A DNA stretch of 64,000 bases, taken from assembly GCF_009799805.1 (NCBI RefSeq), contig NZ_CP047050.1, positions 2,680,001-2,744,000 of the forward strand, read 5' to 3'. This document shows, in pieces, positions 1 through 64,000 of the stretch (positions are counted from its first letter, which is position 1; each line of letters starts with the position of its first letter). Both the position numbers and the translations under genes were made by a program. The stretch comes from Myroides phaeus. Lineage in GTDB: Bacteria; Bacteroidota; Bacteroidia; Flavobacteriales; Flavobacteriaceae. The notes below the pieces were generated by a model. The model did no database searches, was not told the DNA's origin, and saw nothing but the letters and a program-made list of their open reading frames with translations.

Positions 1-45
1 TCAATAGTTACTATTCCTAAAATAAAGATACAGGATTAATAGTAT

Positions 46-82
46 AAAAAAAGGGAAGCTATATATAGCTTCCCTTTTTTTA
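46..82. terminator. Bidirectional intrinsic terminator after the rprXY-like operon
   Basis: A perfect palindrome around AGGGAAGCTATATATAGCTT is flanked by an A run on the left and a T run on the right, so it can end transcription on both strands. It lies just past the stop of the minus-strand response regulator at 99. Confidence 0.85.
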
Positions 83-98
83 TATTTATCAATAAGGA

Positions 99-821
99 TT
101 AATTCTCATCCTCATTTTCTTTAACTACCAATCTAAATCCTTCACCGTGAATGTTAAGAATTTCAACTGTTTCGTCTTGTTTTAAGTATTTTCTCAATTT
201 AGCAATGTAAACGTCCATACTACGAGATGTAAAATAGTTGTCATCTCTCCAGATTTTTGTTAATGCAACTTCACGAGGCATTAAATCATTCTCATAAATT
301 GCTAACATTTTCAATAATTCATTTTCTTTTGGAGAAAGTTTGATTGGCTCGTCATTCTCAAAAGTTAAAAATCTCAATTTTGAATTTAAATGAAACTTAC
401 CGATTTGAAATTCAAATTTAGTATTGTCTGTTTTAACTTCAGATGATTTTCTATGAATAATTGCTTTGATTTTCATCAACAATACTTCTGAATCAAAAGG
501 CTTGTTTAAGTAATCATCCGCACCTACTTTATATCCTTTTAGTACGTCTTCTTTCATTGCTTTTGCAGTTAAGAAAATGATTGGCACCTCTTTGTTTTTA
601 TCACGGATTTCCTTGGCTAGAGTAAATCCATCTTTATAAGGCATCATCACATCTAAAATGCAAAGATCAAAAGAATCTCTTTTAAATTTTTCAAATCCCT
701 CCATACCATTTTTGGCAAGAGTTACTTCGAAATCGTTTATGGCTAAATAATCTTTTAAGATTGCTCCAAAATTGGGATCATCTTCTACTAATAAAATTTT
801 TTTGTTGTTTGTTGTTTCCAT
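99..821 (-). CDS. rprY: Response regulator, OmpR/PhoB type, RprY-like
   Basis: DNA-binding response regulator of a two-component system. The receiver domain (about residues 7-120) has the acidic pair VEDD, the phospho-acceptor Asp57 in ILDVMMP, the conserved Thr in FLTAK and Lys in NKPF. The second half (about 140-235) is a winged-helix output domain. The sequence from KILLVEDD to DDYLNKPF closely resembles RprY of Bacteroides and Porphyromonas as I remember it. It lies 7 bases after the histidine kinase gene and is the last gene of the minus-strand operon. Its regulon cannot be read from the sequence. The family call is secure; the rprY symbol rests on remembered similarity. Confidence 0.85.
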   Translation of the reverse strand: METTNNKKILLVEDDPNFGAILKDYLAINDFEVTLAKNGMEGFEKFKRDSFDLCILDVMMPYKDGFTLAKEIRDKNKEVPIIFLTAKAMKEDVLKGYKVGADDYLNKPFDSEVLLMKIKAIIHRKSSEVKTDNTKFEFQIGKFHLNSKLRFLTFENDEPIKLSPKENELLKMLAIYENDLMPREVALTKIWRDDNYFTSRSMDVYIAKLRKYLKQDETVEILNIHGEGFRLVVKENEDEN

Positions 822-828
822 ATATCAA

Positions 829-2409
829 TTAATTTATTAATGGCATTTTAATTATAAAGGTACTTCCTTTACCTTTTTCACTTTCCACATATACTTGTGA
901 ATTGTGAACTTCGACTATTTGCTGAACATAAGCTAATCCTAAACCATGTCCTTTAACGTTGTGCAAATCTCCTGTGTGCTCTCTATAGAACTTGTCAAAG
1001 ATACGCTTTTGAGCTTGTTTACTCATTCCTACACCATTATCTTTTATCTTAATAAGGATGTACTCTTTAAAATTTTCCGTATAAACATCAATAACAGGAA
1101 TATCTGCTGAATACTTAATTGCATTATCCAAGATATTTACAATAACACTTGTAAAATGGAAGTCATTTCCTAATACATCACTACGTCTGGCATCTAAGTG
1201 AAGATTTATCTCCCCTCCTCTATCTTGAATAATTAGACTAACATGTTCTACTGCATCTTCTATAATCTCATGAACATCCATAGCCTCTTTGTCAACGTCA
1301 AACTCTCTACGTTCAAGTTTTGAAATACGCAGCACATTTTCAACTTGTGCATGCATACGCTTATTTTCATCACGAATCATTTGCAGATAGCGGTCTACTT
1401 TCTCTGGATCATTTATAACCTTTGGATTTTTTATTGCATCTAAGGCTAAATTTATAGTAGCAATAGGTGTTTTAAATTCATGGGTCATATTATTGATAAA
1501 GTCTGTTTTTATCTCAGAAATTTGCTTTTGTTTGATCAACTGATTTATTGCATTTAAATAAGCTGCGATAATTACAATTGTAAACAAAATAGATAAAAAT
1601 GTAATTCCTATTAATGAAGAGAATAAATATTTACTCTTTTCAGGAAAAGTAATATACAATTGATACTTACTCTTATTTTCATTATCTACCAAAACCGGAA
1701 CTCCATAAGTAGAATCATCTTCATACTCAAATTCATCCGATTTAATTTTAGTAGCCAATCCTCTATTGTAAACTCCGAATTCAAATTTAGCATTAACTCC
1801 GTATTGTTTTAACTCTTTTTCAAGAAGTTCTTTCAATTTGGCTTTAGAGATACGCTCATCTACACTTCTTAAAGCTACAATATCTTTAAAATAAATATCA
1901 AACTGTGCTTTATCTAATACATCCAGATCTCCTGTCTTCTCAATAACCTCATCAGGATAATTCTGCTTTAAATTATTCCTATCAAAGTCATCTCCTTTAT
2001 AGATCTCTGTCTTTCTTTTAGATACAAAGTTTTTGACTTTTAAACTATCTGACTTTTTATCAAAGAACGAACTCTTTATATTATAGTCTTCTAAAACTAA
2101 AATATTAGAGTAAACTATTTGCTCATTGGTCATTGGGTTTCTTTCTACCACATAGTATTGTTTCAACTCATTTTGCTTAGGTGGCGTACCTATACTATCT
2201 CTAAGTTGATTATACATTCGGTAAAATTCTGTAGCTTCATCCTGTTGTAGTGTATTTGCTACGTTACCTATCACTTGTTGTACGTGGTATTTGAACTGCT
2301 CTTCATTATTCTTATAAGAGCTAATAATCCAATATAACTGAACAATGATTATTCCTATTAGAGAAAAACTCATTATTCCTACTAAAAGCCGAAATCTGAC
2401 TTTACTCAT
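829..2409 (-). CDS. rprX: Sensor histidine kinase, RprX-like
   Basis: Membrane sensor kinase, the partner of the adjacent response regulator. A first membrane segment lies at about residues 8-29 and a second at about 261-287, enclosing a periplasmic sensor region of about 230 residues with no recognised domain. The HisKA segment has the phosphorylated His310 in MTHEFKTP. The ATPase domain shows the N box (NILDNAIKYS), G1 (DNGVGM) and G2 (GHGLGLAYV). Its stop is 7 bases before the regulator start, so the two are co-transcribed. The signal it senses is unknown. Confidence 0.88.
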   Translation of the reverse strand: MSKVRFRLLVGIMSFSLIGIIIVQLYWIISSYKNNEEQFKYHVQQVIGNVANTLQQDEATEFYRMYNQLRDSIGTPPKQNELKQYYVVERNPMTNEQIVYSNILVLEDYNIKSSFFDKKSDSLKVKNFVSKRKTEIYKGDDFDRNNLKQNYPDEVIEKTGDLDVLDKAQFDIYFKDIVALRSVDERISKAKLKELLEKELKQYGVNAKFEFGVYNRGLATKIKSDEFEYEDDSTYGVPVLVDNENKSKYQLYITFPEKSKYLFSSLIGITFLSILFTIVIIAAYLNAINQLIKQKQISEIKTDFINNMTHEFKTPIATINLALDAIKNPKVINDPEKVDRYLQMIRDENKRMHAQVENVLRISKLERREFDVDKEAMDVHEIIEDAVEHVSLIIQDRGGEINLHLDARRSDVLGNDFHFTSVIVNILDNAIKYSADIPVIDVYTENFKEYILIKIKDNGVGMSKQAQKRIFDKFYREHTGDLHNVKGHGLGLAYVQQIVEVHNSQVYVESEKGKGSTFIIKMPLIN

Positions 2410-2480
2410 TCTTATTTCAAAATTAACATTAAAAAATCACTTTAAATACTTGTTAACACAATATTAACCATTAAATTTCT

Positions 2481-3068
2481 TTAAATTTTACAATTAATAT
2501 CTTCAATTATCATTTTAACCTCTTTTTTTACTTGTTCTTTACTAATATTCGCAATTACGTAATCACTTTTAAGAACTTTTAATGAATCCTTCATTTGATT
2601 TGCCATAATTGCTTGTACATTTTGTGAAGAAACACCATCTCTTTTAACTACTCTGGCTATTCGAACCTCTTCAGGAGCAGTAACTAACACTACAAAATCA
2701 CATTCTTTGTCTAATCCTTGCTCAAAAAGAATAGCGCTTTCTTTAATTATAAACTTAAAATCTTTGTGTACTTCTAACCAGTCTATAAAATCTTTTCTTA
2801 CTTCAGGATGAATTACTCCGTTTAACTTTTCAAGAAGTTCTTTATTATTAAAAACTATACTCCTTAATTTTTTTCGGTCTATTACTCCACTATCTGTTAT
2901 ATCCTCTTCAAACAATGCTTGAACTGCTAAAACAATATCTGACCTATCCATAATTGCTTTTGCTCTTTCATCTGCAATATAAATTGGAACTCCTTCTGCT
3001 TCAAACATTTTTGCTACAGTAGTTTTTCCGCTACCTATACCTCCAGTCAATCCTACTACTAATGCCAT
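2481..3068 (-). CDS. coaE: Dephospho-CoA kinase
   Basis: Cytoplasmic enzyme for the last step of coenzyme A synthesis, ATP-dependent phosphorylation of dephospho-CoA. At 195 residues it has normal family length. It opens with LTGGIGSGKTTV, the P-loop of the CoaE family, followed by the acceptor-binding DERA motif and a typical lid region with ARVVKRDG. It starts 11 bases after the glycosyltransferase gene and is followed 71 bases later by the histidine kinase, so it is probably in the same transcript as both. Confidence 0.95.
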   Translation of the reverse strand: MALVVGLTGGIGSGKTTVAKMFEAEGVPIYIADERAKAIMDRSDIVLAVQALFEEDITDSGVIDRKKLRSIVFNNKELLEKLNGVIHPEVRKDFIDWLEVHKDFKFIIKESAILFEQGLDKECDFVVLVTAPEEVRIARVVKRDGVSSQNVQAIMANQMKDSLKVLKSDYVIANISKEQVKKEVKMIIEDINCKI

Positions 3069-3079
3069 ATTTTAATCCT

Positions 3080-4072
3080 TTATTTAAAAAACATTTCAGG
3101 TAATCCCTCTTCTGCTTTTTTACGTAAGACAAATAATATATAATTTGATTTAACAAATCCCGTACCATACCCTACAAATTGTAAAAAAGTTGCTATAATT
3201 GCAAAAAAAGCTATTTTAAAACTCTTTTCTTTCACAAGACAACTCAAAAATATCAATAAAAAGTATATAATATACAAGCCGATTAGATAAATACCTTTGA
3301 ATAACAATAATACACTAAGTGCAAGTCCACCTATAAATAAAGTAGGAAACCAATAGGTCAACTTTGCATAGGATGGATATCGCTGATTTAAAATAGGGCG
3401 TGCTTTCCCAAACTTATTAACTTGTGTATAAAACTTATCCCAATCTATTCTGCGTTTGTGATATACATATGCTTTTGAAAACAATTGTGTGTCAAATCCT
3501 AATTCCCACAAGCGGATTGTCAAGTCTGGATCTTCTCCTGGATGTACTTTTCCATATCCTCCAGATGCTAAAAAAGCTTTCTTAGAAATTCCCATATTAA
3601 AACTACGGGGTTGGAACTTCCCTATACGTTCACTTGCACCACGTATTCCTCCAGTTGTTAATACGGAAGTCATTGAAAAATTTATTGCTTTTTGCACATC
3701 GCTAAAACTGTCTAAAGCAGCATCTGGTCCTCCAAAACAATCCACATACTCCTCTTGTAAATAACTATCAACTACAGTTAAATATTGCTTTGGAATAATA
3801 CAATCTGAGTCTAAAACAATAAAATATTCTCCTTTTGCTCTACTCATTCCGTAATTTCTTGAATCACCAGGACCTGAATTGCTCTTATAGAAATAAGAGA
3901 TAGTTAATCTATCTTCATATTTCTTCACTATTTCACGGGAATCAATTTTTGAACCATCTTCAATCACCACCACCTCAAATTCCTTAGTATAAGTTTGTTG
4001 AGTCAAACTCTCTAATAGCTCATCAATCTCGTCTGGACGATTATATACCGGAATAATAAAAGAAAAATACAT
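3080..4072 (-). CDS. Family 2 glycosyltransferase with C-terminal membrane segments
   Basis: Predicted inner-membrane glycosyltransferase with a cytoplasmic GT-A domain. The first 230 residues show the GT2 signature: FIIPVYNRPDEI, VVVIEDGS, NSGPGDSRN, and the metal/nucleotide-sugar motif DSDC. A later GEDPDLTIRLW segment matches the acceptor-side ED motif. About three hydrophobic segments follow (residues 240-310). Donor and acceptor cannot be predicted. It is the first gene of the minus-strand operon with coaE and is divergent from porX. No polysaccharide locus surrounds it. Confidence 0.85.
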   Translation of the reverse strand: MYFSFIIPVYNRPDEIDELLESLTQQTYTKEFEVVVIEDGSKIDSREIVKKYEDRLTISYFYKSNSGPGDSRNYGMSRAKGEYFIVLDSDCIIPKQYLTVVDSYLQEEYVDCFGGPDAALDSFSDVQKAINFSMTSVLTTGGIRGASERIGKFQPRSFNMGISKKAFLASGGYGKVHPGEDPDLTIRLWELGFDTQLFSKAYVYHKRRIDWDKFYTQVNKFGKARPILNQRYPSYAKLTYWFPTLFIGGLALSVLLLFKGIYLIGLYIIYFLLIFLSCLVKEKSFKIAFFAIIATFLQFVGYGTGFVKSNYILFVLRKKAEEGLPEMFFK

Positions 4073-4230
4073 TTATAAAGTTTTTATAATACTTTGACAA
4101 AAATATCGTTAAGTATTGTAATAAGAAAATACATCACTATATTTATCAATACTATTTAAAAATTCAAATATACTTTATGTTTAAAAGGCATCCTAACCTT
4201 TAAACAGCAAAGTATCTCAAAATGATTTCT

Positions 4231-5787
4231 ATGAATAAAATTAATATACTGTGGGTTGATGATGAAGTTGATTTATTAAAGCCACACATCCTTTTTTTAG
4301 AAAAGAAAAACTACGCTGTTAGTACTTGTACTAACGGACAAGATGCAATTGAAATGTTTAAGGAACACGATTTTGATATCGTTTTCTTAGATGAAAATAT
4401 GCCTGGACTTTCAGGTCTTGAAACATTAAATGAAATTAAAGCTATTAAAAACAATACACCTATCATAATGATCACAAAAAGTGAGGAAGAATACATTATG
4501 GAAGAGGCTATTGGTGCTAAAATATCAGATTATTTAATCAAACCTGTAAATCCTAACCAGATTCTACTTTCTTTAAAGAAGAACTTAGATGATTCAAGAC
4601 TTATTTCTGAAAAATCATCTCTAAGTTACCAAAAAGAGTTTAGAAATATCTCTATGGACTTAATGCAAGCGCGTGATTATGAAGATTGGATCTCTATCTA
4701 TAGAAAACTGTTGTATTGGGAACAAAAGCTGGAAAATATTGAAGATCAAAGTTTAATTTCAATCTTAGATACTCAAAAAGCTGAAGCCAATTCACTCTTC
4801 GGAAAGTTTGTTGAAAAAAATTATGAAGACTGGATTAATGATCCTGAAAACAGTCCAGTTTTTTCCCACCAAATATTTCGTAAATGGGTAGCTCCTGATT
4901 TAAAGAAAGAAGACTCTAAAATTCTGTTTGTTGTAATTGACAACTTAAGATATGACCAATGGAGAGCTTTTGAATCTGTCGTAACCAATCACTATAAAGT
5001 AGAATCAGAAAACAGCTTCTTCTCTATTCTACCAACGGCTACTCAATATTCACGTAATGCAATCTTCTCTGGTTTAACTCCTTTGCAGATGTCTGAGCAA
5101 TTGCCTCAATATTGGAAAAATGATACAGATGAAGGCGGAAAGAACTTATTTGAGAATGAATTCTTACAAGCACAATTACAACGTTTGCGTTTAAATATTA
5201 AAAACGAATACTTCAAAATCACTAACCAACGTGAAGGTAAAAAACTTGTAGACAACTTTAAATCACTGAAAGACAATAAACTGATTACTATTGTTTACAA
5301 CTTTGTAGATATGATTTCTCACGCAAAAACTGAAATGGAAGTAATTAAAGAGCTTGCGTCAAATGACAAAGCTTACCGTTCTTTAACTGTTAGTTGGTTT
5401 AAAAACTCTCCTCTTTTTGAGATGATTCAGCAAGCACAACAGTTAGGTTATAAACTTGTTATTACTACAGATCACGGTACTATCAACTGTAAAACACCTT
5501 CAAAAGTAATTGGTGATAAAAATACAAGTTTAAACCTACGTTACAAAACTGGCAAGAGCCTTACCTTTGAAAACAAAGATGTTTACCACGTAAAAGACCC
5601 TAAAAAAATACAATTACCAAACATTAATATCAGTAGTTCTTATATTTTTGCAAAAAATGATTACTTCTTAGCGTATCAGAATAATTTCAACTATTACGCT
5701 TCTTATTTTAAAAACACCTACCAACACGGAGGTATTTCATTAGAAGAAGTAATCGTACCATTTATTGTTTTAACACCTAAATCGTAA
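4231..5787 (+). CDS. porX: PorX: response regulator with PglZ domain controlling type IX secretion
   Basis: Cytoplasmic two-domain regulator. The receiver domain (1-120) has WVDDE and the phospho-acceptor Asp54 in FLDENMPG, plus the very typical ITKSEEEYIMEEAIG and LIKPVNPNQIL. After a helical linker comes a PglZ/alkaline phosphatase-like domain: the metal-site Asp in VVIDNLRYDQW, a candidate nucleophile Thr in PTATQYSRN (about residue 271), TTDHGT and QHGGISLEEV. In Porphyromonas gingivalis, PorX controls type IX secretion with PorY and SigP and is a zinc phosphodiesterase. I chose the second ATG because homologues I recall begin MNKI or MDKI; an ATG at 4222 would add three residues. It heads porX-tsaE-alanine dehydrogenase. 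Confidence 0.93.
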   Translation: MNKINILWVDDEVDLLKPHILFLEKKNYAVSTCTNGQDAIEMFKEHDFDIVFLDENMPGLSGLETLNEIKAIKNNTPIIMITKSEEEYIMEEAIGAKISDYLIKPVNPNQILLSLKKNLDDSRLISEKSSLSYQKEFRNISMDLMQARDYEDWISIYRKLLYWEQKLENIEDQSLISILDTQKAEANSLFGKFVEKNYEDWINDPENSPVFSHQIFRKWVAPDLKKEDSKILFVVIDNLRYDQWRAFESVVTNHYKVESENSFFSILPTATQYSRNAIFSGLTPLQMSEQLPQYWKNDTDEGGKNLFENEFLQAQLQRLRLNIKNEYFKITNQREGKKLVDNFKSLKDNKLITIVYNFVDMISHAKTEMEVIKELASNDKAYRSLTVSWFKNSPLFEMIQQAQQLGYKLVITTDHGTINCKTPSKVIGDKNTSLNLRYKTGKSLTFENKDVYHVKDPKKIQLPNINISSSYIFAKNDYFLAYQNNFNYYASYFKNTYQHGGISLEEVIVPFIVLTPKS

Positions 5788-5789
5788 AG

Positions 5790-6209
5790 ATGACTGAGAT
5801 TGTATACTCGTTAAAAGATATCAAAGAAGTTGCTAAAAAAGTAATTGACAACTTACAACATAAAATTGTTTTATTCAATGCTCCTATGGGGGCTGGTAAA
5901 ACAACATTAATTAAAGAATTAAGTGAGTATATTGGAGTTAAGGATATGACCAGTAGCCCTACCTTCTCTATTGTAAATGAATACAAGTCAGAGACTACAA
6001 ACGAAAGAGTTTATCATTTTGACTTATATCGTTTAAATGATGAAGAAGAGGCTTATGATATGGGAATGGACGAATACCTTGATTCTAACAGCTGGTGCTT
6101 TATTGAATGGCCTGAGAAAACGCCAACAATAATACCAGACGAACACGCTGAAATTGAAATAGAAATATTAGAAAACGGCAACAGAAAACTTGTATTACGA
6201 AATAATTAA
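5790..6209 (+). CDS. tsaE: tRNA threonylcarbamoyladenosine biosynthesis ATPase TsaE
   Basis: ATPase that works with TsaB and TsaD to make the t6A modification at tRNA position 37. The 139 residues match the family length. The P-loop is APMGAGKTTL (residues 31-40), in which the usual first glycine is alanine. SSPTFSIVNEY and HFDLYRL are hallmark TsaE motifs, and FIEWPEK ends the core. It begins 2 bases after the porX stop, so it is translationally close-coupled to porX. Confidence 0.95.
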   Translation: MTEIVYSLKDIKEVAKKVIDNLQHKIVLFNAPMGAGKTTLIKELSEYIGVKDMTSSPTFSIVNEYKSETTNERVYHFDLYRLNDEEEAYDMGMDEYLDSNSWCFIEWPEKTPTIIPDEHAEIEIEILENGNRKLVLRNN

Positions 6210-6223
6210 ATACTGAAAAGACT

Positions 6224-7420
6224 ATGGCGATGACAACTCCTTTTTCAAAGAAAGACCTTATACCTTTAGAAGAATGTCTAATGGTAGAACGCAAACGAAG
6301 TGATATGTTTATCGGAGTTCCTAAAGAGAACTTCACTACAGAGAAACGCATTTGTATTACCCCAGAGGCAGTGCAAACCTTAAGCACTTACGGACATCGT
6401 GTACTTATTGAAAAAGGGGCTGGAGAAGCCGCAAGTTATAGCGATTTAGAATACAGTAAAGCGGGTGCTGAATTAACAAGTGATCCTAAAAAGGTGTATA
6501 GCTGTCAGATTATTGTAAAAGTAGTACCTCCTACTCTTGATGAAATCAAGCTAATGGCTCCTTATACTGTAATTTGGTCCACTGTACAGCTAAAAACGCT
6601 TAGCAAAGAGTATTTTGATGCATTATCAAAAAAGAAAATATCTGCTATTGGTTTTGATTTTATTCACGATAAATACGGTGCATACCCAGCAATTAGTACA
6701 CTTAGTGAAATAGCAGGTATATCTTCTATTCAAATTGCGGCCGAATTAATGACTACTACAAACAATGGTAAAGGCCTATTATTTGGTAATGTAACTGGTG
6801 TACTTCCTACAGAAGTAGTTATTTTAGGTTCTGGGTTAGTAGCTGAATACGCTGCTAAAACAGCATTAGGAATGGGAGCTAACGTCAAGGTATTTGACAA
6901 CTCTATTCAAAAATTGCGCAGACTACAAAACAACCTTCCTCAACAAATCTCAACTTCTACTATACAAGAAAAAATACTTCAAAAAGCATTAATGCGTTGT
7001 GATGTTGCTATCGGTGCCATAAGAGGTAAAAATAGAGCTCCTATCGTTGTTAGTGAAACAATGGTTGAAAATATGAAAAAAGGAGCTGTCATTATTGATG
7101 TTTCTATTGATTCTGGCGGATGTTTTGAAACCTCTGAATTAACAACGCACGAAAACCCTACGATAGTTAAGTCTGGTGTAATACACTACGGAGTTCCTAA
7201 TATTACTTCTCGTTATAGTAAAACTGCTTCAATGGCTTTGAGCAATATCATTACTCCTATGCTAATTGAATACGCTGAAAATGGAGATTTAGATGGTGCT
7301 GTACATTCTGACTCTGTGTTGCAAACAGGAATTTATAGCTATAAAGGATTAATCACAAATCGCAATGTAGCAGAATGGTTCAATCTTGATTATAAAGACA
7401 TACATCTATTCGCATTTTAA
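6224..7420 (+). CDS. ald: Alanine dehydrogenase
   Basis: NAD-dependent L-alanine dehydrogenase of the AlaDh/PNT family, interconverting alanine with pyruvate and ammonia. The N-terminal domain has IGVPKE and EKRICITPEAV with the substrate-side Arg/Lys residues; the NAD domain has the Rossmann motif ILGSGLVAEYAA. The late segment with PNITSRYSKTASMALSN is characteristic. At 398 residues it is slightly longer than the classic 370, with an N-terminal extension I recall from flavobacterial relatives. It lies 14 bases after tsaE in the porX operon. A proton-translocating transhydrogenase subunit is a less likely alternative. Confidence 0.88.
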   Translation: MAMTTPFSKKDLIPLEECLMVERKRSDMFIGVPKENFTTEKRICITPEAVQTLSTYGHRVLIEKGAGEAASYSDLEYSKAGAELTSDPKKVYSCQIIVKVVPPTLDEIKLMAPYTVIWSTVQLKTLSKEYFDALSKKKISAIGFDFIHDKYGAYPAISTLSEIAGISSIQIAAELMTTTNNGKGLLFGNVTGVLPTEVVILGSGLVAEYAAKTALGMGANVKVFDNSIQKLRRLQNNLPQQISTSTIQEKILQKALMRCDVAIGAIRGKNRAPIVVSETMVENMKKGAVIIDVSIDSGGCFETSELTTHENPTIVKSGVIHYGVPNITSRYSKTASMALSNIITPMLIEYAENGDLDGAVHSDSVLQTGIYSYKGLITNRNVAEWFNLDYKDIHLFAF

Positions 7421-7458
7421 ATTTTTTATAAATGATTAGTTTTCCATTGTTGAATTAC

Positions 7459-7466
7459 TAATTTTG
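7459..7466 (+). promoter_or_regulatory. Bacteroidota -7 box (TAATTTTG) upstream of 7484
   Basis: TAATTTTG matches the TAnnTTTG consensus and lies 17 bases before the ATG at 7484. No good TTTG -33 element is visible at the expected distance, so this is a half-supported promoter. Confidence 0.5.
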
Positions 7467-7483
7467 CACAAAACAAATTAAAA

Positions 7484-7864
7484 ATGAAGTTTCCACAACG
7501 TTTAGCTTATTACTTATTTGGACTATTAATTGGTGCCATGTTTTTATTCTTCTTCTTTGGTGAAAAGAAAACAGACTTTTGTTACTTACCAAATTGTAGA
7601 GTTTTAAAAGATTTGAGAAGTAAACCTGTACTATATTCAAATGATGCAGAGGTAAAACTTACAGAAGGATGGGTTACTAAAGACGATATCCGTAAAACAT
7701 TAATGTATGGGAAAGTTGACTTTTCTGAAAGTAAAGTTGAACTTGAAAAAGGTAAACTATACGTTATTTCTGGTAGAAACAGTGAAAATGAGCCTATTAT
7801 AGTTAAGATGATTAACTATGAGAATAAAGTTAAGTTATACGACATTGAAAAAGTTTCAAAATAG
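7484..7864 (+). CDS. Small membrane-anchored protein, DUF4258-like
   Basis: A 126-residue protein of unknown function. One hydrophobic segment (about residues 9-28, YYLFGLLIGAMFLFFFF) is followed by FGEKK and a small soluble domain with two cysteines (FCYLPNCRVLKDL), probably exposed to the periplasm. I recall similar flavobacterial proteins annotated as DUF4258-containing. It has its own -7 box and follows alanine dehydrogenase by 63 bases, so it may be expressed separately. Confidence 0.7.
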   Translation: MKFPQRLAYYLFGLLIGAMFLFFFFGEKKTDFCYLPNCRVLKDLRSKPVLYSNDAEVKLTEGWVTKDDIRKTLMYGKVDFSESKVELEKGKLYVISGRNSENEPIIVKMINYENKVKLYDIEKVSK

Positions 7865-7875
7865 TTACTAAAACA

Positions 7876-7906
7876 TTTGTTACTTTAATCGGAAAGTCTA
7901 TCTTTG
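7876..7906 (+). promoter_or_regulatory. Consensus Bacteroidota promoter for tRNA-Val
   Basis: TTTG at 7876-7879, a 19-base spacer, and TATCTTTG at 7899-7906 match the Bacteroidota primary sigma consensus TTTG-N19-TAnnTTTG exactly. The predicted start of transcription is about 20 bases before the tRNA. This is the best promoter in the window and supports reading the other TAnnTTTG boxes as promoters. Confidence 0.85.
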
Positions 7907-7929
7907 CACTCCCTTAAAAAAACAAATAG

Positions 7930-8004
7930 GGGCGATTAGCTCAGTTGGTTCAGAGCACCTCGTTTACACCGAGGGGGTCGGGGGTTCGAATCCCTCATCG
8001 CCCA
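7930..8004 (+). tRNA. tRNA-Val (anticodon UAC)
   Basis: A 75-base cloverleaf. The acceptor stem pairs GGGCGAT with ATCGCCC, the D arm contains TAGCTCAGTTGG, the anticodon stem CCTCG/CGAGG encloses loop TTTACAC with anticodon TAC (reads GUA), and the T arm has the GGTTCGAATCC core. The discriminator base is A. The CCA end is not encoded, because CAA follows. A consensus promoter precedes it and an intrinsic terminator follows 2-3 bases later, so it is a stand-alone transcript. Confidence 0.97.
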
Positions 8005-8005
8005 C

Positions 8006-8038
8006 AAAAAAACTCTTGTATACGCAAGAGTTTTTTTG
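8006..8038 (+). terminator. Intrinsic terminator after tRNA-Val
   Basis: AACTCTTG and CAAGAGTT form a stem around GTATACG-type loop bases, with A and T runs extending it and a seven-base T tail. It immediately follows the tRNA. Confidence 0.85.
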
Positions 8039-8133
8039 TTTTATATCACTTCCTATTTATTTCAAATCAGGTTCAAAACTTGGGAACAAGGTGAAAAGTG
8101 AATCAATCCTAAAAGTTGTGTTTATACATAAAG

Positions 8134-9927
8134 TTATTTCCTATCACTCAATGCTTTCATAAAAGTAATTACATCACTCATCTCTTCATCTGTTAATTCT
8201 AAGGGAGACTCAGGCAACGTTTGATTTGGTACATCAAGCCCTAACCCTATTCCTCCTCCTTTATTATAAAAATCCATTACTTCTTCCAAAGTTTCATACA
8301 CACCATTATGCATATACGGACCACTTTCTCCTGCATTTCTAACAGTTGGTGTTTTAAATGCATATTTTAGCTGCTCTAAATCTGTATTAAATACATATCT
8401 ACCTAAATCCATATCTAATTTTGTTCCCTCTTTATCCATAGGAATCCCCAATACCTCTTGTTCTGAATTAGTAAAATATGGAGGTACTGTTCCATTGAAT
8501 ACAGGAATAAAATGACAAGTAGCACACTCTCCTTTTCCAACAAATAAATTAAACCCATTCTTTTCTTTTTTTGTCAAGGCAGTCTGATCTCCTCTCATAT
8601 ACAAATCAAAACGAGAACTAAAAACAGATAGCGAGCGAATATAAGACGCCAAAGCATTCTCTAATTGCCAAACTTCAATCTGTTCACTACCTACAAAAAC
8701 TTCTTTAAACTTATGTCTATATGATTCAGAATCTCGCAAATGTTTTACTATCTCTTCTAAGTTTCCATGCATCTCATCTTCATTAGTAATTACATCCGAA
8801 GATTGGCTCTCTAATGTAACACTTCTCATATCCCAAAACTGACCGTGATAATAAGCAGCATAGTTTAAAGATGGAGTATTTCGTTTTAATGGATTTCCTT
8901 GCAAATCTAAAGATGTTTTTAACCCATCTGAAAATGCCTTATCTGAATGGTGACAATCAGAGCAACTACGCACGTGATTTTTTGACAACTTACGTTCAAA
9001 AAACAACTCCTTACCTAATGCTATTTTTGCAGGTGTCATATAATATGATTCATCTGGCAAAAAAGCATTCAAATTAATAAGATATTTTTCAAACAAAGAT
9101 CCTACCTCTCCTTTTACCACTTGATTTCCTTGATTAAAAGGAATACCTAACTCCTTTTGTAAGGTTACTACACCTTTTGCAATTGAATCTAAATAAGTTA
9201 CAATATAATCCAAGTAATCAAACTCATTTTTATCAGGGTTTAATTCACATATAGCAATAGCTTCAACCAACAACTTGTTTAACTCAGCAAATTTCTCTGC
9301 CTCTCTCCATTTTTCTGTTAACAATAAAGCCTCAAGAACACCGCGCAAACTCGCCTCAGCTTCAATAAATCGCAATCCACTCTCTGGAGTATCAAACCCT
9401 GTTATACCAAGAGTTGTGACCTGAAACACCTCCATTTTTAAAGCTTCTAAAACAGATGTATCTGAAATAGTAATAACATCAAAATTCTTACGAATACTGT
9501 TTACATTATTTTTAACGATTTTTACTTCTGTTAACAATTCCTTATAATCGACCTCTTTAAAATCACTATAAATCATTTCTTCTATCACTTGAAAGCCCTC
9601 TGCTGGTATAAACTTATTTTCATCTAAATCTAATTGATCCAATGCAGGTCCATTTATTGACTTATTTGTATGGGGTAAAAAATAAGATACAGCCCATTCT
9701 ATTTCTTTAAAGGCTATTCTACTTTTTACAAATGCTTCTCGAATATAAATACTATCCTTTTGTAACTCCACCGCATCAAGCATATGATCTACTTCTTGCT
9801 CTAAAACAGCAACCTTTTCAAGCAAATACTTATTAAAAGAAACATTATCATAACTATTTTCTGACTGTTTACAGCTTACAATTAGCATAAACAAAGACAA
9901 AAAAACTATATACTTAATTTTAAACAT
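8134..9927 (-). CDS. Lipoprotein fusion: imelysin-like domain + di-haem cytochrome c peroxidase
   Basis: Predicted periplasmic lipoprotein (lipobox LIVSC near residue 19). Residues about 30-270 are helical, with AFKEIEWAVSYF and AEGFQVIEEMI, resembling the imelysin-like region of other Bacteroidota peroxidases as I recall them. Residues 295-597 form a MauG/CcpA-type peroxidase with two c-type haem sites, CSDCHH (322-327) and CATCHF (468-473), and the typical TPTVRNAGESGPYMHNG. Such enzymes reduce hydrogen peroxide with electrons from a small donor. It follows the PhoX-like gene by 64 bases with a hairpin between. The peroxidase half is secure; the N-terminal assignment is less so. Confidence 0.85.
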   Translation of the reverse strand: MFKIKYIVFLSLFMLIVSCKQSENSYDNVSFNKYLLEKVAVLEQEVDHMLDAVELQKDSIYIREAFVKSRIAFKEIEWAVSYFLPHTNKSINGPALDQLDLDENKFIPAEGFQVIEEMIYSDFKEVDYKELLTEVKIVKNNVNSIRKNFDVITISDTSVLEALKMEVFQVTTLGITGFDTPESGLRFIEAEASLRGVLEALLLTEKWREAEKFAELNKLLVEAIAICELNPDKNEFDYLDYIVTYLDSIAKGVVTLQKELGIPFNQGNQVVKGEVGSLFEKYLINLNAFLPDESYYMTPAKIALGKELFFERKLSKNHVRSCSDCHHSDKAFSDGLKTSLDLQGNPLKRNTPSLNYAAYYHGQFWDMRSVTLESQSSDVITNEDEMHGNLEEIVKHLRDSESYRHKFKEVFVGSEQIEVWQLENALASYIRSLSVFSSRFDLYMRGDQTALTKKEKNGFNLFVGKGECATCHFIPVFNGTVPPYFTNSEQEVLGIPMDKEGTKLDMDLGRYVFNTDLEQLKYAFKTPTVRNAGESGPYMHNGVYETLEEVMDFYNKGGGIGLGLDVPNQTLPESPLELTDEEMSDVITFMKALSDRK

Positions 9928-9940
9928 AGGCTAAAAATTT

Positions 9941-9973
9941 TCCCCTGATAAAGCACAATACAATACCAGGGGA
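9941..9973 (-). promoter_or_regulatory. Stem-loop between the PhoX-like and peroxidase genes
   Basis: TCCCCTG at 9941-9947 is complementary to CAGGGGA at 9967-9973, giving a 7-base GC-rich stem with a 19-base loop. On the minus strand it is followed by AAAATTTTT just before the peroxidase start. It could be an intercistronic attenuator, an mRNA processing site or a leaky terminator. Confidence 0.55.
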
Positions 9974-9991
9974 TAATACACATCTTTTAAA

Positions 9992-11488
9992 TTATCTTTC
10001 TACATTGCGGATAATTACTACCTGCCCACCTTCTTTATTTTTATTTACCCCTGCCTTATCAGCATCAGCAAATTCGTCTTTTTGCCAAGTGTGAGAGTGA
10101 ATATTTACTGAAAAAGTATTTGGAATTCCTACTAACTCTGAAATATCTTCCATAGCTCCAAACTCCCACGAACCAAACTTTTGTAAATTACCAGATTGAT
10201 TATAATTCTTTTGCCACTCTGCATCATCGCGATTATGTTTCATATTTAACCAAGGCTTATAACTACCATCTGACATTTTATATTGCCAGATATATGAATC
10301 GTGTTGTGCTGCTGCGTAGTAAGAATCTCCATCTTCTTGGATATATACATAATTCTCTGTTACAGCCAAGTTATCTGGATTAATCAAATCTCTTCCAGGA
10401 TTACTATCCCCCTCTGCTATAACAGCAAGTTTACCACTCATCATATTTGCAGGATCAAGAACTAAACGATATACACGTCCCCACATAGTAAACCCTTTTA
10501 CTGGGTTTCCACCACTTGCCTGTCCTGTAGCTGTAAAGTAAATTTCATTACCTTTTTTCGCTCCTTTTCTATAATCAACATCTTCTACACGTGAAAAGCG
10601 AATAACACCTAAATCCATATTCACTTGATTAATCTGTGCTCCTGTCAAATTCTTAGCGTTTGGTATTTCAACAAATTCAACATCATACTCACTTCCTTTT
10701 ACCATATCCATTTCAGTATATCCACCTGATTTACGCTTTAAAGCATATAACTTTCCATTATGTAAATCTCCTCTACTTCCAACATACATCAACAATTGCC
10801 CAGCACTTTGATGACTTGAACTATATCCCTGATCTTCGCCAATAAGTATAAACGTTTTTCCAAGTGAAACATCTATTGGCAGAGGTACAGCATTCTCCAT
10901 ACTTGCTTTTCCTAAAGCAGGTAATACACGGTCAACACTTGATTTTAATGAAACATCTCCCAACGGATTAATAGCGTGTACCATACTTTCTTCACCTGAT
11001 TCCCCTGCTGTCAAAAAAACAGGACCAAAACCATGCACCTCTGGTTTTGCTAATGTTGCAGAACACAACCTTGTTATTCCTCCAATTCCATCAACAATAT
11101 ACTCTCCCTTCACAGGTTTAAACGTTTTATCTAAATACACACGTGAAACAGACTTCATAATCTCGTGATTTGTAATCATCAAATAGCCATCACCATTAGG
11201 GTCTTTCATAAAACCTGCACCATCTGGTTGTCCTCCAAAAACAAAATCTGGCGATTGTTCTAATTTATCCTCACTTGAAATAAGTGAAAAAATCTCCAAA
11301 TTCTCAAATCCAGGCATCGCAAATACAAAAGCTGGCGTTTTTGAAAAATTCTTTAAATCAATTGACGTTTCAGGTTTTTCTTCACCTGGTAATTCTACCT
11401 TAGAAGAATTGTCTTCATCGCAACCAACAAAAGATGTTGCTAATAATAGACCTAAAGCTATTTTAGGCAATTTGTTACTAAGTTTCAT
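9992..11488 (-). CDS. PhoX-like (DUF839) secreted protein, lipoprotein
   Basis: Predicted exported beta-propeller of the PhoX/DUF839 family, which includes calcium-dependent alkaline phosphatases. The signal peptide ends in SFVGC, so it is probably lipidated, unlike Tat-exported PhoX. Recognisable stretches are TNHEIMKSVSRV, TAGESGEESMVHA, LIGEDQGYSSS, and a late PDNLAVTENYVYIQEDG segment that matches the family metal-binding region. The longest frame starts at a TTG at 11512, but the ATG at 11488 gives the normal signal peptide and is preferred. It is upstream of the peroxidase gene in the same direction. Whether it acts on phosphate esters is untested. Confidence 0.75.
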   Translation of the reverse strand: MKLSNKLPKIALGLLLATSFVGCDEDNSSKVELPGEEKPETSIDLKNFSKTPAFVFAMPGFENLEIFSLISSEDKLEQSPDFVFGGQPDGAGFMKDPNGDGYLMITNHEIMKSVSRVYLDKTFKPVKGEYIVDGIGGITRLCSATLAKPEVHGFGPVFLTAGESGEESMVHAINPLGDVSLKSSVDRVLPALGKASMENAVPLPIDVSLGKTFILIGEDQGYSSSHQSAGQLLMYVGSRGDLHNGKLYALKRKSGGYTEMDMVKGSEYDVEFVEIPNAKNLTGAQINQVNMDLGVIRFSRVEDVDYRKGAKKGNEIYFTATGQASGGNPVKGFTMWGRVYRLVLDPANMMSGKLAVIAEGDSNPGRDLINPDNLAVTENYVYIQEDGDSYYAAAQHDSYIWQYKMSDGSYKPWLNMKHNRDDAEWQKNYNQSGNLQKFGSWEFGAMEDISELVGIPNTFSVNIHSHTWQKDEFADADKAGVNKNKEGGQVVIIRNVER

Positions 11489-11921
11489 AATTTTATATTT
11501 TAGTTTTAACAAACTTAGAATTACTGCCTTAGCAACATATTAACATAGTATTATCAAAGTGTTACCAAACCAAACATTACACTCTTATCTATATTACCTC
11601 AGTGTAAACTATGCTTAACATTCAGTTACAATGAATACCTTTACCTAACTAAAACACAAGTCATTACATTAATAAAATAGTTCATTAACCAAGTGAACTC
11701 AACTTATTTGTTATTATTCTAATTAGTCTTTCTTTCCTACCTTCGAATAAAATAAGCTTCTAATAATGGCTTTTTTTACATCCTGCTCATAGCTAATAAA
11801 ATACAAAAGCCCCCTGAGAATACTAATATGATTAAATAGCTATTTCTCCTCTTAACTCTTCCACACTCTATTTTCCCACTAAACCAAAAACTCTTATCTT
11901 AGTGCAGTATTTATAAGAATA
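11489..11921. other. Intergenic region, 433 bases
   Basis: AT-rich spacer between the divergent PhoX-like gene and recG. I see no RNA gene or clear repeat. TATCTTAG near 11895 is a one-mismatch -7 box that may serve recG. Confidence 0.5.
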
Positions 11922-14027
11922 ATGATGAGCAGAAATATCCTTGACACCCCTATCGAATACCTTAAAGGCGTTGGACCACATCGTGGAGACTTGTTTAAGA
12001 AAGAGTTAGGTATATTTACTTATAGAGACTTGCTACACTTGTATCCTAACCGATACATAGATCGTACGCAATACTACAAAATCAACGAACTACAAAGTAA
12101 TAGTAGTGAGGTACAAATTGTAGGAAAAATTATTCATATAAAAACAGTAGAACAAAAAAGAGGTAAGCGCTTAGTGGCAACTTTTACTGATGGTACGGGA
12201 CAAATTGAGTTAGTTTGGTTTCAGGGATTCAAATGGATTCAGGAAAACTTACAACTTAATACCCCTTATGTTGCTTTTGGTAAGCTTAATAGTTTCAACT
12301 ACACATTTTCAATGCCTCATCCTGAGCTTGAACTCTTAGAAGAACACAAAAAAAACATCGCTTCTACTATGCAAGCGGTTTATCCTTCTACAGAAAAGTT
12401 TGGCTCTAAAATTTCTAATAAAACTTTAATTAAGTTGATGACGCAACTCTTAAATGAGAGTCACACTTCATTTATTGATACTTTATCTCCTGATTTCAGA
12501 AAGCAACTAACGTTAATATCAATGCCAGAAGCATTGATTAACATTCACTTTCCTAAAGATCACGACATACTGAATAAAGCACAATTCAGATTAAAGTTTG
12601 AAGAGCTGTTCTACTTGCAAATGCAATTACTTATTAAGAATATTGCGAGAAAAGGAAAAATCAAAGGTTTCCCTTTTGAAACAGTAGGTGATTATTTCAA
12701 TACATTTTACAAGAACCACCTACCCTTTCCGCTAACAGGCGCACAGAAACGTGTGCTTAAAGAAATCAGAAATGACGTTGGCCAGCCTGCCCAAATGAAT
12801 CGCCTACTACAAGGTGACGTGGGTTCAGGTAAGACCATAGTTGCGTTTATGAGTTCTCTTTTAGCCTTAGACAATGGTTTTCAGGCGTGTATTGTTGCCC
12901 CTACGGAAATCTTAGCTACTCAACACTTTATTGGTATAAGTGAGTTGGCAGAACCATTAGGTTTAAACGTCAAACTATTAACAGGATCTACTAAAACAGC
13001 TGAGCGAAGAGTAATTCACCAAGAGCTTGCTGAAGGTAGCCTACATATCTTAATAGGAACGCACGCTTTATTTGAGGACAAGGTTATCTTTAAGAACTTA
13101 GGTTTAGCCATTATAGATGAACAACACCGTTTTGGTGTAGAACAGCGTTCGAAATTATGGAAGAAAAACATCATTCCTCCTCACGTACTGGTAATGACTG
13201 CAACTCCAATTCCAAGAACGCTTGCTATGAGTTTATATGGAGATCTTGACATTTCTGTAATTGATGAATTACCACCTGGAAGAAAGCCAATTAGTACAGC
13301 TCATTATTTTGAGGGTAAAAGACTCGCAGTTTGGCATTTCATCAAACAAGAAATCGCTAAAGGCAGACAAGTATATATCGTATATCCTTTAATTGATGAA
13401 AGTGAAACATTAGATTACAAGAATTTGATGGAAGGATATGAAGGTATATCACGTGATTTTCCATTACCTGAATACAGCGTGAGTATTGTACACGGGCAAA
13501 TGACTCCTGCTGAAAAAGACCGTGAAATGGAGCGTTTTGCAAAAGGAGAAACCAATATTATGGTAGCTACTACCGTTATTGAAGTTGGAGTAAATGTTCC
13601 GAATGCTTCTGTTATGATTATAGAAAGCGCTGAACGTTTTGGTTTATCGCAGTTACACCAGTTAAGAGGTCGTGTTGGTCGTGGTGCCGAACAGAGTTAT
13701 TGTATATTAATGACGGGAGATAAACTAAGCAACGATTCTAAAATTAGAATGGAAACGATGTGTAGAACTAATGATGGTTTTGAAATATCTGAAGTAGATT
13801 TAAAACTTCGTGGACCTGGTGATATAATGGGAACACAACAAAGTGGTACGTTGCCATTAAAAATTGCCGATCTTGTTAAGGACCAAGAGATAATGCATTA
13901 TGCAAGACATCACGCAGTTGAACTTCTAAAGAAAGACCCTTCATTAGAAGATCCTGAAAACCAATATATAAAACAAAAAATAGAGCTATTAAATAGCAAA
14001 ACAACCATTTGGAATTACATAAGCTAA
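11922..14027 (+). CDS. recG: ATP-dependent DNA helicase RecG
   Basis: Branch-migrating helicase that remodels stalled replication forks and Holliday junctions. At 701 residues it has the full family layout: an N-terminal wedge/OB domain (PIEYLKGVGPHRGDLF start), the helicase motor with Walker A GDVGSGKTIVA, the DEQH box IIDEQHRFGVEQR, MTATPIPRTLA, VHGQM and LRGRVGRGAEQS. The end carries LRGPGDIMGTQQSG, a RecG-specific motif. Two adjacent ATGs occur at the start (11922 and 11925). The next gene follows after 10 bases. Confidence 0.97.
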   Translation: MMSRNILDTPIEYLKGVGPHRGDLFKKELGIFTYRDLLHLYPNRYIDRTQYYKINELQSNSSEVQIVGKIIHIKTVEQKRGKRLVATFTDGTGQIELVWFQGFKWIQENLQLNTPYVAFGKLNSFNYTFSMPHPELELLEEHKKNIASTMQAVYPSTEKFGSKISNKTLIKLMTQLLNESHTSFIDTLSPDFRKQLTLISMPEALINIHFPKDHDILNKAQFRLKFEELFYLQMQLLIKNIARKGKIKGFPFETVGDYFNTFYKNHLPFPLTGAQKRVLKEIRNDVGQPAQMNRLLQGDVGSGKTIVAFMSSLLALDNGFQACIVAPTEILATQHFIGISELAEPLGLNVKLLTGSTKTAERRVIHQELAEGSLHILIGTHALFEDKVIFKNLGLAIIDEQHRFGVEQRSKLWKKNIIPPHVLVMTATPIPRTLAMSLYGDLDISVIDELPPGRKPISTAHYFEGKRLAVWHFIKQEIAKGRQVYIVYPLIDESETLDYKNLMEGYEGISRDFPLPEYSVSIVHGQMTPAEKDREMERFAKGETNIMVATTVIEVGVNVPNASVMIIESAERFGLSQLHQLRGRVGRGAEQSYCILMTGDKLSNDSKIRMETMCRTNDGFEISEVDLKLRGPGDIMGTQQSGTLPLKIADLVKDQEIMHYARHHAVELLKKDPSLEDPENQYIKQKIELLNSKTTIWNYIS

Positions 14028-14037
14028 CAATAACACA

Positions 14038-14616
14038 ATGAAATTAGTATTCGCATCAAACAACAAAAACAAGATTAAAGAAATCAAAAATCAACTACCT
14101 GATTCTATCGAAATATTAAGTTTGGAAGACATCGGATGTGTTGTTGATATTCCAGAAACAGCTGATACAATTGAGGGAAACGCTCTTTTAAAAGCAGACT
14201 TTATTAAACGTCACTACGGTTATGACTGTTTTGCTGACGACTCAGGACTTGAAGTTGACGCTTTGAACGGAGCGCCTGGTGTTTACTCTGCTCGTTATGC
14301 AGGGGAACAAAAAAATGACGAGGACAATATGGACAAGTTGTTACGTGAATTGAAAGACAAAGACAATAGAAAAGCCAACTTTAAAACTGTCATTACATTA
14401 CATATCAAAGGTGAAACGTATAATTTTACTGGTATTGTAAACGGTCAAATCATTGACCAACGCAAAGGAACAGATGGTTTTGGATATGATCCTATTTTTC
14501 AAGCAGATGGAATGGATAAAACTTTTGCAGAAATAAGTATGGAAGAAAAAATCGCTATTAGTCACAGAGGAAAAGCTGTTAAACAATTAGTAGAATTCTT
14601 ATTACAAGCAGAATAA
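14038..14616 (+). CDS. rdgB: XTP/dITP diphosphatase (non-canonical purine NTP pyrophosphatase)
   Basis: House-cleaning enzyme that hydrolyses XTP, dITP and related nucleotides to the monophosphate. The 192 residues match the HAM1/RdgB family. Motifs are FASNNKNKIKEI at the start, ADDSGLEVDALNGAPGVYSARYAG for metal and purine binding, GFGYDPIF, and AISHRGKAV near the end. It follows recG by 10 bases and ends at an intrinsic terminator, so recG-rdgB is a two-gene operon. Confidence 0.96.
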   Translation: MKLVFASNNKNKIKEIKNQLPDSIEILSLEDIGCVVDIPETADTIEGNALLKADFIKRHYGYDCFADDSGLEVDALNGAPGVYSARYAGEQKNDEDNMDKLLRELKDKDNRKANFKTVITLHIKGETYNFTGIVNGQIIDQRKGTDGFGYDPIFQADGMDKTFAEISMEEKIAISHRGKAVKQLVEFLLQAE

Positions 14617-14622
14617 AAATAT

Positions 14623-14650
14623 AAAGCTATCATTACTGACAGCTTTTTTT
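14623..14650 (+). terminator. Intrinsic terminator after rdgB
   Basis: AAAGCT/AGCTTT stem, extended by TCA/TGA past one mismatch, closed by a TTAC loop and followed by a T run. Confidence 0.75.
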
Positions 14651-14879
14651 ATGCTAAAATCTCTCCTATTAATCTGCTGTACTACACTACCTTAAAATCA
14701 AATCAACCAACATTACACTACTCCCCTAACCGACTGATAAGCAATATATTTCCTCTTATTTCACACCTATTCGAAAAATAATTTGATTAACTTGTAGAGA
14801 ATTTCATTTCTTCTTCAAGAAATTATCTCTCCAAATTCCACTTCAAATTCCAAAATAAATAACTTTAAAACGTACTTTC

Positions 14880-14953
14880 TTCGGAAGCTGTTCGGAAATC
14901 GTTCGTATCACCTTCGTAAAAAAGGCATCTTTTCCGAACAAGTTCCAAACAAA
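14880..14953. repeat. Two-sided array of 11-base units (TTCGGAA / TTCCGAA)
   Basis: Four units begin exactly 11 bases apart at 14880, 14891, 14902 and 14913: TTCGGAAGCTG, TTCGGAAATCG, TTCGTATCACC and TTCGTAAAAAA. After a short gap, TTCCGAACAAG (14932) and TTCCAAACAAA (14943) follow, also 11 apart, with the opposite orientation of the core (TTCCGAA is the complement of TTCGGAA). The block is richer in GC than its surroundings. Function unknown. Confidence 0.75.
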
Positions 14954-15468
14954 ACTTTTACTAAACTCTTTTTAAAGTATAACAACCATACCCAAAATCA
15001 CAAGTCAGATTACATATACTACAGAATAATAATTGTAATAATTTACTTAAAAGACCTATTATCAAATTATCTAAACTATATCCAATGCACCATTGTTGAA
15101 TATAAAATAGAATGACAAATAATTTCACTGTTTTTACCTGTAATATAAATTTCTTTAAAAAAAGGACCAAATAACCTCTATTGAAAGCAAAAAGTCGGAT
15201 TAAATAGCTTCTAAAAACAGCAATATTTCTAAAACGTAGTAATATTTTAAAGTAAAATATTCAATGATTCTCCCAAAAAGTGTTAAATCACAACTCCCTT
15301 ATAGATAAGGGAAAACAATTACAAAAGCCTCAAAAAGAGCAACAAACACAGACTATTAAGTTCTAAACAAAGCACTTAATATATTACATTTTTCCCACTA
15401 AAACCATAAAATTTGAATTTTTAAAAATAATAACCATATCAAAAGTATCTTTTTACGCAGAATAGTAG

Positions 15469-15476
15469 TACATTTG
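15469..15476 (+). promoter_or_regulatory. -7 box (TACATTTG) of the DEAD-box helicase gene
   Basis: TACATTTG fits TAnnTTTG. It overlaps the TTG codon at 15474 that would begin the longest reading frame, so translation must start downstream, at the ATG at 15495. Confidence 0.7.
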
Positions 15477-15494
15477 CGGCTATTTAATATTTAT

Positions 15495-17360
15495 ATGAAC
15501 AATTTCGAACAATTAGGATTAAATGAATCTCTTTTATCAGCGATTAAAGATTTAGGTTTTGAAAATCCATCTGAGATCCAACAAAAGGCGATTCCATTAC
15601 TATTAGAAAGAAATACCGATATTGTTGCGTTAGCCCAAACGGGGACTGGGAAAACCGCAGCATTTGGTTTCCCTTTGATTCAAAAGATAGACGTGTCTAA
15701 TAAAAACACACAAGCTCTTATCTTATCGCCGACTAGAGAGTTATGTTTGCAAATCGCAAACGAAATCAAACAGTATTCGAAGTACGTAAAAGGACTTCAT
15801 ACTGTAGCTATTTATGGTGGGGCAAGCATTACAGAACAAGCAAAAGACATCAAACGTGGTGCTCATATCATCGTTGCTACTCCAGGTAGAATGCAAGATA
15901 TGATCAACCGTGGTATGGTGAACATCAAGAACATCGAGTACTGTGTATTAGATGAGGCGGATGAAATGCTTAATATGGGCTTCTACGAAGATATCACTGC
16001 TATTTTAGCGGATACACCAAGAGAAAAAAGTACTTGGTTATTCTCAGCTACAATGCCAGCTGAAGTTGCGAGAATCGCAAGAGAATTTATGAAAACACCG
16101 GAAGAAATTACGGTTGGACATAAAAACGAAGGTAACAAAAGCGTTAGTCACGAGTTTTACTTAGTATCTGCAAGAGATCGCTATTTAGCTTTAAAACGCT
16201 TAGCAGATGCAAATCCAAATATTTTCTCAGTTGTATTTTGTAGAACAAAAAGAGATACACAAGCAATTGCAGAAAAATTAATTGAAGATGGTTACAATGC
16301 TGCTGCTCTTCATGGAGATTTATCGCAAGCTCAACGTGATGGTGTTATGAAGTCTTTCCGTGCTAAGCAAATTCAAATGTTAGTTGCTACTGACGTTGCT
16401 GCTCGTGGAATTGACGTTGATGACATTACACACGTAATCAACTATCAATTACCAGACGAAATCGAAACTTACACTCACCGTAGTGGACGTACAGGACGTG
16501 CTGGTAAATCAGGTGTTTCTATGGTAATTGTTACCAAAAGTGAATTAAGAAAAATTTCTGCAATCGAAAGAATTATCAAAAATAAATTCGAAGAGAAACC
16601 AATTCCTTCTGGAATTGAAATTTGCGAAATTCAATTATTCCACTTAGCTAACAGAATCAAAGAAGTAGAAGTTAGCCCTGAAATCGAGGCTTACTTACCT
16701 GCTATCTCTGAATTATTACAAGACTTCGACAAAGAAGAAATCATTAAAAAAGTAGTTTCTGTAGAGTTTAACCAATTCTTAGAGTACTACCAAAAAGCTT
16801 CTAACAGTTTATCTACTGTAGGTGGTGCAAACCGTAACAACTCGAAAGAGGTTCCTACTGATGGTGCTGTACGTTTCTTCGTAAACTTAGGTGCTAAAGA
16901 TGATTTAGATTGGATGTCTTTAAAAGATTATTTACGTGATACTTTAGAATTAGGTCGTGATGACTTATTCAAAGTTGATGTAAAAGAAGGTTTCTCTTTC
17001 TTTAATACTGAAGCTGAACACGCTGAAAAAGTAATGGAAACTCTTAACGGAGTTACTTACAACGGAAGACGTGTTAACGTTGAAATCTCTAATAATGATG
17101 GTGGACGTAACAGCGGAAGACGTGATCATGGAAACCGTGGTGGTGGACGTGGACGCGGTGGTGAAAGAAGATCATCTGAAGGTCGTGGCGGAGAGAGAAG
17201 ATCTTTCGGTGGCGAAAGAAGATCATCTGAAGGTCGCGGAGAAAGAAGATCGTCTGAAGGTCGTGGAGAAAGAAGATCATCTGATCGTTCTCCAAGAAAT
17301 GAAAGAGGATCAAGAAGAAGTAATGACGGTGATTCTTCAAGAAGATCAAGAAGAGACTAA
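15495..17360 (+). CDS. DEAD-box RNA helicase with DbpA-type RNA-binding domain
   Basis: ATP-dependent RNA helicase, probably for ribosome assembly or RNA turnover, similar to DeaD/CsdA. It shows the Q motif (FENPSEIQQKAIPLL), Walker A AQTGTGKTAAF, VLDEADEML, FSATMP, and motifs V-VI ATDVAARGIDVDD and HRSGRTGRAG. Residues about 450-540 are a DbpA-like RNA-binding domain (VRFFVNLGAKDDLDW). The tail is an Arg/Gly/Ser-rich disordered region with about nine-residue GERRSSEGR repeats. The start is the ATG, not an upstream TTG that lies inside the promoter box. Confidence 0.95.
   Translation: MNNFEQLGLNESLLSAIKDLGFENPSEIQQKAIPLLLERNTDIVALAQTGTGKTAAFGFPLIQKIDVSNKNTQALILSPTRELCLQIANEIKQYSKYVKGLHTVAIYGGASITEQAKDIKRGAHIIVATPGRMQDMINRGMVNIKNIEYCVLDEADEMLNMGFYEDITAILADTPREKSTWLFSATMPAEVARIAREFMKTPEEITVGHKNEGNKSVSHEFYLVSARDRYLALKRLADANPNIFSVVFCRTKRDTQAIAEKLIEDGYNAAALHGDLSQAQRDGVMKSFRAKQIQMLVATDVAARGIDVDDITHVINYQLPDEIETYTHRSGRTGRAGKSGVSMVIVTKSELRKISAIERIIKNKFEEKPIPSGIEICEIQLFHLANRIKEVEVSPEIEAYLPAISELLQDFDKEEIIKKVVSVEFNQFLEYYQKASNSLSTVGGANRNNSKEVPTDGAVRFFVNLGAKDDLDWMSLKDYLRDTLELGRDDLFKVDVKEGFSFFNTEAEHAEKVMETLNGVTYNGRRVNVEISNNDGGRNSGRRDHGNRGGGRGRGGERRSSEGRGGERRSFGGERRSSEGRGERRSSEGRGERRSSDRSPRNERGSRRSNDGDSSRRSRRD
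17157..17290 (+). repeat. In-frame repeats encoding the RG-rich helicase tail
   Basis: Units related to GAAAGAAGATCATCTGAAGG recur with spacings in multiples of three, about 27 bases in the last copies, encoding GERRSSEGR. They form the RNA-binding tail and are a likely site of length variation. Confidence 0.75.
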
Positions 17361-17430
17361 GTTGTTAATTTTTTTAAAATAACATACAAAACTGTAAAAT
17401 ATCTCTTATTTTTAAGCAATCTTAAAAACT

Positions 17431-18186
17431 ATGAGAAATTTTACAGTTTTTTTATTTCTAATACTTACTACTGTGGGTGTTTTGGCGCAAGACAAGACAA
17501 CTGTAAGTGGTACTATTCTAAATGATAAATCTTTTCTACCGATCGATGATGTAAATGTAATTAACATCACTAAAGTCAAAGGAACCATCAGTAAACGCGA
17601 TGGTAGCTTCTCTGTAGAAGCAAGTCTTAACGACTCTATTCATTTTTCTTTTCCTGGTTATGTACCAATTAAACTAAAAGTTACAAACGACTGGATTAAC
17701 AATGACAACTTAAAAGTGTACTTTACTGAACAAAGTATTGAACTTGATGAAATTGTTATCAAGAAGTTTGACCTAACTGGTTATTTGGAAGTTGACACTA
17801 AACTTATTGCATTAAACGAAAAAATGCAGTTTGACTTCTACAGAAGAAACCAAACTCCGTATTACGGAACTGCAATGGGTACATTCTTTAGCCCTGTTGA
17901 TGTGGTTTATAATCTATTTAAAGGAAAATCTAAAAAACTTAAAAAACTTGAAGCTATTAAAGAGGATCAGAATATGATTGCTTTAATGCAAACAAGGTAT
18001 GACCGTGAAATCGTTTGTGGACTTTTAGATATCACAAGAGAGGACATCGTTAAATCATTACAAAATTGCAACTATAGTGATAAATTCATCTATACGGCTA
18101 CTGATTTTCAAATATATCAAGCACTTAGCGATTGTTTTGAAAACTCTAAAGTTCTTGCTACTAAAAAAGTAAATACATCTAATTAA
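17431..18186 (+). CDS. Secreted protein with CarboxypepD_reg-like N-terminal domain
   Basis: A 251-residue exported protein. The signal peptide is MRNFTVFLFLILTTVGVLAQ. Residues about 25-105 form a carboxypeptidase regulatory-like beta-sandwich (VSGTILNDKSFLPIDDVNV, GSFSVEASLNDSIHFSFPGY), the fold found at the front of SusC-type receptors. The rest lacks a barrel, so this is a stand-alone member of unknown role. It follows the helicase by 70 bases. Its stop codon lies inside the terminator hairpin. Confidence 0.8.
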   Translation: MRNFTVFLFLILTTVGVLAQDKTTVSGTILNDKSFLPIDDVNVINITKVKGTISKRDGSFSVEASLNDSIHFSFPGYVPIKLKVTNDWINNDNLKVYFTEQSIELDEIVIKKFDLTGYLEVDTKLIALNEKMQFDFYRRNQTPYYGTAMGTFFSPVDVVYNLFKGKSKKLKKLEAIKEDQNMIALMQTRYDREIVCGLLDITREDIVKSLQNCNYSDKFIYTATDFQIYQALSDCFENSKVLATKKVNTSN

Positions 18187-18203
18187 TAGATGTATTTTTT
18201 TTT
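18171..18203 (+). terminator. Intrinsic terminator overlapping the stop codon
   Basis: AAATACATCTA pairs with TAGATGTATTT around an ATTAA loop containing the TAA stop, followed by a T run. The 5' arm is coding sequence. Confidence 0.8.
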
Positions 18204-18247
18204 GCACTTTTTCCCCGTTTTCCCTTATGGAAAATAGAAATAAAAAC

Positions 18248-18255
18248 TATTTTTG
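18248..18255 (+). promoter_or_regulatory. -7 box (TATTTTTG) of the dihydroorotase-like gene
   Basis: TATTTTTG fits TAnnTTTG and lies 44 bases before the ATG at 18300. TATG at 18226-18229 is a one-mismatch -33 element at N18. Confidence 0.6.
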
Positions 18256-18299
18256 TACAAATAACAACACATCATTAATTATAAACTACTATACCAAAG

Positions 18300-19556
18300 A
18301 TGAATATTGTTCTAAAAGCTGCCAAAGTTATTGACCCTCAGAGTCCTTTCCACAACCAAACTATTGATTTACAGATTGAAAATGGTGTAATTACTAAAAT
18401 TGCAAAAGATATCAACGTTGCAAACTGTGATGTTATCAATGCTGAAAATTTACACATTTCTCAAGGATGGTTTGATAGTTCTGTTTGCTTAGGAGAGCCT
18501 GGTTTTGAAGATAGAGAAACTATCGCTAATGGTCTTGACGTGGCTGCAAAGAGTGGTTTTACACAAATTGCAGTAGAACCAAATACTAATCCTATTCCTG
18601 ATACACAAAGTATCATTAGCTTTATCAAGCATAAAGCTTTTAATAAAGCTACAGAAGTATTCCCTATCGGAGCATTAACTGTAAAATCAGAGGGAGTTGA
18701 CTTAGCTGAATTATATGATATGCAAAATGCAGGAGCAGTTGCATTTGGAGACTATAAAAAAGCAATACAAAATGCTAATATCCTTAAAATCGCTTTACAA
18801 TACACACAAGATTTTGATGGATTAGTTATCGCTTTCTCTCAAGATAGCAGCATCAAAGGTAAAGGTGTAGCGCACGAAGGAATTGAAAGTACTAAACTTG
18901 GATTAAAAGGTATTCCTGCACTTGCTGAAGAATTACAAATTGCACGCAACTTATTCTTATTGGAATACACAGGTGGTAAAATGCACATTCCTACTATATC
19001 TACTGCAAAATCAGTTGAATTAATCAAAGAAGCTAAGAGCAAAGGATTAAACGTTACTTGTAGTGTTTCTATTCACCAATTGATTCTGACAGATGATACA
19101 TTAAACGACTTTGATACAAGATATAAAGTATTACCTCCATTGAGAGATGAAGCGCATAGAAAAGCATTAATCGCTGGAGTTCTTGATGGAACTATTGATT
19201 GTATTACATCAGAGCACAATCCACTTGATATTGAACACAAAAAATTAGAGTTTGAAAAAGCAACAGATGGTACTGTTGGATTAGAGTCTGCTTTAGGTGC
19301 TTTAGGAACTATTTTACCAACTGAAGTAATTGTTGAAAAACTTACGAAAGCAAGGGAGATATTTAAAGTTGAAAAAGCAACTATCACAGAGGGGGCAAAA
19401 GCAAATATTACGTTGTTTGACCCAAATAGCGAATGGACATTCACAAAAGAGGCTATATTATCAAAATCTAAAAACTCTGCTTTCTTAAATCAACCAATGA
19501 AAGGAAAAGTTATAGGTGTTATTAACGGTAATAATGCTATCTTCAACAAAAAATAA
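18300..19556 (+). CDS. Dihydroorotase-like protein, predicted catalytically inactive
   Basis: A 418-residue member of the class I dihydroorotase family by overall pattern: GEPGFEDRETI, VEPNTNPIPD, VLPPLRDEAHRKALI, DGTVGLESALGALG. The metal site is eroded. The usual HxH is SSV (FDSSVCLG), the His of the HCED region is FSQD, the second His of HIAHxS is Thr (HIPTIS), and TDHAPH has become SEHNPL. I infer it does not hydrolyse dihydroorotate and may be structural or regulatory, like the inactive partner subunits known for some aspartate transcarbamoylases. Databases would probably call it PyrC. It is followed after 15 bases by a small membrane protein. Confidence 0.85.
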   Translation: MNIVLKAAKVIDPQSPFHNQTIDLQIENGVITKIAKDINVANCDVINAENLHISQGWFDSSVCLGEPGFEDRETIANGLDVAAKSGFTQIAVEPNTNPIPDTQSIISFIKHKAFNKATEVFPIGALTVKSEGVDLAELYDMQNAGAVAFGDYKKAIQNANILKIALQYTQDFDGLVIAFSQDSSIKGKGVAHEGIESTKLGLKGIPALAEELQIARNLFLLEYTGGKMHIPTISTAKSVELIKEAKSKGLNVTCSVSIHQLILTDDTLNDFDTRYKVLPPLRDEAHRKALIAGVLDGTIDCITSEHNPLDIEHKKLEFEKATDGTVGLESALGALGTILPTEVIVEKLTKAREIFKVEKATITEGAKANITLFDPNSEWTFTKEAILSKSKNSAFLNQPMKGKVIGVINGNNAIFNKK

Positions 19557-19571
19557 AACACATAAATTACA

Positions 19572-19916
19572 ATGCTGAAACAATTTACGAAAGAAGAAAT
19601 TAAAGAGGGAAAAATCACTGCTATTATAGCACACCTAACATTTGTAGGATGTATTATTGCGGTATTTATGAACTTAGAACCTAAAAATCGCTTTGCTGGT
19701 TTTTATGTAAAGCAAACTATTGGTTTACACTTGTTCTTTTTTATAATGATGACTCTTGCATCTTTAATCGCTTCTGAAATGGCTTTCTATGCTTTTTACT
19801 TGAGTTTCTTCGTGCTGTGGATTTACAGCTTTGTAGGAGCTTTAAGCAATGACATTAAGCCACTTCCAAAAATTGGCGTATATTTCCAAAAATGGTTTAA
19901 TAAATTATCAGCTTAA
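19572..19916 (+). CDS. Small membrane protein, DUF4870/Tic20-like
   Basis: A 114-residue protein with about three membrane segments (AIIAHLTFVGCIIAVF; LHLFFFIMMTLASLIA; FYLSFFVLWIYSFVGAL). The layout and the KNRFAGFYVKQTIGLHLF segment resemble small flavobacterial DUF4870-type proteins. No enzymatic motif is visible. It is tightly placed between the dihydroorotase-like gene and the esterase (15 and 5 base gaps), so probably co-transcribed. Confidence 0.7.
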   Translation: MLKQFTKEEIKEGKITAIIAHLTFVGCIIAVFMNLEPKNRFAGFYVKQTIGLHLFFFIMMTLASLIASEMAFYAFYLSFFVLWIYSFVGALSNDIKPLPKIGVYFQKWFNKLSA

Positions 19917-19921
19917 TTATT

Positions 19922-20572
19922 ATGGATACATCATTATCAATTGCATACTTAATTCAAGAGCCAAAAGTTAAGAAAGAAAAGAACCCTCTTATTTTATTAC
20001 TTCACGGATATGGAAGTAATGAAGAAGACTTATTTTCTTTTGCTTCTGAATTACCTGAAGATTATTATGTAATTTCTGCACGTGCACCCTACCCTGTTCC
20101 TCCTTACGGAAATGCTTGGTATGCTATACACTTTGACGCAGATGCTAATAAATTCTCTGACGATAATCAGGCTATTGAATCAAGAGACTTAATCGTTAAA
20201 TTTATTGATGAACTAATTGCTAAATATCCAATTGATGCCAATGACATCAATCTTGTAGGATTTAGTCAAGGTGCTATATTAAGTTATGCTATTGCACTTT
20301 CTTATCCTGAAAAGATCAATAAGGTAGTTGCTTTAAGTGGATACTTCAATAGTAACATCATTAAAGAAGGTTTTGAAAAAGGTAATCTTGGCAAATTAAA
20401 GTTCTTTGCCTCTCACGGAACAGTAGATCAAGTTATCCCTGTAGATTGGGCAAGACAAACTCCTACTATTTTGAAGAGTTTAAATATTGAACACGAGTAC
20501 AAAGAATACCCTGTAGGACACGGAGTTCACCCGTTGAACTTTGCAGACTTCAAAAAGTTCTTATTGAAATAA
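19922..20572 (+). CDS. Alpha/beta hydrolase, phospholipase/carboxylesterase family
   Basis: A 216-residue cytoplasmic serine hydrolase of the Abhydrolase_2 type. It has the oxyanion segment LLHGYGSNEEDL, the nucleophile elbow GFSQGAI, the catalytic Asp in GTVDQVIP and the His in GHGVHP. Members hydrolyse short acyl esters, and the natural substrate is unknown. It is the last gene before a strong bidirectional terminator. Confidence 0.9.
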   Translation: MDTSLSIAYLIQEPKVKKEKNPLILLLHGYGSNEEDLFSFASELPEDYYVISARAPYPVPPYGNAWYAIHFDADANKFSDDNQAIESRDLIVKFIDELIAKYPIDANDINLVGFSQGAILSYAIALSYPEKINKVVALSGYFNSNIIKEGFEKGNLGKLKFFASHGTVDQVIPVDWARQTPTILKSLNIEHEYKEYPVGHGVHPLNFADFKKFLLK

Positions 20573-20576
20573 ATAT

Positions 20577-20612
20577 AAAAAAGGCTGATATAATATTATA
20601 TCAGCCTTTTTT
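20577..20612. terminator. Bidirectional terminator between convergent genes
   Basis: A near-perfect inverted repeat, AAAAGGCTGATATAA with its complement, flanked by A and T runs. It separates the plus-strand esterase and the minus-strand lipoprotein. Confidence 0.9.
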
Positions 20613-20613
20613 C

Positions 20614-21144
20614 TTATTCATCTTCTTCAGGTAGTAAATCAGAATTAATAACTTTTAATTCTATTGTTTTAGCAGCAGTAAACTTAACTTCTCCTTTATA
20701 CTTTAAAACTAAGTCTTTTTCTGTTTCTAACTCCCACCCTTCATTTGTATATAACTTTTTCTGCTTTGTTTGTTCTAACAACAAACCACCTGTTTCATTA
20801 GGTAAAAAAATCTCCGCTTCCTTTTTGTTGTCAGAGAATAATACAAAACAACTAACATCGTTGTCTTCAAGTTCATTCTCCTCTACACTATCTTCACCTA
20901 ATCCTATCGGATTTAAACGAAAGCCTTTTTCAAAAATACGAATACAATCTTCTTCGATCGAACTCCATTTATAACCAGCCGTGTAAGCACAACCGTGTTC
21001 ATCTTCATCGTGCGAAACAATTGTTCTACTACCGTTAGTATTTACTACTTCTTTCGCAGTATCACCTTTATCTTCCTTTAATATAAAATCACACGATGCA
21101 AACAAAAAGCATAACAATGCTGTTAAACTTAAAGATATTCTCAT
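20614..21144 (-). CDS. Putative lipoprotein of unknown function
   Basis: A 176-residue protein whose signal peptide ends in LFASC, a lipobox, so it is probably membrane-attached. The mature part is acidic (EDEHGCAYTAGY, EENELEDNDVSC) and I do not recognise a domain. It follows the 21163-21657 gene by 18 bases and shares its direction. Confidence 0.7.
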   Translation of the reverse strand: MRISLSLTALLCFLFASCDFILKEDKGDTAKEVVNTNGSRTIVSHDEDEHGCAYTAGYKWSSIEEDCIRIFEKGFRLNPIGLGEDSVEENELEDNDVSCFVLFSDNKKEAEIFLPNETGGLLLEQTKQKKLYTNEGWELETEKDLVLKYKGEVKFTAAKTIELKVINSDLLPEEDE

Positions 21145-21162
21145 ATTAATAAGTGTTATGGT

Positions 21163-21657
21163 TTATTTTGTTGGATATAAAATCGTATCAATTGTTTTAA
21201 ACTCTGTTGGCTTACCTTCTGTAAAGAAATACTTAATCAATACTTCCCCGTGAATAGCACCCGCATAAAAATCAGCAATAGCCCATCTGTGATTGATAAT
21301 CTTAACTTTATTGATTATACATTTATCTTCGTTGATTTTACCGTAAGGCACTAATGGATTACCATTTTCTTGGTGATTTAAAGCTAATATCTCTTCTTTA
21401 ATTTGAATTAAATTATCATCAATCTTTTTATAATCGAAATACTCTTGCGCATCTTCGTTATTTTCTACTGAAAAGTAATTTGCCTCATTGTACTCTTTAA
21501 TCACTTGCTTTAAAGAATCTCGTACAATATCAATTCTCTTGTGTGCAATTTCTATCTTCTTCTCCTCCATTTGATACATATTCTTATTGTTTGCATAAAA
21601 CAATACCATGATTACAATTGAAAAAAGGAATAAATAGAAGAAAGCCTTATGTCTCAT
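21163..21657 (-). CDS. Single-pass membrane protein of unknown function
   Basis: A 164-residue protein with one N-terminal membrane segment (FFYLFLFSIVIMVLFYA), a charged, probably coiled-coil stretch (EEKKIEIAHKRIDIVRDS) and a small C-terminal domain likely in the periplasm. No family is recognised. It sits between the MBL-fold gene (14 base gap) and the lipoprotein (18 base gap), suggesting one transcript. Confidence 0.7.
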   Translation of the reverse strand: MRHKAFFYLFLFSIVIMVLFYANNKNMYQMEEKKIEIAHKRIDIVRDSLKQVIKEYNEANYFSVENNEDAQEYFDYKKIDDNLIQIKEEILALNHQENGNPLVPYGKINEDKCIINKVKIINHRWAIADFYAGAIHGEVLIKYFFTEGKPTEFKTIDTILYPTK

Positions 21658-21671
21658 AATGAAAAGTAAAT

Positions 21672-22436
21672 TTAAATATTTATTCGTAAATTGTCATATG
21701 CCAAATATACATTATTTGGGAGAATTGCAGAGACTTCTTTGTGAAAACCTAAATCTTGCGCAATGTGTGTTAAATAAGCTTTCTCTGGCTTTATCTTCTC
21801 AATAAACGCTAAGGATTCGGCTAAACTAAAATGAGTCGGGTGCTCTTTTATCCTCAAGGCATTTACTATCAAAACCTTACACCCTTTTATTTTCTCTATT
21901 TCTTCTTCTGCAATGTATTTTGCATCTGTTATGTAGACTAAATCTCCAAAGCGATACCCGTAAATAGGCAATGGTCCGTGCATAATATCTATAGGAACGA
22001 TAGTTTTATCTTTAACCTGAAACGCTTCATTTGAGTTCACAATATGTTCTAATACACTCGGAGCACCTGGATATCTATTCTCTTGTGTGAATATATACTC
22101 ATATCTCTTCTCTAAAGCAGTCATTACCCTTTCAGAAGCATAGAGAGGCATTGGTCCATAAAGGTAGCTTAGAGGTCGTATTTCGTCAAGACCTGCAATA
22201 TGATCAGCGTGCTCGTGCGTAAACAATATCGCATCTAAATAACTACACTCAGCCGTTAGCATCTGTTGTCTAAAATCAGGACCACAATCCACTAAAATAG
22301 TAGTATCATCCCATTTGATTAAAACAGAAGTTCGCAATCTTTGATCTCTTTGATCTTCACTTTTAGCTACCGGATGATCAATCCCTAAAATAGGAATACC
22401 TTGTGAGGTACCTGTTCCCAAAAAATATACTTCCAA
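21672..22436 (-). CDS. MBL-fold metallohydrolase, PhnP-like
   Basis: Metallo-beta-lactamase fold hydrolase. It begins with FLGTGTSQGIP and has VDCGPDFRQQML, the metal motif THEHADHIAGLDE, a later MHGPLPIYGYRFGD and LTHIAQDLG. This pattern fits PhnP-type phosphodiesterases, but no phn genes are nearby and the substrate is unknown. The longest frame starts with GTG at 22454. A -7 box lies at 22454-22461, so that codon would not be transcribed; the TTG at 22436 (MEVYFLGTG) fits both promoter and homologues. Confidence 0.8.
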   Translation of the reverse strand: MEVYFLGTGTSQGIPILGIDHPVAKSEDQRDQRLRTSVLIKWDDTTILVDCGPDFRQQMLTAECSYLDAILFTHEHADHIAGLDEIRPLSYLYGPMPLYASERVMTALEKRYEYIFTQENRYPGAPSVLEHIVNSNEAFQVKDKTIVPIDIMHGPLPIYGYRFGDLVYITDAKYIAEEEIEKIKGCKVLIVNALRIKEHPTHFSLAESLAFIEKIKPEKAYLTHIAQDLGFHKEVSAILPNNVYLAYDNLRINI

Positions 22437-22453
22437 AATGCTATAATTTTCCA

Positions 22454-22461
22454 CAAAAATA
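22454..22461 (-). promoter_or_regulatory. -7 box (TATTTTTG on the minus strand) of the MBL-fold operon
   Basis: CAAAAATA on the plus strand reads TATTTTTG on the minus strand and places the transcript start near 22449. This argues for translation from the TTG at 22436. No clear -33 element is visible. Confidence 0.5.
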
Positions 22462-22493
22462 AGGTTTATCTTTTTTTGTTGTACGATATTTGT

Positions 22494-22501
22494 TAGGTTT
22501 G
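22494..22501 (+). promoter_or_regulatory. -7 box (TAGGTTTG) of the gene at 22519
   Basis: TAGGTTTG matches TAnnTTTG, with a T-rich stretch including TTTG at 22475-22478 upstream. The predicted leader is only about a dozen bases. Confidence 0.55.
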
Positions 22502-22518
22502 TTTAAAATAGCTTACAG

Positions 22519-23967
22519 ATGAAAAATTTTGCAGAAGATTTAGTATTAGAAGGAGATAGATTTATAGAGCATCAGCCTGCCATATCAGACAAAGCTCTTC
22601 GCATTAACTTAAACAATAACATATACGGAACATTTGCTGAAATTGGGGCAGGACAAGAAACAGTGCGCCATTTCTTTAGAGCTGGTGGTTCTTCAAGAAC
22701 AGTTGCAAAGGCAATGTCTGCTTATGATAAAGTTTTTAGTGACGCTATTTATACGGTTGAAGATGACGGAAGATATGTAACGGAAAGCCGTCTGATTAAA
22801 ATGTTAGATTACGAGACTAAGAAAATTGAGGACCGCTTGGTAAGAGCAGAAAACCCTACAAAAACTTTCTTTAGTTATGCCAATACAGTAGCTACAATTG
22901 ACTACGCTAAAAAGAACAAAGGTCACGGTTGGGTTGGAATTATGTTCCAAGGAAAATCAGATCAAGAATACAGTAAAATTGTTCTTCATATCCAGTTCAA
23001 AGAAACTGACTCTAAACTACAACAAGAAACATTAGGAATATTAGGGGTTAACTTAATTTATGGTGCTTTTTACCAACATCACGATCCTAAGAAATTAATT
23101 TATAGTTTATACGATCACTTGGACAAAGACCAAATCGAGATTGATAGTATTAACTTCTCTGGTCCTATGTTTGATAAAGTAGACAATCGTTTGATGAGTT
23201 TACTTTTGGTTAAAAATGGAATGACAGAGGCTGTTATGTTTGGTCCTGACGGAAGAAGTATTTTACCTGCTAATGCATTGTACAAACAAAACATTCTTAC
23301 GTTAAGAGGTAGTTACAGACCAGTTACAATTGTAAATATGAACTTATACAGAAAATCTCTTGCTAAGTTTTTAAGTACAAATAACTTGTCTGAAAACAAC
23401 ACAAAAGTAATCTTTGAAATTACGCTTTCTAACTTATTGTCTGAAGGTGAATTAGATGAAATAGACTTCTTACACAGAGCTGATTTATTGTGCTCATTAG
23501 GGCAAACAGTAATGATCTCTAACTATCAAGAGTACTACAAATTAACGGAGTACTACTCTAAATACACTGACCAAAAAATTGCATTAGCAATGGGAGTTAG
23601 TAGCTTGTTAAACATTTTTGAAGAGAAATATTACAAAAACTTAACAGGGGGTATTTTAGAAGGACTTGGTAAGTTATTTAGAAATGATATGAAGATTTTC
23701 TTATATCCTATGCTAAATGAAGAAGGAGAAATCGTTGATTCTACAAACTTAAAAGTAGCTTTACACATTAAAGAGCTATACAAATTCTTTAAGAAAACAG
23801 AACAAATCATTGATATTGATGACTATCAAAAAGAGAATTTATCAATCTTCTCAAGAGATGTCCTTAAGCTTCTTCAACAAAACACAGATGGCTGGGAAGA
23901 TAAATTACCTGAAGGTATTTCTAAAATCATTAAAGAAAAAGAACTTTTCGGTTATAAAAAGAAATAA
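22519..23967 (+). CDS. Conserved protein of unknown function
   Basis: A 482-residue cytoplasmic protein without signal peptide or membrane segment. The first part is strikingly patterned (LRINLNNNIYGTFAEIGAG, VRHFFRAGGSSRTVAKAMSA, KMLDYETKKIEDRL) and I recall close relatives in many bacteria under inconsistent names, including TonB-dependent receptor and nicotinate-nucleotide adenylyltransferase. Neither fits: there is no barrel and I see no HxGH nucleotidyltransferase motif. A central stretch with ALYKQNILTLRGSYRPVT is also conserved. It has its own promoter and terminator, so it is monocistronic. I do not assign a function. Confidence 0.75.
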   Translation: MKNFAEDLVLEGDRFIEHQPAISDKALRINLNNNIYGTFAEIGAGQETVRHFFRAGGSSRTVAKAMSAYDKVFSDAIYTVEDDGRYVTESRLIKMLDYETKKIEDRLVRAENPTKTFFSYANTVATIDYAKKNKGHGWVGIMFQGKSDQEYSKIVLHIQFKETDSKLQQETLGILGVNLIYGAFYQHHDPKKLIYSLYDHLDKDQIEIDSINFSGPMFDKVDNRLMSLLLVKNGMTEAVMFGPDGRSILPANALYKQNILTLRGSYRPVTIVNMNLYRKSLAKFLSTNNLSENNTKVIFEITLSNLLSEGELDEIDFLHRADLLCSLGQTVMISNYQEYYKLTEYYSKYTDQKIALAMGVSSLLNIFEEKYYKNLTGGILEGLGKLFRNDMKIFLYPMLNEEGEIVDSTNLKVALHIKELYKFFKKTEQIIDIDDYQKENLSIFSRDVLKLLQQNTDGWEDKLPEGISKIIKEKELFGYKKK

Positions 23968-23996
23968 TATTAGATGTTGTCTTTACAACAGCTTAT

Positions 23997-24027
23997 AAAA
24001 AAAGGAGGTCAATGACCTCCTTTTTTT
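23997..24027. terminator. Terminator hairpin, copy 1 of an identical pair
   Basis: GGAGGTCAATGACCTCC flanked by A and T runs follows the gene ending at 23967. The same palindrome recurs at 26632-26658. Confidence 0.85.
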
Positions 24028-24150
24028 ATAACAGTTTATCTTAAAAGATTTCTTTCTTTAGATTACTACGCTTTAGATTTATACCCCATAAGTACAAGCT
24101 TACAAATATTAAGTCCTACGGAAATGATATGGACTTTTTAGACAACCTCC

Positions 24151-25572
24151 TTATTTTTTAAGTAATTGTTTACTCAAAACCCCTATCCTCTTTAATTTTA
24201 TCTCTACATTATCTGACCAAGGTAAACCAATACACAGGCGAATACAATTCTGAAATTGCTCTTGTACTGTAAACATACGTCCAGGAGCTATGCTTATCTT
24301 CTCTGAAATTGCCAAGTCGTACAAATCCATTGCGTCTATGCGCTCATCAAACTCTATCCACAATGACAAACCTCCTTGTGGTCTATTGACCTTTGTTCCC
24401 AAAGGAAAACTATTAATAATAGTATTCAAGTATTTTTGGTAATTGCTATAAATATCCTTCCTTAACTTACGTAAGTGTTTATCATAATTGCCAGATTTCA
24501 TAAAACTCGCAACTGCCTCCTGCATTAAAGAGGGAGTAGATATTAAGTGAACCAACTTTTGGTGTATTATCTTATCCTTATATTTTCCTGCAGAAACCCA
24601 ACCCACGCGATAACCTGGCACTAAAGTTTTTGATACAGAACTACACCACAAAACATTCCCTGTTTTATCAAAGGCTTTACAACACTTTGGTCGTTGATTG
24701 CCAAAATACATATCCCCATAAACATCATCCTCTATAAGCGGAATATTATGTTTATCTAATAACTCCACTATCTCTTTCTTATTTTCATCTGGCATACAAC
24801 TTCCTAAAGGAGTATTATAATTGGAGATTAACAAACACATATCAATACAAGCTAAGGCCTCTTTTAATGCATCAATCTTTATTCCTGTTACCGGATCTGT
24901 TGGTAATTCAACTACCTTAAACCCCAAATCAATAGCTAACTGAAATATGCCTGGATAACACGGACTCTCAATTGCAATTGTGTCACCTGGTTTGCCAAGT
25001 GCTAACATACACAAGGAAATAGCACTCATACTCCCATTTGTTGTAATAATATCATCTTCTGTCAAACTCCCTCCCCAACTAATAGAACGCTGAGCTATCA
25101 TTCTTCTTAAATTAATATTTCCTTGTACAGAATCATATTCTACTCCTCCATAAGCTACTGTTCGAGAAGCCGCTATAATTTCTTTCTTCATCTTAGCTAA
25201 TGGCAGAAAATCATCATATAAAGTACTATAAGAAAATAAGGTTAATGCTCTGTTTCCCATATTAGCATATACCTTTCTAATTATCTCCTTTGGCTCTTTA
25301 TTGTTAGCTAATAAAATAGGATTACTCGCTTGGGGCAATGGAATATCATCATAATAGCGATTACTTACATAATACCCCGACTGAGGTTTTGCTTCTATCA
25401 ACCCTTGCGACTCTAATTCAAGATACACCCGTTTAGCTGTATTCATACTTACTTTGTGCTCACTACACAGCATACGTACAGAAGCTAACTTATCGCCTTC
25501 ACGCAATACACCACTCTTTATTTGCTTAGCTATAGCCTCAGCAATACCAATATATAAATAATTGTGCTCCAT
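24151..25572 (-). CDS. MocR-type regulator: GntR helix-turn-helix fused to PLP aminotransferase
   Basis: A 473-residue transcription regulator of the MocR subfamily. Residues 1-75 are a GntR winged helix (DKLASVRMLCSEHKVSMNTA). Residues about 90-470 form a fold-type I aminotransferase domain with the PLP lysine in SSVSKTLVPGYRVGW and NYNTPLGSCMPD. Such proteins use PLP and an amino compound as effectors, and often control a divergent gene; here that is the EamA exporter, with 95 bases between the starts. A direct repeat in that gap is a candidate operator. Confidence 0.9.
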   Translation of the reverse strand: MEHNYLYIGIAEAIAKQIKSGVLREGDKLASVRMLCSEHKVSMNTAKRVYLELESQGLIEAKPQSGYYVSNRYYDDIPLPQASNPILLANNKEPKEIIRKVYANMGNRALTLFSYSTLYDDFLPLAKMKKEIIAASRTVAYGGVEYDSVQGNINLRRMIAQRSISWGGSLTEDDIITTNGSMSAISLCMLALGKPGDTIAIESPCYPGIFQLAIDLGFKVVELPTDPVTGIKIDALKEALACIDMCLLISNYNTPLGSCMPDENKKEIVELLDKHNIPLIEDDVYGDMYFGNQRPKCCKAFDKTGNVLWCSSVSKTLVPGYRVGWVSAGKYKDKIIHQKLVHLISTPSLMQEAVASFMKSGNYDKHLRKLRKDIYSNYQKYLNTIINSFPLGTKVNRPQGGLSLWIEFDERIDAMDLYDLAISEKISIAPGRMFTVQEQFQNCIRLCIGLPWSDNVEIKLKRIGVLSKQLLKK

Positions 25573-25581
25573 AATATTCTA

Positions 25582-25634
25582 AACTGTATCCATTCAAATA
25601 TACAAAATTGTTACTGTGCTTATCAACTGTATCC
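25582..25634. promoter_or_regulatory. Candidate MocR operator: direct repeat AACTGTATCC x2
   Basis: AACTGTATCC occurs at 25582-25591 and 25625-25634, same orientation, 43 bases apart, about four helical turns. The second copy lies between the -33-like TGTG and the -7 box of the exporter promoter. Direct repeats are the known operator form of GabR and PdxR. Confidence 0.6.
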
Positions 25635-25645
25635 TTGTATTTTTG
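25615..25645 (+). promoter_or_regulatory. Promoter of the EamA exporter
   Basis: TATTTTTG at 25638-25645 with TGTG (one mismatch to TTTG) at 25615-25618, spacer 19. The ATG at 25668 follows 22 bases later. Confidence 0.65.
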
Positions 25646-25667
25646 TCTTATAAATAAATCATTAGAT

Positions 25668-26561
25668 ATGAAACAAGCTACTGCATTAAGCACCATAAAA
25701 CAAACCTCTACTTCAAGTGGATGGATTAATGGCTTTATAGGCGTATTACTTTTTAGTGGTTCTATGCCAGCAACAAAAGCTGCTGTTATTGCGTTAGACC
25801 CTATTTTTGTAACTGCCGTAAGAGCTGCAATTGCAGGAATTTTAGCATTGGCTTGTTTATTATTATTTAAAGAAAAGAAGCCAACAAGAGCACAATTAAC
25901 ACCTTTAGCTATTGTAGCAATAGGCGGAGTAATTGGTTTTCCTTTGCTATCTGCATTGGCTTTACAACATATTACATCAGCACACTCATTAGTTTATTTA
26001 GGAATACTACCTATGTCAACAGCTGTTTTTGCAGTAATAAGAGGAGGTGAAAAACCTAAACCAATATTCTGGCTGTTCTCAATAGTAGGTAGTTTAATTG
26101 TAATTGGATTTGCTGTTTTACAAGGAGGAACAAGTTCTACAATCGGAAATATCCTAATGCTAATTGCCATTTTACTTTGTGGACTAAGTTATGCGGAAGG
26201 TGCTAAATTATCAAAAGCATTAGGAGGATGGCAAGTGATTTCTTGGGCAGTTGTATTATCACTTCCAGTATCACTACCTCTTATGTTTTTAACAGCTCCC
26301 TCTAATCCCGAATTTGTAGGTGTAGACGCGTGGATTGGCGTTGCGTACTTAGGGGTATTTAGTATGTTTCTTGGGTTTGTATTTTGGTACAAAGGATTAG
26401 CACAAGGAGGAATTGCATCTGTAGGTCAACTACAATTACTTCAACCTTTCTTTGGTTTAGCATTAGCAGCTACATTGTTAAACGAATATGTAAGTCCGAA
26501 TATGATATTAGTAACTATTGGAGTCATTTTATGTGTAGCTGGAAGTAAAAAGTTTGGGTAA
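25668..26561 (+). CDS. EamA/DMT family exporter
   Basis: Inner-membrane transporter of the drug/metabolite superfamily with about ten membrane segments arranged as two EamA repeats. Typical marks are SGSMPATKAAVIALDP near the first helix, LQHITSAHSLVYLGILP, and the last repeat with GLAQGGIASVGQLQLLQPF. Members export amino acids or related metabolites. Adjacency to a PLP-dependent MocR regulator suggests an amino acid or amine substrate, an inference only. The reading frame extends to a TTG at 25608, but that precedes the promoter; ATG 25668 is the start. Confidence 0.9.
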   Translation: MKQATALSTIKQTSTSSGWINGFIGVLLFSGSMPATKAAVIALDPIFVTAVRAAIAGILALACLLLFKEKKPTRAQLTPLAIVAIGGVIGFPLLSALALQHITSAHSLVYLGILPMSTAVFAVIRGGEKPKPIFWLFSIVGSLIVIGFAVLQGGTSSTIGNILMLIAILLCGLSYAEGAKLSKALGGWQVISWAVVLSLPVSLPLMFLTAPSNPEFVGVDAWIGVAYLGVFSMFLGFVFWYKGLAQGGIASVGQLQLLQPFFGLALAATLLNEYVSPNMILVTIGVILCVAGSKKFG

Positions 26562-26607
26562 TTAATAGATAGCATAAGTTTAAAGTATTATTATTGGTTA
26601 ATAATTA

Positions 26608-26658
26608 GTTTACAACTTACATTGTAAACTAAAAAAGGAGGTCAATGACCTCCTTTTT
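26608..26658. terminator. Tandem terminator hairpins between convergent genes, copy 2 of the pair
   Basis: A first hairpin pairs GTTTACAA (26608-26615) with TTGTAAAC (26622-26629). A second is GGAGGTCAATGACCTCC flanked by A and T runs (26632-26658), identical to the one at 23997. They separate the exporter and the CoA transferase. Confidence 0.85.
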
Positions 26659-26675
26659 GCTATCGTATAGTTTGA

Positions 26676-27941
26676 TTATTTTATACTATTGTAGTACGTA
26701 CGTAAAACCTCTTCCCTAAAATTAGGATGTGCAATACTTGCCATTGCCTCCACTCTTTGTTTTAAAGTCTTTCCATACAAATCTGCAACACCATATTCTG
26801 TAACAATATATTGCGCGTGAGCACGTGTAGTAACAACTCCAGCACCCTGTTTTAAGAAAGGTACAATTCGATTATCACCGCGATTACTAACAGATGACAA
26901 CGCTATAATTGCCTTACCTCCTTTACTCAACGATGCACCGCGTACGAAGTCCATCTGTCCTCCTACTCCTGAATACATTTTTGTACCAAGCGAGTCCGCA
27001 CATACTTGTCCTGTTAAATCAACTTCTAAAGCTGAGTTAATAGCAACTACTTTAGGATTTTGACGAATTACAGAGGTATCATTAACATAGTTAGACTCTT
27101 TCAAAACGATAAAGGGATTGTTGTCAACAAACTTATATAGTCGCTCTGAACCAATCAAAAACGTTGCTAATGCTCTTCCTTTGGTAACTGCCTTCTTAGA
27201 ACAGTTTATCACACCACTTTCTATCAAATCAATCACACCATCTGAAAACATTTCTGTGTGCAATCCTAAATCCTTATGATTTGTCAATTGAGCTAATACC
27301 GCATTAGGAATATTCCCAATTCCCATTTGCAATGTACTTTCATCTTCAATAAGTTCGGCCACAAAACCACCGATCTTAGCTTCTGTGTCCGTAATCACTG
27401 TAGGCTTAGAAGCATAAAGCGGACAATTGTGTTCTACCGCCATATCAATCTTTGAAATATGTAACACACTATCACCAAAAGTTCTTGGCATAAAAGAGTT
27501 AATCTGAGCAATAACAACCTTAGCGCATTCCATCGCTGCAACTGTAGCTTCTACAGATACTCCCAACGAACAAAAACCGTGTTCGTCTGGTGGTGAAACT
27601 TGAATTAAAACAACGTCTAATGTAACAGCTCCTTTTCTAAACAAATTAGGCACTTCACTCAAGAAAACTGGGGTATATGAACCATTGCCAGCCGCAATAG
27701 TATGACGTACATTTTTTCCGATAAAGAATGAATTTACGTGAAAACTCTCAGCTAATGCTGGGTCTACATATGGTGCCGCTCCTTCTGTATGAATATGACA
27801 AAACTCCACTCCTCTCAATTCATCTGCTCTATCTGAAATAGCTTTTGTTAAAACATTGGGGGTTGCCGCTGCTGCTTGTACATAAATCCTATCTCCGGAC
27901 TTGACTACTTTTGCCGCTTCTGACGCTGAAACATACTTCAT
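26676..27941 (-). CDS. Acetyl-CoA hydrolase/transferase family protein
   Basis: A 421-residue class I CoA transferase. Conserved stretches are GDRIYVQAAAATPN, VSPPDEHGFCSLG, MGIGNIPNAVL, the region containing the candidate catalytic Glu (AINSALEVDLTGQ), and GGQMDFVRGA with GVADLYGKT near the end. The length and pattern are closest to 4-hydroxybutyrate or acetate CoA-transferases, but substrate cannot be fixed from sequence. It is alone on its transcript, with the next gene upstream divergent. Confidence 0.85.
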   Translation of the reverse strand: MKYVSASEAAKVVKSGDRIYVQAAAATPNVLTKAISDRADELRGVEFCHIHTEGAAPYVDPALAESFHVNSFFIGKNVRHTIAAGNGSYTPVFLSEVPNLFRKGAVTLDVVLIQVSPPDEHGFCSLGVSVEATVAAMECAKVVIAQINSFMPRTFGDSVLHISKIDMAVEHNCPLYASKPTVITDTEAKIGGFVAELIEDESTLQMGIGNIPNAVLAQLTNHKDLGLHTEMFSDGVIDLIESGVINCSKKAVTKGRALATFLIGSERLYKFVDNNPFIVLKESNYVNDTSVIRQNPKVVAINSALEVDLTGQVCADSLGTKMYSGVGGQMDFVRGASLSKGGKAIIALSSVSNRGDNRIVPFLKQGAGVVTTRAHAQYIVTEYGVADLYGKTLKQRVEAMASIAHPNFREEVLRTYYNSIK

Positions 27942-28377
27942 AATATTTTCTTTTAGTACAACCTATTGATGTTATCGCTGGCTTGATTAAACAGCTTACA
28001 AAATACAACTTTTCAGTTTATGATTATATGACAGATGTTGGGTTTAGGTAAATAAATCTATCGCTTATGTACATATTGAGTGATTCTTACGATTACCTGT
28101 TCTAATTTTTTCCACATTTAATCTAATTTGAAGAGTTACTATAGAAAAATGTCTGCATCTTATGTTTTTATTTTCTACATATCACACATAGCCTGAATTG
28201 CATAAAACAAGATGATATCACTTGCCAACCAAATAGCTTCATCACTTTTACAGTTATATAGTATCATTTAGTAAGGCAACACTGACAATATTTACCAGCC
28301 TTTTGTACAACTTTTAATTTGAAAAGGATTATTAATCCAAATAGTATTATTTTTGTATTCAATCTCATTTACAAAAA
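27942..28377. other. Intergenic region, 436 bases
   Basis: Divergent spacer between the CoA transferase and mutS2. It holds the mutS2 -7 box at its right end. I see no RNA gene or repeat in the rest. Confidence 0.5.
28348..28355 (+). promoter_or_regulatory. -7 box (TATTTTTG) upstream of mutS2
   Basis: Fits TAnnTTTG and lies 22 bases before the ATG. The nearest TTTG is 26 bases upstream, too far for a consensus -33. Confidence 0.5.
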
Positions 28378-30552
28378 ATGACATCAATTAATAAAAAGAC
28401 ATTACAAGATTTAGAATTCCATACAGTTTTAGAAACTGTTTCTGCACTTTGTGTAACAGAAGCAGGTAAAGAAGCTGCTTTGGAAATCGGACCATATAAA
28501 ACAGAAGAATCTACTATTCGAGCGTTAAAACAAACGTCTGAATATGTTTCTTCATACACTAATAATAATATAATTCCCAATCATTATTTCGACGGCATTG
28601 ACTACGAATTAAAGTTTTTAGGAATTGAAGATAGTTTTCTTGAAGTAAGTAGCTTTAAAAAGATATTTACACTGACAGAAACAACACTGAACTTACTTGT
28701 TTACTTAAAGAAATTTGAGGAATATTACCCTAATTTATATAGTAAAGCAGTTGATTACCCCCTCGAAAAAAGTATCTTAAAAGATATTGAAAATGTATTG
28801 GACAAATACGGAGAGATCAAGGACAATGCTTCTCTTGACTTAATGAATATTCGCAAGAACATTAACTTAGTAAGAGGAAAAATCAACCAAAGCTTTGGTG
28901 CTGCTTTATCGCAATACAACAGTGCAGGGTATTTAGATGATATCCGTGAAACTGTGGTTGAAAACAGACGTGTATTAGCTGTAATGGCAATGCACAGACG
29001 TAAAGTGAAAGGTAGTGTACTTGGTCAATCTAAAACGGGAAGCATCGTTTATATTGAACCAGAGGCTACACTCCGTTTTTCAAGAGAATTAAACAACTTA
29101 GAATACGAAGAGCGAGAAGAAATAGTGCGCATCTTAAAAAGATTAACGAATACAATTCGCCCATTTAGAGAGTTGTTGTTTGACTATCAAAACTTCTTGA
29201 CTTTTATTGATATTACGGCTGCTAAGGCAAAATATGCTAATAAAATTAATGGTCTGTTACCTGAAATAACATCAGAAAGAGAAATGTATTTCAGAGAAGC
29301 CTACCACCCTATTCTATTGGTTAACAACAAAGAGAAAAGAAAACCAACTTATCCTCAAACAATTAGTTTAGAACAGGATAGTCGTATTATTGTTATCTCT
29401 GGACCAAACGCTGGAGGAAAGAGTATTACGTTAAAAACTGTTGGATTACTTCAACTTATGTTACAGTCGGGTTTACTTATTCCTGTTCACGAACGCAGTA
29501 AAACCTTCTTATTTGATCGAATTTTAACTGACATTGGAGACAACCAGTCAATTGAAAACCATTTAAGTACATATAGTTACCGCTTAAAGAATATGAATTA
29601 CTTCTTGAAAAAGTGTAACGACCGTACTTTATTTTTAATTGACGAGTTTGGTACTGGGTCTGACCCTGAATTAGGAGGAGCGTTAGCTGAGGTGTTTTTA
29701 GAAGAGTTTTACGATCGTGAAGCTTATGGTATCATTACCACTCACTACACTAATTTAAAAATATTAGCAGATGAATTACCTAATGCCACCAATGCCAATA
29801 TGTTGTTCGACGAGAAATCACTTGAACCAATGTATAAGTTAAACGTGGGACAAGCTGGTAGTTCATTTACTTTTGAAGTAGCACAGAAAAACGGTATTCC
29901 TTTTAGCTTAATCAATAGAGCTAAGAAAAAAGTGGAAGGTGATAAAGTTCGCTTTGACAAAACAATTGCTAATTTGCAAAAAGAGCGTCATAAGTTAGAA
30001 CGTACCTCTCAAAACCTAAAAGAGGAAGAAACAAAAGCAAGAGAAGAGAGTAAGAAAATGGAATCTATCAACACGAAGATTCAAGAAAAATTGGAGAGAT
30101 ACCAAGAGCTTTTCGACTCAAATCAACGCTTAGTTTCTCTTGGACAACGTTTAGATGATCTATCAGAAAAATATTTCAACAATAAAAGTAAGAAAACTCT
30201 GTTTGGAGAAGTACTAAAAGTAGTTGAAATTGAAAACTCTAAACGTAAGAAAGTTACCATAAAAGAGAAAAAGGAGAAAGAACAACAACAGAAAGAGCTT
30301 ATCAAAGAGGTAGAGCAAAAAGTTGAGGTGATTCGCCAAGAAAAGAAAGAAGAGAAAGTCAAAAAACAACAAGAACAAGTTAAAAACAAAACGAACTTCC
30401 CTCTAAAAGTTGGAGATAGAGTTCGTATGATAGACGGTCGTTCTGTTGGAACAATTGACGTTATTGAAAAAAATAAAGCTACTGTTAACTATGGTTTCTT
30501 TACTTCTAAAGTAAGTTTAGATCAATTGGAGATGGTACAACGTAAAAAATAA
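28378..30552 (+). CDS. mutS2: MutS2-family ATPase lacking the Smr domain
   Basis: DNA-structure-binding ATPase of the MutS2 family, linked in other bacteria to suppression of recombination and to collided-ribosome rescue. It has the core/clamp region, Walker A GPNAGGKSITLKT, Walker B LFLIDEFGTGSDPELGGALAE and ITTHYTNLK. A long charged coiled coil follows (about residues 510-680). The end is a small KOW-like segment (LKVGDRVRMIDGRSVGTID). The nuclease Smr domain that ends the Bacillus protein is absent; 724 residues is what I recall for flavobacterial members, so this is probably lineage-typical. Its TAA overlaps the next ATG by one base. Confidence 0.9.
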   Translation: MTSINKKTLQDLEFHTVLETVSALCVTEAGKEAALEIGPYKTEESTIRALKQTSEYVSSYTNNNIIPNHYFDGIDYELKFLGIEDSFLEVSSFKKIFTLTETTLNLLVYLKKFEEYYPNLYSKAVDYPLEKSILKDIENVLDKYGEIKDNASLDLMNIRKNINLVRGKINQSFGAALSQYNSAGYLDDIRETVVENRRVLAVMAMHRRKVKGSVLGQSKTGSIVYIEPEATLRFSRELNNLEYEEREEIVRILKRLTNTIRPFRELLFDYQNFLTFIDITAAKAKYANKINGLLPEITSEREMYFREAYHPILLVNNKEKRKPTYPQTISLEQDSRIIVISGPNAGGKSITLKTVGLLQLMLQSGLLIPVHERSKTFLFDRILTDIGDNQSIENHLSTYSYRLKNMNYFLKKCNDRTLFLIDEFGTGSDPELGGALAEVFLEEFYDREAYGIITTHYTNLKILADELPNATNANMLFDEKSLEPMYKLNVGQAGSSFTFEVAQKNGIPFSLINRAKKKVEGDKVRFDKTIANLQKERHKLERTSQNLKEEETKAREESKKMESINTKIQEKLERYQELFDSNQRLVSLGQRLDDLSEKYFNNKSKKTLFGEVLKVVEIENSKRKKVTIKEKKEKEQQQKELIKEVEQKVEVIRQEKKEEKVKKQQEQVKNKTNFPLKVGDRVRMIDGRSVGTIDVIEKNKATVNYGFFTSKVSLDQLEMVQRKK

Positions 30553-30965
30553 TGTTAGATATACCACGAAATAAAAAAATAATCTTGTTTGACGGTGTTT
30601 GCAACCTTTGCGACAACACCGTTCAAAAGGTTATTAAAGCAGATAAAAACGATCAGTTTAGATTTGCTTCTTTAGATTCTGAAATCGGTAAACAGATTTT
30701 GGATTACATTGGTGTGGACAGACAAAAAATGGATAGCATTGTGCTTTACCAACCAGGTATTTCTTACTACCTAAAATCCCAAGCAGCTTTTAAGATAGCT
30801 TCATACTTAGGACTTCCCTACTCTCTGATAAATATCTTTTCCGTTTTTCCCAAAGCACTTACAGATATTGGTTATGATTTTATAGCTAAAAATCGTTATA
30901 AGTGGTATGGAAAAAAGGAAAGTTGTATGATTCCTAATGAATCAATTAAACAGAAATTTCTATAA
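30552..30965 (+). CDS. DCC family thiol-disulfide oxidoreductase-like protein (DUF393)
   Basis: A 137-residue protein with the family hallmark FDGVCNLCDNTV, a CxxC near the N-terminus, then FRFASLDSEIGK and the late YDFIAKNRYKWYGKK. The fold is predicted thioredoxin-like and the physiological role is unsettled. Start and mutS2 stop overlap in TAATG, so translation is coupled. Confidence 0.9.
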   Translation: MLDIPRNKKIILFDGVCNLCDNTVQKVIKADKNDQFRFASLDSEIGKQILDYIGVDRQKMDSIVLYQPGISYYLKSQAAFKIASYLGLPYSLINIFSVFPKALTDIGYDFIAKNRYKWYGKKESCMIPNESIKQKFL

Positions 30966-31033
30966 TTTCTAATCTTAATACTTTTTTGTGATTTTTTAAT
31001 CGCAAATAATTTCACTTAAACTTAGGCATTGCT

Positions 31034-31041
31034 TATATTTG
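31034..31041 (+). promoter_or_regulatory. -7 box (TATATTTG) of pheT
   Basis: Fits TAnnTTTG, 25 bases before the ATG at 31067. TTTC at 31010-31013 is an approximate -33 element. Confidence 0.65.
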
Positions 31042-31066
31042 CGTACTTATAAAAAACTATTCTCGA

Positions 31067-33502
31067 ATGCAGATTTCATACAATTGGTTAAAACAATTCA
31101 TTAAATTAGACATTACACCAGACGAAACTTCAGAAATCTTAACAGACTTAGGTCTTGAGGTGGAAGGAATCACTCACTATGAGAGTTTAAAAGGTGGTTT
31201 AAAAGGAGTTGTTGTTGGACACGTATTGTCTTGTACAAAACATCCTAATGCAGACAAATTAAACGTAACAAAAGTTGATTTAGGAACGGGTGAACCAGTA
31301 CAAATCGTTTGTGGTGCTCCTAATGTTGCTGAAGGACAGAAAGTACCTGTTGCTACAATTGGTACAGAATTATTCGATGCAGAAGGAATTGCATTCCAAA
31401 TCAAAAAAGGTAAAATTCGTGGAGAAGAGAGCTTTGGTATGATTTGTTCTGAAGTAGAACTTGGAATTGGAACAGATGGTAGTGGTATTTTAGTTCTTGA
31501 TAACAAATGGGAACCAGGTACTCCTGCTGCAACTATTTTCAATGTTGTAACTGACGAAGTTTTTGAAATTGGATTAACTCCAAACCGTTCTGATGCAATG
31601 AGTCATTGGGGGGTTGCTCGTGATTTAAGAGCTGGCCTTTTACAAAACTCAAAAGAGGAAATTCAACACAAAGAGTTGATTACTCCTTCTGTTAGTAAAT
31701 TTAAAGTAGAACGTAGAACGTTAAAAATTGACGTAAGCGTTAATGATTATAAAAAAGCTCCAAGATACTGCGGAGTTACTATTTCTGGAGTTGAAGTAAA
31801 ACAATCTCCTGAGTGGTTACAAAACAGACTTAAAGCTATTGGAATTGCTCCTAAAAACAATATCGTTGACGTTACAAACTATGTACTACACGATTTAGGA
31901 CAACCGTTACACGCTTTTGATACAGCTAAAATCAAAGGTGGAAAAGTTATCGTTAAAACTGTTGACGCTGGAACAAAATTCACAACTCTTGACGGAGTTG
32001 AAAGAACTCTACACCAAGACGACTTAATGATTTGTGACGAAAACGGTCCAATGTGTTTAGCAGGTATTTTTGGAGGATTAAAGTCAGCTGTTTCTGAAAA
32101 CACGACAACAATCTTCTTAGAAAGTGCTTACTTTAACCCAGTAACTATCCGTAAAGCAGCTAAAAGACACGGTTTAAATACTGATTCATCTTTCCGTTTT
32201 GAAAGAGGAATTGACCCGTCTATTACAGAATATGCTTTAAAGCACGCAGCTTTATTGATTCAACAAGTAGCTGGAGGTGAAATCACTTCTGATATCGTTG
32301 ATTTATACCCTAAGAAAATTGAAGATAATTCAGTATTCTTAAACTTCAACAATATTACTCGCTTACTTGGAGAAGAAATTCCAAAGGATACAATCAAGAA
32401 AATCTTAGTGTCTTTAGACATTAAAGTACATAGTATGTCTGACGTTGGTATTGGTATTACTGTACCTGCTTACCGTGCAGACGTAACAAGAGAAATTGAT
32501 ATCATCGAAGAAGTATTACGTGTATATGGTTTCAATAATATCACTTATTCTTCTAAATTAAACGCTACAATTGCGGCAAACTCTCGTACTGAAGATCATA
32601 AAGTACAGAATATTATTGCTAACCAATTGGTTGCTCAAGGGTTCCATGAGATTATGAATAACTCATTAACTACTCCTGATTACAGCAATTTATCTGAGAA
32701 TATCAATTCAAGTTTCCAAGTAGATATCTTAAACCCATTAAGTCACGACTTATGTGTAATGAGACAATCTTTACTTTTTGGAGGTTTAGAGTCTATTTCT
32801 TACAACATCAATAGAAAACGTGGAGATTTAAAATTCTTTGAATTTGGTAAAACTTACCACAAAATGCTAAACAGTTATGAAGAATACAAACGCTTCGCTG
32901 TTTTTGCAACTGGTAATATTACTAAAGCAAGTTGGAACTCAACACAAAAACCTGTTGATTTCTTTGAATTTAAAGCTTACATCAACGCTATTGTAGCACG
33001 TTTAGGATTAACAAAAACAACAACTCAACCTGTTGAATCTGACATCTTCTCTGAAGGTATCGCATACTACTTAGGTAAAGATCTAATTGTTGAATTTGGT
33101 ATTCTTAAGAAAGGTGTTCTTAAAGAGTTTGACATAAAACAAGAGGTATTCTATGCTGAGTTTAATTGGGATAACACAATTAAAATGTTGTCTGCTAAAA
33201 TTAAATTTACTGACATCAACAAATACCCTTCAGTTAAACGTGACTATGCTCTTTTAATCAATGAGAACGTTACTTTTGGAGAAATCTACAACATCGTTAA
33301 ACAAGTTGATAAAAACATTATTAAAGATGTTACTTTATTTGACGTTTACCAAGGAGACAAAATAGAAGATGGTAAAAAATCTTATGCTATTTCTATCTTA
33401 ATGGAAGATTCAAGTAAAACATTAACTGATAGTCAAGTTGAAAAGATAATGGGTAAAATCCAATACCAACTTGAAAACAACGTTGGTGCTCAATTGAGAT
33501 AA
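31067..33502 (+). CDS. pheT: Phenylalanine-tRNA ligase beta subunit
   Basis: Beta subunit of the (alpha-beta)2 phenylalanyl-tRNA synthetase. Its 811 residues carry the complete layout: N-terminal MQISYNWLKQFI and an EMAP-like tRNA-binding domain (about 40-150, CTKHPNADKLNVTKVDLG), the B3/B4 editing region (IVDVTNYVLHDLGQPLHAFD), the B5 domain, a catalytic-like core (FFEFGKTYHKM) and the C-terminal FDX-ACB domain (INKYPSVKRDYALLI). It is a single-gene transcript between its promoter and a strong terminator; pheS is not in the window. Confidence 0.98.
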   Translation: MQISYNWLKQFIKLDITPDETSEILTDLGLEVEGITHYESLKGGLKGVVVGHVLSCTKHPNADKLNVTKVDLGTGEPVQIVCGAPNVAEGQKVPVATIGTELFDAEGIAFQIKKGKIRGEESFGMICSEVELGIGTDGSGILVLDNKWEPGTPAATIFNVVTDEVFEIGLTPNRSDAMSHWGVARDLRAGLLQNSKEEIQHKELITPSVSKFKVERRTLKIDVSVNDYKKAPRYCGVTISGVEVKQSPEWLQNRLKAIGIAPKNNIVDVTNYVLHDLGQPLHAFDTAKIKGGKVIVKTVDAGTKFTTLDGVERTLHQDDLMICDENGPMCLAGIFGGLKSAVSENTTTIFLESAYFNPVTIRKAAKRHGLNTDSSFRFERGIDPSITEYALKHAALLIQQVAGGEITSDIVDLYPKKIEDNSVFLNFNNITRLLGEEIPKDTIKKILVSLDIKVHSMSDVGIGITVPAYRADVTREIDIIEEVLRVYGFNNITYSSKLNATIAANSRTEDHKVQNIIANQLVAQGFHEIMNNSLTTPDYSNLSENINSSFQVDILNPLSHDLCVMRQSLLFGGLESISYNINRKRGDLKFFEFGKTYHKMLNSYEEYKRFAVFATGNITKASWNSTQKPVDFFEFKAYINAIVARLGLTKTTTQPVESDIFSEGIAYYLGKDLIVEFGILKKGVLKEFDIKQEVFYAEFNWDNTIKMLSAKIKFTDINKYPSVKRDYALLINENVTFGEIYNIVKQVDKNIIKDVTLFDVYQGDKIEDGKKSYAISILMEDSSKTLTDSQVEKIMGKIQYQLENNVGAQLR

Positions 33503-33529
33503 TAACAAGATTCACATTTATACATTATA

Positions 33530-33565
33530 AACAAAAGCCTAAACTAAATAGTTTAGGCTTTTGTT
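33530..33565 (+). terminator. Terminator of pheT
   Basis: A 17-base perfect stem starting AACAAAAGCCTAAACTA with a two-base loop and its complement ending in TTTTGTT. Confidence 0.88.
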
Positions 33566-33761
33566 ATTTTAAGACATATACAAAATAGCATTATTTATAA
33601 GGCCACTATAATTATAGAATTTTAGCCTTAATTAACTTACTACATTCCTATATTGAAAAGAAAAAATATTAAACATAAAGCACTTAAAAATAAGTAAACT
33701 TTCTATTCTTATTTAAATAGTAAAATAATCTAAATAATTTATTGAAAATATAGAAAATAAA

Positions 33762-33791
33762 AAAGCCAATACAAATAAATGTATTGGCTTT
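33762..33791 (-). terminator. Terminator of sucD
   Basis: AAAGCCAATACA and TGTATTGGCTTT form a 12-base stem; the A run to its left gives the minus-strand T tail. Confidence 0.85.
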
Positions 33792-33821
33792 CCTATATAA
33801 TATATTTTAGTAAGTCAAAGA

Positions 33822-34694
33822 CTATCCTAAAACTTCTTTTACTTTTTTACCGATTTCAGCAGGAGAATCAACAACGTGGATTCCACACTCAGCCATAATA
33901 CGTTTTTTAGCAGCAGCAGTATCATCTGCACCACCTACGATAGCACCAGCGTGTCCCATTGTTCTTCCTTTTGGAGCAGTTTCTCCAGCGATGAATCCAA
34001 TAACAGGTTTTTTGTTACCATTTTCTTTTACCCAACGAGCAGCATCAGCTTCTAATTGACCTCCAATTTCACCAATCATAATGATTGCTTCAGTTTCTGG
34101 GTCAGCCATTAATAACTGTACAGCTTCCTTAGTTGTAGTTCCGATAATTGGATCACCACCAATACCAATAGCAGTAGTAACTCCTAATCCTTGTTTTACA
34201 ACTTGGTCAGCAGCCTCATAAGTTAAAGTTCCTGATTTAGAAACAATTCCTACAGTACCTTTTTTGAATACGAAACCTGGCATAATACCAACTTTAGCTT
34301 CACCTGGAGTAATAACACCTGGACAGTTAGGTCCTACTAATCTACAATCTCTACCTTTGATATAGTTGTAAGCTTTGATCATATCAGCAACAGGAATTCC
34401 TTCTGTGATACAAATAATAACTTTAATTCCTGCATCAGCAGCTTCCATAATAGCATCTGCAGCAAATGCTGGTGGAACGAAGATAATAGATGTATCAGCA
34501 CCTGCTTTCTCAACTGCTTCTGAAACTGTATTAAATACTGGACGATCTAAGTGAGTACTACCACCTTTTCCTGGAGTAACACCACCAACAACGTTTGTTC
34601 CGTACTCAATCATTTGAGAAGCGTGGAATGTACCTTCACTTCCAGTAAATCCCTGAACGATTATTTTTGAATCTTTATTTACTAAAACACTCAT
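33822..34694 (-). CDS. sucD: Succinate-CoA ligase alpha subunit
   Basis: Alpha subunit of succinyl-CoA synthetase in the citric acid cycle, carrying the CoA site and the phosphorylated histidine. The 290 residues match the family: [47 protein letters not shown], and the active-site His in GHAGAIVGG. The beta subunit gene sucC is not adjacent, as I recall is common in flavobacteria. It has its own -7 box and terminator. Confidence 0.97.
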
Positions 34695-34726
34695 GATCTT
34701 GTTTTTATTTATTTAACTTACTTACA

Positions 34727-34734
34727 CAAAAATA
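34727..34734 (-). promoter_or_regulatory. -7 box (TATTTTTG on the minus strand) of sucD
   Basis: CAAAAATA on the plus strand, 33 bases before the sucD ATG. AAAA at 34754-34757 is a 3-of-4 match to the -33 element at N19. Confidence 0.55.
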
Positions 34735-34858
34735 AACAATTCTATTAAGCTATAAAACTTTTTATCCCTTTATAAGTGAGTTTAACTGATTAATTAATTA
34801 CATTACCTCAATTTTGTCATTTTGACTAAAAAATCAAACAACTATTAGAGAAAATAAC

Positions 34859-35794
34859 CTATATATTTTTAGTTTTTGCAAGTAATTCTGGAATTCTTTT
34901 AATATTAGCCATTTGCTTCAATTTATCTCTTGACTCCTCTGCAGGATATCCAAAGTAAACTTTACCTCCAGCTAATGACTTAGAAACTCCTGATTGAGCT
35001 AACACAACAGCCTTACTACCGATAGTAATACCACTTGTAGTTCCTACTTGTCCCCATAAGGTTACTTCATTCTCAATAACCACGCAACCAGCAATACCAC
35101 ATTGTGCAGCAATCAAACTACGACTACCTACAACTGTATCATGCCCAATATGAACTTGGTTATCAATTTTTGCCCCCTCTTTAATAGTAGTATCTCCTGT
35201 TACCCCTCTGTCAATTGTACAAGCGGCACCAATACCAACATTATCTTCTATCACTACTCTACCACAAGAAACTAAAGGATCAAATCCTTCTGGACGTTTT
35301 TTGTAATAAAAAGCATCAGCACCTAAAATAGTACCTGCGTGAATAACTACATTATCACCAATTACCGTACCATCATAGATAACAACATTTGGATGAATAA
35401 GACAGTTCTTTCCGATAACAACGTTGTGTCCAATAAACACACCTGGTTGAATAACACTACCTTCACCAATTACAGCATCTTTTGCACGAACTTCTGTAGC
35501 TGGTTTAAAAGGGTTAAAGAATTTAGACAATTTATTAAAGTCTCTAAACGGATCGTCAGAAATCAATAAAGCCTTTCCTTCCGGACAAGGTACATCTTTA
35601 TTAATCAAAACGATACTTGCATTAGAGTTTAATGCCTTATCATAATATTTTGGATGATCCACAAACACTACCTCTCCTTCTTGTACAACGTGAATCTCGT
35701 TTATACCATAAACAGGGAAGTTAGAATCTCCAACAAATTTACAGTCAATAATTTCCGCTATTGTCTGTAAATCTTGAACTTTTGCAAAACGCAT
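34859..35794 (-). CDS. LpxD-like acyltransferase, second paralogue
   Basis: Left-handed beta-helix acyltransferase related to LpxD. It has 311 residues, with an N-terminal UDP-binding-like domain (about 1-105) and a hexapeptide-repeat domain ([20 protein letters not shown]) with the catalytic-region motif [14 protein letters not shown] full-length lpxD lies four genes upstream in the same operon, so this copy has either a different acyl or sugar specificity or another function. It is the last gene of the lipid A operon, 18 bases after efp. The C-terminal helical part is shorter than in the other copy. Confidence 0.85.
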
Positions 35795-35812
35795 GATATA
35801 TCTTCTAAAAAA

Positions 35813-36379
35813 TTATTCTTTGATACGCTCCATGTAAGCACCTGTAGCTGTATCAATCTTAACTTTATCTCCTTCATTGATAAACAAAGGAACGTTGATT
35901 GTAGCTCCAGTTTCTACAGTAGCAGGCTTAGTTGCATTTGTTGCAGTATTACCTTTTACACCTGGCTCAGTATATGTAATTTCTAAAATAACAGAAGCTG
36001 GCATATCAACTGAAAGTGGTAACTCAGTATCTGTATTAATTTGAACCATTACCATTTCTCCTTCTTTTAATAAATCAGGAGCATCTAAGATATCTCTTAA
36101 TAAAGTAATTTGTTCATAGTTCTCAACATTCATAAAATGGAACTGATCCCCTTCTGGGTATAAATATTGAAATTTATGTGTTTCTACTCTCACAGTATCA
36201 ATTTTGTGTCCAGCAGAAAAAGTGTTTTCTAATACTCTACCATTAGTCAAACTTCTCATTTTTGTTCTAACGAAAGCAGGTCCTTTTCCAGGTTTAACGT
36301 GTAAGAATTCAACAATTTTATAAATATCATTGTTGTACTTAATACATAAACCATTTCTAATATCAGCTGTAGTTGCCAT
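35813..36379 (-). CDS. efp: Elongation factor P
   Basis: Translation factor that relieves ribosome stalling at polyproline stretches. It has 188 residues in three beta domains. The tip loop that carries the modified lysine in other species reads KPGKGPAFV, with Lys at the expected place, and the late ITYTEPGVKGNTATNATKPA is typical. It is embedded in the lipid A operon between lpxA and the second lpxD-like gene, an arrangement I recall from other Bacteroidota. Confidence 0.97.
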   Translation of the reverse strand: MATTADIRNGLCIKYNNDIYKIVEFLHVKPGKGPAFVRTKMRSLTNGRVLENTFSAGHKIDTVRVETHKFQYLYPEGDQFHFMNVENYEQITLLRDILDAPDLLKEGEMVMVQINTDTELPLSVDMPASVILEITYTEPGVKGNTATNATKPATVETGATINVPLFINEGDKVKIDTATGAYMERIKE

Positions 36380-36410
36380 TTTCTAAATATATTTAGTTTA
36401 ATACTTAATT

Positions 36411-37196
36411 CTAATAAATTCCTGAATATCCTCTCATAATTCCTCTTGAAGAACTACGGATAAACATAATAATCTCGTCTCTCTCTGGAGTAGCCTCCAT
36501 CTCAGTTTCTATAATCTCCAATGCTTGGCTTGTATTATAGTTTTTCTGATATAACAGACGATAAATTTCTTGAACTTCTCTAATTTTATCTGGAGTAAAC
36601 CCTCTTCTTCTCAATCCAACTGAGTTAATACCTGCATATGAAATTGGCTCACGAGCTGCTTTAATATACGGAGGAACGTCTTTACGAACCAATGTACCAC
36701 CTGTAATGAATGAATGAGAACCAATTGTACAAAACTGGTGTACAGCAACAAGACCTGCTAAAACTACAAAATCCCCTACTGTTACGTGTCCAGCTAAAGT
36801 ACTTGAATTTGAAAAGATACAGTTATCACCTACGATACAATCGTGAGCAATATGACTATATGCTTGGATAAGACAATTCTTTCCAACTACAGTTTTGTAT
36901 CTATCTTTCGTACCTCTATTTATAGTTACGCATTCACGAATTGTTGTATTGTCTCCAATTTCTACTGTAGTAACTTCTCCCTCAAATTTTAAATCTTGTG
37001 GTTCTGCTGAAATTACCGCTCCTGGAAATATCTTACAATTTTTACCAATGCGTGCCCCTTCCATAATAGTCACATTTGACCCAATCCAAGTTCCTTCACC
37101 AATTTCTACATTATTGTGAATTGTAGAAAACGGCTCAATCACTACGTTACGTGCTATTTTTGCTCCTGGGTGAACGTATGCTAAAGGCTGATTCAT
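36411..37196 (-). CDS. lpxA: UDP-N-acetylglucosamine acyltransferase
   Basis: First enzyme of lipid A synthesis, transferring a 3-hydroxyacyl chain from acyl carrier protein to UDP-GlcNAc. Length 261 is standard. Hexapeptide repeats run from PGAKIARNVVIEPFS. The catalytic His region reads YSHIAHDCIVGDN. The C-terminal helical segment with GLRRRGFTPDKIREVQEIYR is characteristic. It starts 13 bases after lpxC-fabZ. Confidence 0.97.
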   Translation of the reverse strand: MNQPLAYVHPGAKIARNVVIEPFSTIHNNVEIGEGTWIGSNVTIMEGARIGKNCKIFPGAVISAEPQDLKFEGEVTTVEIGDNTTIRECVTINRGTKDRYKTVVGKNCLIQAYSHIAHDCIVGDNCIFSNSSTLAGHVTVGDFVVLAGLVAVHQFCTIGSHSFITGGTLVRKDVPPYIKAAREPISYAGINSVGLRRRGFTPDKIREVQEIYRLLYQKNYNTSQALEIIETEMEATPERDEIIMFIRSSSRGIMRGYSGIY

Positions 37197-37209
37197 ATTA
37201 TCTCTTTAT

Positions 37210-38601
37210 TTAATTTTTAATTTTTGAAATTTGAGCCATTAGCTCTGCTTCAGCTACAAGTTTTCCATTTGCATATGCATATCCTTGCATATGACAAATT
37301 CCACGACGTATAGGCGTGATTAATTCTAACTTAAAGACTAAAGTGTCACCTGGGGTAACTTTATGTTTAAACTTAACATTATCCATTTTCATGAAATAAG
37401 TTAAGTAATTCTCAGGATCTGGTACTGTACTTAAAATCAAGATTCCTCCTGATTGTGCCATTGCTTCACAGATTAAAACCCCTGGCATAACTGGTGCTCC
37501 TGGGAAGTGACCAACGAAAAACTGCTCATTCATTGTTACGTTCTTCAATCCTACTACGTGAGATTCAGACATTTCTAAAATCTTATCTACAAGCAAGAAT
37601 GGAGGTCTGTGTGGTAACAAGGCCATAATTTGATTCACATCCATTAAAGGTTCTTTATGCAAATCATAAGTAGGTACTTGATTACGCTTTTCATTGCGAA
37701 TAATCTTAGACATTTTCTTAGCAAAACTTGTGTTTACTGAGTGCCCTGGTTTATTAGCAATTACTTTCCCTCTAATACGAGTTCCAATCAACGCTAAATC
37801 ACCAATAACGTCTAATAATTTATGACGAGCCGCCTCATTAGGATAATGTAAAGTAAGGTTATCTAAAACACCATTTGGTTTAACGCTTATTTCGTCTTTT
37901 CCAAACGCCTTTTTCAAGTGTTCCATTGTCTCTGGAGAAATCTCTTTATCCACGTAAACAATAGCATTATTCAAATCTCCTCCTTTGATTAACCCGTGAG
38001 CCAACAAAGCTTCTAATTCGTGTAGGAAACTAAATGTTCTCGCTTCAGAAATCTCCTCTTTAAAATCGTGAATTGATTTAAGAGTAGCATTTTGAGTACC
38101 CAACACTTTTGTTCCAAAATCTACCATTGCTGTAACTTGGTAGCAATCACAAGGCATTACGATAATCTCACTTCCTGTAGTTTCATCTACAAAAGAAATT
38201 ACCTCTTTTACGATATACTCATCGCGTTCCGCATCTTGTTCTACAACTCCAGCCTTTTCTACAGCTTCAACAAAGTATTTAGAAGACCCATCCATAATCG
38301 GTGGCTCAGATGCATTTAATTCGATAATAACATTATCTAAATCACATCCAACAAAAGCAGCTAAAACGTGCTCAGTTGTTTGAATTTTAACACCTTTTTT
38401 TTCAAGGTTTGTACCACGTTGTGTTGTCACAACATAATTTGCATCTGCTTCAATAACAGGATGCCCTTCCAAATCCATACGAACGAACGTAAAACCATTG
38501 TTCACTGGAGCTGGCTTAATAGTCATAGTAACCTCTTGACCTGTATGTAATCCAACACCCTTTAATGTTACTTCATTCTGGATGGTTTTCTGTTTAACCA
38601 T
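37210..38601 (-). CDS. lpxC-fabZ: LpxC-FabZ fusion: UDP-3-O-acyl-GlcNAc deacetylase / 3-hydroxyacyl-ACP dehydratase
   Basis: Bifunctional 463-residue protein of the kind known in Bacteroidota. Residues 1-305 are LpxC, with GVGLHTGQEVTM, the zinc region TTEHVLAAF, GSSKYFVEA and NKPGHSVNT. Residues about 315-463 are FabZ, with LLPHRPPFLLVDKI and the catalytic His and Glu in GHFPGAPVMPGVLICEAMAQ. The fusion couples the committed step of lipid A synthesis with supply of unsaturated acyl-ACP for phospholipids. It lies 35 bases after lpxD. Confidence 0.97.
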   Translation of the reverse strand: MVKQKTIQNEVTLKGVGLHTGQEVTMTIKPAPVNNGFTFVRMDLEGHPVIEADANYVVTTQRGTNLEKKGVKIQTTEHVLAAFVGCDLDNVIIELNASEPPIMDGSSKYFVEAVEKAGVVEQDAERDEYIVKEVISFVDETTGSEIIVMPCDCYQVTAMVDFGTKVLGTQNATLKSIHDFKEEISEARTFSFLHELEALLAHGLIKGGDLNNAIVYVDKEISPETMEHLKKAFGKDEISVKPNGVLDNLTLHYPNEAARHKLLDVIGDLALIGTRIRGKVIANKPGHSVNTSFAKKMSKIIRNEKRNQVPTYDLHKEPLMDVNQIMALLPHRPPFLLVDKILEMSESHVVGLKNVTMNEQFFVGHFPGAPVMPGVLICEAMAQSGGILILSTVPDPENYLTYFMKMDNVKFKHKVTPGDTLVFKLELITPIRRGICHMQGYAYANGKLVAEAELMAQISKIKN

Positions 38602-38636
38602 AATTAAATCTCTTTAAATATTTTGATAGACTATAA

Positions 38637-39653
38637 TTATATCTTCTTTTTTAAATCTTCTACATCACTTACTATCTTAGTCAAATTCTTGAAATGACTA
38701 TATGAACGTAAGAAATCACCGTGTGCAAATGCAGGAGTTCCTTGAACTGCAGTATTGCTTTCAATACTTTTACTCACACCTGCTTGTGCTTGAATCTTTA
38801 CATTATCTCCAATCACAATATGCCCTACGATACCAACTTGTCCTCCAATAAGACAATGTTTCCCAATTTTAGTTGATCCCGCAACACCAGTTTGTGATGC
38901 GATTACTGTATTTTCTCCAATCTCTACATTATGAGCGATTTGAATCTGGTTGTCTAATTTAACACCTTTGCGGATAATAGTAGAACCTAAAGTAGCACGA
39001 TCAATTGTCGTTGCTGCTCCTATTTCCACATTATCTTCAATGATTACATTACCAATCTGTGGCACTTTACTATAAGTTCCATCAGCATTGGGTGCAAATC
39101 CAAATCCATCTGATCCAACAATTACACCTGCGTGAATTGTACAATTATTACCAATAACAGTTTCAGAATAGATACGTACACCTGCAAAAAGCACAGTGTT
39201 ATCTCCTATTCTTACGTTATCACCAACAAATGTATTCGGATATATTTTTACGTTTTTACCAATCTTAACATTCTTACCTAAATAGCAAAAACTACCTAAA
39301 TATAACTCTTCCCCGTATTCAACACCTTCAGAAATAACTGACGGTTGTTCAATACCAGACTTCATTAATTTAACTTGATTGTAATACTCCAACAATTTAG
39401 AAAATGCTTTATACGCATCATCTACCTTAATTAAAGTAGCCTCAATTGGATGTTCTGGTTCAAATGTTTTATTAACAATTACTACCGAAGCTTTGGTAGT
39501 GTAGATATGATGTATGTATTTAGGATTTGCTAAAAAAGAAATAGACCCTTCAGTTCCTTCTTCAATTTTAGCTAAAGTACTTACTTCAATTGCAGGATTT
39601 CCTACAATATCTCCTCCTAATACTGACGCTATTTGTTCTGCTGCTATTTTCAT
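38637..39653 (-). CDS. lpxD: UDP-3-O-acylglucosamine N-acyltransferase
   Basis: Third enzyme of lipid A synthesis, adding the N-linked 3-hydroxyacyl chain. The 338 residues show the full LpxD layout: N-terminal nucleotide-binding domain ([13 protein letters not shown]), hexapeptide helix with [14 protein letters not shown] and [14 protein letters not shown], the catalytic His region [16 protein letters not shown], and a C-terminal helix. This is the orthodox copy; a shorter paralogue is downstream. A CAAAAATA at 39659 could be a -7 box but would give almost no leader. Confidence 0.96.
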
Positions 39654-39683
39654 TGTGGCAAAAATATAAAATATAATTGAAAC

Positions 39684-40922
39684 TTAACTTTCAAAAACGT
39701 TTTTTGGATAACAAACAAAGTACTTTGTTACTAATTTAGTTAATGACTTTAAGTTTAATTCATCTGAAATCGATAAAACATCTTTTACAGAGCCATCTTT
39801 CTTCAAAATCATAATCGGTTCTTTACTCTTGCTATACGCTTGGTTTTCAACCTTGCCTTTAAACACAAAATACTTTGCTGCTTCATTAGAAATACCATAC
39901 TTTTCTGTAATTTTATCTAACATCACATTCATCTTGGCTTTTGTCTCTTCTTTATCAGAAACAATCTCAATTCGCAACAACTCACGATTCACAATCATTT
40001 TACTCAATTCTGCTAAAATAAAGTCTTTGTGAAACTGCCACGACTTCAAAGCTCCCATAATGTCAGAATCATCTAACAAAGCGAACTTCTCTAATGCCAT
40101 TGTATCAAAATCATCGTGATCAATGTGATTTTTCAAAAAGAACAATAGCGACTCACTACACCAAAGCTCAACACCTTTATGCGTTAACTCTTTTGCTCTC
40201 TTCAAAATGCGCACCAAAATTAGCTCAGCACATACACTTGTTTTATGTAAATACGCTTGCCAATACATCATACGACGTGCTATCAAAAACATCTCTACAG
40301 AATAAATTCCCTTTTTCTCTACAACTAATTCATCATTGACTACATTCAACATTTGAATTAATCGCTCTGAGTTGATATTCCCTTCCGCTACCCCACTATA
40401 AAAACTATCGCGTTTTAGGTAATCCATTCTATCCATATCCAACTGACCTGAAATCAATTGCAACATAAACTTACGGTGATATCTCCCTTGAAATATTTCA
40501 ATCGCCAAACTCAATTGTCCGTTAAACTCTTGATTCAAGCGATTCATAAATAAAATAGAAATCTCCTCGTGATGAACTCCTTCCACAATACTTTCTTCCA
40601 TTGCGTGAGAGAATGGCCCGTGTCCAATATCGTGTAGCAAAATAGCCACATATAGCGCATTCTCTTCCTCTTCAGAAATAGAAACATTTTTGAATCGAAG
40701 TACTTGCACTGCCTTTTGCATCAAGTGCATACAACCTAAAGCGTGGTGAAAACGCGTATGATGAGCTCCTGGATAAACAAGATAAGATACCCCCATCTGA
40801 GATATTCTTCTCAAGCGTTGAAAGTAAGGGTGTTCGATTAAATCGTACACTAAAGAATTCGGAATCGTAATGAACCCATAAATAGGGTCATTCAATATCT
40901 TAAGTTTATTTAATTTACTCAA
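39684..40922 (-). CDS. HD-domain phosphohydrolase
   Basis: A 412-residue cytoplasmic metal-dependent phosphohydrolase of the dGTPase-like HD family. Metal-site motifs are HHTRFHHALGC and LLHDIGHGPFSHAMEE, followed by the conserved LISGQLDMDRMDYLKRDS. Its nucleotide substrate is unknown. It is the first gene of the lipid A operon (30 bases before lpxD). Translation appears to start at a TTG (40922); MSKLNKLKILNDPIYGF matches the N-terminus I recall for flavobacterial homologues. Confidence 0.9.
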   Translation of the reverse strand: MSKLNKLKILNDPIYGFITIPNSLVYDLIEHPYFQRLRRISQMGVSYLVYPGAHHTRFHHALGCMHLMQKAVQVLRFKNVSISEEEENALYVAILLHDIGHGPFSHAMEESIVEGVHHEEISILFMNRLNQEFNGQLSLAIEIFQGRYHRKFMLQLISGQLDMDRMDYLKRDSFYSGVAEGNINSERLIQMLNVVNDELVVEKKGIYSVEMFLIARRMMYWQAYLHKTSVCAELILVRILKRAKELTHKGVELWCSESLLFFLKNHIDHDDFDTMALEKFALLDDSDIMGALKSWQFHKDFILAELSKMIVNRELLRIEIVSDKEETKAKMNVMLDKITEKYGISNEAAKYFVFKGKVENQAYSKSKEPIMILKKDGSVKDVLSISDELNLKSLTKLVTKYFVCYPKNVFES

Positions 40923-40950
40923 TGATTATTGTTTTTTTGATAAACACTTA

Positions 40951-40958
40951 CAAATATA
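40951..40958 (-). promoter_or_regulatory. -7 box (TATATTTG on the minus strand) of the HD-lpx operon
   Basis: CAAATATA on the plus strand, 29 bases before the TTG start at 40922. No -33 element is clear. Confidence 0.55.
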
Positions 40959-40965
40959 GCAATAT

Positions 40966-41010
40966 AATAAAAGCCGTACCTATTTCATACGAAAAGATAC
41001 GGCTTTTATT
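40966..41010 (-). terminator. Terminator of the yaaA-hutH operon
   Basis: AATAAAAGCCGTA and TACGGCTTTTATT form a 13-base stem with a 19-base loop, just downstream of the hutH stop at 41037. Confidence 0.8.
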
Positions 41011-41036
41011 AATTAATTCACGATTTACTTAACGTT

Positions 41037-42539
41037 TTAAGCGTCTAAATCGATTTGAAAAGAGTTTAAGAACGCAATTGAACGCTCAATATCATAATGT
41101 AAAATACGGTCTGCATCTACAAATGGCACTTCTTCTCTGTATATTTTTACAAATGACTCTATAAAATCACTTGATTTAGCAGGTCTTCTAAACTCTAAAG
41201 CTTGTGAAGCATTCATAAGCTCAATAGCTAAAATACGCTCTAAGTTCTCAACAATACGCAATGCCTTTGTAGCACCGTTTGCTCCCATACTCACGTGATC
41301 TTCTTGTCCATTACTTGAAACAATACTATCAACGCTTGACGGAGTAGCTAATTGCTTGTTTTGGCTAACAATACTCGCTGCTGTGTACTGCGGAATCATA
41401 AATCCTGAATTCAATCCTGGATCTGATACTAAAAACGCAGGTAATCCTCTTAAACCAGAAATCAACTGGTATGTTCTTCTTTCAGAAATACTACCTAATT
41501 CAGCTAATGCAATTCCTAAAAAGTCTAATGCTAAAGCTAATGGCTGTCCGTGGAAGTTTCCACCTGACACAATAATATCTTCTTTATAGAATACATTCGG
41601 ATTATCTGTTACCGAGTTTATTTCTGTTTTAAACACGCGATCTACATAGTCAATTGCATCTTTTGACGCACCGTGAACTTGAGGAATACATCTAAAAGAA
41701 TACGGATCTTGTACGTGTTCTTTAGGACGTTTAATCAACTCCGATCCATCTAACATTTCATTGAAAAACTGCGCTGTTTCAATCTGCCCTTTATGAGGTC
41801 TTACAAAGTGAATCAACTCGTTAAAAGGCTCTATTCTACCGTCAAACCCCTCTAAAGAAACTGCACCAATTACGTCAGCTAAATAAGACAAACGCTTAGA
41901 TTTAATCATTACATAACAACCGTAAGCACTCATAAACTGTGTTCCATTCAACAAAGCTAATCCCTCTTTAGACTTCATCGTTATTGGTTCCCATCCGTTT
42001 TTCTCAAGCACTTTAGCAGCAGGCTGACGGAATCCATCTGCATACACTTCACCTTCACCAATTAAAGGCAATGACAAGTGAGCTAACGGAGCTAAATCTC
42101 CAGATGCTCCTAAAGAACCTTGTGTATAAACAACAGGTAAAATATCATTGTTATAAAAATCAATCAAACGCTCTACTGTAGCTAATTGAACCCCTGAATT
42201 ACCATAACTCAAAGACTTAACTTTTAGCAACAGCATAATTTTAATAATCTCTTCCGGAACCAACTCTCCAGTTCCACAAGCGTGAGACTTCATTAAGTTT
42301 TCCTGTAATTTAGACAAGTTTTCATTGTCAATTTTCACGTTACACAAAGAACCAAATCCTGTATTAATTCCATAAATAGGATCCTTGTGCTCCGCCATTT
42401 TATTGTCTAAATAAGTACGACAATTTTCAATATTTGCACGTGCTTCCTCTGACAATTGGATCTTTTGACCCTGTGTTAATATTTCATTTAATTTCTCAAT
42501 TGTAAATACATCTGAGCTAATATAATGTACTGCTTCCAT
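41037..42539 (-). CDS. hutH: Histidine ammonia-lyase
   Basis: Deaminates histidine to urocanate. The 500 residues belong to the MIO-dependent lyase family: the self-forming cofactor triad Ala-Ser-Gly is at 145-147 (GSLGASGDLAPLAH), with YGINTGFGS and the late SVDSIVSSNGQEDHVSMG. Ser85-His86 in NLMKSHACG follows the pattern of histidine rather than tyrosine or phenylalanine lyases. No hutU, hutI or hutG is adjacent. It follows yaaA by 28 bases. Confidence 0.9.
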   Translation of the reverse strand: MEAVHYISSDVFTIEKLNEILTQGQKIQLSEEARANIENCRTYLDNKMAEHKDPIYGINTGFGSLCNVKIDNENLSKLQENLMKSHACGTGELVPEEIIKIMLLLKVKSLSYGNSGVQLATVERLIDFYNNDILPVVYTQGSLGASGDLAPLAHLSLPLIGEGEVYADGFRQPAAKVLEKNGWEPITMKSKEGLALLNGTQFMSAYGCYVMIKSKRLSYLADVIGAVSLEGFDGRIEPFNELIHFVRPHKGQIETAQFFNEMLDGSELIKRPKEHVQDPYSFRCIPQVHGASKDAIDYVDRVFKTEINSVTDNPNVFYKEDIIVSGGNFHGQPLALALDFLGIALAELGSISERRTYQLISGLRGLPAFLVSDPGLNSGFMIPQYTAASIVSQNKQLATPSSVDSIVSSNGQEDHVSMGANGATKALRIVENLERILAIELMNASQALEFRRPAKSSDFIESFVKIYREEVPFVDADRILHYDIERSIAFLNSFQIDLDA

Positions 42540-42567
42540 AAGTTTTTGTTGGTGGTATAATATAAAT

Positions 42568-43335
42568 TTATCTTGTAAACACTAATTTATTTCCTTTCGA
42601 ATCTCCTTCGCTCCAAGCATATCCATCTACATTAAACTTTTTCAAGCCATCTAAGTCCTCAATACCATTATCAATAATATATCTAACCATCATTCCTCTT
42701 GCTTTCTTAGCATAGAAACTAATCACTTTTAGCTTCCCATCTCTAAGCTCTTTAAACTCCGGAGTAATCAATGTAGCCTTTAACGCTGCTTTATCTACAG
42801 CACTGAAGTACTCATTACTTGCCAAGTTTACCAATAACTCTCCTTGCTTCATTTCTTTATTTAGCGATTCTGCAATCACTGGTTTCCAAAACTCATACAG
42901 GTTTGCATTAGCACCTACAGGCATCTTAGTTCCCATTTCTAATCTATAAGGCTCTATCTCATCTAACGGTTTCAAAATACCATATAAACCAGATAAAATC
43001 CTAAGCTTATTTTGTAATTCTTCTATTTGTTCAACTTTCAACGAATAAGCATCAAGTCCGCCATAAACATCTCCATTAAACGCAAAAACCGCCTGTCTAA
43101 AATCTTCCTCATTTCCATCCTTCTTCACAAAAACACGCTCTTGATTACGCTTCCAATTCAATTCAGCCAAATTCGATGAAATCTTCATCAATGCCTCCAA
43201 GTCCATTGGAGTTTTTGATTTCAACACTTCATTAATCTCTTTCGATTCTTTTATAAAAATGGGTTTTGTACTTGTAAGCACAGGCACCTCACTTGTATAA
43301 TCTAAACTCTTTGCTGGCGATATTAAAATTTTCAT
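42568..43335 (-). CDS. yaaA: Peroxide stress protein YaaA
   Basis: DNA-binding protein of the UPF0246 family that limits oxidative damage in E. coli. Length 255 is standard. Diagnostic stretches are MKILISPAKSLD at the start, VFAFNGDVYGGLDAY, LRILSGLYGILKPLD, RLEMGTKM and VISFYAKKARGMM. A -7 box (43356) precedes it. Confidence 0.95.
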   Translation of the reverse strand: MKILISPAKSLDYTSEVPVLTSTKPIFIKESKEINEVLKSKTPMDLEALMKISSNLAELNWKRNQERVFVKKDGNEEDFRQAVFAFNGDVYGGLDAYSLKVEQIEELQNKLRILSGLYGILKPLDEIEPYRLEMGTKMPVGANANLYEFWKPVIAESLNKEMKQGELLVNLASNEYFSAVDKAALKATLITPEFKELRDGKLKVISFYAKKARGMMVRYIIDNGIEDLDGLKKFNVDGYAWSEGDSKGNKLVFTR

Positions 43336-43355
43336 ATTTTCTTTTTTATGCTTCC

Positions 43356-43363
43356 CAAATATA
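43356..43363 (-). promoter_or_regulatory. -7 box (TATATTTG on the minus strand) of yaaA
   Basis: CAAATATA on the plus strand, 21 bases before the ATG of yaaA. No clear -33 element. Confidence 0.5.
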
Positions 43364-43760
43364 GGGTAAGTATTTAAAATATCATATTTTGCAGAGACAC
43401 CTTTTCGCTAATTTATATAGCATTAACAATATTTTATACACTTAAACAATAGTACTACAGTCCTTTAAGATAACAATACTAAACCTTCTTAAAGTAATTA
43501 CTCGCAAACATAATTTTTCCTCAAAAACACAACACCCTGAAAATCAACCCCACACATTTACGCATTCGCAAAACAGAAACTCAAACAGCAGAAGTTTTAA
43601 TAATAAAGTAATTTATATTCTTTCATATAACTTATTCCCTCCTCTTTAAGCATAACTCGAAAATGCAAAATAAACTCTCTCACACCTCAAAAATGCCAAA
43701 GTGATTATTTTAATATCAAATGCACTAAAAAACAATTATTGCCTCCTCTTCAAACACTTC

Positions 43761-43853
43761 TATGAGTATCGTCTGAGAGCCCTCTGAGTATTCTCCGACA
43801 AAATGCCCCTCAGCCCAGTATTCTCGAAGGATTGTCGGACTATTGTCGGACAA
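43761..43853. repeat. Two-sided array of 11-base units (TCTGAG / TTGTCGGAC)
   Basis: TATGAG, TCTGAG, TCTGAG and TCCGAC begin at 43761, 43772, 43783 and 43794, each 11 apart. A second set, TTCTCGAAGGA, TTGTCGGACTA and TTGTCGGACAA, begins at 43821, 43832 and 43843, again 11 apart. CCGACAA of the first set is the complement of TTGTCGG in the second. The layout copies the block at 14880-14953 but with different unit sequences. Confidence 0.75.
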
Positions 43854-44070
43854 ACCCCTTTTAAGACACGCCTAAAAACTAAATAATTACTGAAAAAAAG
43901 CAATAATTAAAAATATAAAGCACTTGTAATCAATATTTTACACTTTAAAAAACAACTACTTTCTTACTTTTACAAAGCAGCAGTATACCCCACTTTTTTA
44001 ATGAAAAATAGGCTTAAAAATGCTTTTTTGATCCAATTTGAGGTAATAAACACAAGTTTTTTACACAAAA

Positions 44071-44101
44071 AAAGGGACCTTACTTAATGTAAAATCCCTT
44101 T
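44071..44101 (-). terminator. Terminator of the AraC-type regulator gene
   Basis: AAAGGGA/TCCCTTT stem, extended inside by TTAC/GTAA, with an A run on the left that becomes the T tail on the minus strand. Confidence 0.75.
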
Positions 44102-44119
44102 GTATCACAAACAGACAAA

Positions 44120-45082
44120 TTATATTTCTCCGTTTATTACCTTATTTTTAAACTCCGTTGGTGTAATTCCTACAAAATGTTTAAAGTACTTATTAAACGT
44201 TGTTTTCGAATTAAAACCGGAATTTACAATAACACCATCAATCAACAAATCTTGCCGTTCTTGCATAATTTTTTTAGCATACTTAATACGATAACTCGCT
44301 ACTAAGTTGTAAAAATTAACTCCCATTGTTCTATTGAGTGTATCTGACAACTGCGCCTTGGTAAAATTAAGCTCCTTTGCTAACATTTCAACTGTAAAGT
44401 CACGATCTAAATACAACGTACTCTTCTCAAAAAACTCAATTACCTTACGACTATCCTCTGTACAAATTGGCAAAGTATCATATTGTAACATTGGCTTTAC
44501 TTTTTCCAATACCAAGTTTGATTGATTAATTCCAATTACCTCGTGACAATCACAGTATGACAGTCTAACTAAAGTAACAATAGAATAAATTAACCCAACT
44601 CCCACAGTACTAAAAAAGAAATACTCAAAGACAGTATTGTATTCTAACTCGTGATAAATGTAGGTCAATTTTGAAAAGTTAACTGTCGTCGCTGCTATTA
44701 AAACAAGTGAAACTACCAATATATAGTTCAACTCCATTGATGTTACAACATCCTTGCGTTCTTGTACTTCCTTAATCTCTTTTAAAAGACAAGACAGATT
44801 AGTTACATTACAGCAAACTACCGCTATAAGTAAATACATCTGATTGTAGTACAACATATAAAACAAGGCACTGAAAAAGACTAATAACAAAACACCGAAG
44901 CGCTCATTATGGTGCTTTCTCGCTCTACGTTTTAAAAAGAACAATAATAAAAAGCCTTCCAAATAAATAAAGTACAAAGGTGCACCTATAAATTTTGTTA
45001 CAATACTATAAAGAAATATAACTATTGAAAAGACTACTAATAACCTAAATTGAGAGATAGATCTCTCGGGCTTTAACTGCAT
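44120..45082 (-). CDS. Membrane-anchored AraC-family transcription regulator
   Basis: A 320-residue protein. Residues about 10-190 contain six or seven hydrophobic segments (RLLVVFSIVIFLYSIV, YFIYLEGFLLLFFL, YILVVSLVLIAATTV, YFFFSTVGVGLIYSIV). Residues about 220-318 are an AraC-type double helix-turn-helix (TVEMLAKELNFTKAQLSDTL; GFNSKTTFNKYFKHFVG). This architecture suggests sensing in or through the membrane. It lies directly downstream of the surface-protein operon, in the same direction but behind a hairpin, and is a candidate for its regulator by position only. Confidence 0.85.
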   Translation of the reverse strand: MQLKPERSISQFRLLVVFSIVIFLYSIVTKFIGAPLYFIYLEGFLLLFFLKRRARKHHNERFGVLLLVFFSALFYMLYYNQMYLLIAVVCCNVTNLSCLLKEIKEVQERKDVVTSMELNYILVVSLVLIAATTVNFSKLTYIYHELEYNTVFEYFFFSTVGVGLIYSIVTLVRLSYCDCHEVIGINQSNLVLEKVKPMLQYDTLPICTEDSRKVIEFFEKSTLYLDRDFTVEMLAKELNFTKAQLSDTLNRTMGVNFYNLVASYRIKYAKKIMQERQDLLIDGVIVNSGFNSKTTFNKYFKHFVGITPTEFKNKVINGEI

Positions 45083-45199
45083 AAATTTGATGTGGGGATT
45101 TATTTAAAAATTAGCAAAACATATAGTTGGGGATGCTTTGCTGTAAGTGAAACCGACTAAGTAGTTCACTTATTTTATTTGATTCTATCTCTATTACAA

Positions 45200-45221
45200 A
45201 GAGCTCCCCGAAAGAAGCTCT
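45200..45221 (-). terminator. Hairpin after the porP/sprF-like gene
   Basis: AGAGCT (45200-45205) pairs with AGCTCT (45216-45221), and minus-strand TTTGT follows. It is a modest terminator candidate for the 18-kb operon, upstream of the AraC-type gene. Confidence 0.5.
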
Positions 45222-45296
45222 GTATATTAACACGTTATGTTTTACTCTTTTTTTTCCTTACAAAAGAATTATTCTAACATCCTTTACTCTTCAATA

Positions 45297-46229
45297 TTAG
45301 AAGAAACGAGGAGTATTAATTCTTCCTGTGCGACTAAAAATATCGAAGCGTAAGAAGATCTCATGTGAACCTGAGTTGTAATTTCTCAACGATGTTGTAT
45401 CTGCATCATAAGCATAACCTACAAACAGATTATCATTTACTTGGAAACCTGCCAAAGCACTTACTGAAGCATCCCAACGATAAGCAGCACCTACTGTAAA
45501 CTTATCAACGATTAAGAAGTTCGCCGTTAAGTCAACTTGTAAAGGAGCTCCCTCTACCGCTTTCATTAAGAAAGCTGGTTTGAACTTCAAACTCGGGTTT
45601 AATTCAAAAACATAACCTCCCATTAAGTAAAAGTTTGCTTTTTGACGCATTGTTTCTACATCGTTATCGTCATATCTATCCGAAGTTAAAAAGTTCGGAA
45701 CTGACAATCCAAGATAAGCTCTGTCTGAATACAAATAAAGACCAGCCCCTAAATTTGGCGTAAACTTATTGTTGATATTAGTTTGAGAAACAGGATCCAA
45801 AGGATTGTGAATGTTCAATTTCGTATAATCTACATCCAATAAATTAGCTGTTCCTTTAATACCAAAGGCCAACTTATAATCTCTGTTCAAATCGATTGCA
45901 TACGATAAATCAACAGAAATATTGTTTTCATCCATTGCACCCAATCGGTCATTAGTGAAATTAACACCTAATCCCAATCCGCTTTCTCCTAATGGAGTTG
46001 CAACAGAAACATTAGCTGTTTTAGGTGCACCTTCTAATCCTACCCATTGCGTTCTATACATTCCAAATACACTAAGAACACCTCTCGACCCAGCATAAGC
46101 AGGGTTAATATTGTTCGTATTGTACATATACTGCGTAAACTGAGGATCTTGTTGCGCATACATTTGACTGAAACAGCCTACTGCAAGTAGGCTAATTCCA
46201 ATCTTCTTTATTTTATTATGAATACTCAT
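45297..46229 (-). CDS. PorP/SprF family type IX secretion outer-membrane protein
   Basis: A 310-residue predicted outer-membrane barrel. The signal peptide ends near MYAQ, followed by the family hallmark QDPQFTQYMYNTNNINPAYAGSRG and YRTQWVGLEGAPKT. Alternating amphipathic strands continue to the end (LFVGYAYDADTT, HEIFLRFDIF). In Flavobacterium johnsoniae, SprF is needed for secretion of SprB, which has a type B C-terminal domain. Here it lies 11 bases after a gene with such a domain and is the last gene of the surface-protein operon. It is probably the dedicated exit or anchoring partner. Confidence 0.93.
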   Translation of the reverse strand: MSIHNKIKKIGISLLAVGCFSQMYAQQDPQFTQYMYNTNNINPAYAGSRGVLSVFGMYRTQWVGLEGAPKTANVSVATPLGESGLGLGVNFTNDRLGAMDENNISVDLSYAIDLNRDYKLAFGIKGTANLLDVDYTKLNIHNPLDPVSQTNINNKFTPNLGAGLYLYSDRAYLGLSVPNFLTSDRYDDNDVETMRQKANFYLMGGYVFELNPSLKFKPAFLMKAVEGAPLQVDLTANFLIVDKFTVGAAYRWDASVSALAGFQVNDNLFVGYAYDADTTSLRNYNSGSHEIFLRFDIFSRTGRINTPRFF

Positions 46230-46240
46230 AGATTCTTTTC

Positions 46241-47530
46241 TTAGTTGTTATCTAAATGCAAATATCCAGATTTTTTAATCATTTTAGAGCCATTAGCATC
46301 TTTATGCTCGTAGCTAACAATGTAAAAATATGTACCTGATGGTAACTTTTCGTTTTTGTTTACAGTAACACGACCTTCTGAATATCCACGGAAAACGTTT
46401 CCGTTACTATCATACGCCTTAGTTTCATAAACCTTCACCCCCCAACGGTTGTACACTTCCACTGTATTATTTGGAAACTTATTGATATTGTCAATTAAGA
46501 AATAATCGTTCTTATCATCTCCGTTAGGCGTTACTAAGTTATAAATAACTATATCACCATCCAATAGCAATTCTTTTTTTACAGTAGCAAGGGTAAAGAA
46601 TCCATATCCTTTTACAGATGCAGCAGTAGTAATTTCTTTTTTATCCATATCAACTACTCCTCCTTCATCAACCCAAACTTGCTGTCTTGCATCCCAACGA
46701 ACAATGTGTAATTCCTTTTCCGGATCTTTTAACAACTCAGCTGGTGTCGTACGTTCATCCCAACTCAACGTTAGCATAATACCACTCTCACCATTAATAC
46801 GATCTACAGTCCATAACTCGCGCTCATCTAACAAATTTATCACTCCTGATTTTCCTGAACGAGCTCTAAAGAAATTCTTGTCGTCAAGAGAATATTTTCC
46901 TTCATAAGATTCAGTTACATTCGCTGGTGCACTAATACGTGCATAACGATAAATCCCTTTATCTCCCTTAGGATATTGAAACTCTTCACTACCTATTTTT
47001 TCAACATACCCTTCAGCGTGACTTCTATCTTTAGGGTTAATTGCTTTAGAACCTTGATGAAAAGTAAGCGCCCCTTTTAGAGAGTCCACTTTAATGATCC
47101 CATCTTTAAAATCCACAGAGCCATTTACGTTCATTTCGTTTTTAAGATCAAAGGCAACGTAGTTTTCTGCATTATCTAAAACAACATCGAAAAACGCTGT
47201 TGGTTTTTTTCCAGAAATAACTTGTTTTCCCTTTTCATCTTCGTAACGAGTAAAGATCGCTTTAGACTCTTTCGCTCCATCACTGTGATAATATAAATTA
47301 TCATTGTTAAAGTTGCTATAGTAATAAGCAGTACCATCGTTTTTTACTTTACCATCAGCAGTATTATCAAAGTCATAAACAGTAGACAAAACTCCACCTT
47401 CAGCAATAGAGATAATGCCTTCATTTAGCAACACTTGTTCTTTTTTTGCCTTATCAACTTGTGCAACAACTGCACCTGGTGCAATCATCCCCACAAGAGT
47501 AAGAGATTTGAATATATTTTTTGACTTCAT
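46241..47530 (-). CDS. Secreted protein with gliding-motility/type B C-terminal domain
   Basis: A 429-residue exported protein. The signal peptide is MKSKNIFKSLTLVGMIAPGAVVAQ. The central region is beta-rich without a recognised enzyme motif. The last 95 residues are a CHU_C/type B type IX sorting domain: VTPNGDDKNDYFLIDNI, VEVYNRWGVKVYE, LPSGTYFYIVSYE and KKSGYLHLDNN. It is the only protein of the operon with a recognisable type IX signal. It is 2 bases downstream of the 1425-residue gene and 11 bases upstream of the porP/sprF-like gene, strongly suggesting a cognate cargo-channel pair. Confidence 0.9.
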   Translation of the reverse strand: MKSKNIFKSLTLVGMIAPGAVVAQVDKAKKEQVLLNEGIISIAEGGVLSTVYDFDNTADGKVKNDGTAYYYSNFNNDNLYYHSDGAKESKAIFTRYEDEKGKQVISGKKPTAFFDVVLDNAENYVAFDLKNEMNVNGSVDFKDGIIKVDSLKGALTFHQGSKAINPKDRSHAEGYVEKIGSEEFQYPKGDKGIYRYARISAPANVTESYEGKYSLDDKNFFRARSGKSGVINLLDERELWTVDRINGESGIMLTLSWDERTTPAELLKDPEKELHIVRWDARQQVWVDEGGVVDMDKKEITTAASVKGYGFFTLATVKKELLLDGDIVIYNLVTPNGDDKNDYFLIDNINKFPNNTVEVYNRWGVKVYETKAYDSNGNVFRGYSEGRVTVNKNEKLPSGTYFYIVSYEHKDANGSKMIKKSGYLHLDNN

Positions 47531-47532
47531 TA

Positions 47533-50500
47533 CTATTTTATTTTTTGGTAAATATTAGGATTTGTAATCAATAGACTACGTCCTTTTAAAGGAACAAATG
47601 TATGATAAGGTCTGTCAGCGTCCCAACCTAAATCTCCTTCTTTATAAGGCGTTGGATCAGTTGAATCCACCTCAAATTCCATCTTAGTAGTATTCAGAAT
47701 ACCAAGCCCTTTAACCGCCGCTCTATTGTACACTCCTTTGTTTGCAAAGATATCATTTTTTGTTATTTTATAGTCAACTTTAAACGTCCAAACTTCATTT
47801 CTATTTAAAATTCCGTCGTTATTTTTATCACCATCTAAAGAAACAAAATTTGGCACTGGTTTTTTTGTTTTCTCATCTATCGAAATATTAAAACCAAACA
47901 ACGGATCTATGATTGCAACATCATAAATATCCATATCACCAGCATTCTTCACTTTAAATGTATACGTGATAGTTTCGCCTATATCGGCATATTTATCTTT
48001 GTTATTATCATTAAAAACACCGTCTTTTTCTAACGTACAAGTTTCACAATCTTTTTGTTTTTGACCATAACCAAAACCAATCATTTTAGTTGCTCCTACA
48101 ACAACTTGAGTTACATCAATATTATTAGCTTCATTTTCATCCGAAATCCAGTGAATCTTTTCAAATACCACAGCAGCTTTAGTTATCTTATCAAAAACTT
48201 CTAATTCTTCTAAAGGAGACTCAGTAGTTCGTTTTCCAAATAACTTAACATTTCCCCATTTATCAATAATGACACGTATAGCTGGAGTAGGATTATTAAG
48301 TCTATCACTAAGGTCAATCTTTTTATTTTCATTTATTTTCCAAATTTCATAAACTCCATTACTCCCCCATTTACTGCCAGTTCTATCTTTAAAACGTACA
48401 TTTTGCTCTAACTTTTTACTACTATTCGTTGGCTTTCCTGATTGAAACTCCAATTCTTCTTTATACAGAGGAACTCCATTTATGACCATATTGAAAGAGT
48501 TATCTAATTGATAAATATCTACAACAAATCCACCATTCGTACCTGGTTGAGTAAATTTTTGTGCTAAAATCTTACCATTATTTAGCTTGCCTTCTATATT
48601 ATCCCATCCAAAACCTTTACCTACTACATCTGTATAACATAGATCAGCACAGGTAATTGGCGTTGCTTTAATAGTACATCCATTAGAACTTCTTCTTGTA
48701 AAAGCAATATTATCAAGAATTGTGTGTCCAAAACCTTTACCACTTACTAATGCACGGTCTTGACTACCACGTATTGCCACTTTTACCTTTTTACCTTCAA
48801 TTTTACACGAAGTATCATCTACTCTAAAACTTGCCGTTAAAGGAACCCAACCTAAACTGAATCCTGTTTCTGCAGCACCTTCAGGCAATTCTGCACCAGC
48901 AAACTTAAGTGGAACTGTTGCTAAAATCTGTCCTCCCTCTGTATCAATCACATCAATTAACATGTAATCTTTATCGTGATAAGTAACATAAGAATACAAA
49001 TCCAACGTATAGGTTGTATTAGCCTTTAATGGTTCTTTTACATCAAATTCATAAAATGGCTTTATACTTTGCGTTGCACTGGCAGCCCCACGAATTAAGA
49101 AAGCTGCACCATTCACGGCGCCAGACATATCTCTAACAGCACCAGGTTGATCCCAAGCAGGAGTCCAATCATAAAAGTCTACCGGATGATTAGGATACCA
49201 AGTTTGTGTTTTCCACGGATCTCTATCATCTAACCCCATTCTTACATAACCTGGAGGTAAAACAGCATAGTGTCCATCAGGAATACGCGCTATATCATTT
49301 TGCACTTTGTACCCAGGATATCTTTTATCATTAATACCTGGCGCAAAATTATAAGTACTTGTTGCTCCACCCACAGCTCCATTTCGTATCGTATTTCCTT
49401 GCTGATTCTTTTGAATACTTCCGTCGGAATTTAAACTTACAGAAGCTCTATTTGTCCAGTCTGTTCTTCCCGAATTTACATTCCAATATCCTCTGTCAAA
49501 ATCTTCGTAATACAATACTGCATCAACACAAGGTCCAAGCAACATAAATGAAGCCTCTGTAATATTATTACACCCAATTGATCCACTGTTTGTACCTAAA
49601 GAACTTGTATCATTATTATAACATTCAAAGTGTGGATTGGTCGGTGCTAATTTTGGATCTCCATTCGTAGCATCTGGATCAGTTACATCCGCAGGACGCA
49701 TAATAGTTGCCTCAGCCACTTGATTTCCAATTCCTCCTACTAATTTCCCTTCAAATGTATATGTGATTGTTCCTCTTTTTTTCAAACTCAATTCAGCGTG
49801 ATACATTCTTGTTGCCTTATCATAAGTCAACCGAACATTCTCTCTAACACTATCTTGATAACTAATTGTTGCGCTTGTAATTTCAACACCTCCCGGTACT
49901 TGAAATGTAAAAGGAGCACCTTTTATACCCTTGTCAGAATCAGCAATAACATCACTTGGACCGTAATTACCCGCAATAACCTTATAAACTACTGAGTCAC
50001 CAAAGTTTCCAATTGTAGGATTTGATTTTCCATTAACAGTACTTAAAACTGTGGTGTACAAATCGGCTTCTTTAACTTCTACAAAAGTTTCTTTATTAAC
50101 TTTATTACCTACTCTAAATGTCCAGGTGTCCATCGACTTTTTATCACCAAATGTATTTAGTGCTCCTGTTCCACCAGCACCCCATTTATGCCCATTCACA
50201 TTACTACTAATCCCTTGATTACCTTTTATTGTATGGCTATTTTCTATCGGATCTACTTTATTTCCTTCTAAAATAATTATCTCAGTTTCTTCATAATGCG
50301 CCGGAACCCATCGTCCATTTACATATTTACCATAAACCCAAACTCTTTCAATTGTTGTGGGAATTGATATATCAATATCATCCCAAAATACTTTATCTGA
50401 AATAAATTTGCCATTTAAATTTTTATAATCTAATAATTCAATGGCTATTCCCCCTGTGTTATATTCAATATCAAAAAATGGAAAGTGAACCTCTGCCCCT

Positions 50501-51810
50501 TGTAATTGTACCTTCACCTCAATTGGCACACGTCCCAGCTCCTTAGCAAGTTTCTTACCTGCTTTATTCTTCCCATCCCAAAACACTCTATTAACCCCCT
50601 CTTTTGTATTACCTTCTAAAGTAAAAAAAACATTGTTGTTATTTAGAATTTCAATAGTATATTGTTGTCCTGCTACTGGTGCGTCAAATACAACATATCC
50701 TCCTTTATGCCCAATTACTCCATCTGTCCCTTCTGCTCCAACAATATGAACATTTTGAACCTCTGGCTCTAAAACAGAAGGATTTAACCAAGTTACTCTA
50801 TTCGGATAATGATCTTTTTCAACACCTACACTCACTATTGCTTTAGAAGGCATATCCTCTGCAGGAAATGTATAAAACATTTTATGTGTTATATTCTCAT
50901 TATCATCAGGTGTATTAGGATTATGAATCCTTTTTGAAGCAGTACTCGCTTCTTCATTTAAACTTTTATATTTAGAATTTCCTTTATCATCTTTAAACCC
51001 TATACTATTTGTAAAAAAAGCCCAAACAATACCTGATGTACCATTGTGTTTTACTCGGTATGTAAAACCATCATTTGTACGAACAAAAAATTCTCCATTA
51101 AATTCAATATTCTGATAATTATAACCAGAACTAAAATTCCCATTTGAAAAATTCAAGTTAGTAGCATAAACACGTCCTGGAATAAAAGCTGTACCACCAC
51201 CATTAAGTACTGAAACATCCCATGCAACGATAGTGGCATCATCTCCTTGAGTCCAATTCTCATTAGCATAAAAAACATTACCTTGCCAATTCATTCTTCT
51301 TGAGGTAAATTCTACTCTATAAATACCTTCACCTCCTTTAGGTACTTTATAATAAATAGGGGTATATCCACCTTCTTTATCTTCCTTATACTTTTTGGGT
51401 CCTGCAAGCTCAGCTTTTCTATTTGGAATATTTCCCAAACTATTATCCTTTTTTAAAAAAGTTCCATCTGGCGCATAAAGAGCTATACCTCCTACATCTG
51501 AACCATATCCTTGCGCAGAAGAAGCCATTGTTATCGTTTCACCTTCCTTTGCATATACATAATGGGCTCCCGCATTAGGAAAAGGAATAGCCTCTGGTGC
51601 TGTATATCCCTTTCCTAATAACATAGCCCGATGTCCTTTTCCAACAGGATATAAAATCTCAGAACCATCAGAGTTAAATTCCTTCGCTTTAGCTGGATAT
51701 AAGTCCTTCGATCCATCAGCTAAGGCATTTGAAACAGACAATAATGCGAAACATCCCACCAGTGCCTTTTTCAATACTTTAGCTGTAAAATTATCTATAT
51801 GTTTTCTCAT
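47533..51810 (-). CDS. Large secreted multidomain surface protein (1425 aa)
   Basis: Exported protein of unknown function with a signal peptide ending near SNALA. An N-terminal beta-rich part has KDLYPAKAKE and ILYPVGKGHRAML. A FlgD/Ig-like motif (NRVFWDGKNKAGKKL) lies near residue 410. A middle jelly-roll-like part has LYYEDFDRGYW and ILDNIAFTRRS, as in carbohydrate-binding or adhesive modules. Near the end is a DUF11-like repeat (GETITYTFKVKNAGDMDIYDV). About nine cysteines are in the mature part. It ends LLITNPNIYQKIK, with no type IX sorting domain. It is 47 bases after the 824-residue gene and 2 bases before the type B protein gene. Confidence 0.8.
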   Translation of the reverse strand: MRKHIDNFTAKVLKKALVGCFALLSVSNALADGSKDLYPAKAKEFNSDGSEILYPVGKGHRAMLLGKGYTAPEAIPFPNAGAHYVYAKEGETITMASSAQGYGSDVGGIALYAPDGTFLKKDNSLGNIPNRKAELAGPKKYKEDKEGGYTPIYYKVPKGGEGIYRVEFTSRRMNWQGNVFYANENWTQGDDATIVAWDVSVLNGGGTAFIPGRVYATNLNFSNGNFSSGYNYQNIEFNGEFFVRTNDGFTYRVKHNGTSGIVWAFFTNSIGFKDDKGNSKYKSLNEEASTASKRIHNPNTPDDNENITHKMFYTFPAEDMPSKAIVSVGVEKDHYPNRVTWLNPSVLEPEVQNVHIVGAEGTDGVIGHKGGYVVFDAPVAGQQYTIEILNNNNVFFTLEGNTKEGVNRVFWDGKNKAGKKLAKELGRVPIEVKVQLQGAEVHFPFFDIEYNTGGIAIELLDYKNLNGKFISDKVFWDDIDISIPTTIERVWVYGKYVNGRWVPAHYEETEIIILEGNKVDPIENSHTIKGNQGISSNVNGHKWGAGGTGALNTFGDKKSMDTWTFRVGNKVNKETFVEVKEADLYTTVLSTVNGKSNPTIGNFGDSVVYKVIAGNYGPSDVIADSDKGIKGAPFTFQVPGGVEITSATISYQDSVRENVRLTYDKATRMYHAELSLKKRGTITYTFEGKLVGGIGNQVAEATIMRPADVTDPDATNGDPKLAPTNPHFECYNNDTSSLGTNSGSIGCNNITEASFMLLGPCVDAVLYYEDFDRGYWNVNSGRTDWTNRASVSLNSDGSIQKNQQGNTIRNGAVGGATSTYNFAPGINDKRYPGYKVQNDIARIPDGHYAVLPPGYVRMGLDDRDPWKTQTWYPNHPVDFYDWTPAWDQPGAVRDMSGAVNGAAFLIRGAASATQSIKPFYEFDVKEPLKANTTYTLDLYSYVTYHDKDYMLIDVIDTEGGQILATVPLKFAGAELPEGAAETGFSLGWVPLTASFRVDDTSCKIEGKKVKVAIRGSQDRALVSGKGFGHTILDNIAFTRRSSNGCTIKATPITCADLCYTDVVGKGFGWDNIEGKLNNGKILAQKFTQPGTNGGFVVDIYQLDNSFNMVINGVPLYKEELEFQSGKPTNSSKKLEQNVRFKDRTGSKWGSNGVYEIWKINENKKIDLSDRLNNPTPAIRVIIDKWGNVKLFGKRTTESPLEELEVFDKITKAAVVFEKIHWISDENEANNIDVTQVVVGATKMIGFGYGQKQKDCETCTLEKDGVFNDNNKDKYADIGETITYTFKVKNAGDMDIYDVAIIDPLFGFNISIDEKTKKPVPNFVSLDGDKNNDGILNRNEVWTFKVDYKITKNDIFANKGVYNRAAVKGLGILNTTKMEFEVDSTDPTPYKEGDLGWDADRPYHTFVPLKGRSLLITNPNIYQKIK

Positions 51811-51857
51811 ATTTTCTAATATATCTGTACATAAATTTCAATAATAGATAAAACCTA

Positions 51858-54332
51858 CTATTGAACTCCTGTACCTGTATTTGAATCTTTTATTACAAAA
51901 ACGATAGTCATATAAGACCCTTGTGTTGCTTCTCCAATAATATTATAAGTCATAATACCTTCTTTACTAATCTTAATTCCTGAGAAAACACTTGTATCGT
52001 AATAAGTTACATAATAATGCAATTGTTCTTTATTTAAAACAGAGATATCAGCAGGAGCACCCTCACTTCCAATAATACCTCCAGTATAAGGCATTACCCC
52101 TTCATCGGCACCATGTGCTATATTATAATTTGCACTTCCTGTTCCTGGCAAACCTCCTGTAAATTGATTTACATAATCTTGGTATAAGTTTCTTTGAAGT
52201 CCTGATCCTTTTTTTGATGTATCAAAAATCACAGCAGGCATATAAAAGAACTTTGGCATTGCTCCATTTGATGTTTTTAAAACACCATTACTATCAGCAA
52301 CAACCACTTTATCCGTAACAATATTACCAGGTAATTGATTTATTTCATCAATTTTCACGTGTCCATGAACTACTTCTAAAGAGTTAAATTCTGCTACTTT
52401 ACGAGGCGTTTCAGTCACAGTTCCATTTTCCGAACCAAACAAACCAACTGTCAGCTTACCATCAGCGGCTAACTTCATACGTTGAATTTGATTAGCTGTA
52501 AAAGCAAATCCTTGATTAGTACCAGACTCAGAAGTTATATTAAACTGTAAACCTGCATTTTTTCCAGCAGCAGTAATTTGTCCGACTTGATTTGGATCTT
52601 GAAAGAAATCCATTCTATTTGTACTTCCATTACCTCTTGATGCCACCTGAACATTACTTCTATCAGCGCTTGACAAAGTCAAAGCATATTGAGCTCCGTT
52701 TTGACCAAACGTTGCCGTAGACGCCTCTTGATTAGCTACTTTTTGAATAAAATTCAATGTATTACCATTCAAATCTACCGTACGATTGTTTGCCAAAGTA
52801 CCATCAACATTATAGATATTAGTGTCCTTATCAGCAGCAGGTGTTGTCCATTTTACTGTTTTGTTATCACCTTCTCCTTCGATAGTTAATACTTGTCCTT
52901 TTGTAGCTCCGTTTGTATCAATAGCTACATCATAGAAAACTTCTTTACCATCTTTTTCTGGAGTCGCTTTCCCGTCTGAAACAATAACTCCATTACCAGC
53001 TCTAACAACTGTATTAACTTGATCTTTTAAAATCTCTGCCTTATTAATACTTACTTTGTACTCCGTATTATTATTATCAACAGTAGGTGTAACAGTAACA
53101 AGATTATCTGTACCAACAACAGTTGTCGTTTTTTGGACTGCTCGTATAGCTTCCTGAGAAACATTTACAGCGTACGTAGTGTGTTTTCCTCCTTCAGCAG
53201 GTGTTTTAGTAACAGTTGTGTTTGTTCCATTTACAACCTCCACCGTTTTTTGACCAGTCTGAATAGCCGGTTCTAAATCTACAGATGAAGCAACACCATT
53301 TACAGTACTCGTAAGTGCGTTTCCTTTAAGCGCCAACACATTAGTTGTAGCTGTAATTAAAGTAGATTGATTAACCCATTTAGTTGTAGTACCATCAGTA
53401 ATCAATACTTGTCCAGCAGTAGTACCAGGTGTAATTTGAGCATTAGTTACTTGCCCACCTATATTCTGTAAACTTAACTTCTTTTCATCAACATCGATTG
53501 TGAATGCTTTCAATGCAGCTCCTTTTGCTCCCTCACTTAACACAACCTTATCACTTGCCGCAGTTACATCTTGTCCTGTCACAAGAGAAGATGCTAAGTT
53601 TTCATACTTAACCGATCCATCATTCTGAACAACAGCTACCTTACCTGCATCTTCCTTTTCAGCTACTAATTTACCAGCAGTTACATTTTTATCAGCTAAA
53701 TCTTCCGTTTTTACTTCTCCATTTTTTATTTGAGCAGAAGTAATAGATTCGTTTTTAACTCTTAAAGAAGTTTCTACAAGCGTAGCATTCTTACCACCTG
53801 TAACCACTTCAATAGTAGCATTTCCCTCATCTGCTGCAGACAAATTCTTAGCATCACTTATATGCGAAGCCGTAATGGTAGTTGGTGTCCATTTACCATC
53901 TACAAATGTCAAAACTTGATTAGCAACAGGCTTTGATTCACTTACTTGTGAACCCTGAATAGCAACAACCTTTGTTTCTCCTGTTTTCCCTATAGCATCA
54001 CCTGCTAAAGAGATTTCAGTAACATCAGATTGTTTTGCAAAACGCACCCAACGATTAGTATCCCAATAGTAATAACCTGGAGTTACGTCTTCGTGAGTAT
54101 TTTCATTATATACCATCAATGACTGGGCTGGTCCATTAATAGGGTTTAGCCCATTAGTAGTTTCAACTAAATCTACACGTGGAATTAATAAACCTCTTTT
54201 AGGAGATTGAATATCTACTGCTGCAGATTTATGTGGCTTATCCGTTCCGAATCCTTGTTGTGCGTGAGCTTGCTCAGCACTTAAAGAAAGTACTAAAGCA
54301 AGTCCTGCATATCCTATATAAGATTTTTTCAT
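51858..54332 (-). CDS. Large secreted tail-fibre-like repeat protein (824 aa)
   Basis: Exported protein with signal peptide ending AHAQ. The mature N-terminus QGFGTDKPHKSAAVDIQ and RGLLIPRVDL, then PGYYYWDTNRWVRF, is shared with the next two large genes. The body has repeats of the type GxVLxTDxxGxVxW (GKVAVVQNDGSVKYEN, GQVLITDGTTTKWVN) and ITSAQIKNGEVKTEDL. The C-terminal 120 residues are distinct and more globular (MPAVIFDTSKKGSGLQRNLY). No cysteine was noticed in the mature part and no type IX sorting domain. I interpret it as a subunit of a surface fibre, by analogy only. Confidence 0.8.
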   Translation of the reverse strand: MKKSYIGYAGLALVLSLSAEQAHAQQGFGTDKPHKSAAVDIQSPKRGLLIPRVDLVETTNGLNPINGPAQSLMVYNENTHEDVTPGYYYWDTNRWVRFAKQSDVTEISLAGDAIGKTGETKVVAIQGSQVSESKPVANQVLTFVDGKWTPTTITASHISDAKNLSAADEGNATIEVVTGGKNATLVETSLRVKNESITSAQIKNGEVKTEDLADKNVTAGKLVAEKEDAGKVAVVQNDGSVKYENLASSLVTGQDVTAASDKVVLSEGAKGAALKAFTIDVDEKKLSLQNIGGQVTNAQITPGTTAGQVLITDGTTTKWVNQSTLITATTNVLALKGNALTSTVNGVASSVDLEPAIQTGQKTVEVVNGTNTTVTKTPAEGGKHTTYAVNVSQEAIRAVQKTTTVVGTDNLVTVTPTVDNNNTEYKVSINKAEILKDQVNTVVRAGNGVIVSDGKATPEKDGKEVFYDVAIDTNGATKGQVLTIEGEGDNKTVKWTTPAADKDTNIYNVDGTLANNRTVDLNGNTLNFIQKVANQEASTATFGQNGAQYALTLSSADRSNVQVASRGNGSTNRMDFFQDPNQVGQITAAGKNAGLQFNITSESGTNQGFAFTANQIQRMKLAADGKLTVGLFGSENGTVTETPRKVAEFNSLEVVHGHVKIDEINQLPGNIVTDKVVVADSNGVLKTSNGAMPKFFYMPAVIFDTSKKGSGLQRNLYQDYVNQFTGGLPGTGSANYNIAHGADEGVMPYTGGIIGSEGAPADISVLNKEQLHYYVTYYDTSVFSGIKISKEGIMTYNIIGEATQGSYMTIVFVIKDSNTGTGVQ

Positions 54333-54349
54333 TTTGTTGTGTTTTTTAA

Positions 54350-57181
54350 TTAGTTACGCCCTACAATGATCCATTTAGTACCGTTAGATTTAATAATCCA
54401 ACCTTGGAATGGCATTGCTCCGTATGCTAATAAATCTGTTCCTGACTTGATATTCAAATATCCTGTATGTGATTCATTTTCATTAATGATTTTCACACTA
54501 ATTGTTTGTCCTGATGTACCGTCAATAACTGGTAATTGTAAGTTTGTATCTTTTTCTCCTAATGTTACTTCGATTACAATCTCTTCCATAGAAGGATGGT
54601 AATTTGCAACAGTAGAACCATTAATTGTAATCTCTCCTCCATTGTTAATTGTAACTGGTCCTGCTGGAGTTTTGTCGATTACAGCTAATTTCCCGTCTGA
54701 TCCTACAACTACATTTGAATTTTTAAGATCTTTAGGAGACTTTAATCCTTTAATAGACAAAGATCCCTTGCCATCAGTAACATTTAATGTCGTCTCTAAA
54801 TCAATATCACCTCCTAATGTGATGTTATGTTTATCATCCTTAGCTAAACCATTATTTGCTGTAACAGTGTTTCCCAGTTCTCCGGCAGGAACCCATTTCG
54901 TTGTCTTTGTATCAGTACCAGTAGTAACTAACACCATTCCATCTGTTTCACCTGGAGTAATCTCAATACTTGCAGCGTGTAACAATGCATTAGCTCCATC
55001 TTTAACTGTAATACTTGTTGATGTTAATCCTTTACCTTGTGTTTCAGATATATATGCAACATTTACAGTTGCTACTCCATCTACAAAATTAATTGTCGGC
55101 TTCTCTTTTGCCTCTTTCACAACACCAGCAGTACTATTTCCATTTGCATTTGCAATAGAAATAGTATAATCTTTACCACCTGTTTTATTATCAGTACCAG
55201 CATTAACAGCAATTGGCCCCTCTCCTTCAAACTTATCTTTATTATTTAAAGCAGATTGCTCAGTCCAAATAACTTCTCCTTTTTCATTTGTAACTAAAAC
55301 TTTTGAATTACCATCTGATTTCATATCCACAGCTTGAATAGTACCATCTGCAATCTCATCTGATGTAACTGCACCTGTAGCAATATGGTCTGCTGTAATC
55401 TTATCTTTACCTATGTTTAACTTAACATCAGCTAATAATGAATTAGTCGCTGTTGTTTCTTTTGCTTCACCGTTCTCTCCAATTACAATAACTCCATCTG
55501 TAGTTAATGTTTTCTTATCTGTTAAAGCAGCTGGAGTAATTGTGCTATATGAAACCGTTCCGTCTGTATTAACCGTAGCTACATGTCCTGCAGTTGCACC
55601 AGTTGCATCCAATTTATCAACGCCAATAGTTTTACTTTGAATATCTTCATTTTGAATAGTATTATCAGCAATTTCAGTAGTTGTAATACTTCCTTCTTTA
55701 ATACTCAACTTAGTATCAACTAAAACTGATTTAGGCAATTCTGATTTTTTATCATCACCAATAACAATCTTACCATCAGTTGTTAATGCCTTTCCTAATG
55801 TAGCAGAAACATTTTGATAAGTAACTTTACCATCTTTTCCTGCTACTGGAACAGTTCCTTCTGCAGCATAATCAACTTTACCCTCTCCATTAACAGTACC
55901 TGCTGTCATTTTATCAGCTGTAACTGCACCATCACTAATTTTTTCAGTTGTCACTGCACCACCACCTAAATCAGATGTTTTTACTTCTCCATCTTTAATT
56001 TTTTCTGATGTAATTGCATCGTTAGCAATTCCTAAAGTCACATCTTTCAATAAAGAACTTGCAACTGATAAACCTGTTCCTTCTGTATCTCCTGCTGTTA
56101 CTGTAATACCTGACCCTTTTAATGTTTTAGCATTTACACCTTCTTCAAAAATATTTTTATAAACTACAGTACCGTCAACTTGAACCACTGGCACTTTTCC
56201 TTGATCTTCAGTTTTTGCTCCTAATTTCTCAGCTGTAACTGCACCACCAGCTAAATCAGATGTTTTTACTTCTCCATCTTTAATTTTTTCTGATGTGATT
56301 GCATCGTTAGCAATTTCAGTAGTTGTGATACTTCCTTCTTTAATACTCAATTTAGTTTCAACTAAAACTGAATTAGGCAATTCTGATTTTTTATCATCAC
56401 CAATAACAATCTTACCATCAGTAGTTAATGTTTTAGCAACTAAATTACCTTTAGCAATAGACTCTTCAATTAATGATTTAGGAGATGTAATTTTTAAAAT
56501 TCCATCTGCCCCCATCACTACGATCTTTTGCTCTTTCCCATCAAATTTATCAGAAACATCTGTTAATCCAATAATTGCTAAATTCTTTCCATTTCCAGTA
56601 CCAATAGTCGTTAAGTCTTTAGTTAAAGCTCCACCTAATTCAAATTGGCTATTTCCTTCTTTATCATTAATTACAGTTAAACCGTTTGTAGCACTAACAG
56701 CATTAAATACAAACTCTTTTGGATCAATCCAAACCGTTGTACTATTACTACCATCTATCTTAGTTACTAAAACCTTTCCGTCTTTATCACCTCCTTTTAC
56801 ACTAACTTTATAATCAGTTGTATTAGGCTTTGAGCTATCTACATCAACATTTACATTTGTACCTGCTGTTACAGTAACAGTTTTTTCAGTATTAGAAGCT
56901 ACGAAACGCACCCATCTATTTTTTTCCCAGTAATAGAAACCTGGAGCAGTTTGAGTTCCTTTATTATAAACCATCAACGCATCTGCAGGATCAGAAACAG
57001 GAGCAGCCTTGTCTAAATCAGCGATATCAATACGTGGAATCAATAAACCTCGTTTTGAAGAAACGATATCAACAGCTGATGATTTATGTGGAGCATTTGT
57101 TCCAAAACCTTGTTGAGCTGATACGTTTGTAGTTGCAAGAACTGAAAATGCTACTGAAGCAGATAATATTAATTTTTTCAT
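54350..57181 (-). CDS. Large secreted tail-fibre-like repeat protein (943 aa)
   Basis: Exported protein with signal peptide ending VSAQ, then QGFGTNAPHKSSAVDIVS, RGLLIPRIDI and PGFYYWEKNRWVRF as in its neighbours. The body contains two long near-identical segments (KIVIGDDKKSELP to the next SIKEGSITTTEIA) 214 residues apart, and many AITSEKIKDGEVKTSDL units. The C-terminus LAYGAMPFQGWIIKSNG and WIIVGRN matches the end of the 1984-residue protein. No type IX sorting domain. It is 17 bases before the 824-residue gene and 26 bases after the largest one. Confidence 0.8.
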   Translation of the reverse strand: MKKLILSASVAFSVLATTNVSAQQGFGTNAPHKSSAVDIVSSKRGLLIPRIDIADLDKAAPVSDPADALMVYNKGTQTAPGFYYWEKNRWVRFVASNTEKTVTVTAGTNVNVDVDSSKPNTTDYKVSVKGGDKDGKVLVTKIDGSNSTTVWIDPKEFVFNAVSATNGLTVINDKEGNSQFELGGALTKDLTTIGTGNGKNLAIIGLTDVSDKFDGKEQKIVVMGADGILKITSPKSLIEESIAKGNLVAKTLTTDGKIVIGDDKKSELPNSVLVETKLSIKEGSITTTEIANDAITSEKIKDGEVKTSDLAGGAVTAEKLGAKTEDQGKVPVVQVDGTVVYKNIFEEGVNAKTLKGSGITVTAGDTEGTGLSVASSLLKDVTLGIANDAITSEKIKDGEVKTSDLGGGAVTTEKISDGAVTADKMTAGTVNGEGKVDYAAEGTVPVAGKDGKVTYQNVSATLGKALTTDGKIVIGDDKKSELPKSVLVDTKLSIKEGSITTTEIADNTIQNEDIQSKTIGVDKLDATGATAGHVATVNTDGTVSYSTITPAALTDKKTLTTDGVIVIGENGEAKETTATNSLLADVKLNIGKDKITADHIATGAVTSDEIADGTIQAVDMKSDGNSKVLVTNEKGEVIWTEQSALNNKDKFEGEGPIAVNAGTDNKTGGKDYTISIANANGNSTAGVVKEAKEKPTINFVDGVATVNVAYISETQGKGLTSTSITVKDGANALLHAASIEITPGETDGMVLVTTGTDTKTTKWVPAGELGNTVTANNGLAKDDKHNITLGGDIDLETTLNVTDGKGSLSIKGLKSPKDLKNSNVVVGSDGKLAVIDKTPAGPVTINNGGEITINGSTVANYHPSMEEIVIEVTLGEKDTNLQLPVIDGTSGQTISVKIINENESHTGYLNIKSGTDLLAYGAMPFQGWIIKSNGTKWIIVGRN
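55674..56430 (-). repeat. 642-base-spaced internal duplication in the 943-aa gene
   Basis: The sequence encoding SIKEGSITTTEIA and GDDKKSELP occurs at about 55674-55790 and again at 56316-56430, an offset of 642 bases (214 codons) with few changes. A second repeat (AITSEKIKDGEVKTSDL) is at about 55960-56020 and 56250-56310. Confidence 0.75.
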
Positions 57182-57207
57182 GTGTTTTGTTATGTTAAGT
57201 AAGGTGA

Positions 57208-60200
57208 TTATAATTTGTTAACGATTATCCACTGTGATCCGTTAGAAACGAAGTCCCATCCAGAATATGGCAAGGCTGTATAAACCTCTTGTAATCCTTC
57301 TATCGCTCCGAAAACAGTTACATAGTTATCTTCGTTCTTATCTTGTTTTTTAATTGTGTATTTTTTTCCTTTATTCGCTGTGTTAGCTGTTGGTAAAGTA
57401 ATCCTTACATCTCCATTTACTGCATTCCCTAAGATGATTACATCATCAGTCAATACACCGTATTCTCCAGTTACTTCTTTGATTGAGTTTGTTGTCATTA
57501 GATTAACAGACAACTCTCCTTCTTGAGAAATAATAACAGTTGGATTTGTTTTTGCTTCTTTTACTAAACCTAAAACAGATTCGGCACTATTAGCAGCTCC
57601 TTTTGCTGTGGCAACATTTACATTCCAAATTGTGTTGTTAGCATCTTTTGAATCAACTTTACTTTCAACTGTAGTATTTGTACCATCTACTAAAACAACT
57701 GTTTTTTGATTTCCTTGTACTACTGTTTCAAAGTTTTGATAAGTAACGTTTCCATCTTTATCTGCAATACCAACTCTTGGCTTTTCGTTATCAATTTTTC
57801 CAGCTGTTAGCTTATCTGCTGTTACATTTTTATCAGTTATCTTTTCTGTTGTAACTGCATTATCAGCAAGTTTACCAGTACCAATACTTCCATCTTTAAT
57901 TCCTACTGATGCTTTAGCCAATAATTTGTTAGTTCCATCTGTACCACCTACAAACTCTAACTCTTTTGATAGTTCTAAATCTCCTTTAGTTGTACTAACT
58001 GTATTAGCTAATTTATCTATAGCTTCTTGAACATTACTTGCTCCTAACTTAGACTTTTCATCATCAAATCCAGTTGCTGATGCATTTGTATCTATCGATA
58101 TAATTGTTTCTCCTTTTCCATCAACAAAAGTATAAACACCATCCTTTTGTGAAGCAGTAACCTCATTCAACTTCAATGTTGTCGCCTTTCCTGCAGCATC
58201 CGTAAACTTCAACGAGTTAGTTTTATCGTCATATGATAAAGAACCAACGCTTAAAGCAACTCTCTCTATAATATTAGCTTCGTTAGTATAAGTTAATGTA
58301 TTACTTGCATTATCATAAGACAGAATGGTCACTGTCTCGTTAGCTGAAACAATATCTTTCAATGCCTCATTTTTCTCATTACCCCAAGTAACGTTTCCAT
58401 CCTTATCTGTAACTAAAACAGTACCCTTATCTCCAGCTTGAACTTTATCTGTTGTAACTGCATTATTAGCAAGTTTACCTGTTGAAATACCTTGGTCTGC
58501 AATTTGAATTCCTGCATTAGCCAGTAACTTTTCTGTTCCATTACTTTTATCAGTAAACTCAAGACCACCAGCTACAGTTAAATCTCCTTTTGTACTTTCA
58601 ACTGCCTTAATGTTTTTTAACAACTCTTCTAAAGCACCTTGAACATCTGTTGACGTAAAGACTCCTTTATTATCGATTGCTACATTAGAAGCATTCATAT
58701 CTATTGAACCAATTACATCACCATTAGCATTTTTAAACTCATATTGATGTTTTGCCGTATTCAATTCAACTGAAACTTCTTTTGGATCAATATTAACTCC
58801 AGTAGCACCACTAACTGGTTTACCATCTGCTCCTACTTCTTTTTCGTTATAGTAAGTATAAGAACCATTTGTATTTTTAACTAATACTGTAACAGTTTCG
58901 TTAGCTTTCACAGCATCGGTTAAAGTTTCATTTGTTTTTTCAGCCCAAGTAACGTTTCCGCTCTTGTCTGTAACTAAAACAGTACCGTTACCTCCTTTTT
59001 CAAATTTACCAGTACCAATACTTCCATCTTTAATTCCTACTGATGCTTTAGCCAATAATTTGTTAGTTCCATCTGTACCACCTACAAACTCTAACTCTTT
59101 TGATAGTTCTAAATCTCCTTTAGTTGTACTAACTGTATTAGCTAATTTATCTATAGCTTCTTGAACATTATTTGCTCCTAACTTAGAGTTCGTATCATCA
59201 AACCCAGTTGCTGATGCATTTGTATCTATTGATGTAATTTCATCTCCTTTTCCGTTTTTGAAAGTATAAACACCTTTCTCAATTGTAACAGTTGTAGTGT
59301 TTGCGTTAATCTCAACTACAGAACCATCTACCGCTGTATGCGTATAAGTTCCATTGTTATTATTTACTAACTTATCACTCTTGTCTTTTAAGATTTCTAC
59401 AAGTGTTTTGTAAATATCTCCCTCAGCTGTTAGGTTACTAACTACATCTCCAACTACATTAATAACAACATCTTGTCCATTTCCATTAGTAAACGTGTAT
59501 GAACCCTTACCATCTGAAACAACAGAAGATTTATCTACTGTTCCTAATACCGATCCATCTTTTGCTACTAATGTAACCTTACCATCTTGCTTGTCTTGCA
59601 ATTTAACCTCTGCTCCTGACGCTAAGTTTTTAACTAAATTGTCTATAGCTTCTTGAACATTATTTGCTCCTAACTTAGAATTCGTATCATCAAACCCAGT
59701 TGCTGATGCATTGGTATCTATCGATGTAATTTCATCTCCTTTTCCGTTTTTGAAAGTATAAACACCTTTATCTATCGTAACAGTTGTAGTGTTTGCGTCA
59801 ATCTCAACTACAGAACCATCTACCGATGTATGCGTATATGTTCCATTGTTATTATTTACTAACTTATCACTCTTGTCTTTTAAGATTTCTACAAGTGTTT
59901 TGTAAATATCTCCCTCTGCTGTTAGGTTATTAACTACATCTCCAACTACATTAATGACAACATCTTTTCCATTTCCATTAGTAAACGTGTATGAACCCTT
60001 ACCATCTGAAGTAACAGAAGATTTATCTACTGTTCCTAATACTGATCCATCTTTTGCTACTAATGTAACTTTACCATCTTGCTTGTCTTGCAATTTAACC
60101 TCTGCTCCTGACGCTAAGTTTTTAACTAAATTGTCTATAGCTTCTTGAACATTATTTGCTCCTAACTTAGACTTCGTATCATCAAATCCAGTTGCTGATG

Positions 60201-63162
60201 CATTTGTATCTATCGATGTAATTGTTTCTCCTTTTCCATCTACAAAAGTGTAAACACCATCCTTTAGTGAAGCAGTAACCTCATTCAACTTCAATGTTGT
60301 CGCCTTTCCTGCAGCATCCGTAAACTTCAACGAGTTAGTTTTATCGTCATACGATAAAGAACCAACGCTTAAAGCAACTGTCTCTTTAATATTAGCTTCG
60401 TTTGTATAGGTTAATGTATTGCTTGCATTATCATAAGACAGAATAGTTACTGTCTCGTTTGCTGAAACAATCTCTTTCAATACCTCATTTTTCTCATTAC
60501 CCCAAGTAACGTTTCCGTTCTTGTCTGTAACTAAAACAGTACCCTTATCTCCAGCTTGAACTTTATCTGTTGTTACAGCTCCTTTAGCAATCTTAGCCGT
60601 TGTAACAGCATCAGCTGCTAACTTATCTGTTGTAATAGCACCATCCTCTATAGACAACACCATATTCTTTAACACAGAATCAACTAAACTTGCTTTGCCA
60701 TTAATTAAGATACCTGTACCGCTCAATTCTCCTTTCGTACTTTCAACCGCACCTATTTTCTCTAATAACTTCTCAATTGCTCCTTGTACATTAGTACTTC
60801 CCAATTGCGTTTTATTATCATTGAAAATAATTGAACTCGCATTTGTATCAATAACAGCTAATGGCTCTTTAGTCGACTTATCTGTAAATGTATATACACC
60901 ATCTTTCACTGAAATTGTCAATGTATTGGCATCAAAAGTCAATCCTTTCGCATTTGCTTTTAATTCGCCATTCAAATCAAAATCAGCTTCATTGTAATAA
61001 GTGAATGATCCATTATTATGATCAACAATCTTAGTAACCGTTTGGTTCTTTTGAACCATCTCTTTGATTAAATCGCTTTCTGGTTTTGCCCAACTAACGT
61101 TTCCATCTTTATCTGTTACTAAAACTTCTCCTTTATTTCCTTTTTTGATTTGAGTTAATTGTAACTCTCCTCCTATTTTAGCTAAATCAAACTTCCCTTG
61201 GTTCACTGTTAATGTTACATCTTTCAATACAACTCCAGCTCCATCAGATACAGTTAATAACTCATTAGCAGAATCTAATGTTTTTCCATCTACATTAGAA
61301 GCAGCAATGTTTTCATATTTCACTGTTCCGTCTGCTTGTACCACAGGAACTTTTCCTTTTTCAGCAGCAGTAGCTCCTAATTTATCAGCTGTAACAGCTC
61401 CTTTTTGAAGCATCTCAGTAGACAATTTGTCTTTTAAGCTTTGTGTAATCGCTACACCGTTAACAGTAGAAACTAAATCAGAACCAGTTAATACTAATGT
61501 ATTTGTAGTTATTGCCTCTTTTGCAGACCATACTACATTACCTTTTGCATCTACAACTAACACATCACCTGCATTACCTTTATGTAATTGTGACAGATTA
61601 AGCAAACCTCCTACATTCTCAAGGCTTATTGCCTTTTCATTTACTGCTAATTTTGTTTCTTTTAAAACAGCTCCTTTACCATCAGTAACAACAATAATAT
61701 TGTCGCCACTCAAATTCTTGCCATTTAATGCAGTTTCTAAATTCACACTAAGGTTTCCATTAGCATCAACGTCTAATCCGCTACCAGCTTTTACAACCCC
61801 AGCAACATCTTTAGTTGCAGTTGGAACATCTAATGTATAAGTAATCGTATTTCCGTCGATAACTTTAGTTACATTGATATTAGTACCACCGCGAACTACA
61901 GAAACAAATTGGTTATTTTTCACTAATGCATCTACGTCAATCTCGTGCTCTTTATCATCTTCATCACTAAACACCAATTTCTTAGTTGATGCGTTGTACA
62001 CTAATTGTGTCAATGTTTCCTCAACATCTACAAATGTTTTTAACACATTGTACAAGTCTTGGTCAGTTTTAGCTTTGATTACCTCAGTAACATCACCTAC
62101 AACAGTAATATTAGATGTAGCTCCAGCTTCATTAGTATAAACATACTTACCAGCTTTCTCACGTACTAAAGTTGTAATAGTTTCTTTTCCTTTTACTAAT
62201 TGTTCAAGGCTAACATTATGTTTCTTTCCGCTATTATCAACGTATTGAAACTTATCTCCGTCATAGTAAACGTTACCTCCTACATATGTATCTCCTAAAA
62301 CAGTAACCAACTCTTTTAAAACATCACCGTTATTCACGATTTTGTTGAATTGATTAATTACATCAGCAGGCACATTGATTGTAGTTTGTGTATTATTTTC
62401 AGACGTGTATAAATAAGTACCATTCTTGTTATCCACAAGAGTAGTCACTGTCTCGTATTTTTTTACAAGGTCTTTAATCTTAACAGTAGCATTTACATTA
62501 CCAGCTGCATCTTTAAAAGTAATCGTTCCTTTATCCTCATCTGTGATGATACTATTAACAGTTTCAAAAGACTTAACAGCCCCTTTGATATCAACAGTAA
62601 CGATAGCTTTTTTCTCATCAGAATAAGTCAAAGCACCAGTAACTTTATCGTAAGCTAAAACAGTCAATGTTTCATTTGCTTTAACAATATCGCCAAGTTT
62701 GATTTCAACCTTTTTACCACCCTCTGTTATGTGGTATAATTTATCTCCTTCATACACTACATTTCCCGTAGTATTATTCACGATATTCTTAATCAGATTT
62801 TTCACCTTGTCTCCTTCCAGATTCAAGATATTTTCAAATTGATTTACAACAAGCGCAGGAATTTCAGAGTCCGCTGTTAGGCGTTTCCAAACTTGACGTT
62901 TAGCATCCCAATAGTGGTATCCTGGAATAATATCCTCTTGCTTTACAGTTGCGTAAACAAGTAAACTTTCAACATTACCATTTGTGATTGTACTCTTATC
63001 TGCAGTGTTCTTTAATGGCACTTGTGGTATCAATAAACCTCTATTTGTTGAAGCTACAGTAAGCTCAGCAGATTTGTTTGGTGTTGATGTACCAACCCCT
63101 ACTTGCGCATTGATCGCAAGAGATGACATTAGCAAGCCAGCAGAAATTAATCTTTTGTTCAT
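57208..63162 (-). CDS. Giant secreted tail-fibre-like repeat protein (1984 aa)
   Basis: First gene of the operon and the largest. The signal peptide ends AINAQ, followed by VGVGTSTPNKSAELTVAS, RGLLIPQVPL and PGYHYWDAKRQVWKRL. The body is built from three repeat types: about 30 residues of the form ETVTxLxxNxxGTYTYTNE; about 14 residues GxVLVTDKxGNVTW; and GANNVQEAIDxL. The last resembles coiled phage tail-fibre repeats. The C-terminus (ALPYSGWDFVSNG, WIIVNKL) matches the 943-residue protein. No cysteine was noticed and no type IX sorting domain. A fibrous adhesin or filament subunit is the best interpretation; its export route is not shown by its own sequence. Confidence 0.82.
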   Translation of the reverse strand: MNKRLISAGLLMSSLAINAQVGVGTSTPNKSAELTVASTNRGLLIPQVPLKNTADKSTITNGNVESLLVYATVKQEDIIPGYHYWDAKRQVWKRLTADSEIPALVVNQFENILNLEGDKVKNLIKNIVNNTTGNVVYEGDKLYHITEGGKKVEIKLGDIVKANETLTVLAYDKVTGALTYSDEKKAIVTVDIKGAVKSFETVNSIITDEDKGTITFKDAAGNVNATVKIKDLVKKYETVTTLVDNKNGTYLYTSENNTQTTINVPADVINQFNKIVNNGDVLKELVTVLGDTYVGGNVYYDGDKFQYVDNSGKKHNVSLEQLVKGKETITTLVREKAGKYVYTNEAGATSNITVVGDVTEVIKAKTDQDLYNVLKTFVDVEETLTQLVYNASTKKLVFSDEDDKEHEIDVDALVKNNQFVSVVRGGTNINVTKVIDGNTITYTLDVPTATKDVAGVVKAGSGLDVDANGNLSVNLETALNGKNLSGDNIIVVTDGKGAVLKETKLAVNEKAISLENVGGLLNLSQLHKGNAGDVLVVDAKGNVVWSAKEAITTNTLVLTGSDLVSTVNGVAITQSLKDKLSTEMLQKGAVTADKLGATAAEKGKVPVVQADGTVKYENIAASNVDGKTLDSANELLTVSDGAGVVLKDVTLTVNQGKFDLAKIGGELQLTQIKKGNKGEVLVTDKDGNVSWAKPESDLIKEMVQKNQTVTKIVDHNNGSFTYYNEADFDLNGELKANAKGLTFDANTLTISVKDGVYTFTDKSTKEPLAVIDTNASSIIFNDNKTQLGSTNVQGAIEKLLEKIGAVESTKGELSGTGILINGKASLVDSVLKNMVLSIEDGAITTDKLAADAVTTAKIAKGAVTTDKVQAGDKGTVLVTDKNGNVTWGNEKNEVLKEIVSANETVTILSYDNASNTLTYTNEANIKETVALSVGSLSYDDKTNSLKFTDAAGKATTLKLNEVTASLKDGVYTFVDGKGETITSIDTNASATGFDDTKSKLGANNVQEAIDNLVKNLASGAEVKLQDKQDGKVTLVAKDGSVLGTVDKSSVTSDGKGSYTFTNGNGKDVVINVVGDVVNNLTAEGDIYKTLVEILKDKSDKLVNNNNGTYTHTSVDGSVVEIDANTTTVTIDKGVYTFKNGKGDEITSIDTNASATGFDDTNSKLGANNVQEAIDNLVKNLASGAEVKLQDKQDGKVTLVAKDGSVLGTVDKSSVVSDGKGSYTFTNGNGQDVVINVVGDVVSNLTAEGDIYKTLVEILKDKSDKLVNNNNGTYTHTAVDGSVVEINANTTTVTIEKGVYTFKNGKGDEITSIDTNASATGFDDTNSKLGANNVQEAIDKLANTVSTTKGDLELSKELEFVGGTDGTNKLLAKASVGIKDGSIGTGKFEKGGNGTVLVTDKSGNVTWAEKTNETLTDAVKANETVTVLVKNTNGSYTYYNEKEVGADGKPVSGATGVNIDPKEVSVELNTAKHQYEFKNANGDVIGSIDMNASNVAIDNKGVFTSTDVQGALEELLKNIKAVESTKGDLTVAGGLEFTDKSNGTEKLLANAGIQIADQGISTGKLANNAVTTDKVQAGDKGTVLVTDKDGNVTWGNEKNEALKDIVSANETVTILSYDNASNTLTYTNEANIIERVALSVGSLSYDDKTNSLKFTDAAGKATTLKLNEVTASQKDGVYTFVDGKGETIISIDTNASATGFDDEKSKLGASNVQEAIDKLANTVSTTKGDLELSKELEFVGGTDGTNKLLAKASVGIKDGSIGTGKLADNAVTTEKITDKNVTADKLTAGKIDNEKPRVGIADKDGNVTYQNFETVVQGNQKTVVLVDGTNTTVESKVDSKDANNTIWNVNVATAKGAANSAESVLGLVKEAKTNPTVIISQEGELSVNLMTTNSIKEVTGEYGVLTDDVIILGNAVNGDVRITLPTANTANKGKKYTIKKQDKNEDNYVTVFGAIEGLQEVYTALPYSGWDFVSNGSQWIIVNKL
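57820..60560 (-). repeat. 2118-base-spaced long duplication in the 1984-aa gene
   Basis: The stretch encoding NETVTILSYDNASNTLTYT through KLNEVTAS and DGKGETI occurs at about 58060-58420 and again at about 60180-60550. CGTAAACTTC at 58201 recurs at 60319, an offset of 2118 bases (706 codons). A further copy pair, encoding TTKGDLELSKELEFVGG, is at about 57880-58010 and 59020-59140. Confidence 0.75.
59151..60180 (-). repeat. Tandem 492-base repeat in the 1984-aa gene
   Basis: CTATAGCTTC begins at 59151, 59643 and 60135, exactly 492 bases (164 codons) apart. Two full copies lie between, with only scattered mismatches by eye, encoding KLVNNNNGTYTHT, GVYTFKNGKGDEITSIDTN and KLQDKQDGKVTLVAKDGS. 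A third partial copy follows before the sequence changes. Confidence 0.88.
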
Positions 63163-63202
63163 AAGGTGTAGTATTGTATAGTTTTACAATTTATCTGTAC
63201 TT

Positions 63203-63232
63203 CGCGATTTTGAAACATAAGTTCATATCGCG
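63203..63232 (-). promoter_or_regulatory. GC-rich stem-loop in the 5' leader of the surface-protein operon
   Basis: CGCGAT (63203-63208) pairs with ATCGCG (63227-63232), with TGAA/TTCA inside. It starts about a dozen bases into the predicted transcript and about 40 bases before the ATG at 63162. It may stabilise the long mRNA or control its translation. Confidence 0.6.
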
Positions 63233-63249
63233 CGCACAAATTATTTATG

Positions 63250-63257
63250 CAAAGATA
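63250..63257 (-). promoter_or_regulatory. -7 box (TATCTTTG on the minus strand) of the surface-protein operon
   Basis: CAAAGATA on the plus strand reads TATCTTTG, the same box as the tRNA-Val promoter, 87 bases before the ATG. No TTTG at the -33 position, which would fit a promoter needing an activator. Confidence 0.6.
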
Positions 63258-63278
63258 GCACTATTCACTTTTATATAT

Positions 63279-63430
63279 GTTTCATTTTGTAAAAAAGATG
63301 TACTTCCCAATAAAATGAAACGCAGTGCACGCTTTGATTTATAACGGTTTACAAAAAAATCTCATTTTTAGTAATGAAACTTCTAAATATTTTTACATTC
63401 AATGTAAAAACACCATTTTAAAATTTCATT
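63279..63430. promoter_or_regulatory. Cluster of GTTTCATT motifs, candidate operator
   Basis: GTTTCATTTT (63279-63288) and its exact complement AAAATGAAAC (63312-63321) form an inverted repeat just upstream of the -7 box. Further half-sites are AATGAAAC (63373-63380) and TTTCATT (63424-63430). The arrangement suggests binding by a regulator. Confidence 0.5.
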
Positions 63431-64000
63431 CGTACAAATAGTACTTTTTTTAATCTTTAAAAGAAGAAAAATAATCCGTTATTCTTATTTTTCTCTTTAC
63501 TATTTTAATACCTAATACCAATTGCTTTCCCAAAAATTGGTATCTGTATTCAATAGAGCTCTACTCTTTTATATGTCGATAATTACAAAGTAAATAAGAC
63601 ATTCTATTTCTATTTTTTCACCCTTAAGACACACAATTCTCATTGAGTCACAATTTAAATTATGTAAAATCACATTTTATGAATAATTAACAATATCACT
63701 TATATAAGACCTGCACAACAGAACCTTTCTACAAGAGGTTTTTTATATTTAAATATTACCAATAAAACATCTATTTAACTAAGAATACGATAATTCCATA
63801 AAAACACAACTCATTGGAAATTATTTTATTAACCCAATTTTACAATAGCACATATTGCGTTCTAAAAATGCCTGCAAATATAATAACTACATAGCTTTAT
63901 AACCATATCCTAAAATAAATTTCACAGTAAAAAAGATAGATTATTCAATTAAAAAACACATACTTAACCAAAAACAAGGTTTGAACTTTTCTTACCACTT

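Follow-up and report, generated by a model that had tools for sequence, protein, structure and literature searches.

An operon of Myroides phaeus for a candidate multi-subunit surface fibre, in which a conserved C-terminal tail accompanies the C-module of a neighbouring protein

In the present study, a six-gene operon for exported proteins was analysed in a 64,000-nucleotide stretch of the genome of Myroides phaeus (hereafter, the window). As judged from sequence comparisons, the strongest link within the cassette is that between a C-terminal module (the C-module) of the 824-aa protein and a short conserved tail at the end of the large adhesin-like protein encoded beside it, and not the N-terminal GLLIPR module (the N-module) of the giant proteins. 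The order of the genes, their family membership, the association of C-module and tail and the replacement of the tip protein were observed directly. Herein, we propose that the operon encodes a static, multi-subunit adhesive surface fibre, anchored by a type B protein on a PorP-type barrel and bearing a tip that is docked by tail and socket, a reading that we regard as probable on balance.

The six open reading frames (ORFs) were confirmed on the minus strand and encode proteins of 310, 429, 1425, 824, 943 and 1984 aa, with intergenic gaps of 11, 2, 47, 17 and 26 bases (Table 1). These ORF calls agree with the initial annotation, which had described six minus-strand genes with gaps of 2-47 bases and a signal peptide on every product; judged by eye, all six proteins have signal-peptide-like starts. 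The host genome is a single contig of 3.1 Mb. The consensus of the Bacteroidota -7 element is TAnnTTTG, and a fitting sequence precedes the first gene; scans for sigma-70-type promoters and terminators gave no excess over shuffled sequence. Within the gene for the 1984-aa protein, a 492-base repeat is present in 2.3 copies with 94% matches (window 59138-60258), and this repeat is possibly a source of variation in stalk length. An AraC-type regulator, recognised by a Pfam match, adjoins the window cassette (window 44120-45082), and regulators of this type were also seen by eye beside the cassettes of loci L005 (180-1070), L001 (16648-18805) and L008.

Table 1. Features of the operon and their positions in the window
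Feature	Position	Strand	Basis
TATCTTTG, fits TAnnTTTG; 95 bases before the first gene	63250..63257	-	
1984-aa exported stalk protein: N-module and repeats, lectin-like C-terminus (label by eye)	57208..63162	-	ORF, N-module alignment
N-module of the 1984-aa protein	62833..63111	-	alignment
943-aa exported stalk protein with N-module	54350..57181	-	ORF, N-module alignment
N-module of the 943-aa protein	56870..57130	-	alignment
824-aa exported protein: N-module and C-terminal C-module	51858..54332	-	ORF, module alignments
N-module of the 824-aa protein	54003..54275	-	alignment
C-module of the 824-aa protein (KFFYMP...IVFVIK), proposed tail socket	51861..52253	-	alignment
1425-aa adhesin-like protein, proposed tip	47533..51810	-	DUF7507, weak DUF11
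Conserved C-terminal tail ITNPNIYQKIK of the 1425-aa protein	47536..47568	-	tail comparisons and profile
429-aa T9SS type B substrate	46241..47530	-	profile matches and model
Type B CTD of the 429-aa protein	46244..46549	-	
310-aa PorP/SprF carrier barrel; tail ends PRFF	45297..46229	-	profile matches

In many of the type B cassettes, the large exported proteins end alike, in ITNPNIYQKIK in the window and in MTNPHIYHKVQ, SNPMLPNKSR or ISNKTLTQKIKK in others, and the C-module (KFFYMP...NIVFVVK) ends four of the seven stalk proteins in the cassettes of the host genome as well as many short proteins of ~200 aa. Among 72 cassettes, C-module and tail were both present in 40, the C-module only in 3, the tail only in 2 and neither in 27 (Fisher p 3e-14, kinship not corrected). 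The tail pattern used for this count is loose, since lectin-like ends can fit it and 25 of 636 other ORFs do so, and the 40 cassettes with both parts were checked by eye against the listed protein ends. Both cassettes scored as tail only have an explanation, a false tail in L075 and a contig end in L015; among those scored as C-module only, contig ends truncate L017 and L059, and in L068 a tail protein is encoded at a greater distance. A scan of the order with a C-module profile, blind to neighbours, gave 76 hits in 49 of 395 genomes and 17 of 108 genera. From 40 of these 49 genomes, representing all 17 genera, a single locus each was retrieved with its surroundings; the neighbour count thus covers 41 C-module genes out of the 76 hits, and five of the other 35, which belong to the host genome, were looked at separately. 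In the host genome, all five C-module genes share a cluster with a tail protein. The next same-strand gene after the C-module gene ends in a strict tail in 22 of the 41 cases, in a tail-like sequence recognised by eye in 6, and encodes a type B protein in 13. Among 399 other ORFs, a single one has the strict pattern, and it is itself the tip gene of its own cassette. Counted by hand, eight genera have a tail-type neighbour and nine have only a type B neighbour, of 666-675 aa. At L186-L193 and L195-L198, C-module proteins, several of them longer than 3000 residues, are encoded directly before such a 666-675 aa type B protein and a PorP, and no tail protein was flagged in these stretches. In L069, from Flavobacterium johnsoniae strain CI04, genes for a C-module protein, a type B protein, a PorP and a PorE-like protein stand together, likewise with no tail protein seen.

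A tail profile was also built from 26 windows of L006-L085, one of them probably false, and applied to L162-L202. In this held-out set, 26 of the 29 neighbours that are not type B outscored every one of the 461 background ORFs, and the neighbours in L194, L199 and L201 fell inside the background range; for the choice of threshold, two cassette tails among the background ORFs had been put aside. The medians were 14.3 and -12.6 bits (Mann-Whitney p 2e-19), a p value that is optimistic because many of the loci are closely related to one another and some may also be related to those used for training. When the tail proteins were clustered without their last 25 residues, several groups without detectable mutual similarity were obtained, from a list that includes false tails. 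A scan of 299 genomes for an ITNPMI DNA pattern was rejected as support, being too weak: by hand count, it gave 19 hits, and the reversed control gave 21. Among these hits, that in L092 alone ended a large ORF, in a cassette with C-module, tail, type B, PorP and PorE-like genes; an overlapping ORF of 134 aa in L100 that ends within 21 residues looks spurious. The C-module stretch of a relative, L054, was modelled with a pLDDT of ~87-97; structure matches (Foldseek, VIA-align) were weak only and, among the families listed, point to a fold that is probably Ig-like, and a PDB sequence search with the C-module returned nothing convincing (best E 0.03).

The initial annotation had listed the 1425-aa protein as a multidomain exported protein and had proposed a fibre made of the larger subunits. 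From its sequence and relatives, this protein does not look like another stalk subunit; it resembles a variable, adhesin-like tip that ends in a short conserved tail. Between the window and the corresponding locus of M. phaeus DSM 23313 (L006), three housekeeping neighbours are 99.0, 99.6 and 98.4% identical, the PorP 98.4%, the AraC-type neighbour 94.7% and the type B protein 90%; two stalk proteins are 66 and 67% identical, and the third, which is cut in L006, 56-88% by stretch. In place of the 1425-aa protein, L006 encodes a 504-aa protein without significant similarity to it (best E 2.1), which carries CshA_NR2 and GEVED domains and ends in SNPMLPNKSR. Among other tail proteins, CUB and DUF11 domains occur, as does a lectin-like match that stays below the cut-off, and one of the nine tested was without any match. 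A database search with the 1425-aa protein gave 83 relatives. The tail is at the end of 65 of them, a type A CTD at the end of 6 (four over the TIGR04183 cut-off, one under it and one assigned by eye), a type B CTD at the end of 2 and the N-module at the end of 6; the other 4 fell into none of these groups by the tests used, two of them looking incomplete, one being N-module-like by eye and one a distant hit. P0187, with a tail by pattern and a CTD-like end by eye, was counted as type A. One tip relative, of 710 aa in L122, has none of the known ends. Six tip relatives fused to an N-module (L116-L121) are followed in five cases by an N-module protein of 176-204 aa; their loci, from three genera in the family of the Chryseobacterium-like genus discussed below, contain neither a type B nor a PorP gene within the stretch.

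The N-module is common to the proteins of 824, 943 and 1984 aa, initially described as three giant tail-fibre-like proteins. This grouping is upheld by the shared module, while the tail-fibre label describes their appearance and finds no support in Pfam: for the 824- and 943-aa proteins, neither Pfam nor NCBIfam yielded a match up to E 0.1, and the 1984-aa protein gave a DUF903 match and further Pfam matches below the cut-offs. With Pfam and NCBIfam, no recognised T9SS CTD was found in these three proteins or in the 1425-aa protein, and a PDB sequence search with the N-module returned nothing convincing (best E 0.73). The N-module was rejected as a marker of the cassette because, of its 21 copies in the host genome, 14 do not precede a type B gene; four of these 14 lie directly downstream of one cassette. 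The short C-module proteins (~200 aa), used as query, gave 1059 relatives, with the label PF26696 on 120 of 120 among the matches listed. PF26696 is taken to be the N-module, because the label is also found on fusions of tip and N-module that have no C-module. In a second class of cassettes, recognised by eye, the N-module proteins end in coiled coils and a tail protein is absent.

At the other end of the operon, the 310-aa protein belongs to the PorP/SprF family (TIGR03519, 294.1 bits against a cut-off of 90.55; PF11751, 296.6 bits), and the 429-aa protein carries a type B substrate domain (TIGR04131, 39.4 bits against a cut-off of 35; PF13585, E 1.1e-25 and 90 bits against a cut-off of 27). 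The model of the 429-aa protein has a beta-solenoid at ~33-200, a sandwich at ~208-317 and the CTD, with limits read by eye from the model strands, and 77 relatives align along its length with 39-91% identity. Four paralogues are 40-68% identical to the type B protein of the window, and the alignment of all five was matched in 186 of 199 genomes of the family, many of the matches being the CTD alone. A sixth full-length relative in the genome (444 aa; L203, 4374-5708) has no PorP/SprF neighbour. In named genomes, at least 533 type B relatives were found and the best 80 loci were retained; the 88 type B genes examined are those of the window, L001-L003 and L006-L085. A PorP gene follows the type B gene in 78 of the 88, and PorP and then a PorE-like gene follow in 67; a co-directional gene lies within 350 bases upstream in 72, and the genes upstream include one with an N- or C-module in 65 of these. 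The arrangement is thus not a chance one. Neither the window cassette nor L006 has a PorE-like gene. Six PorP/SprF genes are present in the host genome, four of which, besides that of the window, occur in sets of type B, PorP and PorE-like genes: two in tandem in L001, only one of them with stalk and tip genes directly upstream, one in L002 and one in L003. The sixth, in L004, adjoins a longer type B protein and is the only one of the six that ends in CNC. This SprB/SprF-like pair lies at 9943-13651 of L004, and its carrier ends in ECNCPGVKD, in line with the SprF twin-cysteine motif. The window PorP has no cysteine in its last 30 residues; among 103 complete PorP proteins, cysteine occurs there in two, from L004 (CNC) and L128 (a single Cys). 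A gliding role for the window cassette was set aside because its PorP is without the twin cysteine. The PRFF end of PorP was tried as a marker of a PorE partner and rejected, since a PorE-like neighbour is lacking for 21 of 92 such PorP proteins, some of which are encoded at contig ends. The earlier suggestion that the 429-aa and PorP/SprF proteins make up an export or anchor module is supported in its anchor part, by analogy with these known families, whereas export of the other subunits through it would be a further, putative step.

A rather unlikely alternative is that C-module and tail form a self-standing surface system with its own outer-membrane route, and that the type B-PorP pair, as a distinct anchor or adhesin, is in some lineages part of the same operon. 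Of the 40 C-module loci, 23 had neither a type B nor a PorP gene in the fetched stretch; they come from 4 of the 17 genera and chiefly from one genus, which is taken to be Chryseobacterium-like because named database relatives are Kaistella and Epilithonimonas. Moreover, the fifth C-module gene of the host genome (L202) has tail-type neighbours and neither a type B nor a PorP gene beside it, and most N-module copies of that genome (14 of 21) do not lie upstream of a type B gene. The initial annotation had held that homologues occurring mostly without these two genes would contradict its fibre, and the counts go part of the way in that direction: only 7 of the 21 N-module copies are upstream of a type B gene, and the C-module loci without an anchor gene in the fetched stretch make up 23 of the 40, in 4 genera. 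Against a self-standing system, a type B gene lies within the stretch at 17 of the 40 loci and in 13 of the 17 genera (counted by hand), where it follows the C-module gene immediately in 13 of 41 cases, and all 23 genomes with anchor-less loci hold elsewhere at least one PorP over the cut-off and 4-17 type B CTD matches. Since C-module loci without a nearby anchor exist, the type B-PorP pair must either work in trans or be one anchor among several.

The tail might instead be an unrecognised short T9SS sorting signal, with the C-module protein as a dedicated carrier or chaperone and not a structural socket. The tail does occupy the place of type A or B CTDs, found there in 8 of the 83 tip relatives, and it is common to proteins without detectable similarity elsewhere; however, the N-module, which is not a known signal, stands in the same place in six relatives, and the C-module protein is itself often giant and stalk-like. 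We consider this explanation improbable. It is quite improbable that the stalk and tip proteins stay in the periplasm as an envelope scaffold: the adhesin-type domains of the tail proteins, the CTD-bearing tip relatives and the divergence and replacement of stalk and tip beside near-identical neighbours all argue for exposure at the surface, although a periplasmic location would agree with the lack of a recognised T9SS CTD on the four proteins. A remnant of phage tail-fibre genes would account for the repeat-rich, fibre-like sequence but is scarcely credible, as phage families are absent from the Pfam matches and the same kinds of genes stand beside T9SS genes in dozens of loci.

In the static fibre that we favour, the type B CTD of the 429-aa protein would direct its export by the T9SS, and, to judge from its relatives, the protein would stay on the 310-aa PorP/SprF barrel as the anchor. 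The N-module proteins of 1984, 943 and 824 aa may form the stalk, and the C-module of the 824-aa protein would be the socket for the C-terminal tail of the 1425-aa tip, a docking suggested by the association of the genes. If tips dock in this way, replacement of a single gene would suffice to exchange them. Export of the CTD-less subunits probably takes place in a complex with the type B protein, which is the weakest step of the proposal, and the partnership of tail and C-module is more secure than this export step. Thus, the multi-subunit surface fibre of the initial annotation is retained in part: the genes form one conserved cassette, for which a multi-subunit surface structure is the best guess, whereas its docking, display and export are proposed. 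With somewhat less than even confidence, we further suggest a tail-socket code in Flavobacteriales, in which short tails of the [TSV]N[PRK]M kind, on many adhesins that are otherwise unrelated, would be read by an adjacent, probably Ig-like C-module, and CTD-less proteins would reach or stay on the surface by proxy. T9SS sorting has so far been described via CTDs on the exported protein itself. The cassette suggests that a small anchor carries entire sets of giant CTD-less surface proteins or serves as their dock, and, if this is true, docking would be another route to the surface for Bacteroidota proteins besides a CTD of their own. Two short parts can be named, a C-module of ~100-130 residues and a tail of ~11 residues; such a code would help to explain many unannotated exported giants in Flavobacteriales and would provide a simple rule for spotting exchangeable adhesin tips.

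Among known systems, the SprB-SprF gliding machinery, to which the operon had initially been compared, shares with the window a type B substrate and a carrier of the SprF family. It is not the closest comparison: the twin cysteine of the SprF C-tail bonds to GldK according to the available part of PMC12635249, whereas the Cys-X-Cys of SprF-type gliding carriers is absent from the periplasmic C-tail of the window PorP, and the gene set is nearer to the static type B-PorP-PorE kind. For relatives, static placement and export of the type B protein via its cognate PorP/SprF, with secretion only in the presence of this shuttle, have been demonstrated, and in F. johnsoniae PorE-like, type B and shuttle genes occur together in five operons (PMC12618676, accessible sections). 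The F. johnsoniae set Fjoh_3952-Fjoh_3951-Fjoh_3950 encodes a type B substrate, a PorP/SprF-like shuttle and a PorE-like protein; as in the window, the shuttle gene is directly downstream of the type B gene, and, as in most relatives of the window, the PorE-like gene is next. Tracking showed static foci, and the link to PorE is the proposal of those authors; CTD-less stalk or tip genes are not mentioned in the accessible sections (PMC12618676), and the window cassette differs in being without the PorE-like gene. In Porphyromonas gingivalis PorE-PorP-PG1035, a type B protein of ~50 kDa is held on PorP, as proposed for the window, and PorE reaches the cell wall; stalk or tip subunits are not described in the portion of the source at hand (PMC9143113). 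The Mfa1 type V fimbria of P. gingivalis is also multi-subunit, with a T9SS CTD on one subunit, Mfa5, and subunits that are acylated in the periplasm (PMC7835359, in the part available). Unlike in Mfa1, the CTD of the window cassette is on the proposed anchor and not on the tip, and the proteins of 824, 943 and 1984 aa contain no cysteine and do not fit type V (FimA/Mfa) lipoprotein maturation. The grappling hook protein GhpA of Aureispira (PDB 9flp) is likewise giant, and its C-terminal region, the only part that matches, resembles the CTD of the 429-aa family (E 4.1e-5). In the accessible parts of the open-access literature, no description of the stalk, the C-module or the tail was found, which does not establish their absence from print. 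In comparison with these systems, the type B-PorP part of the operon is a known kind of anchor, and the stalk and tip genes upstream of it are the new part.
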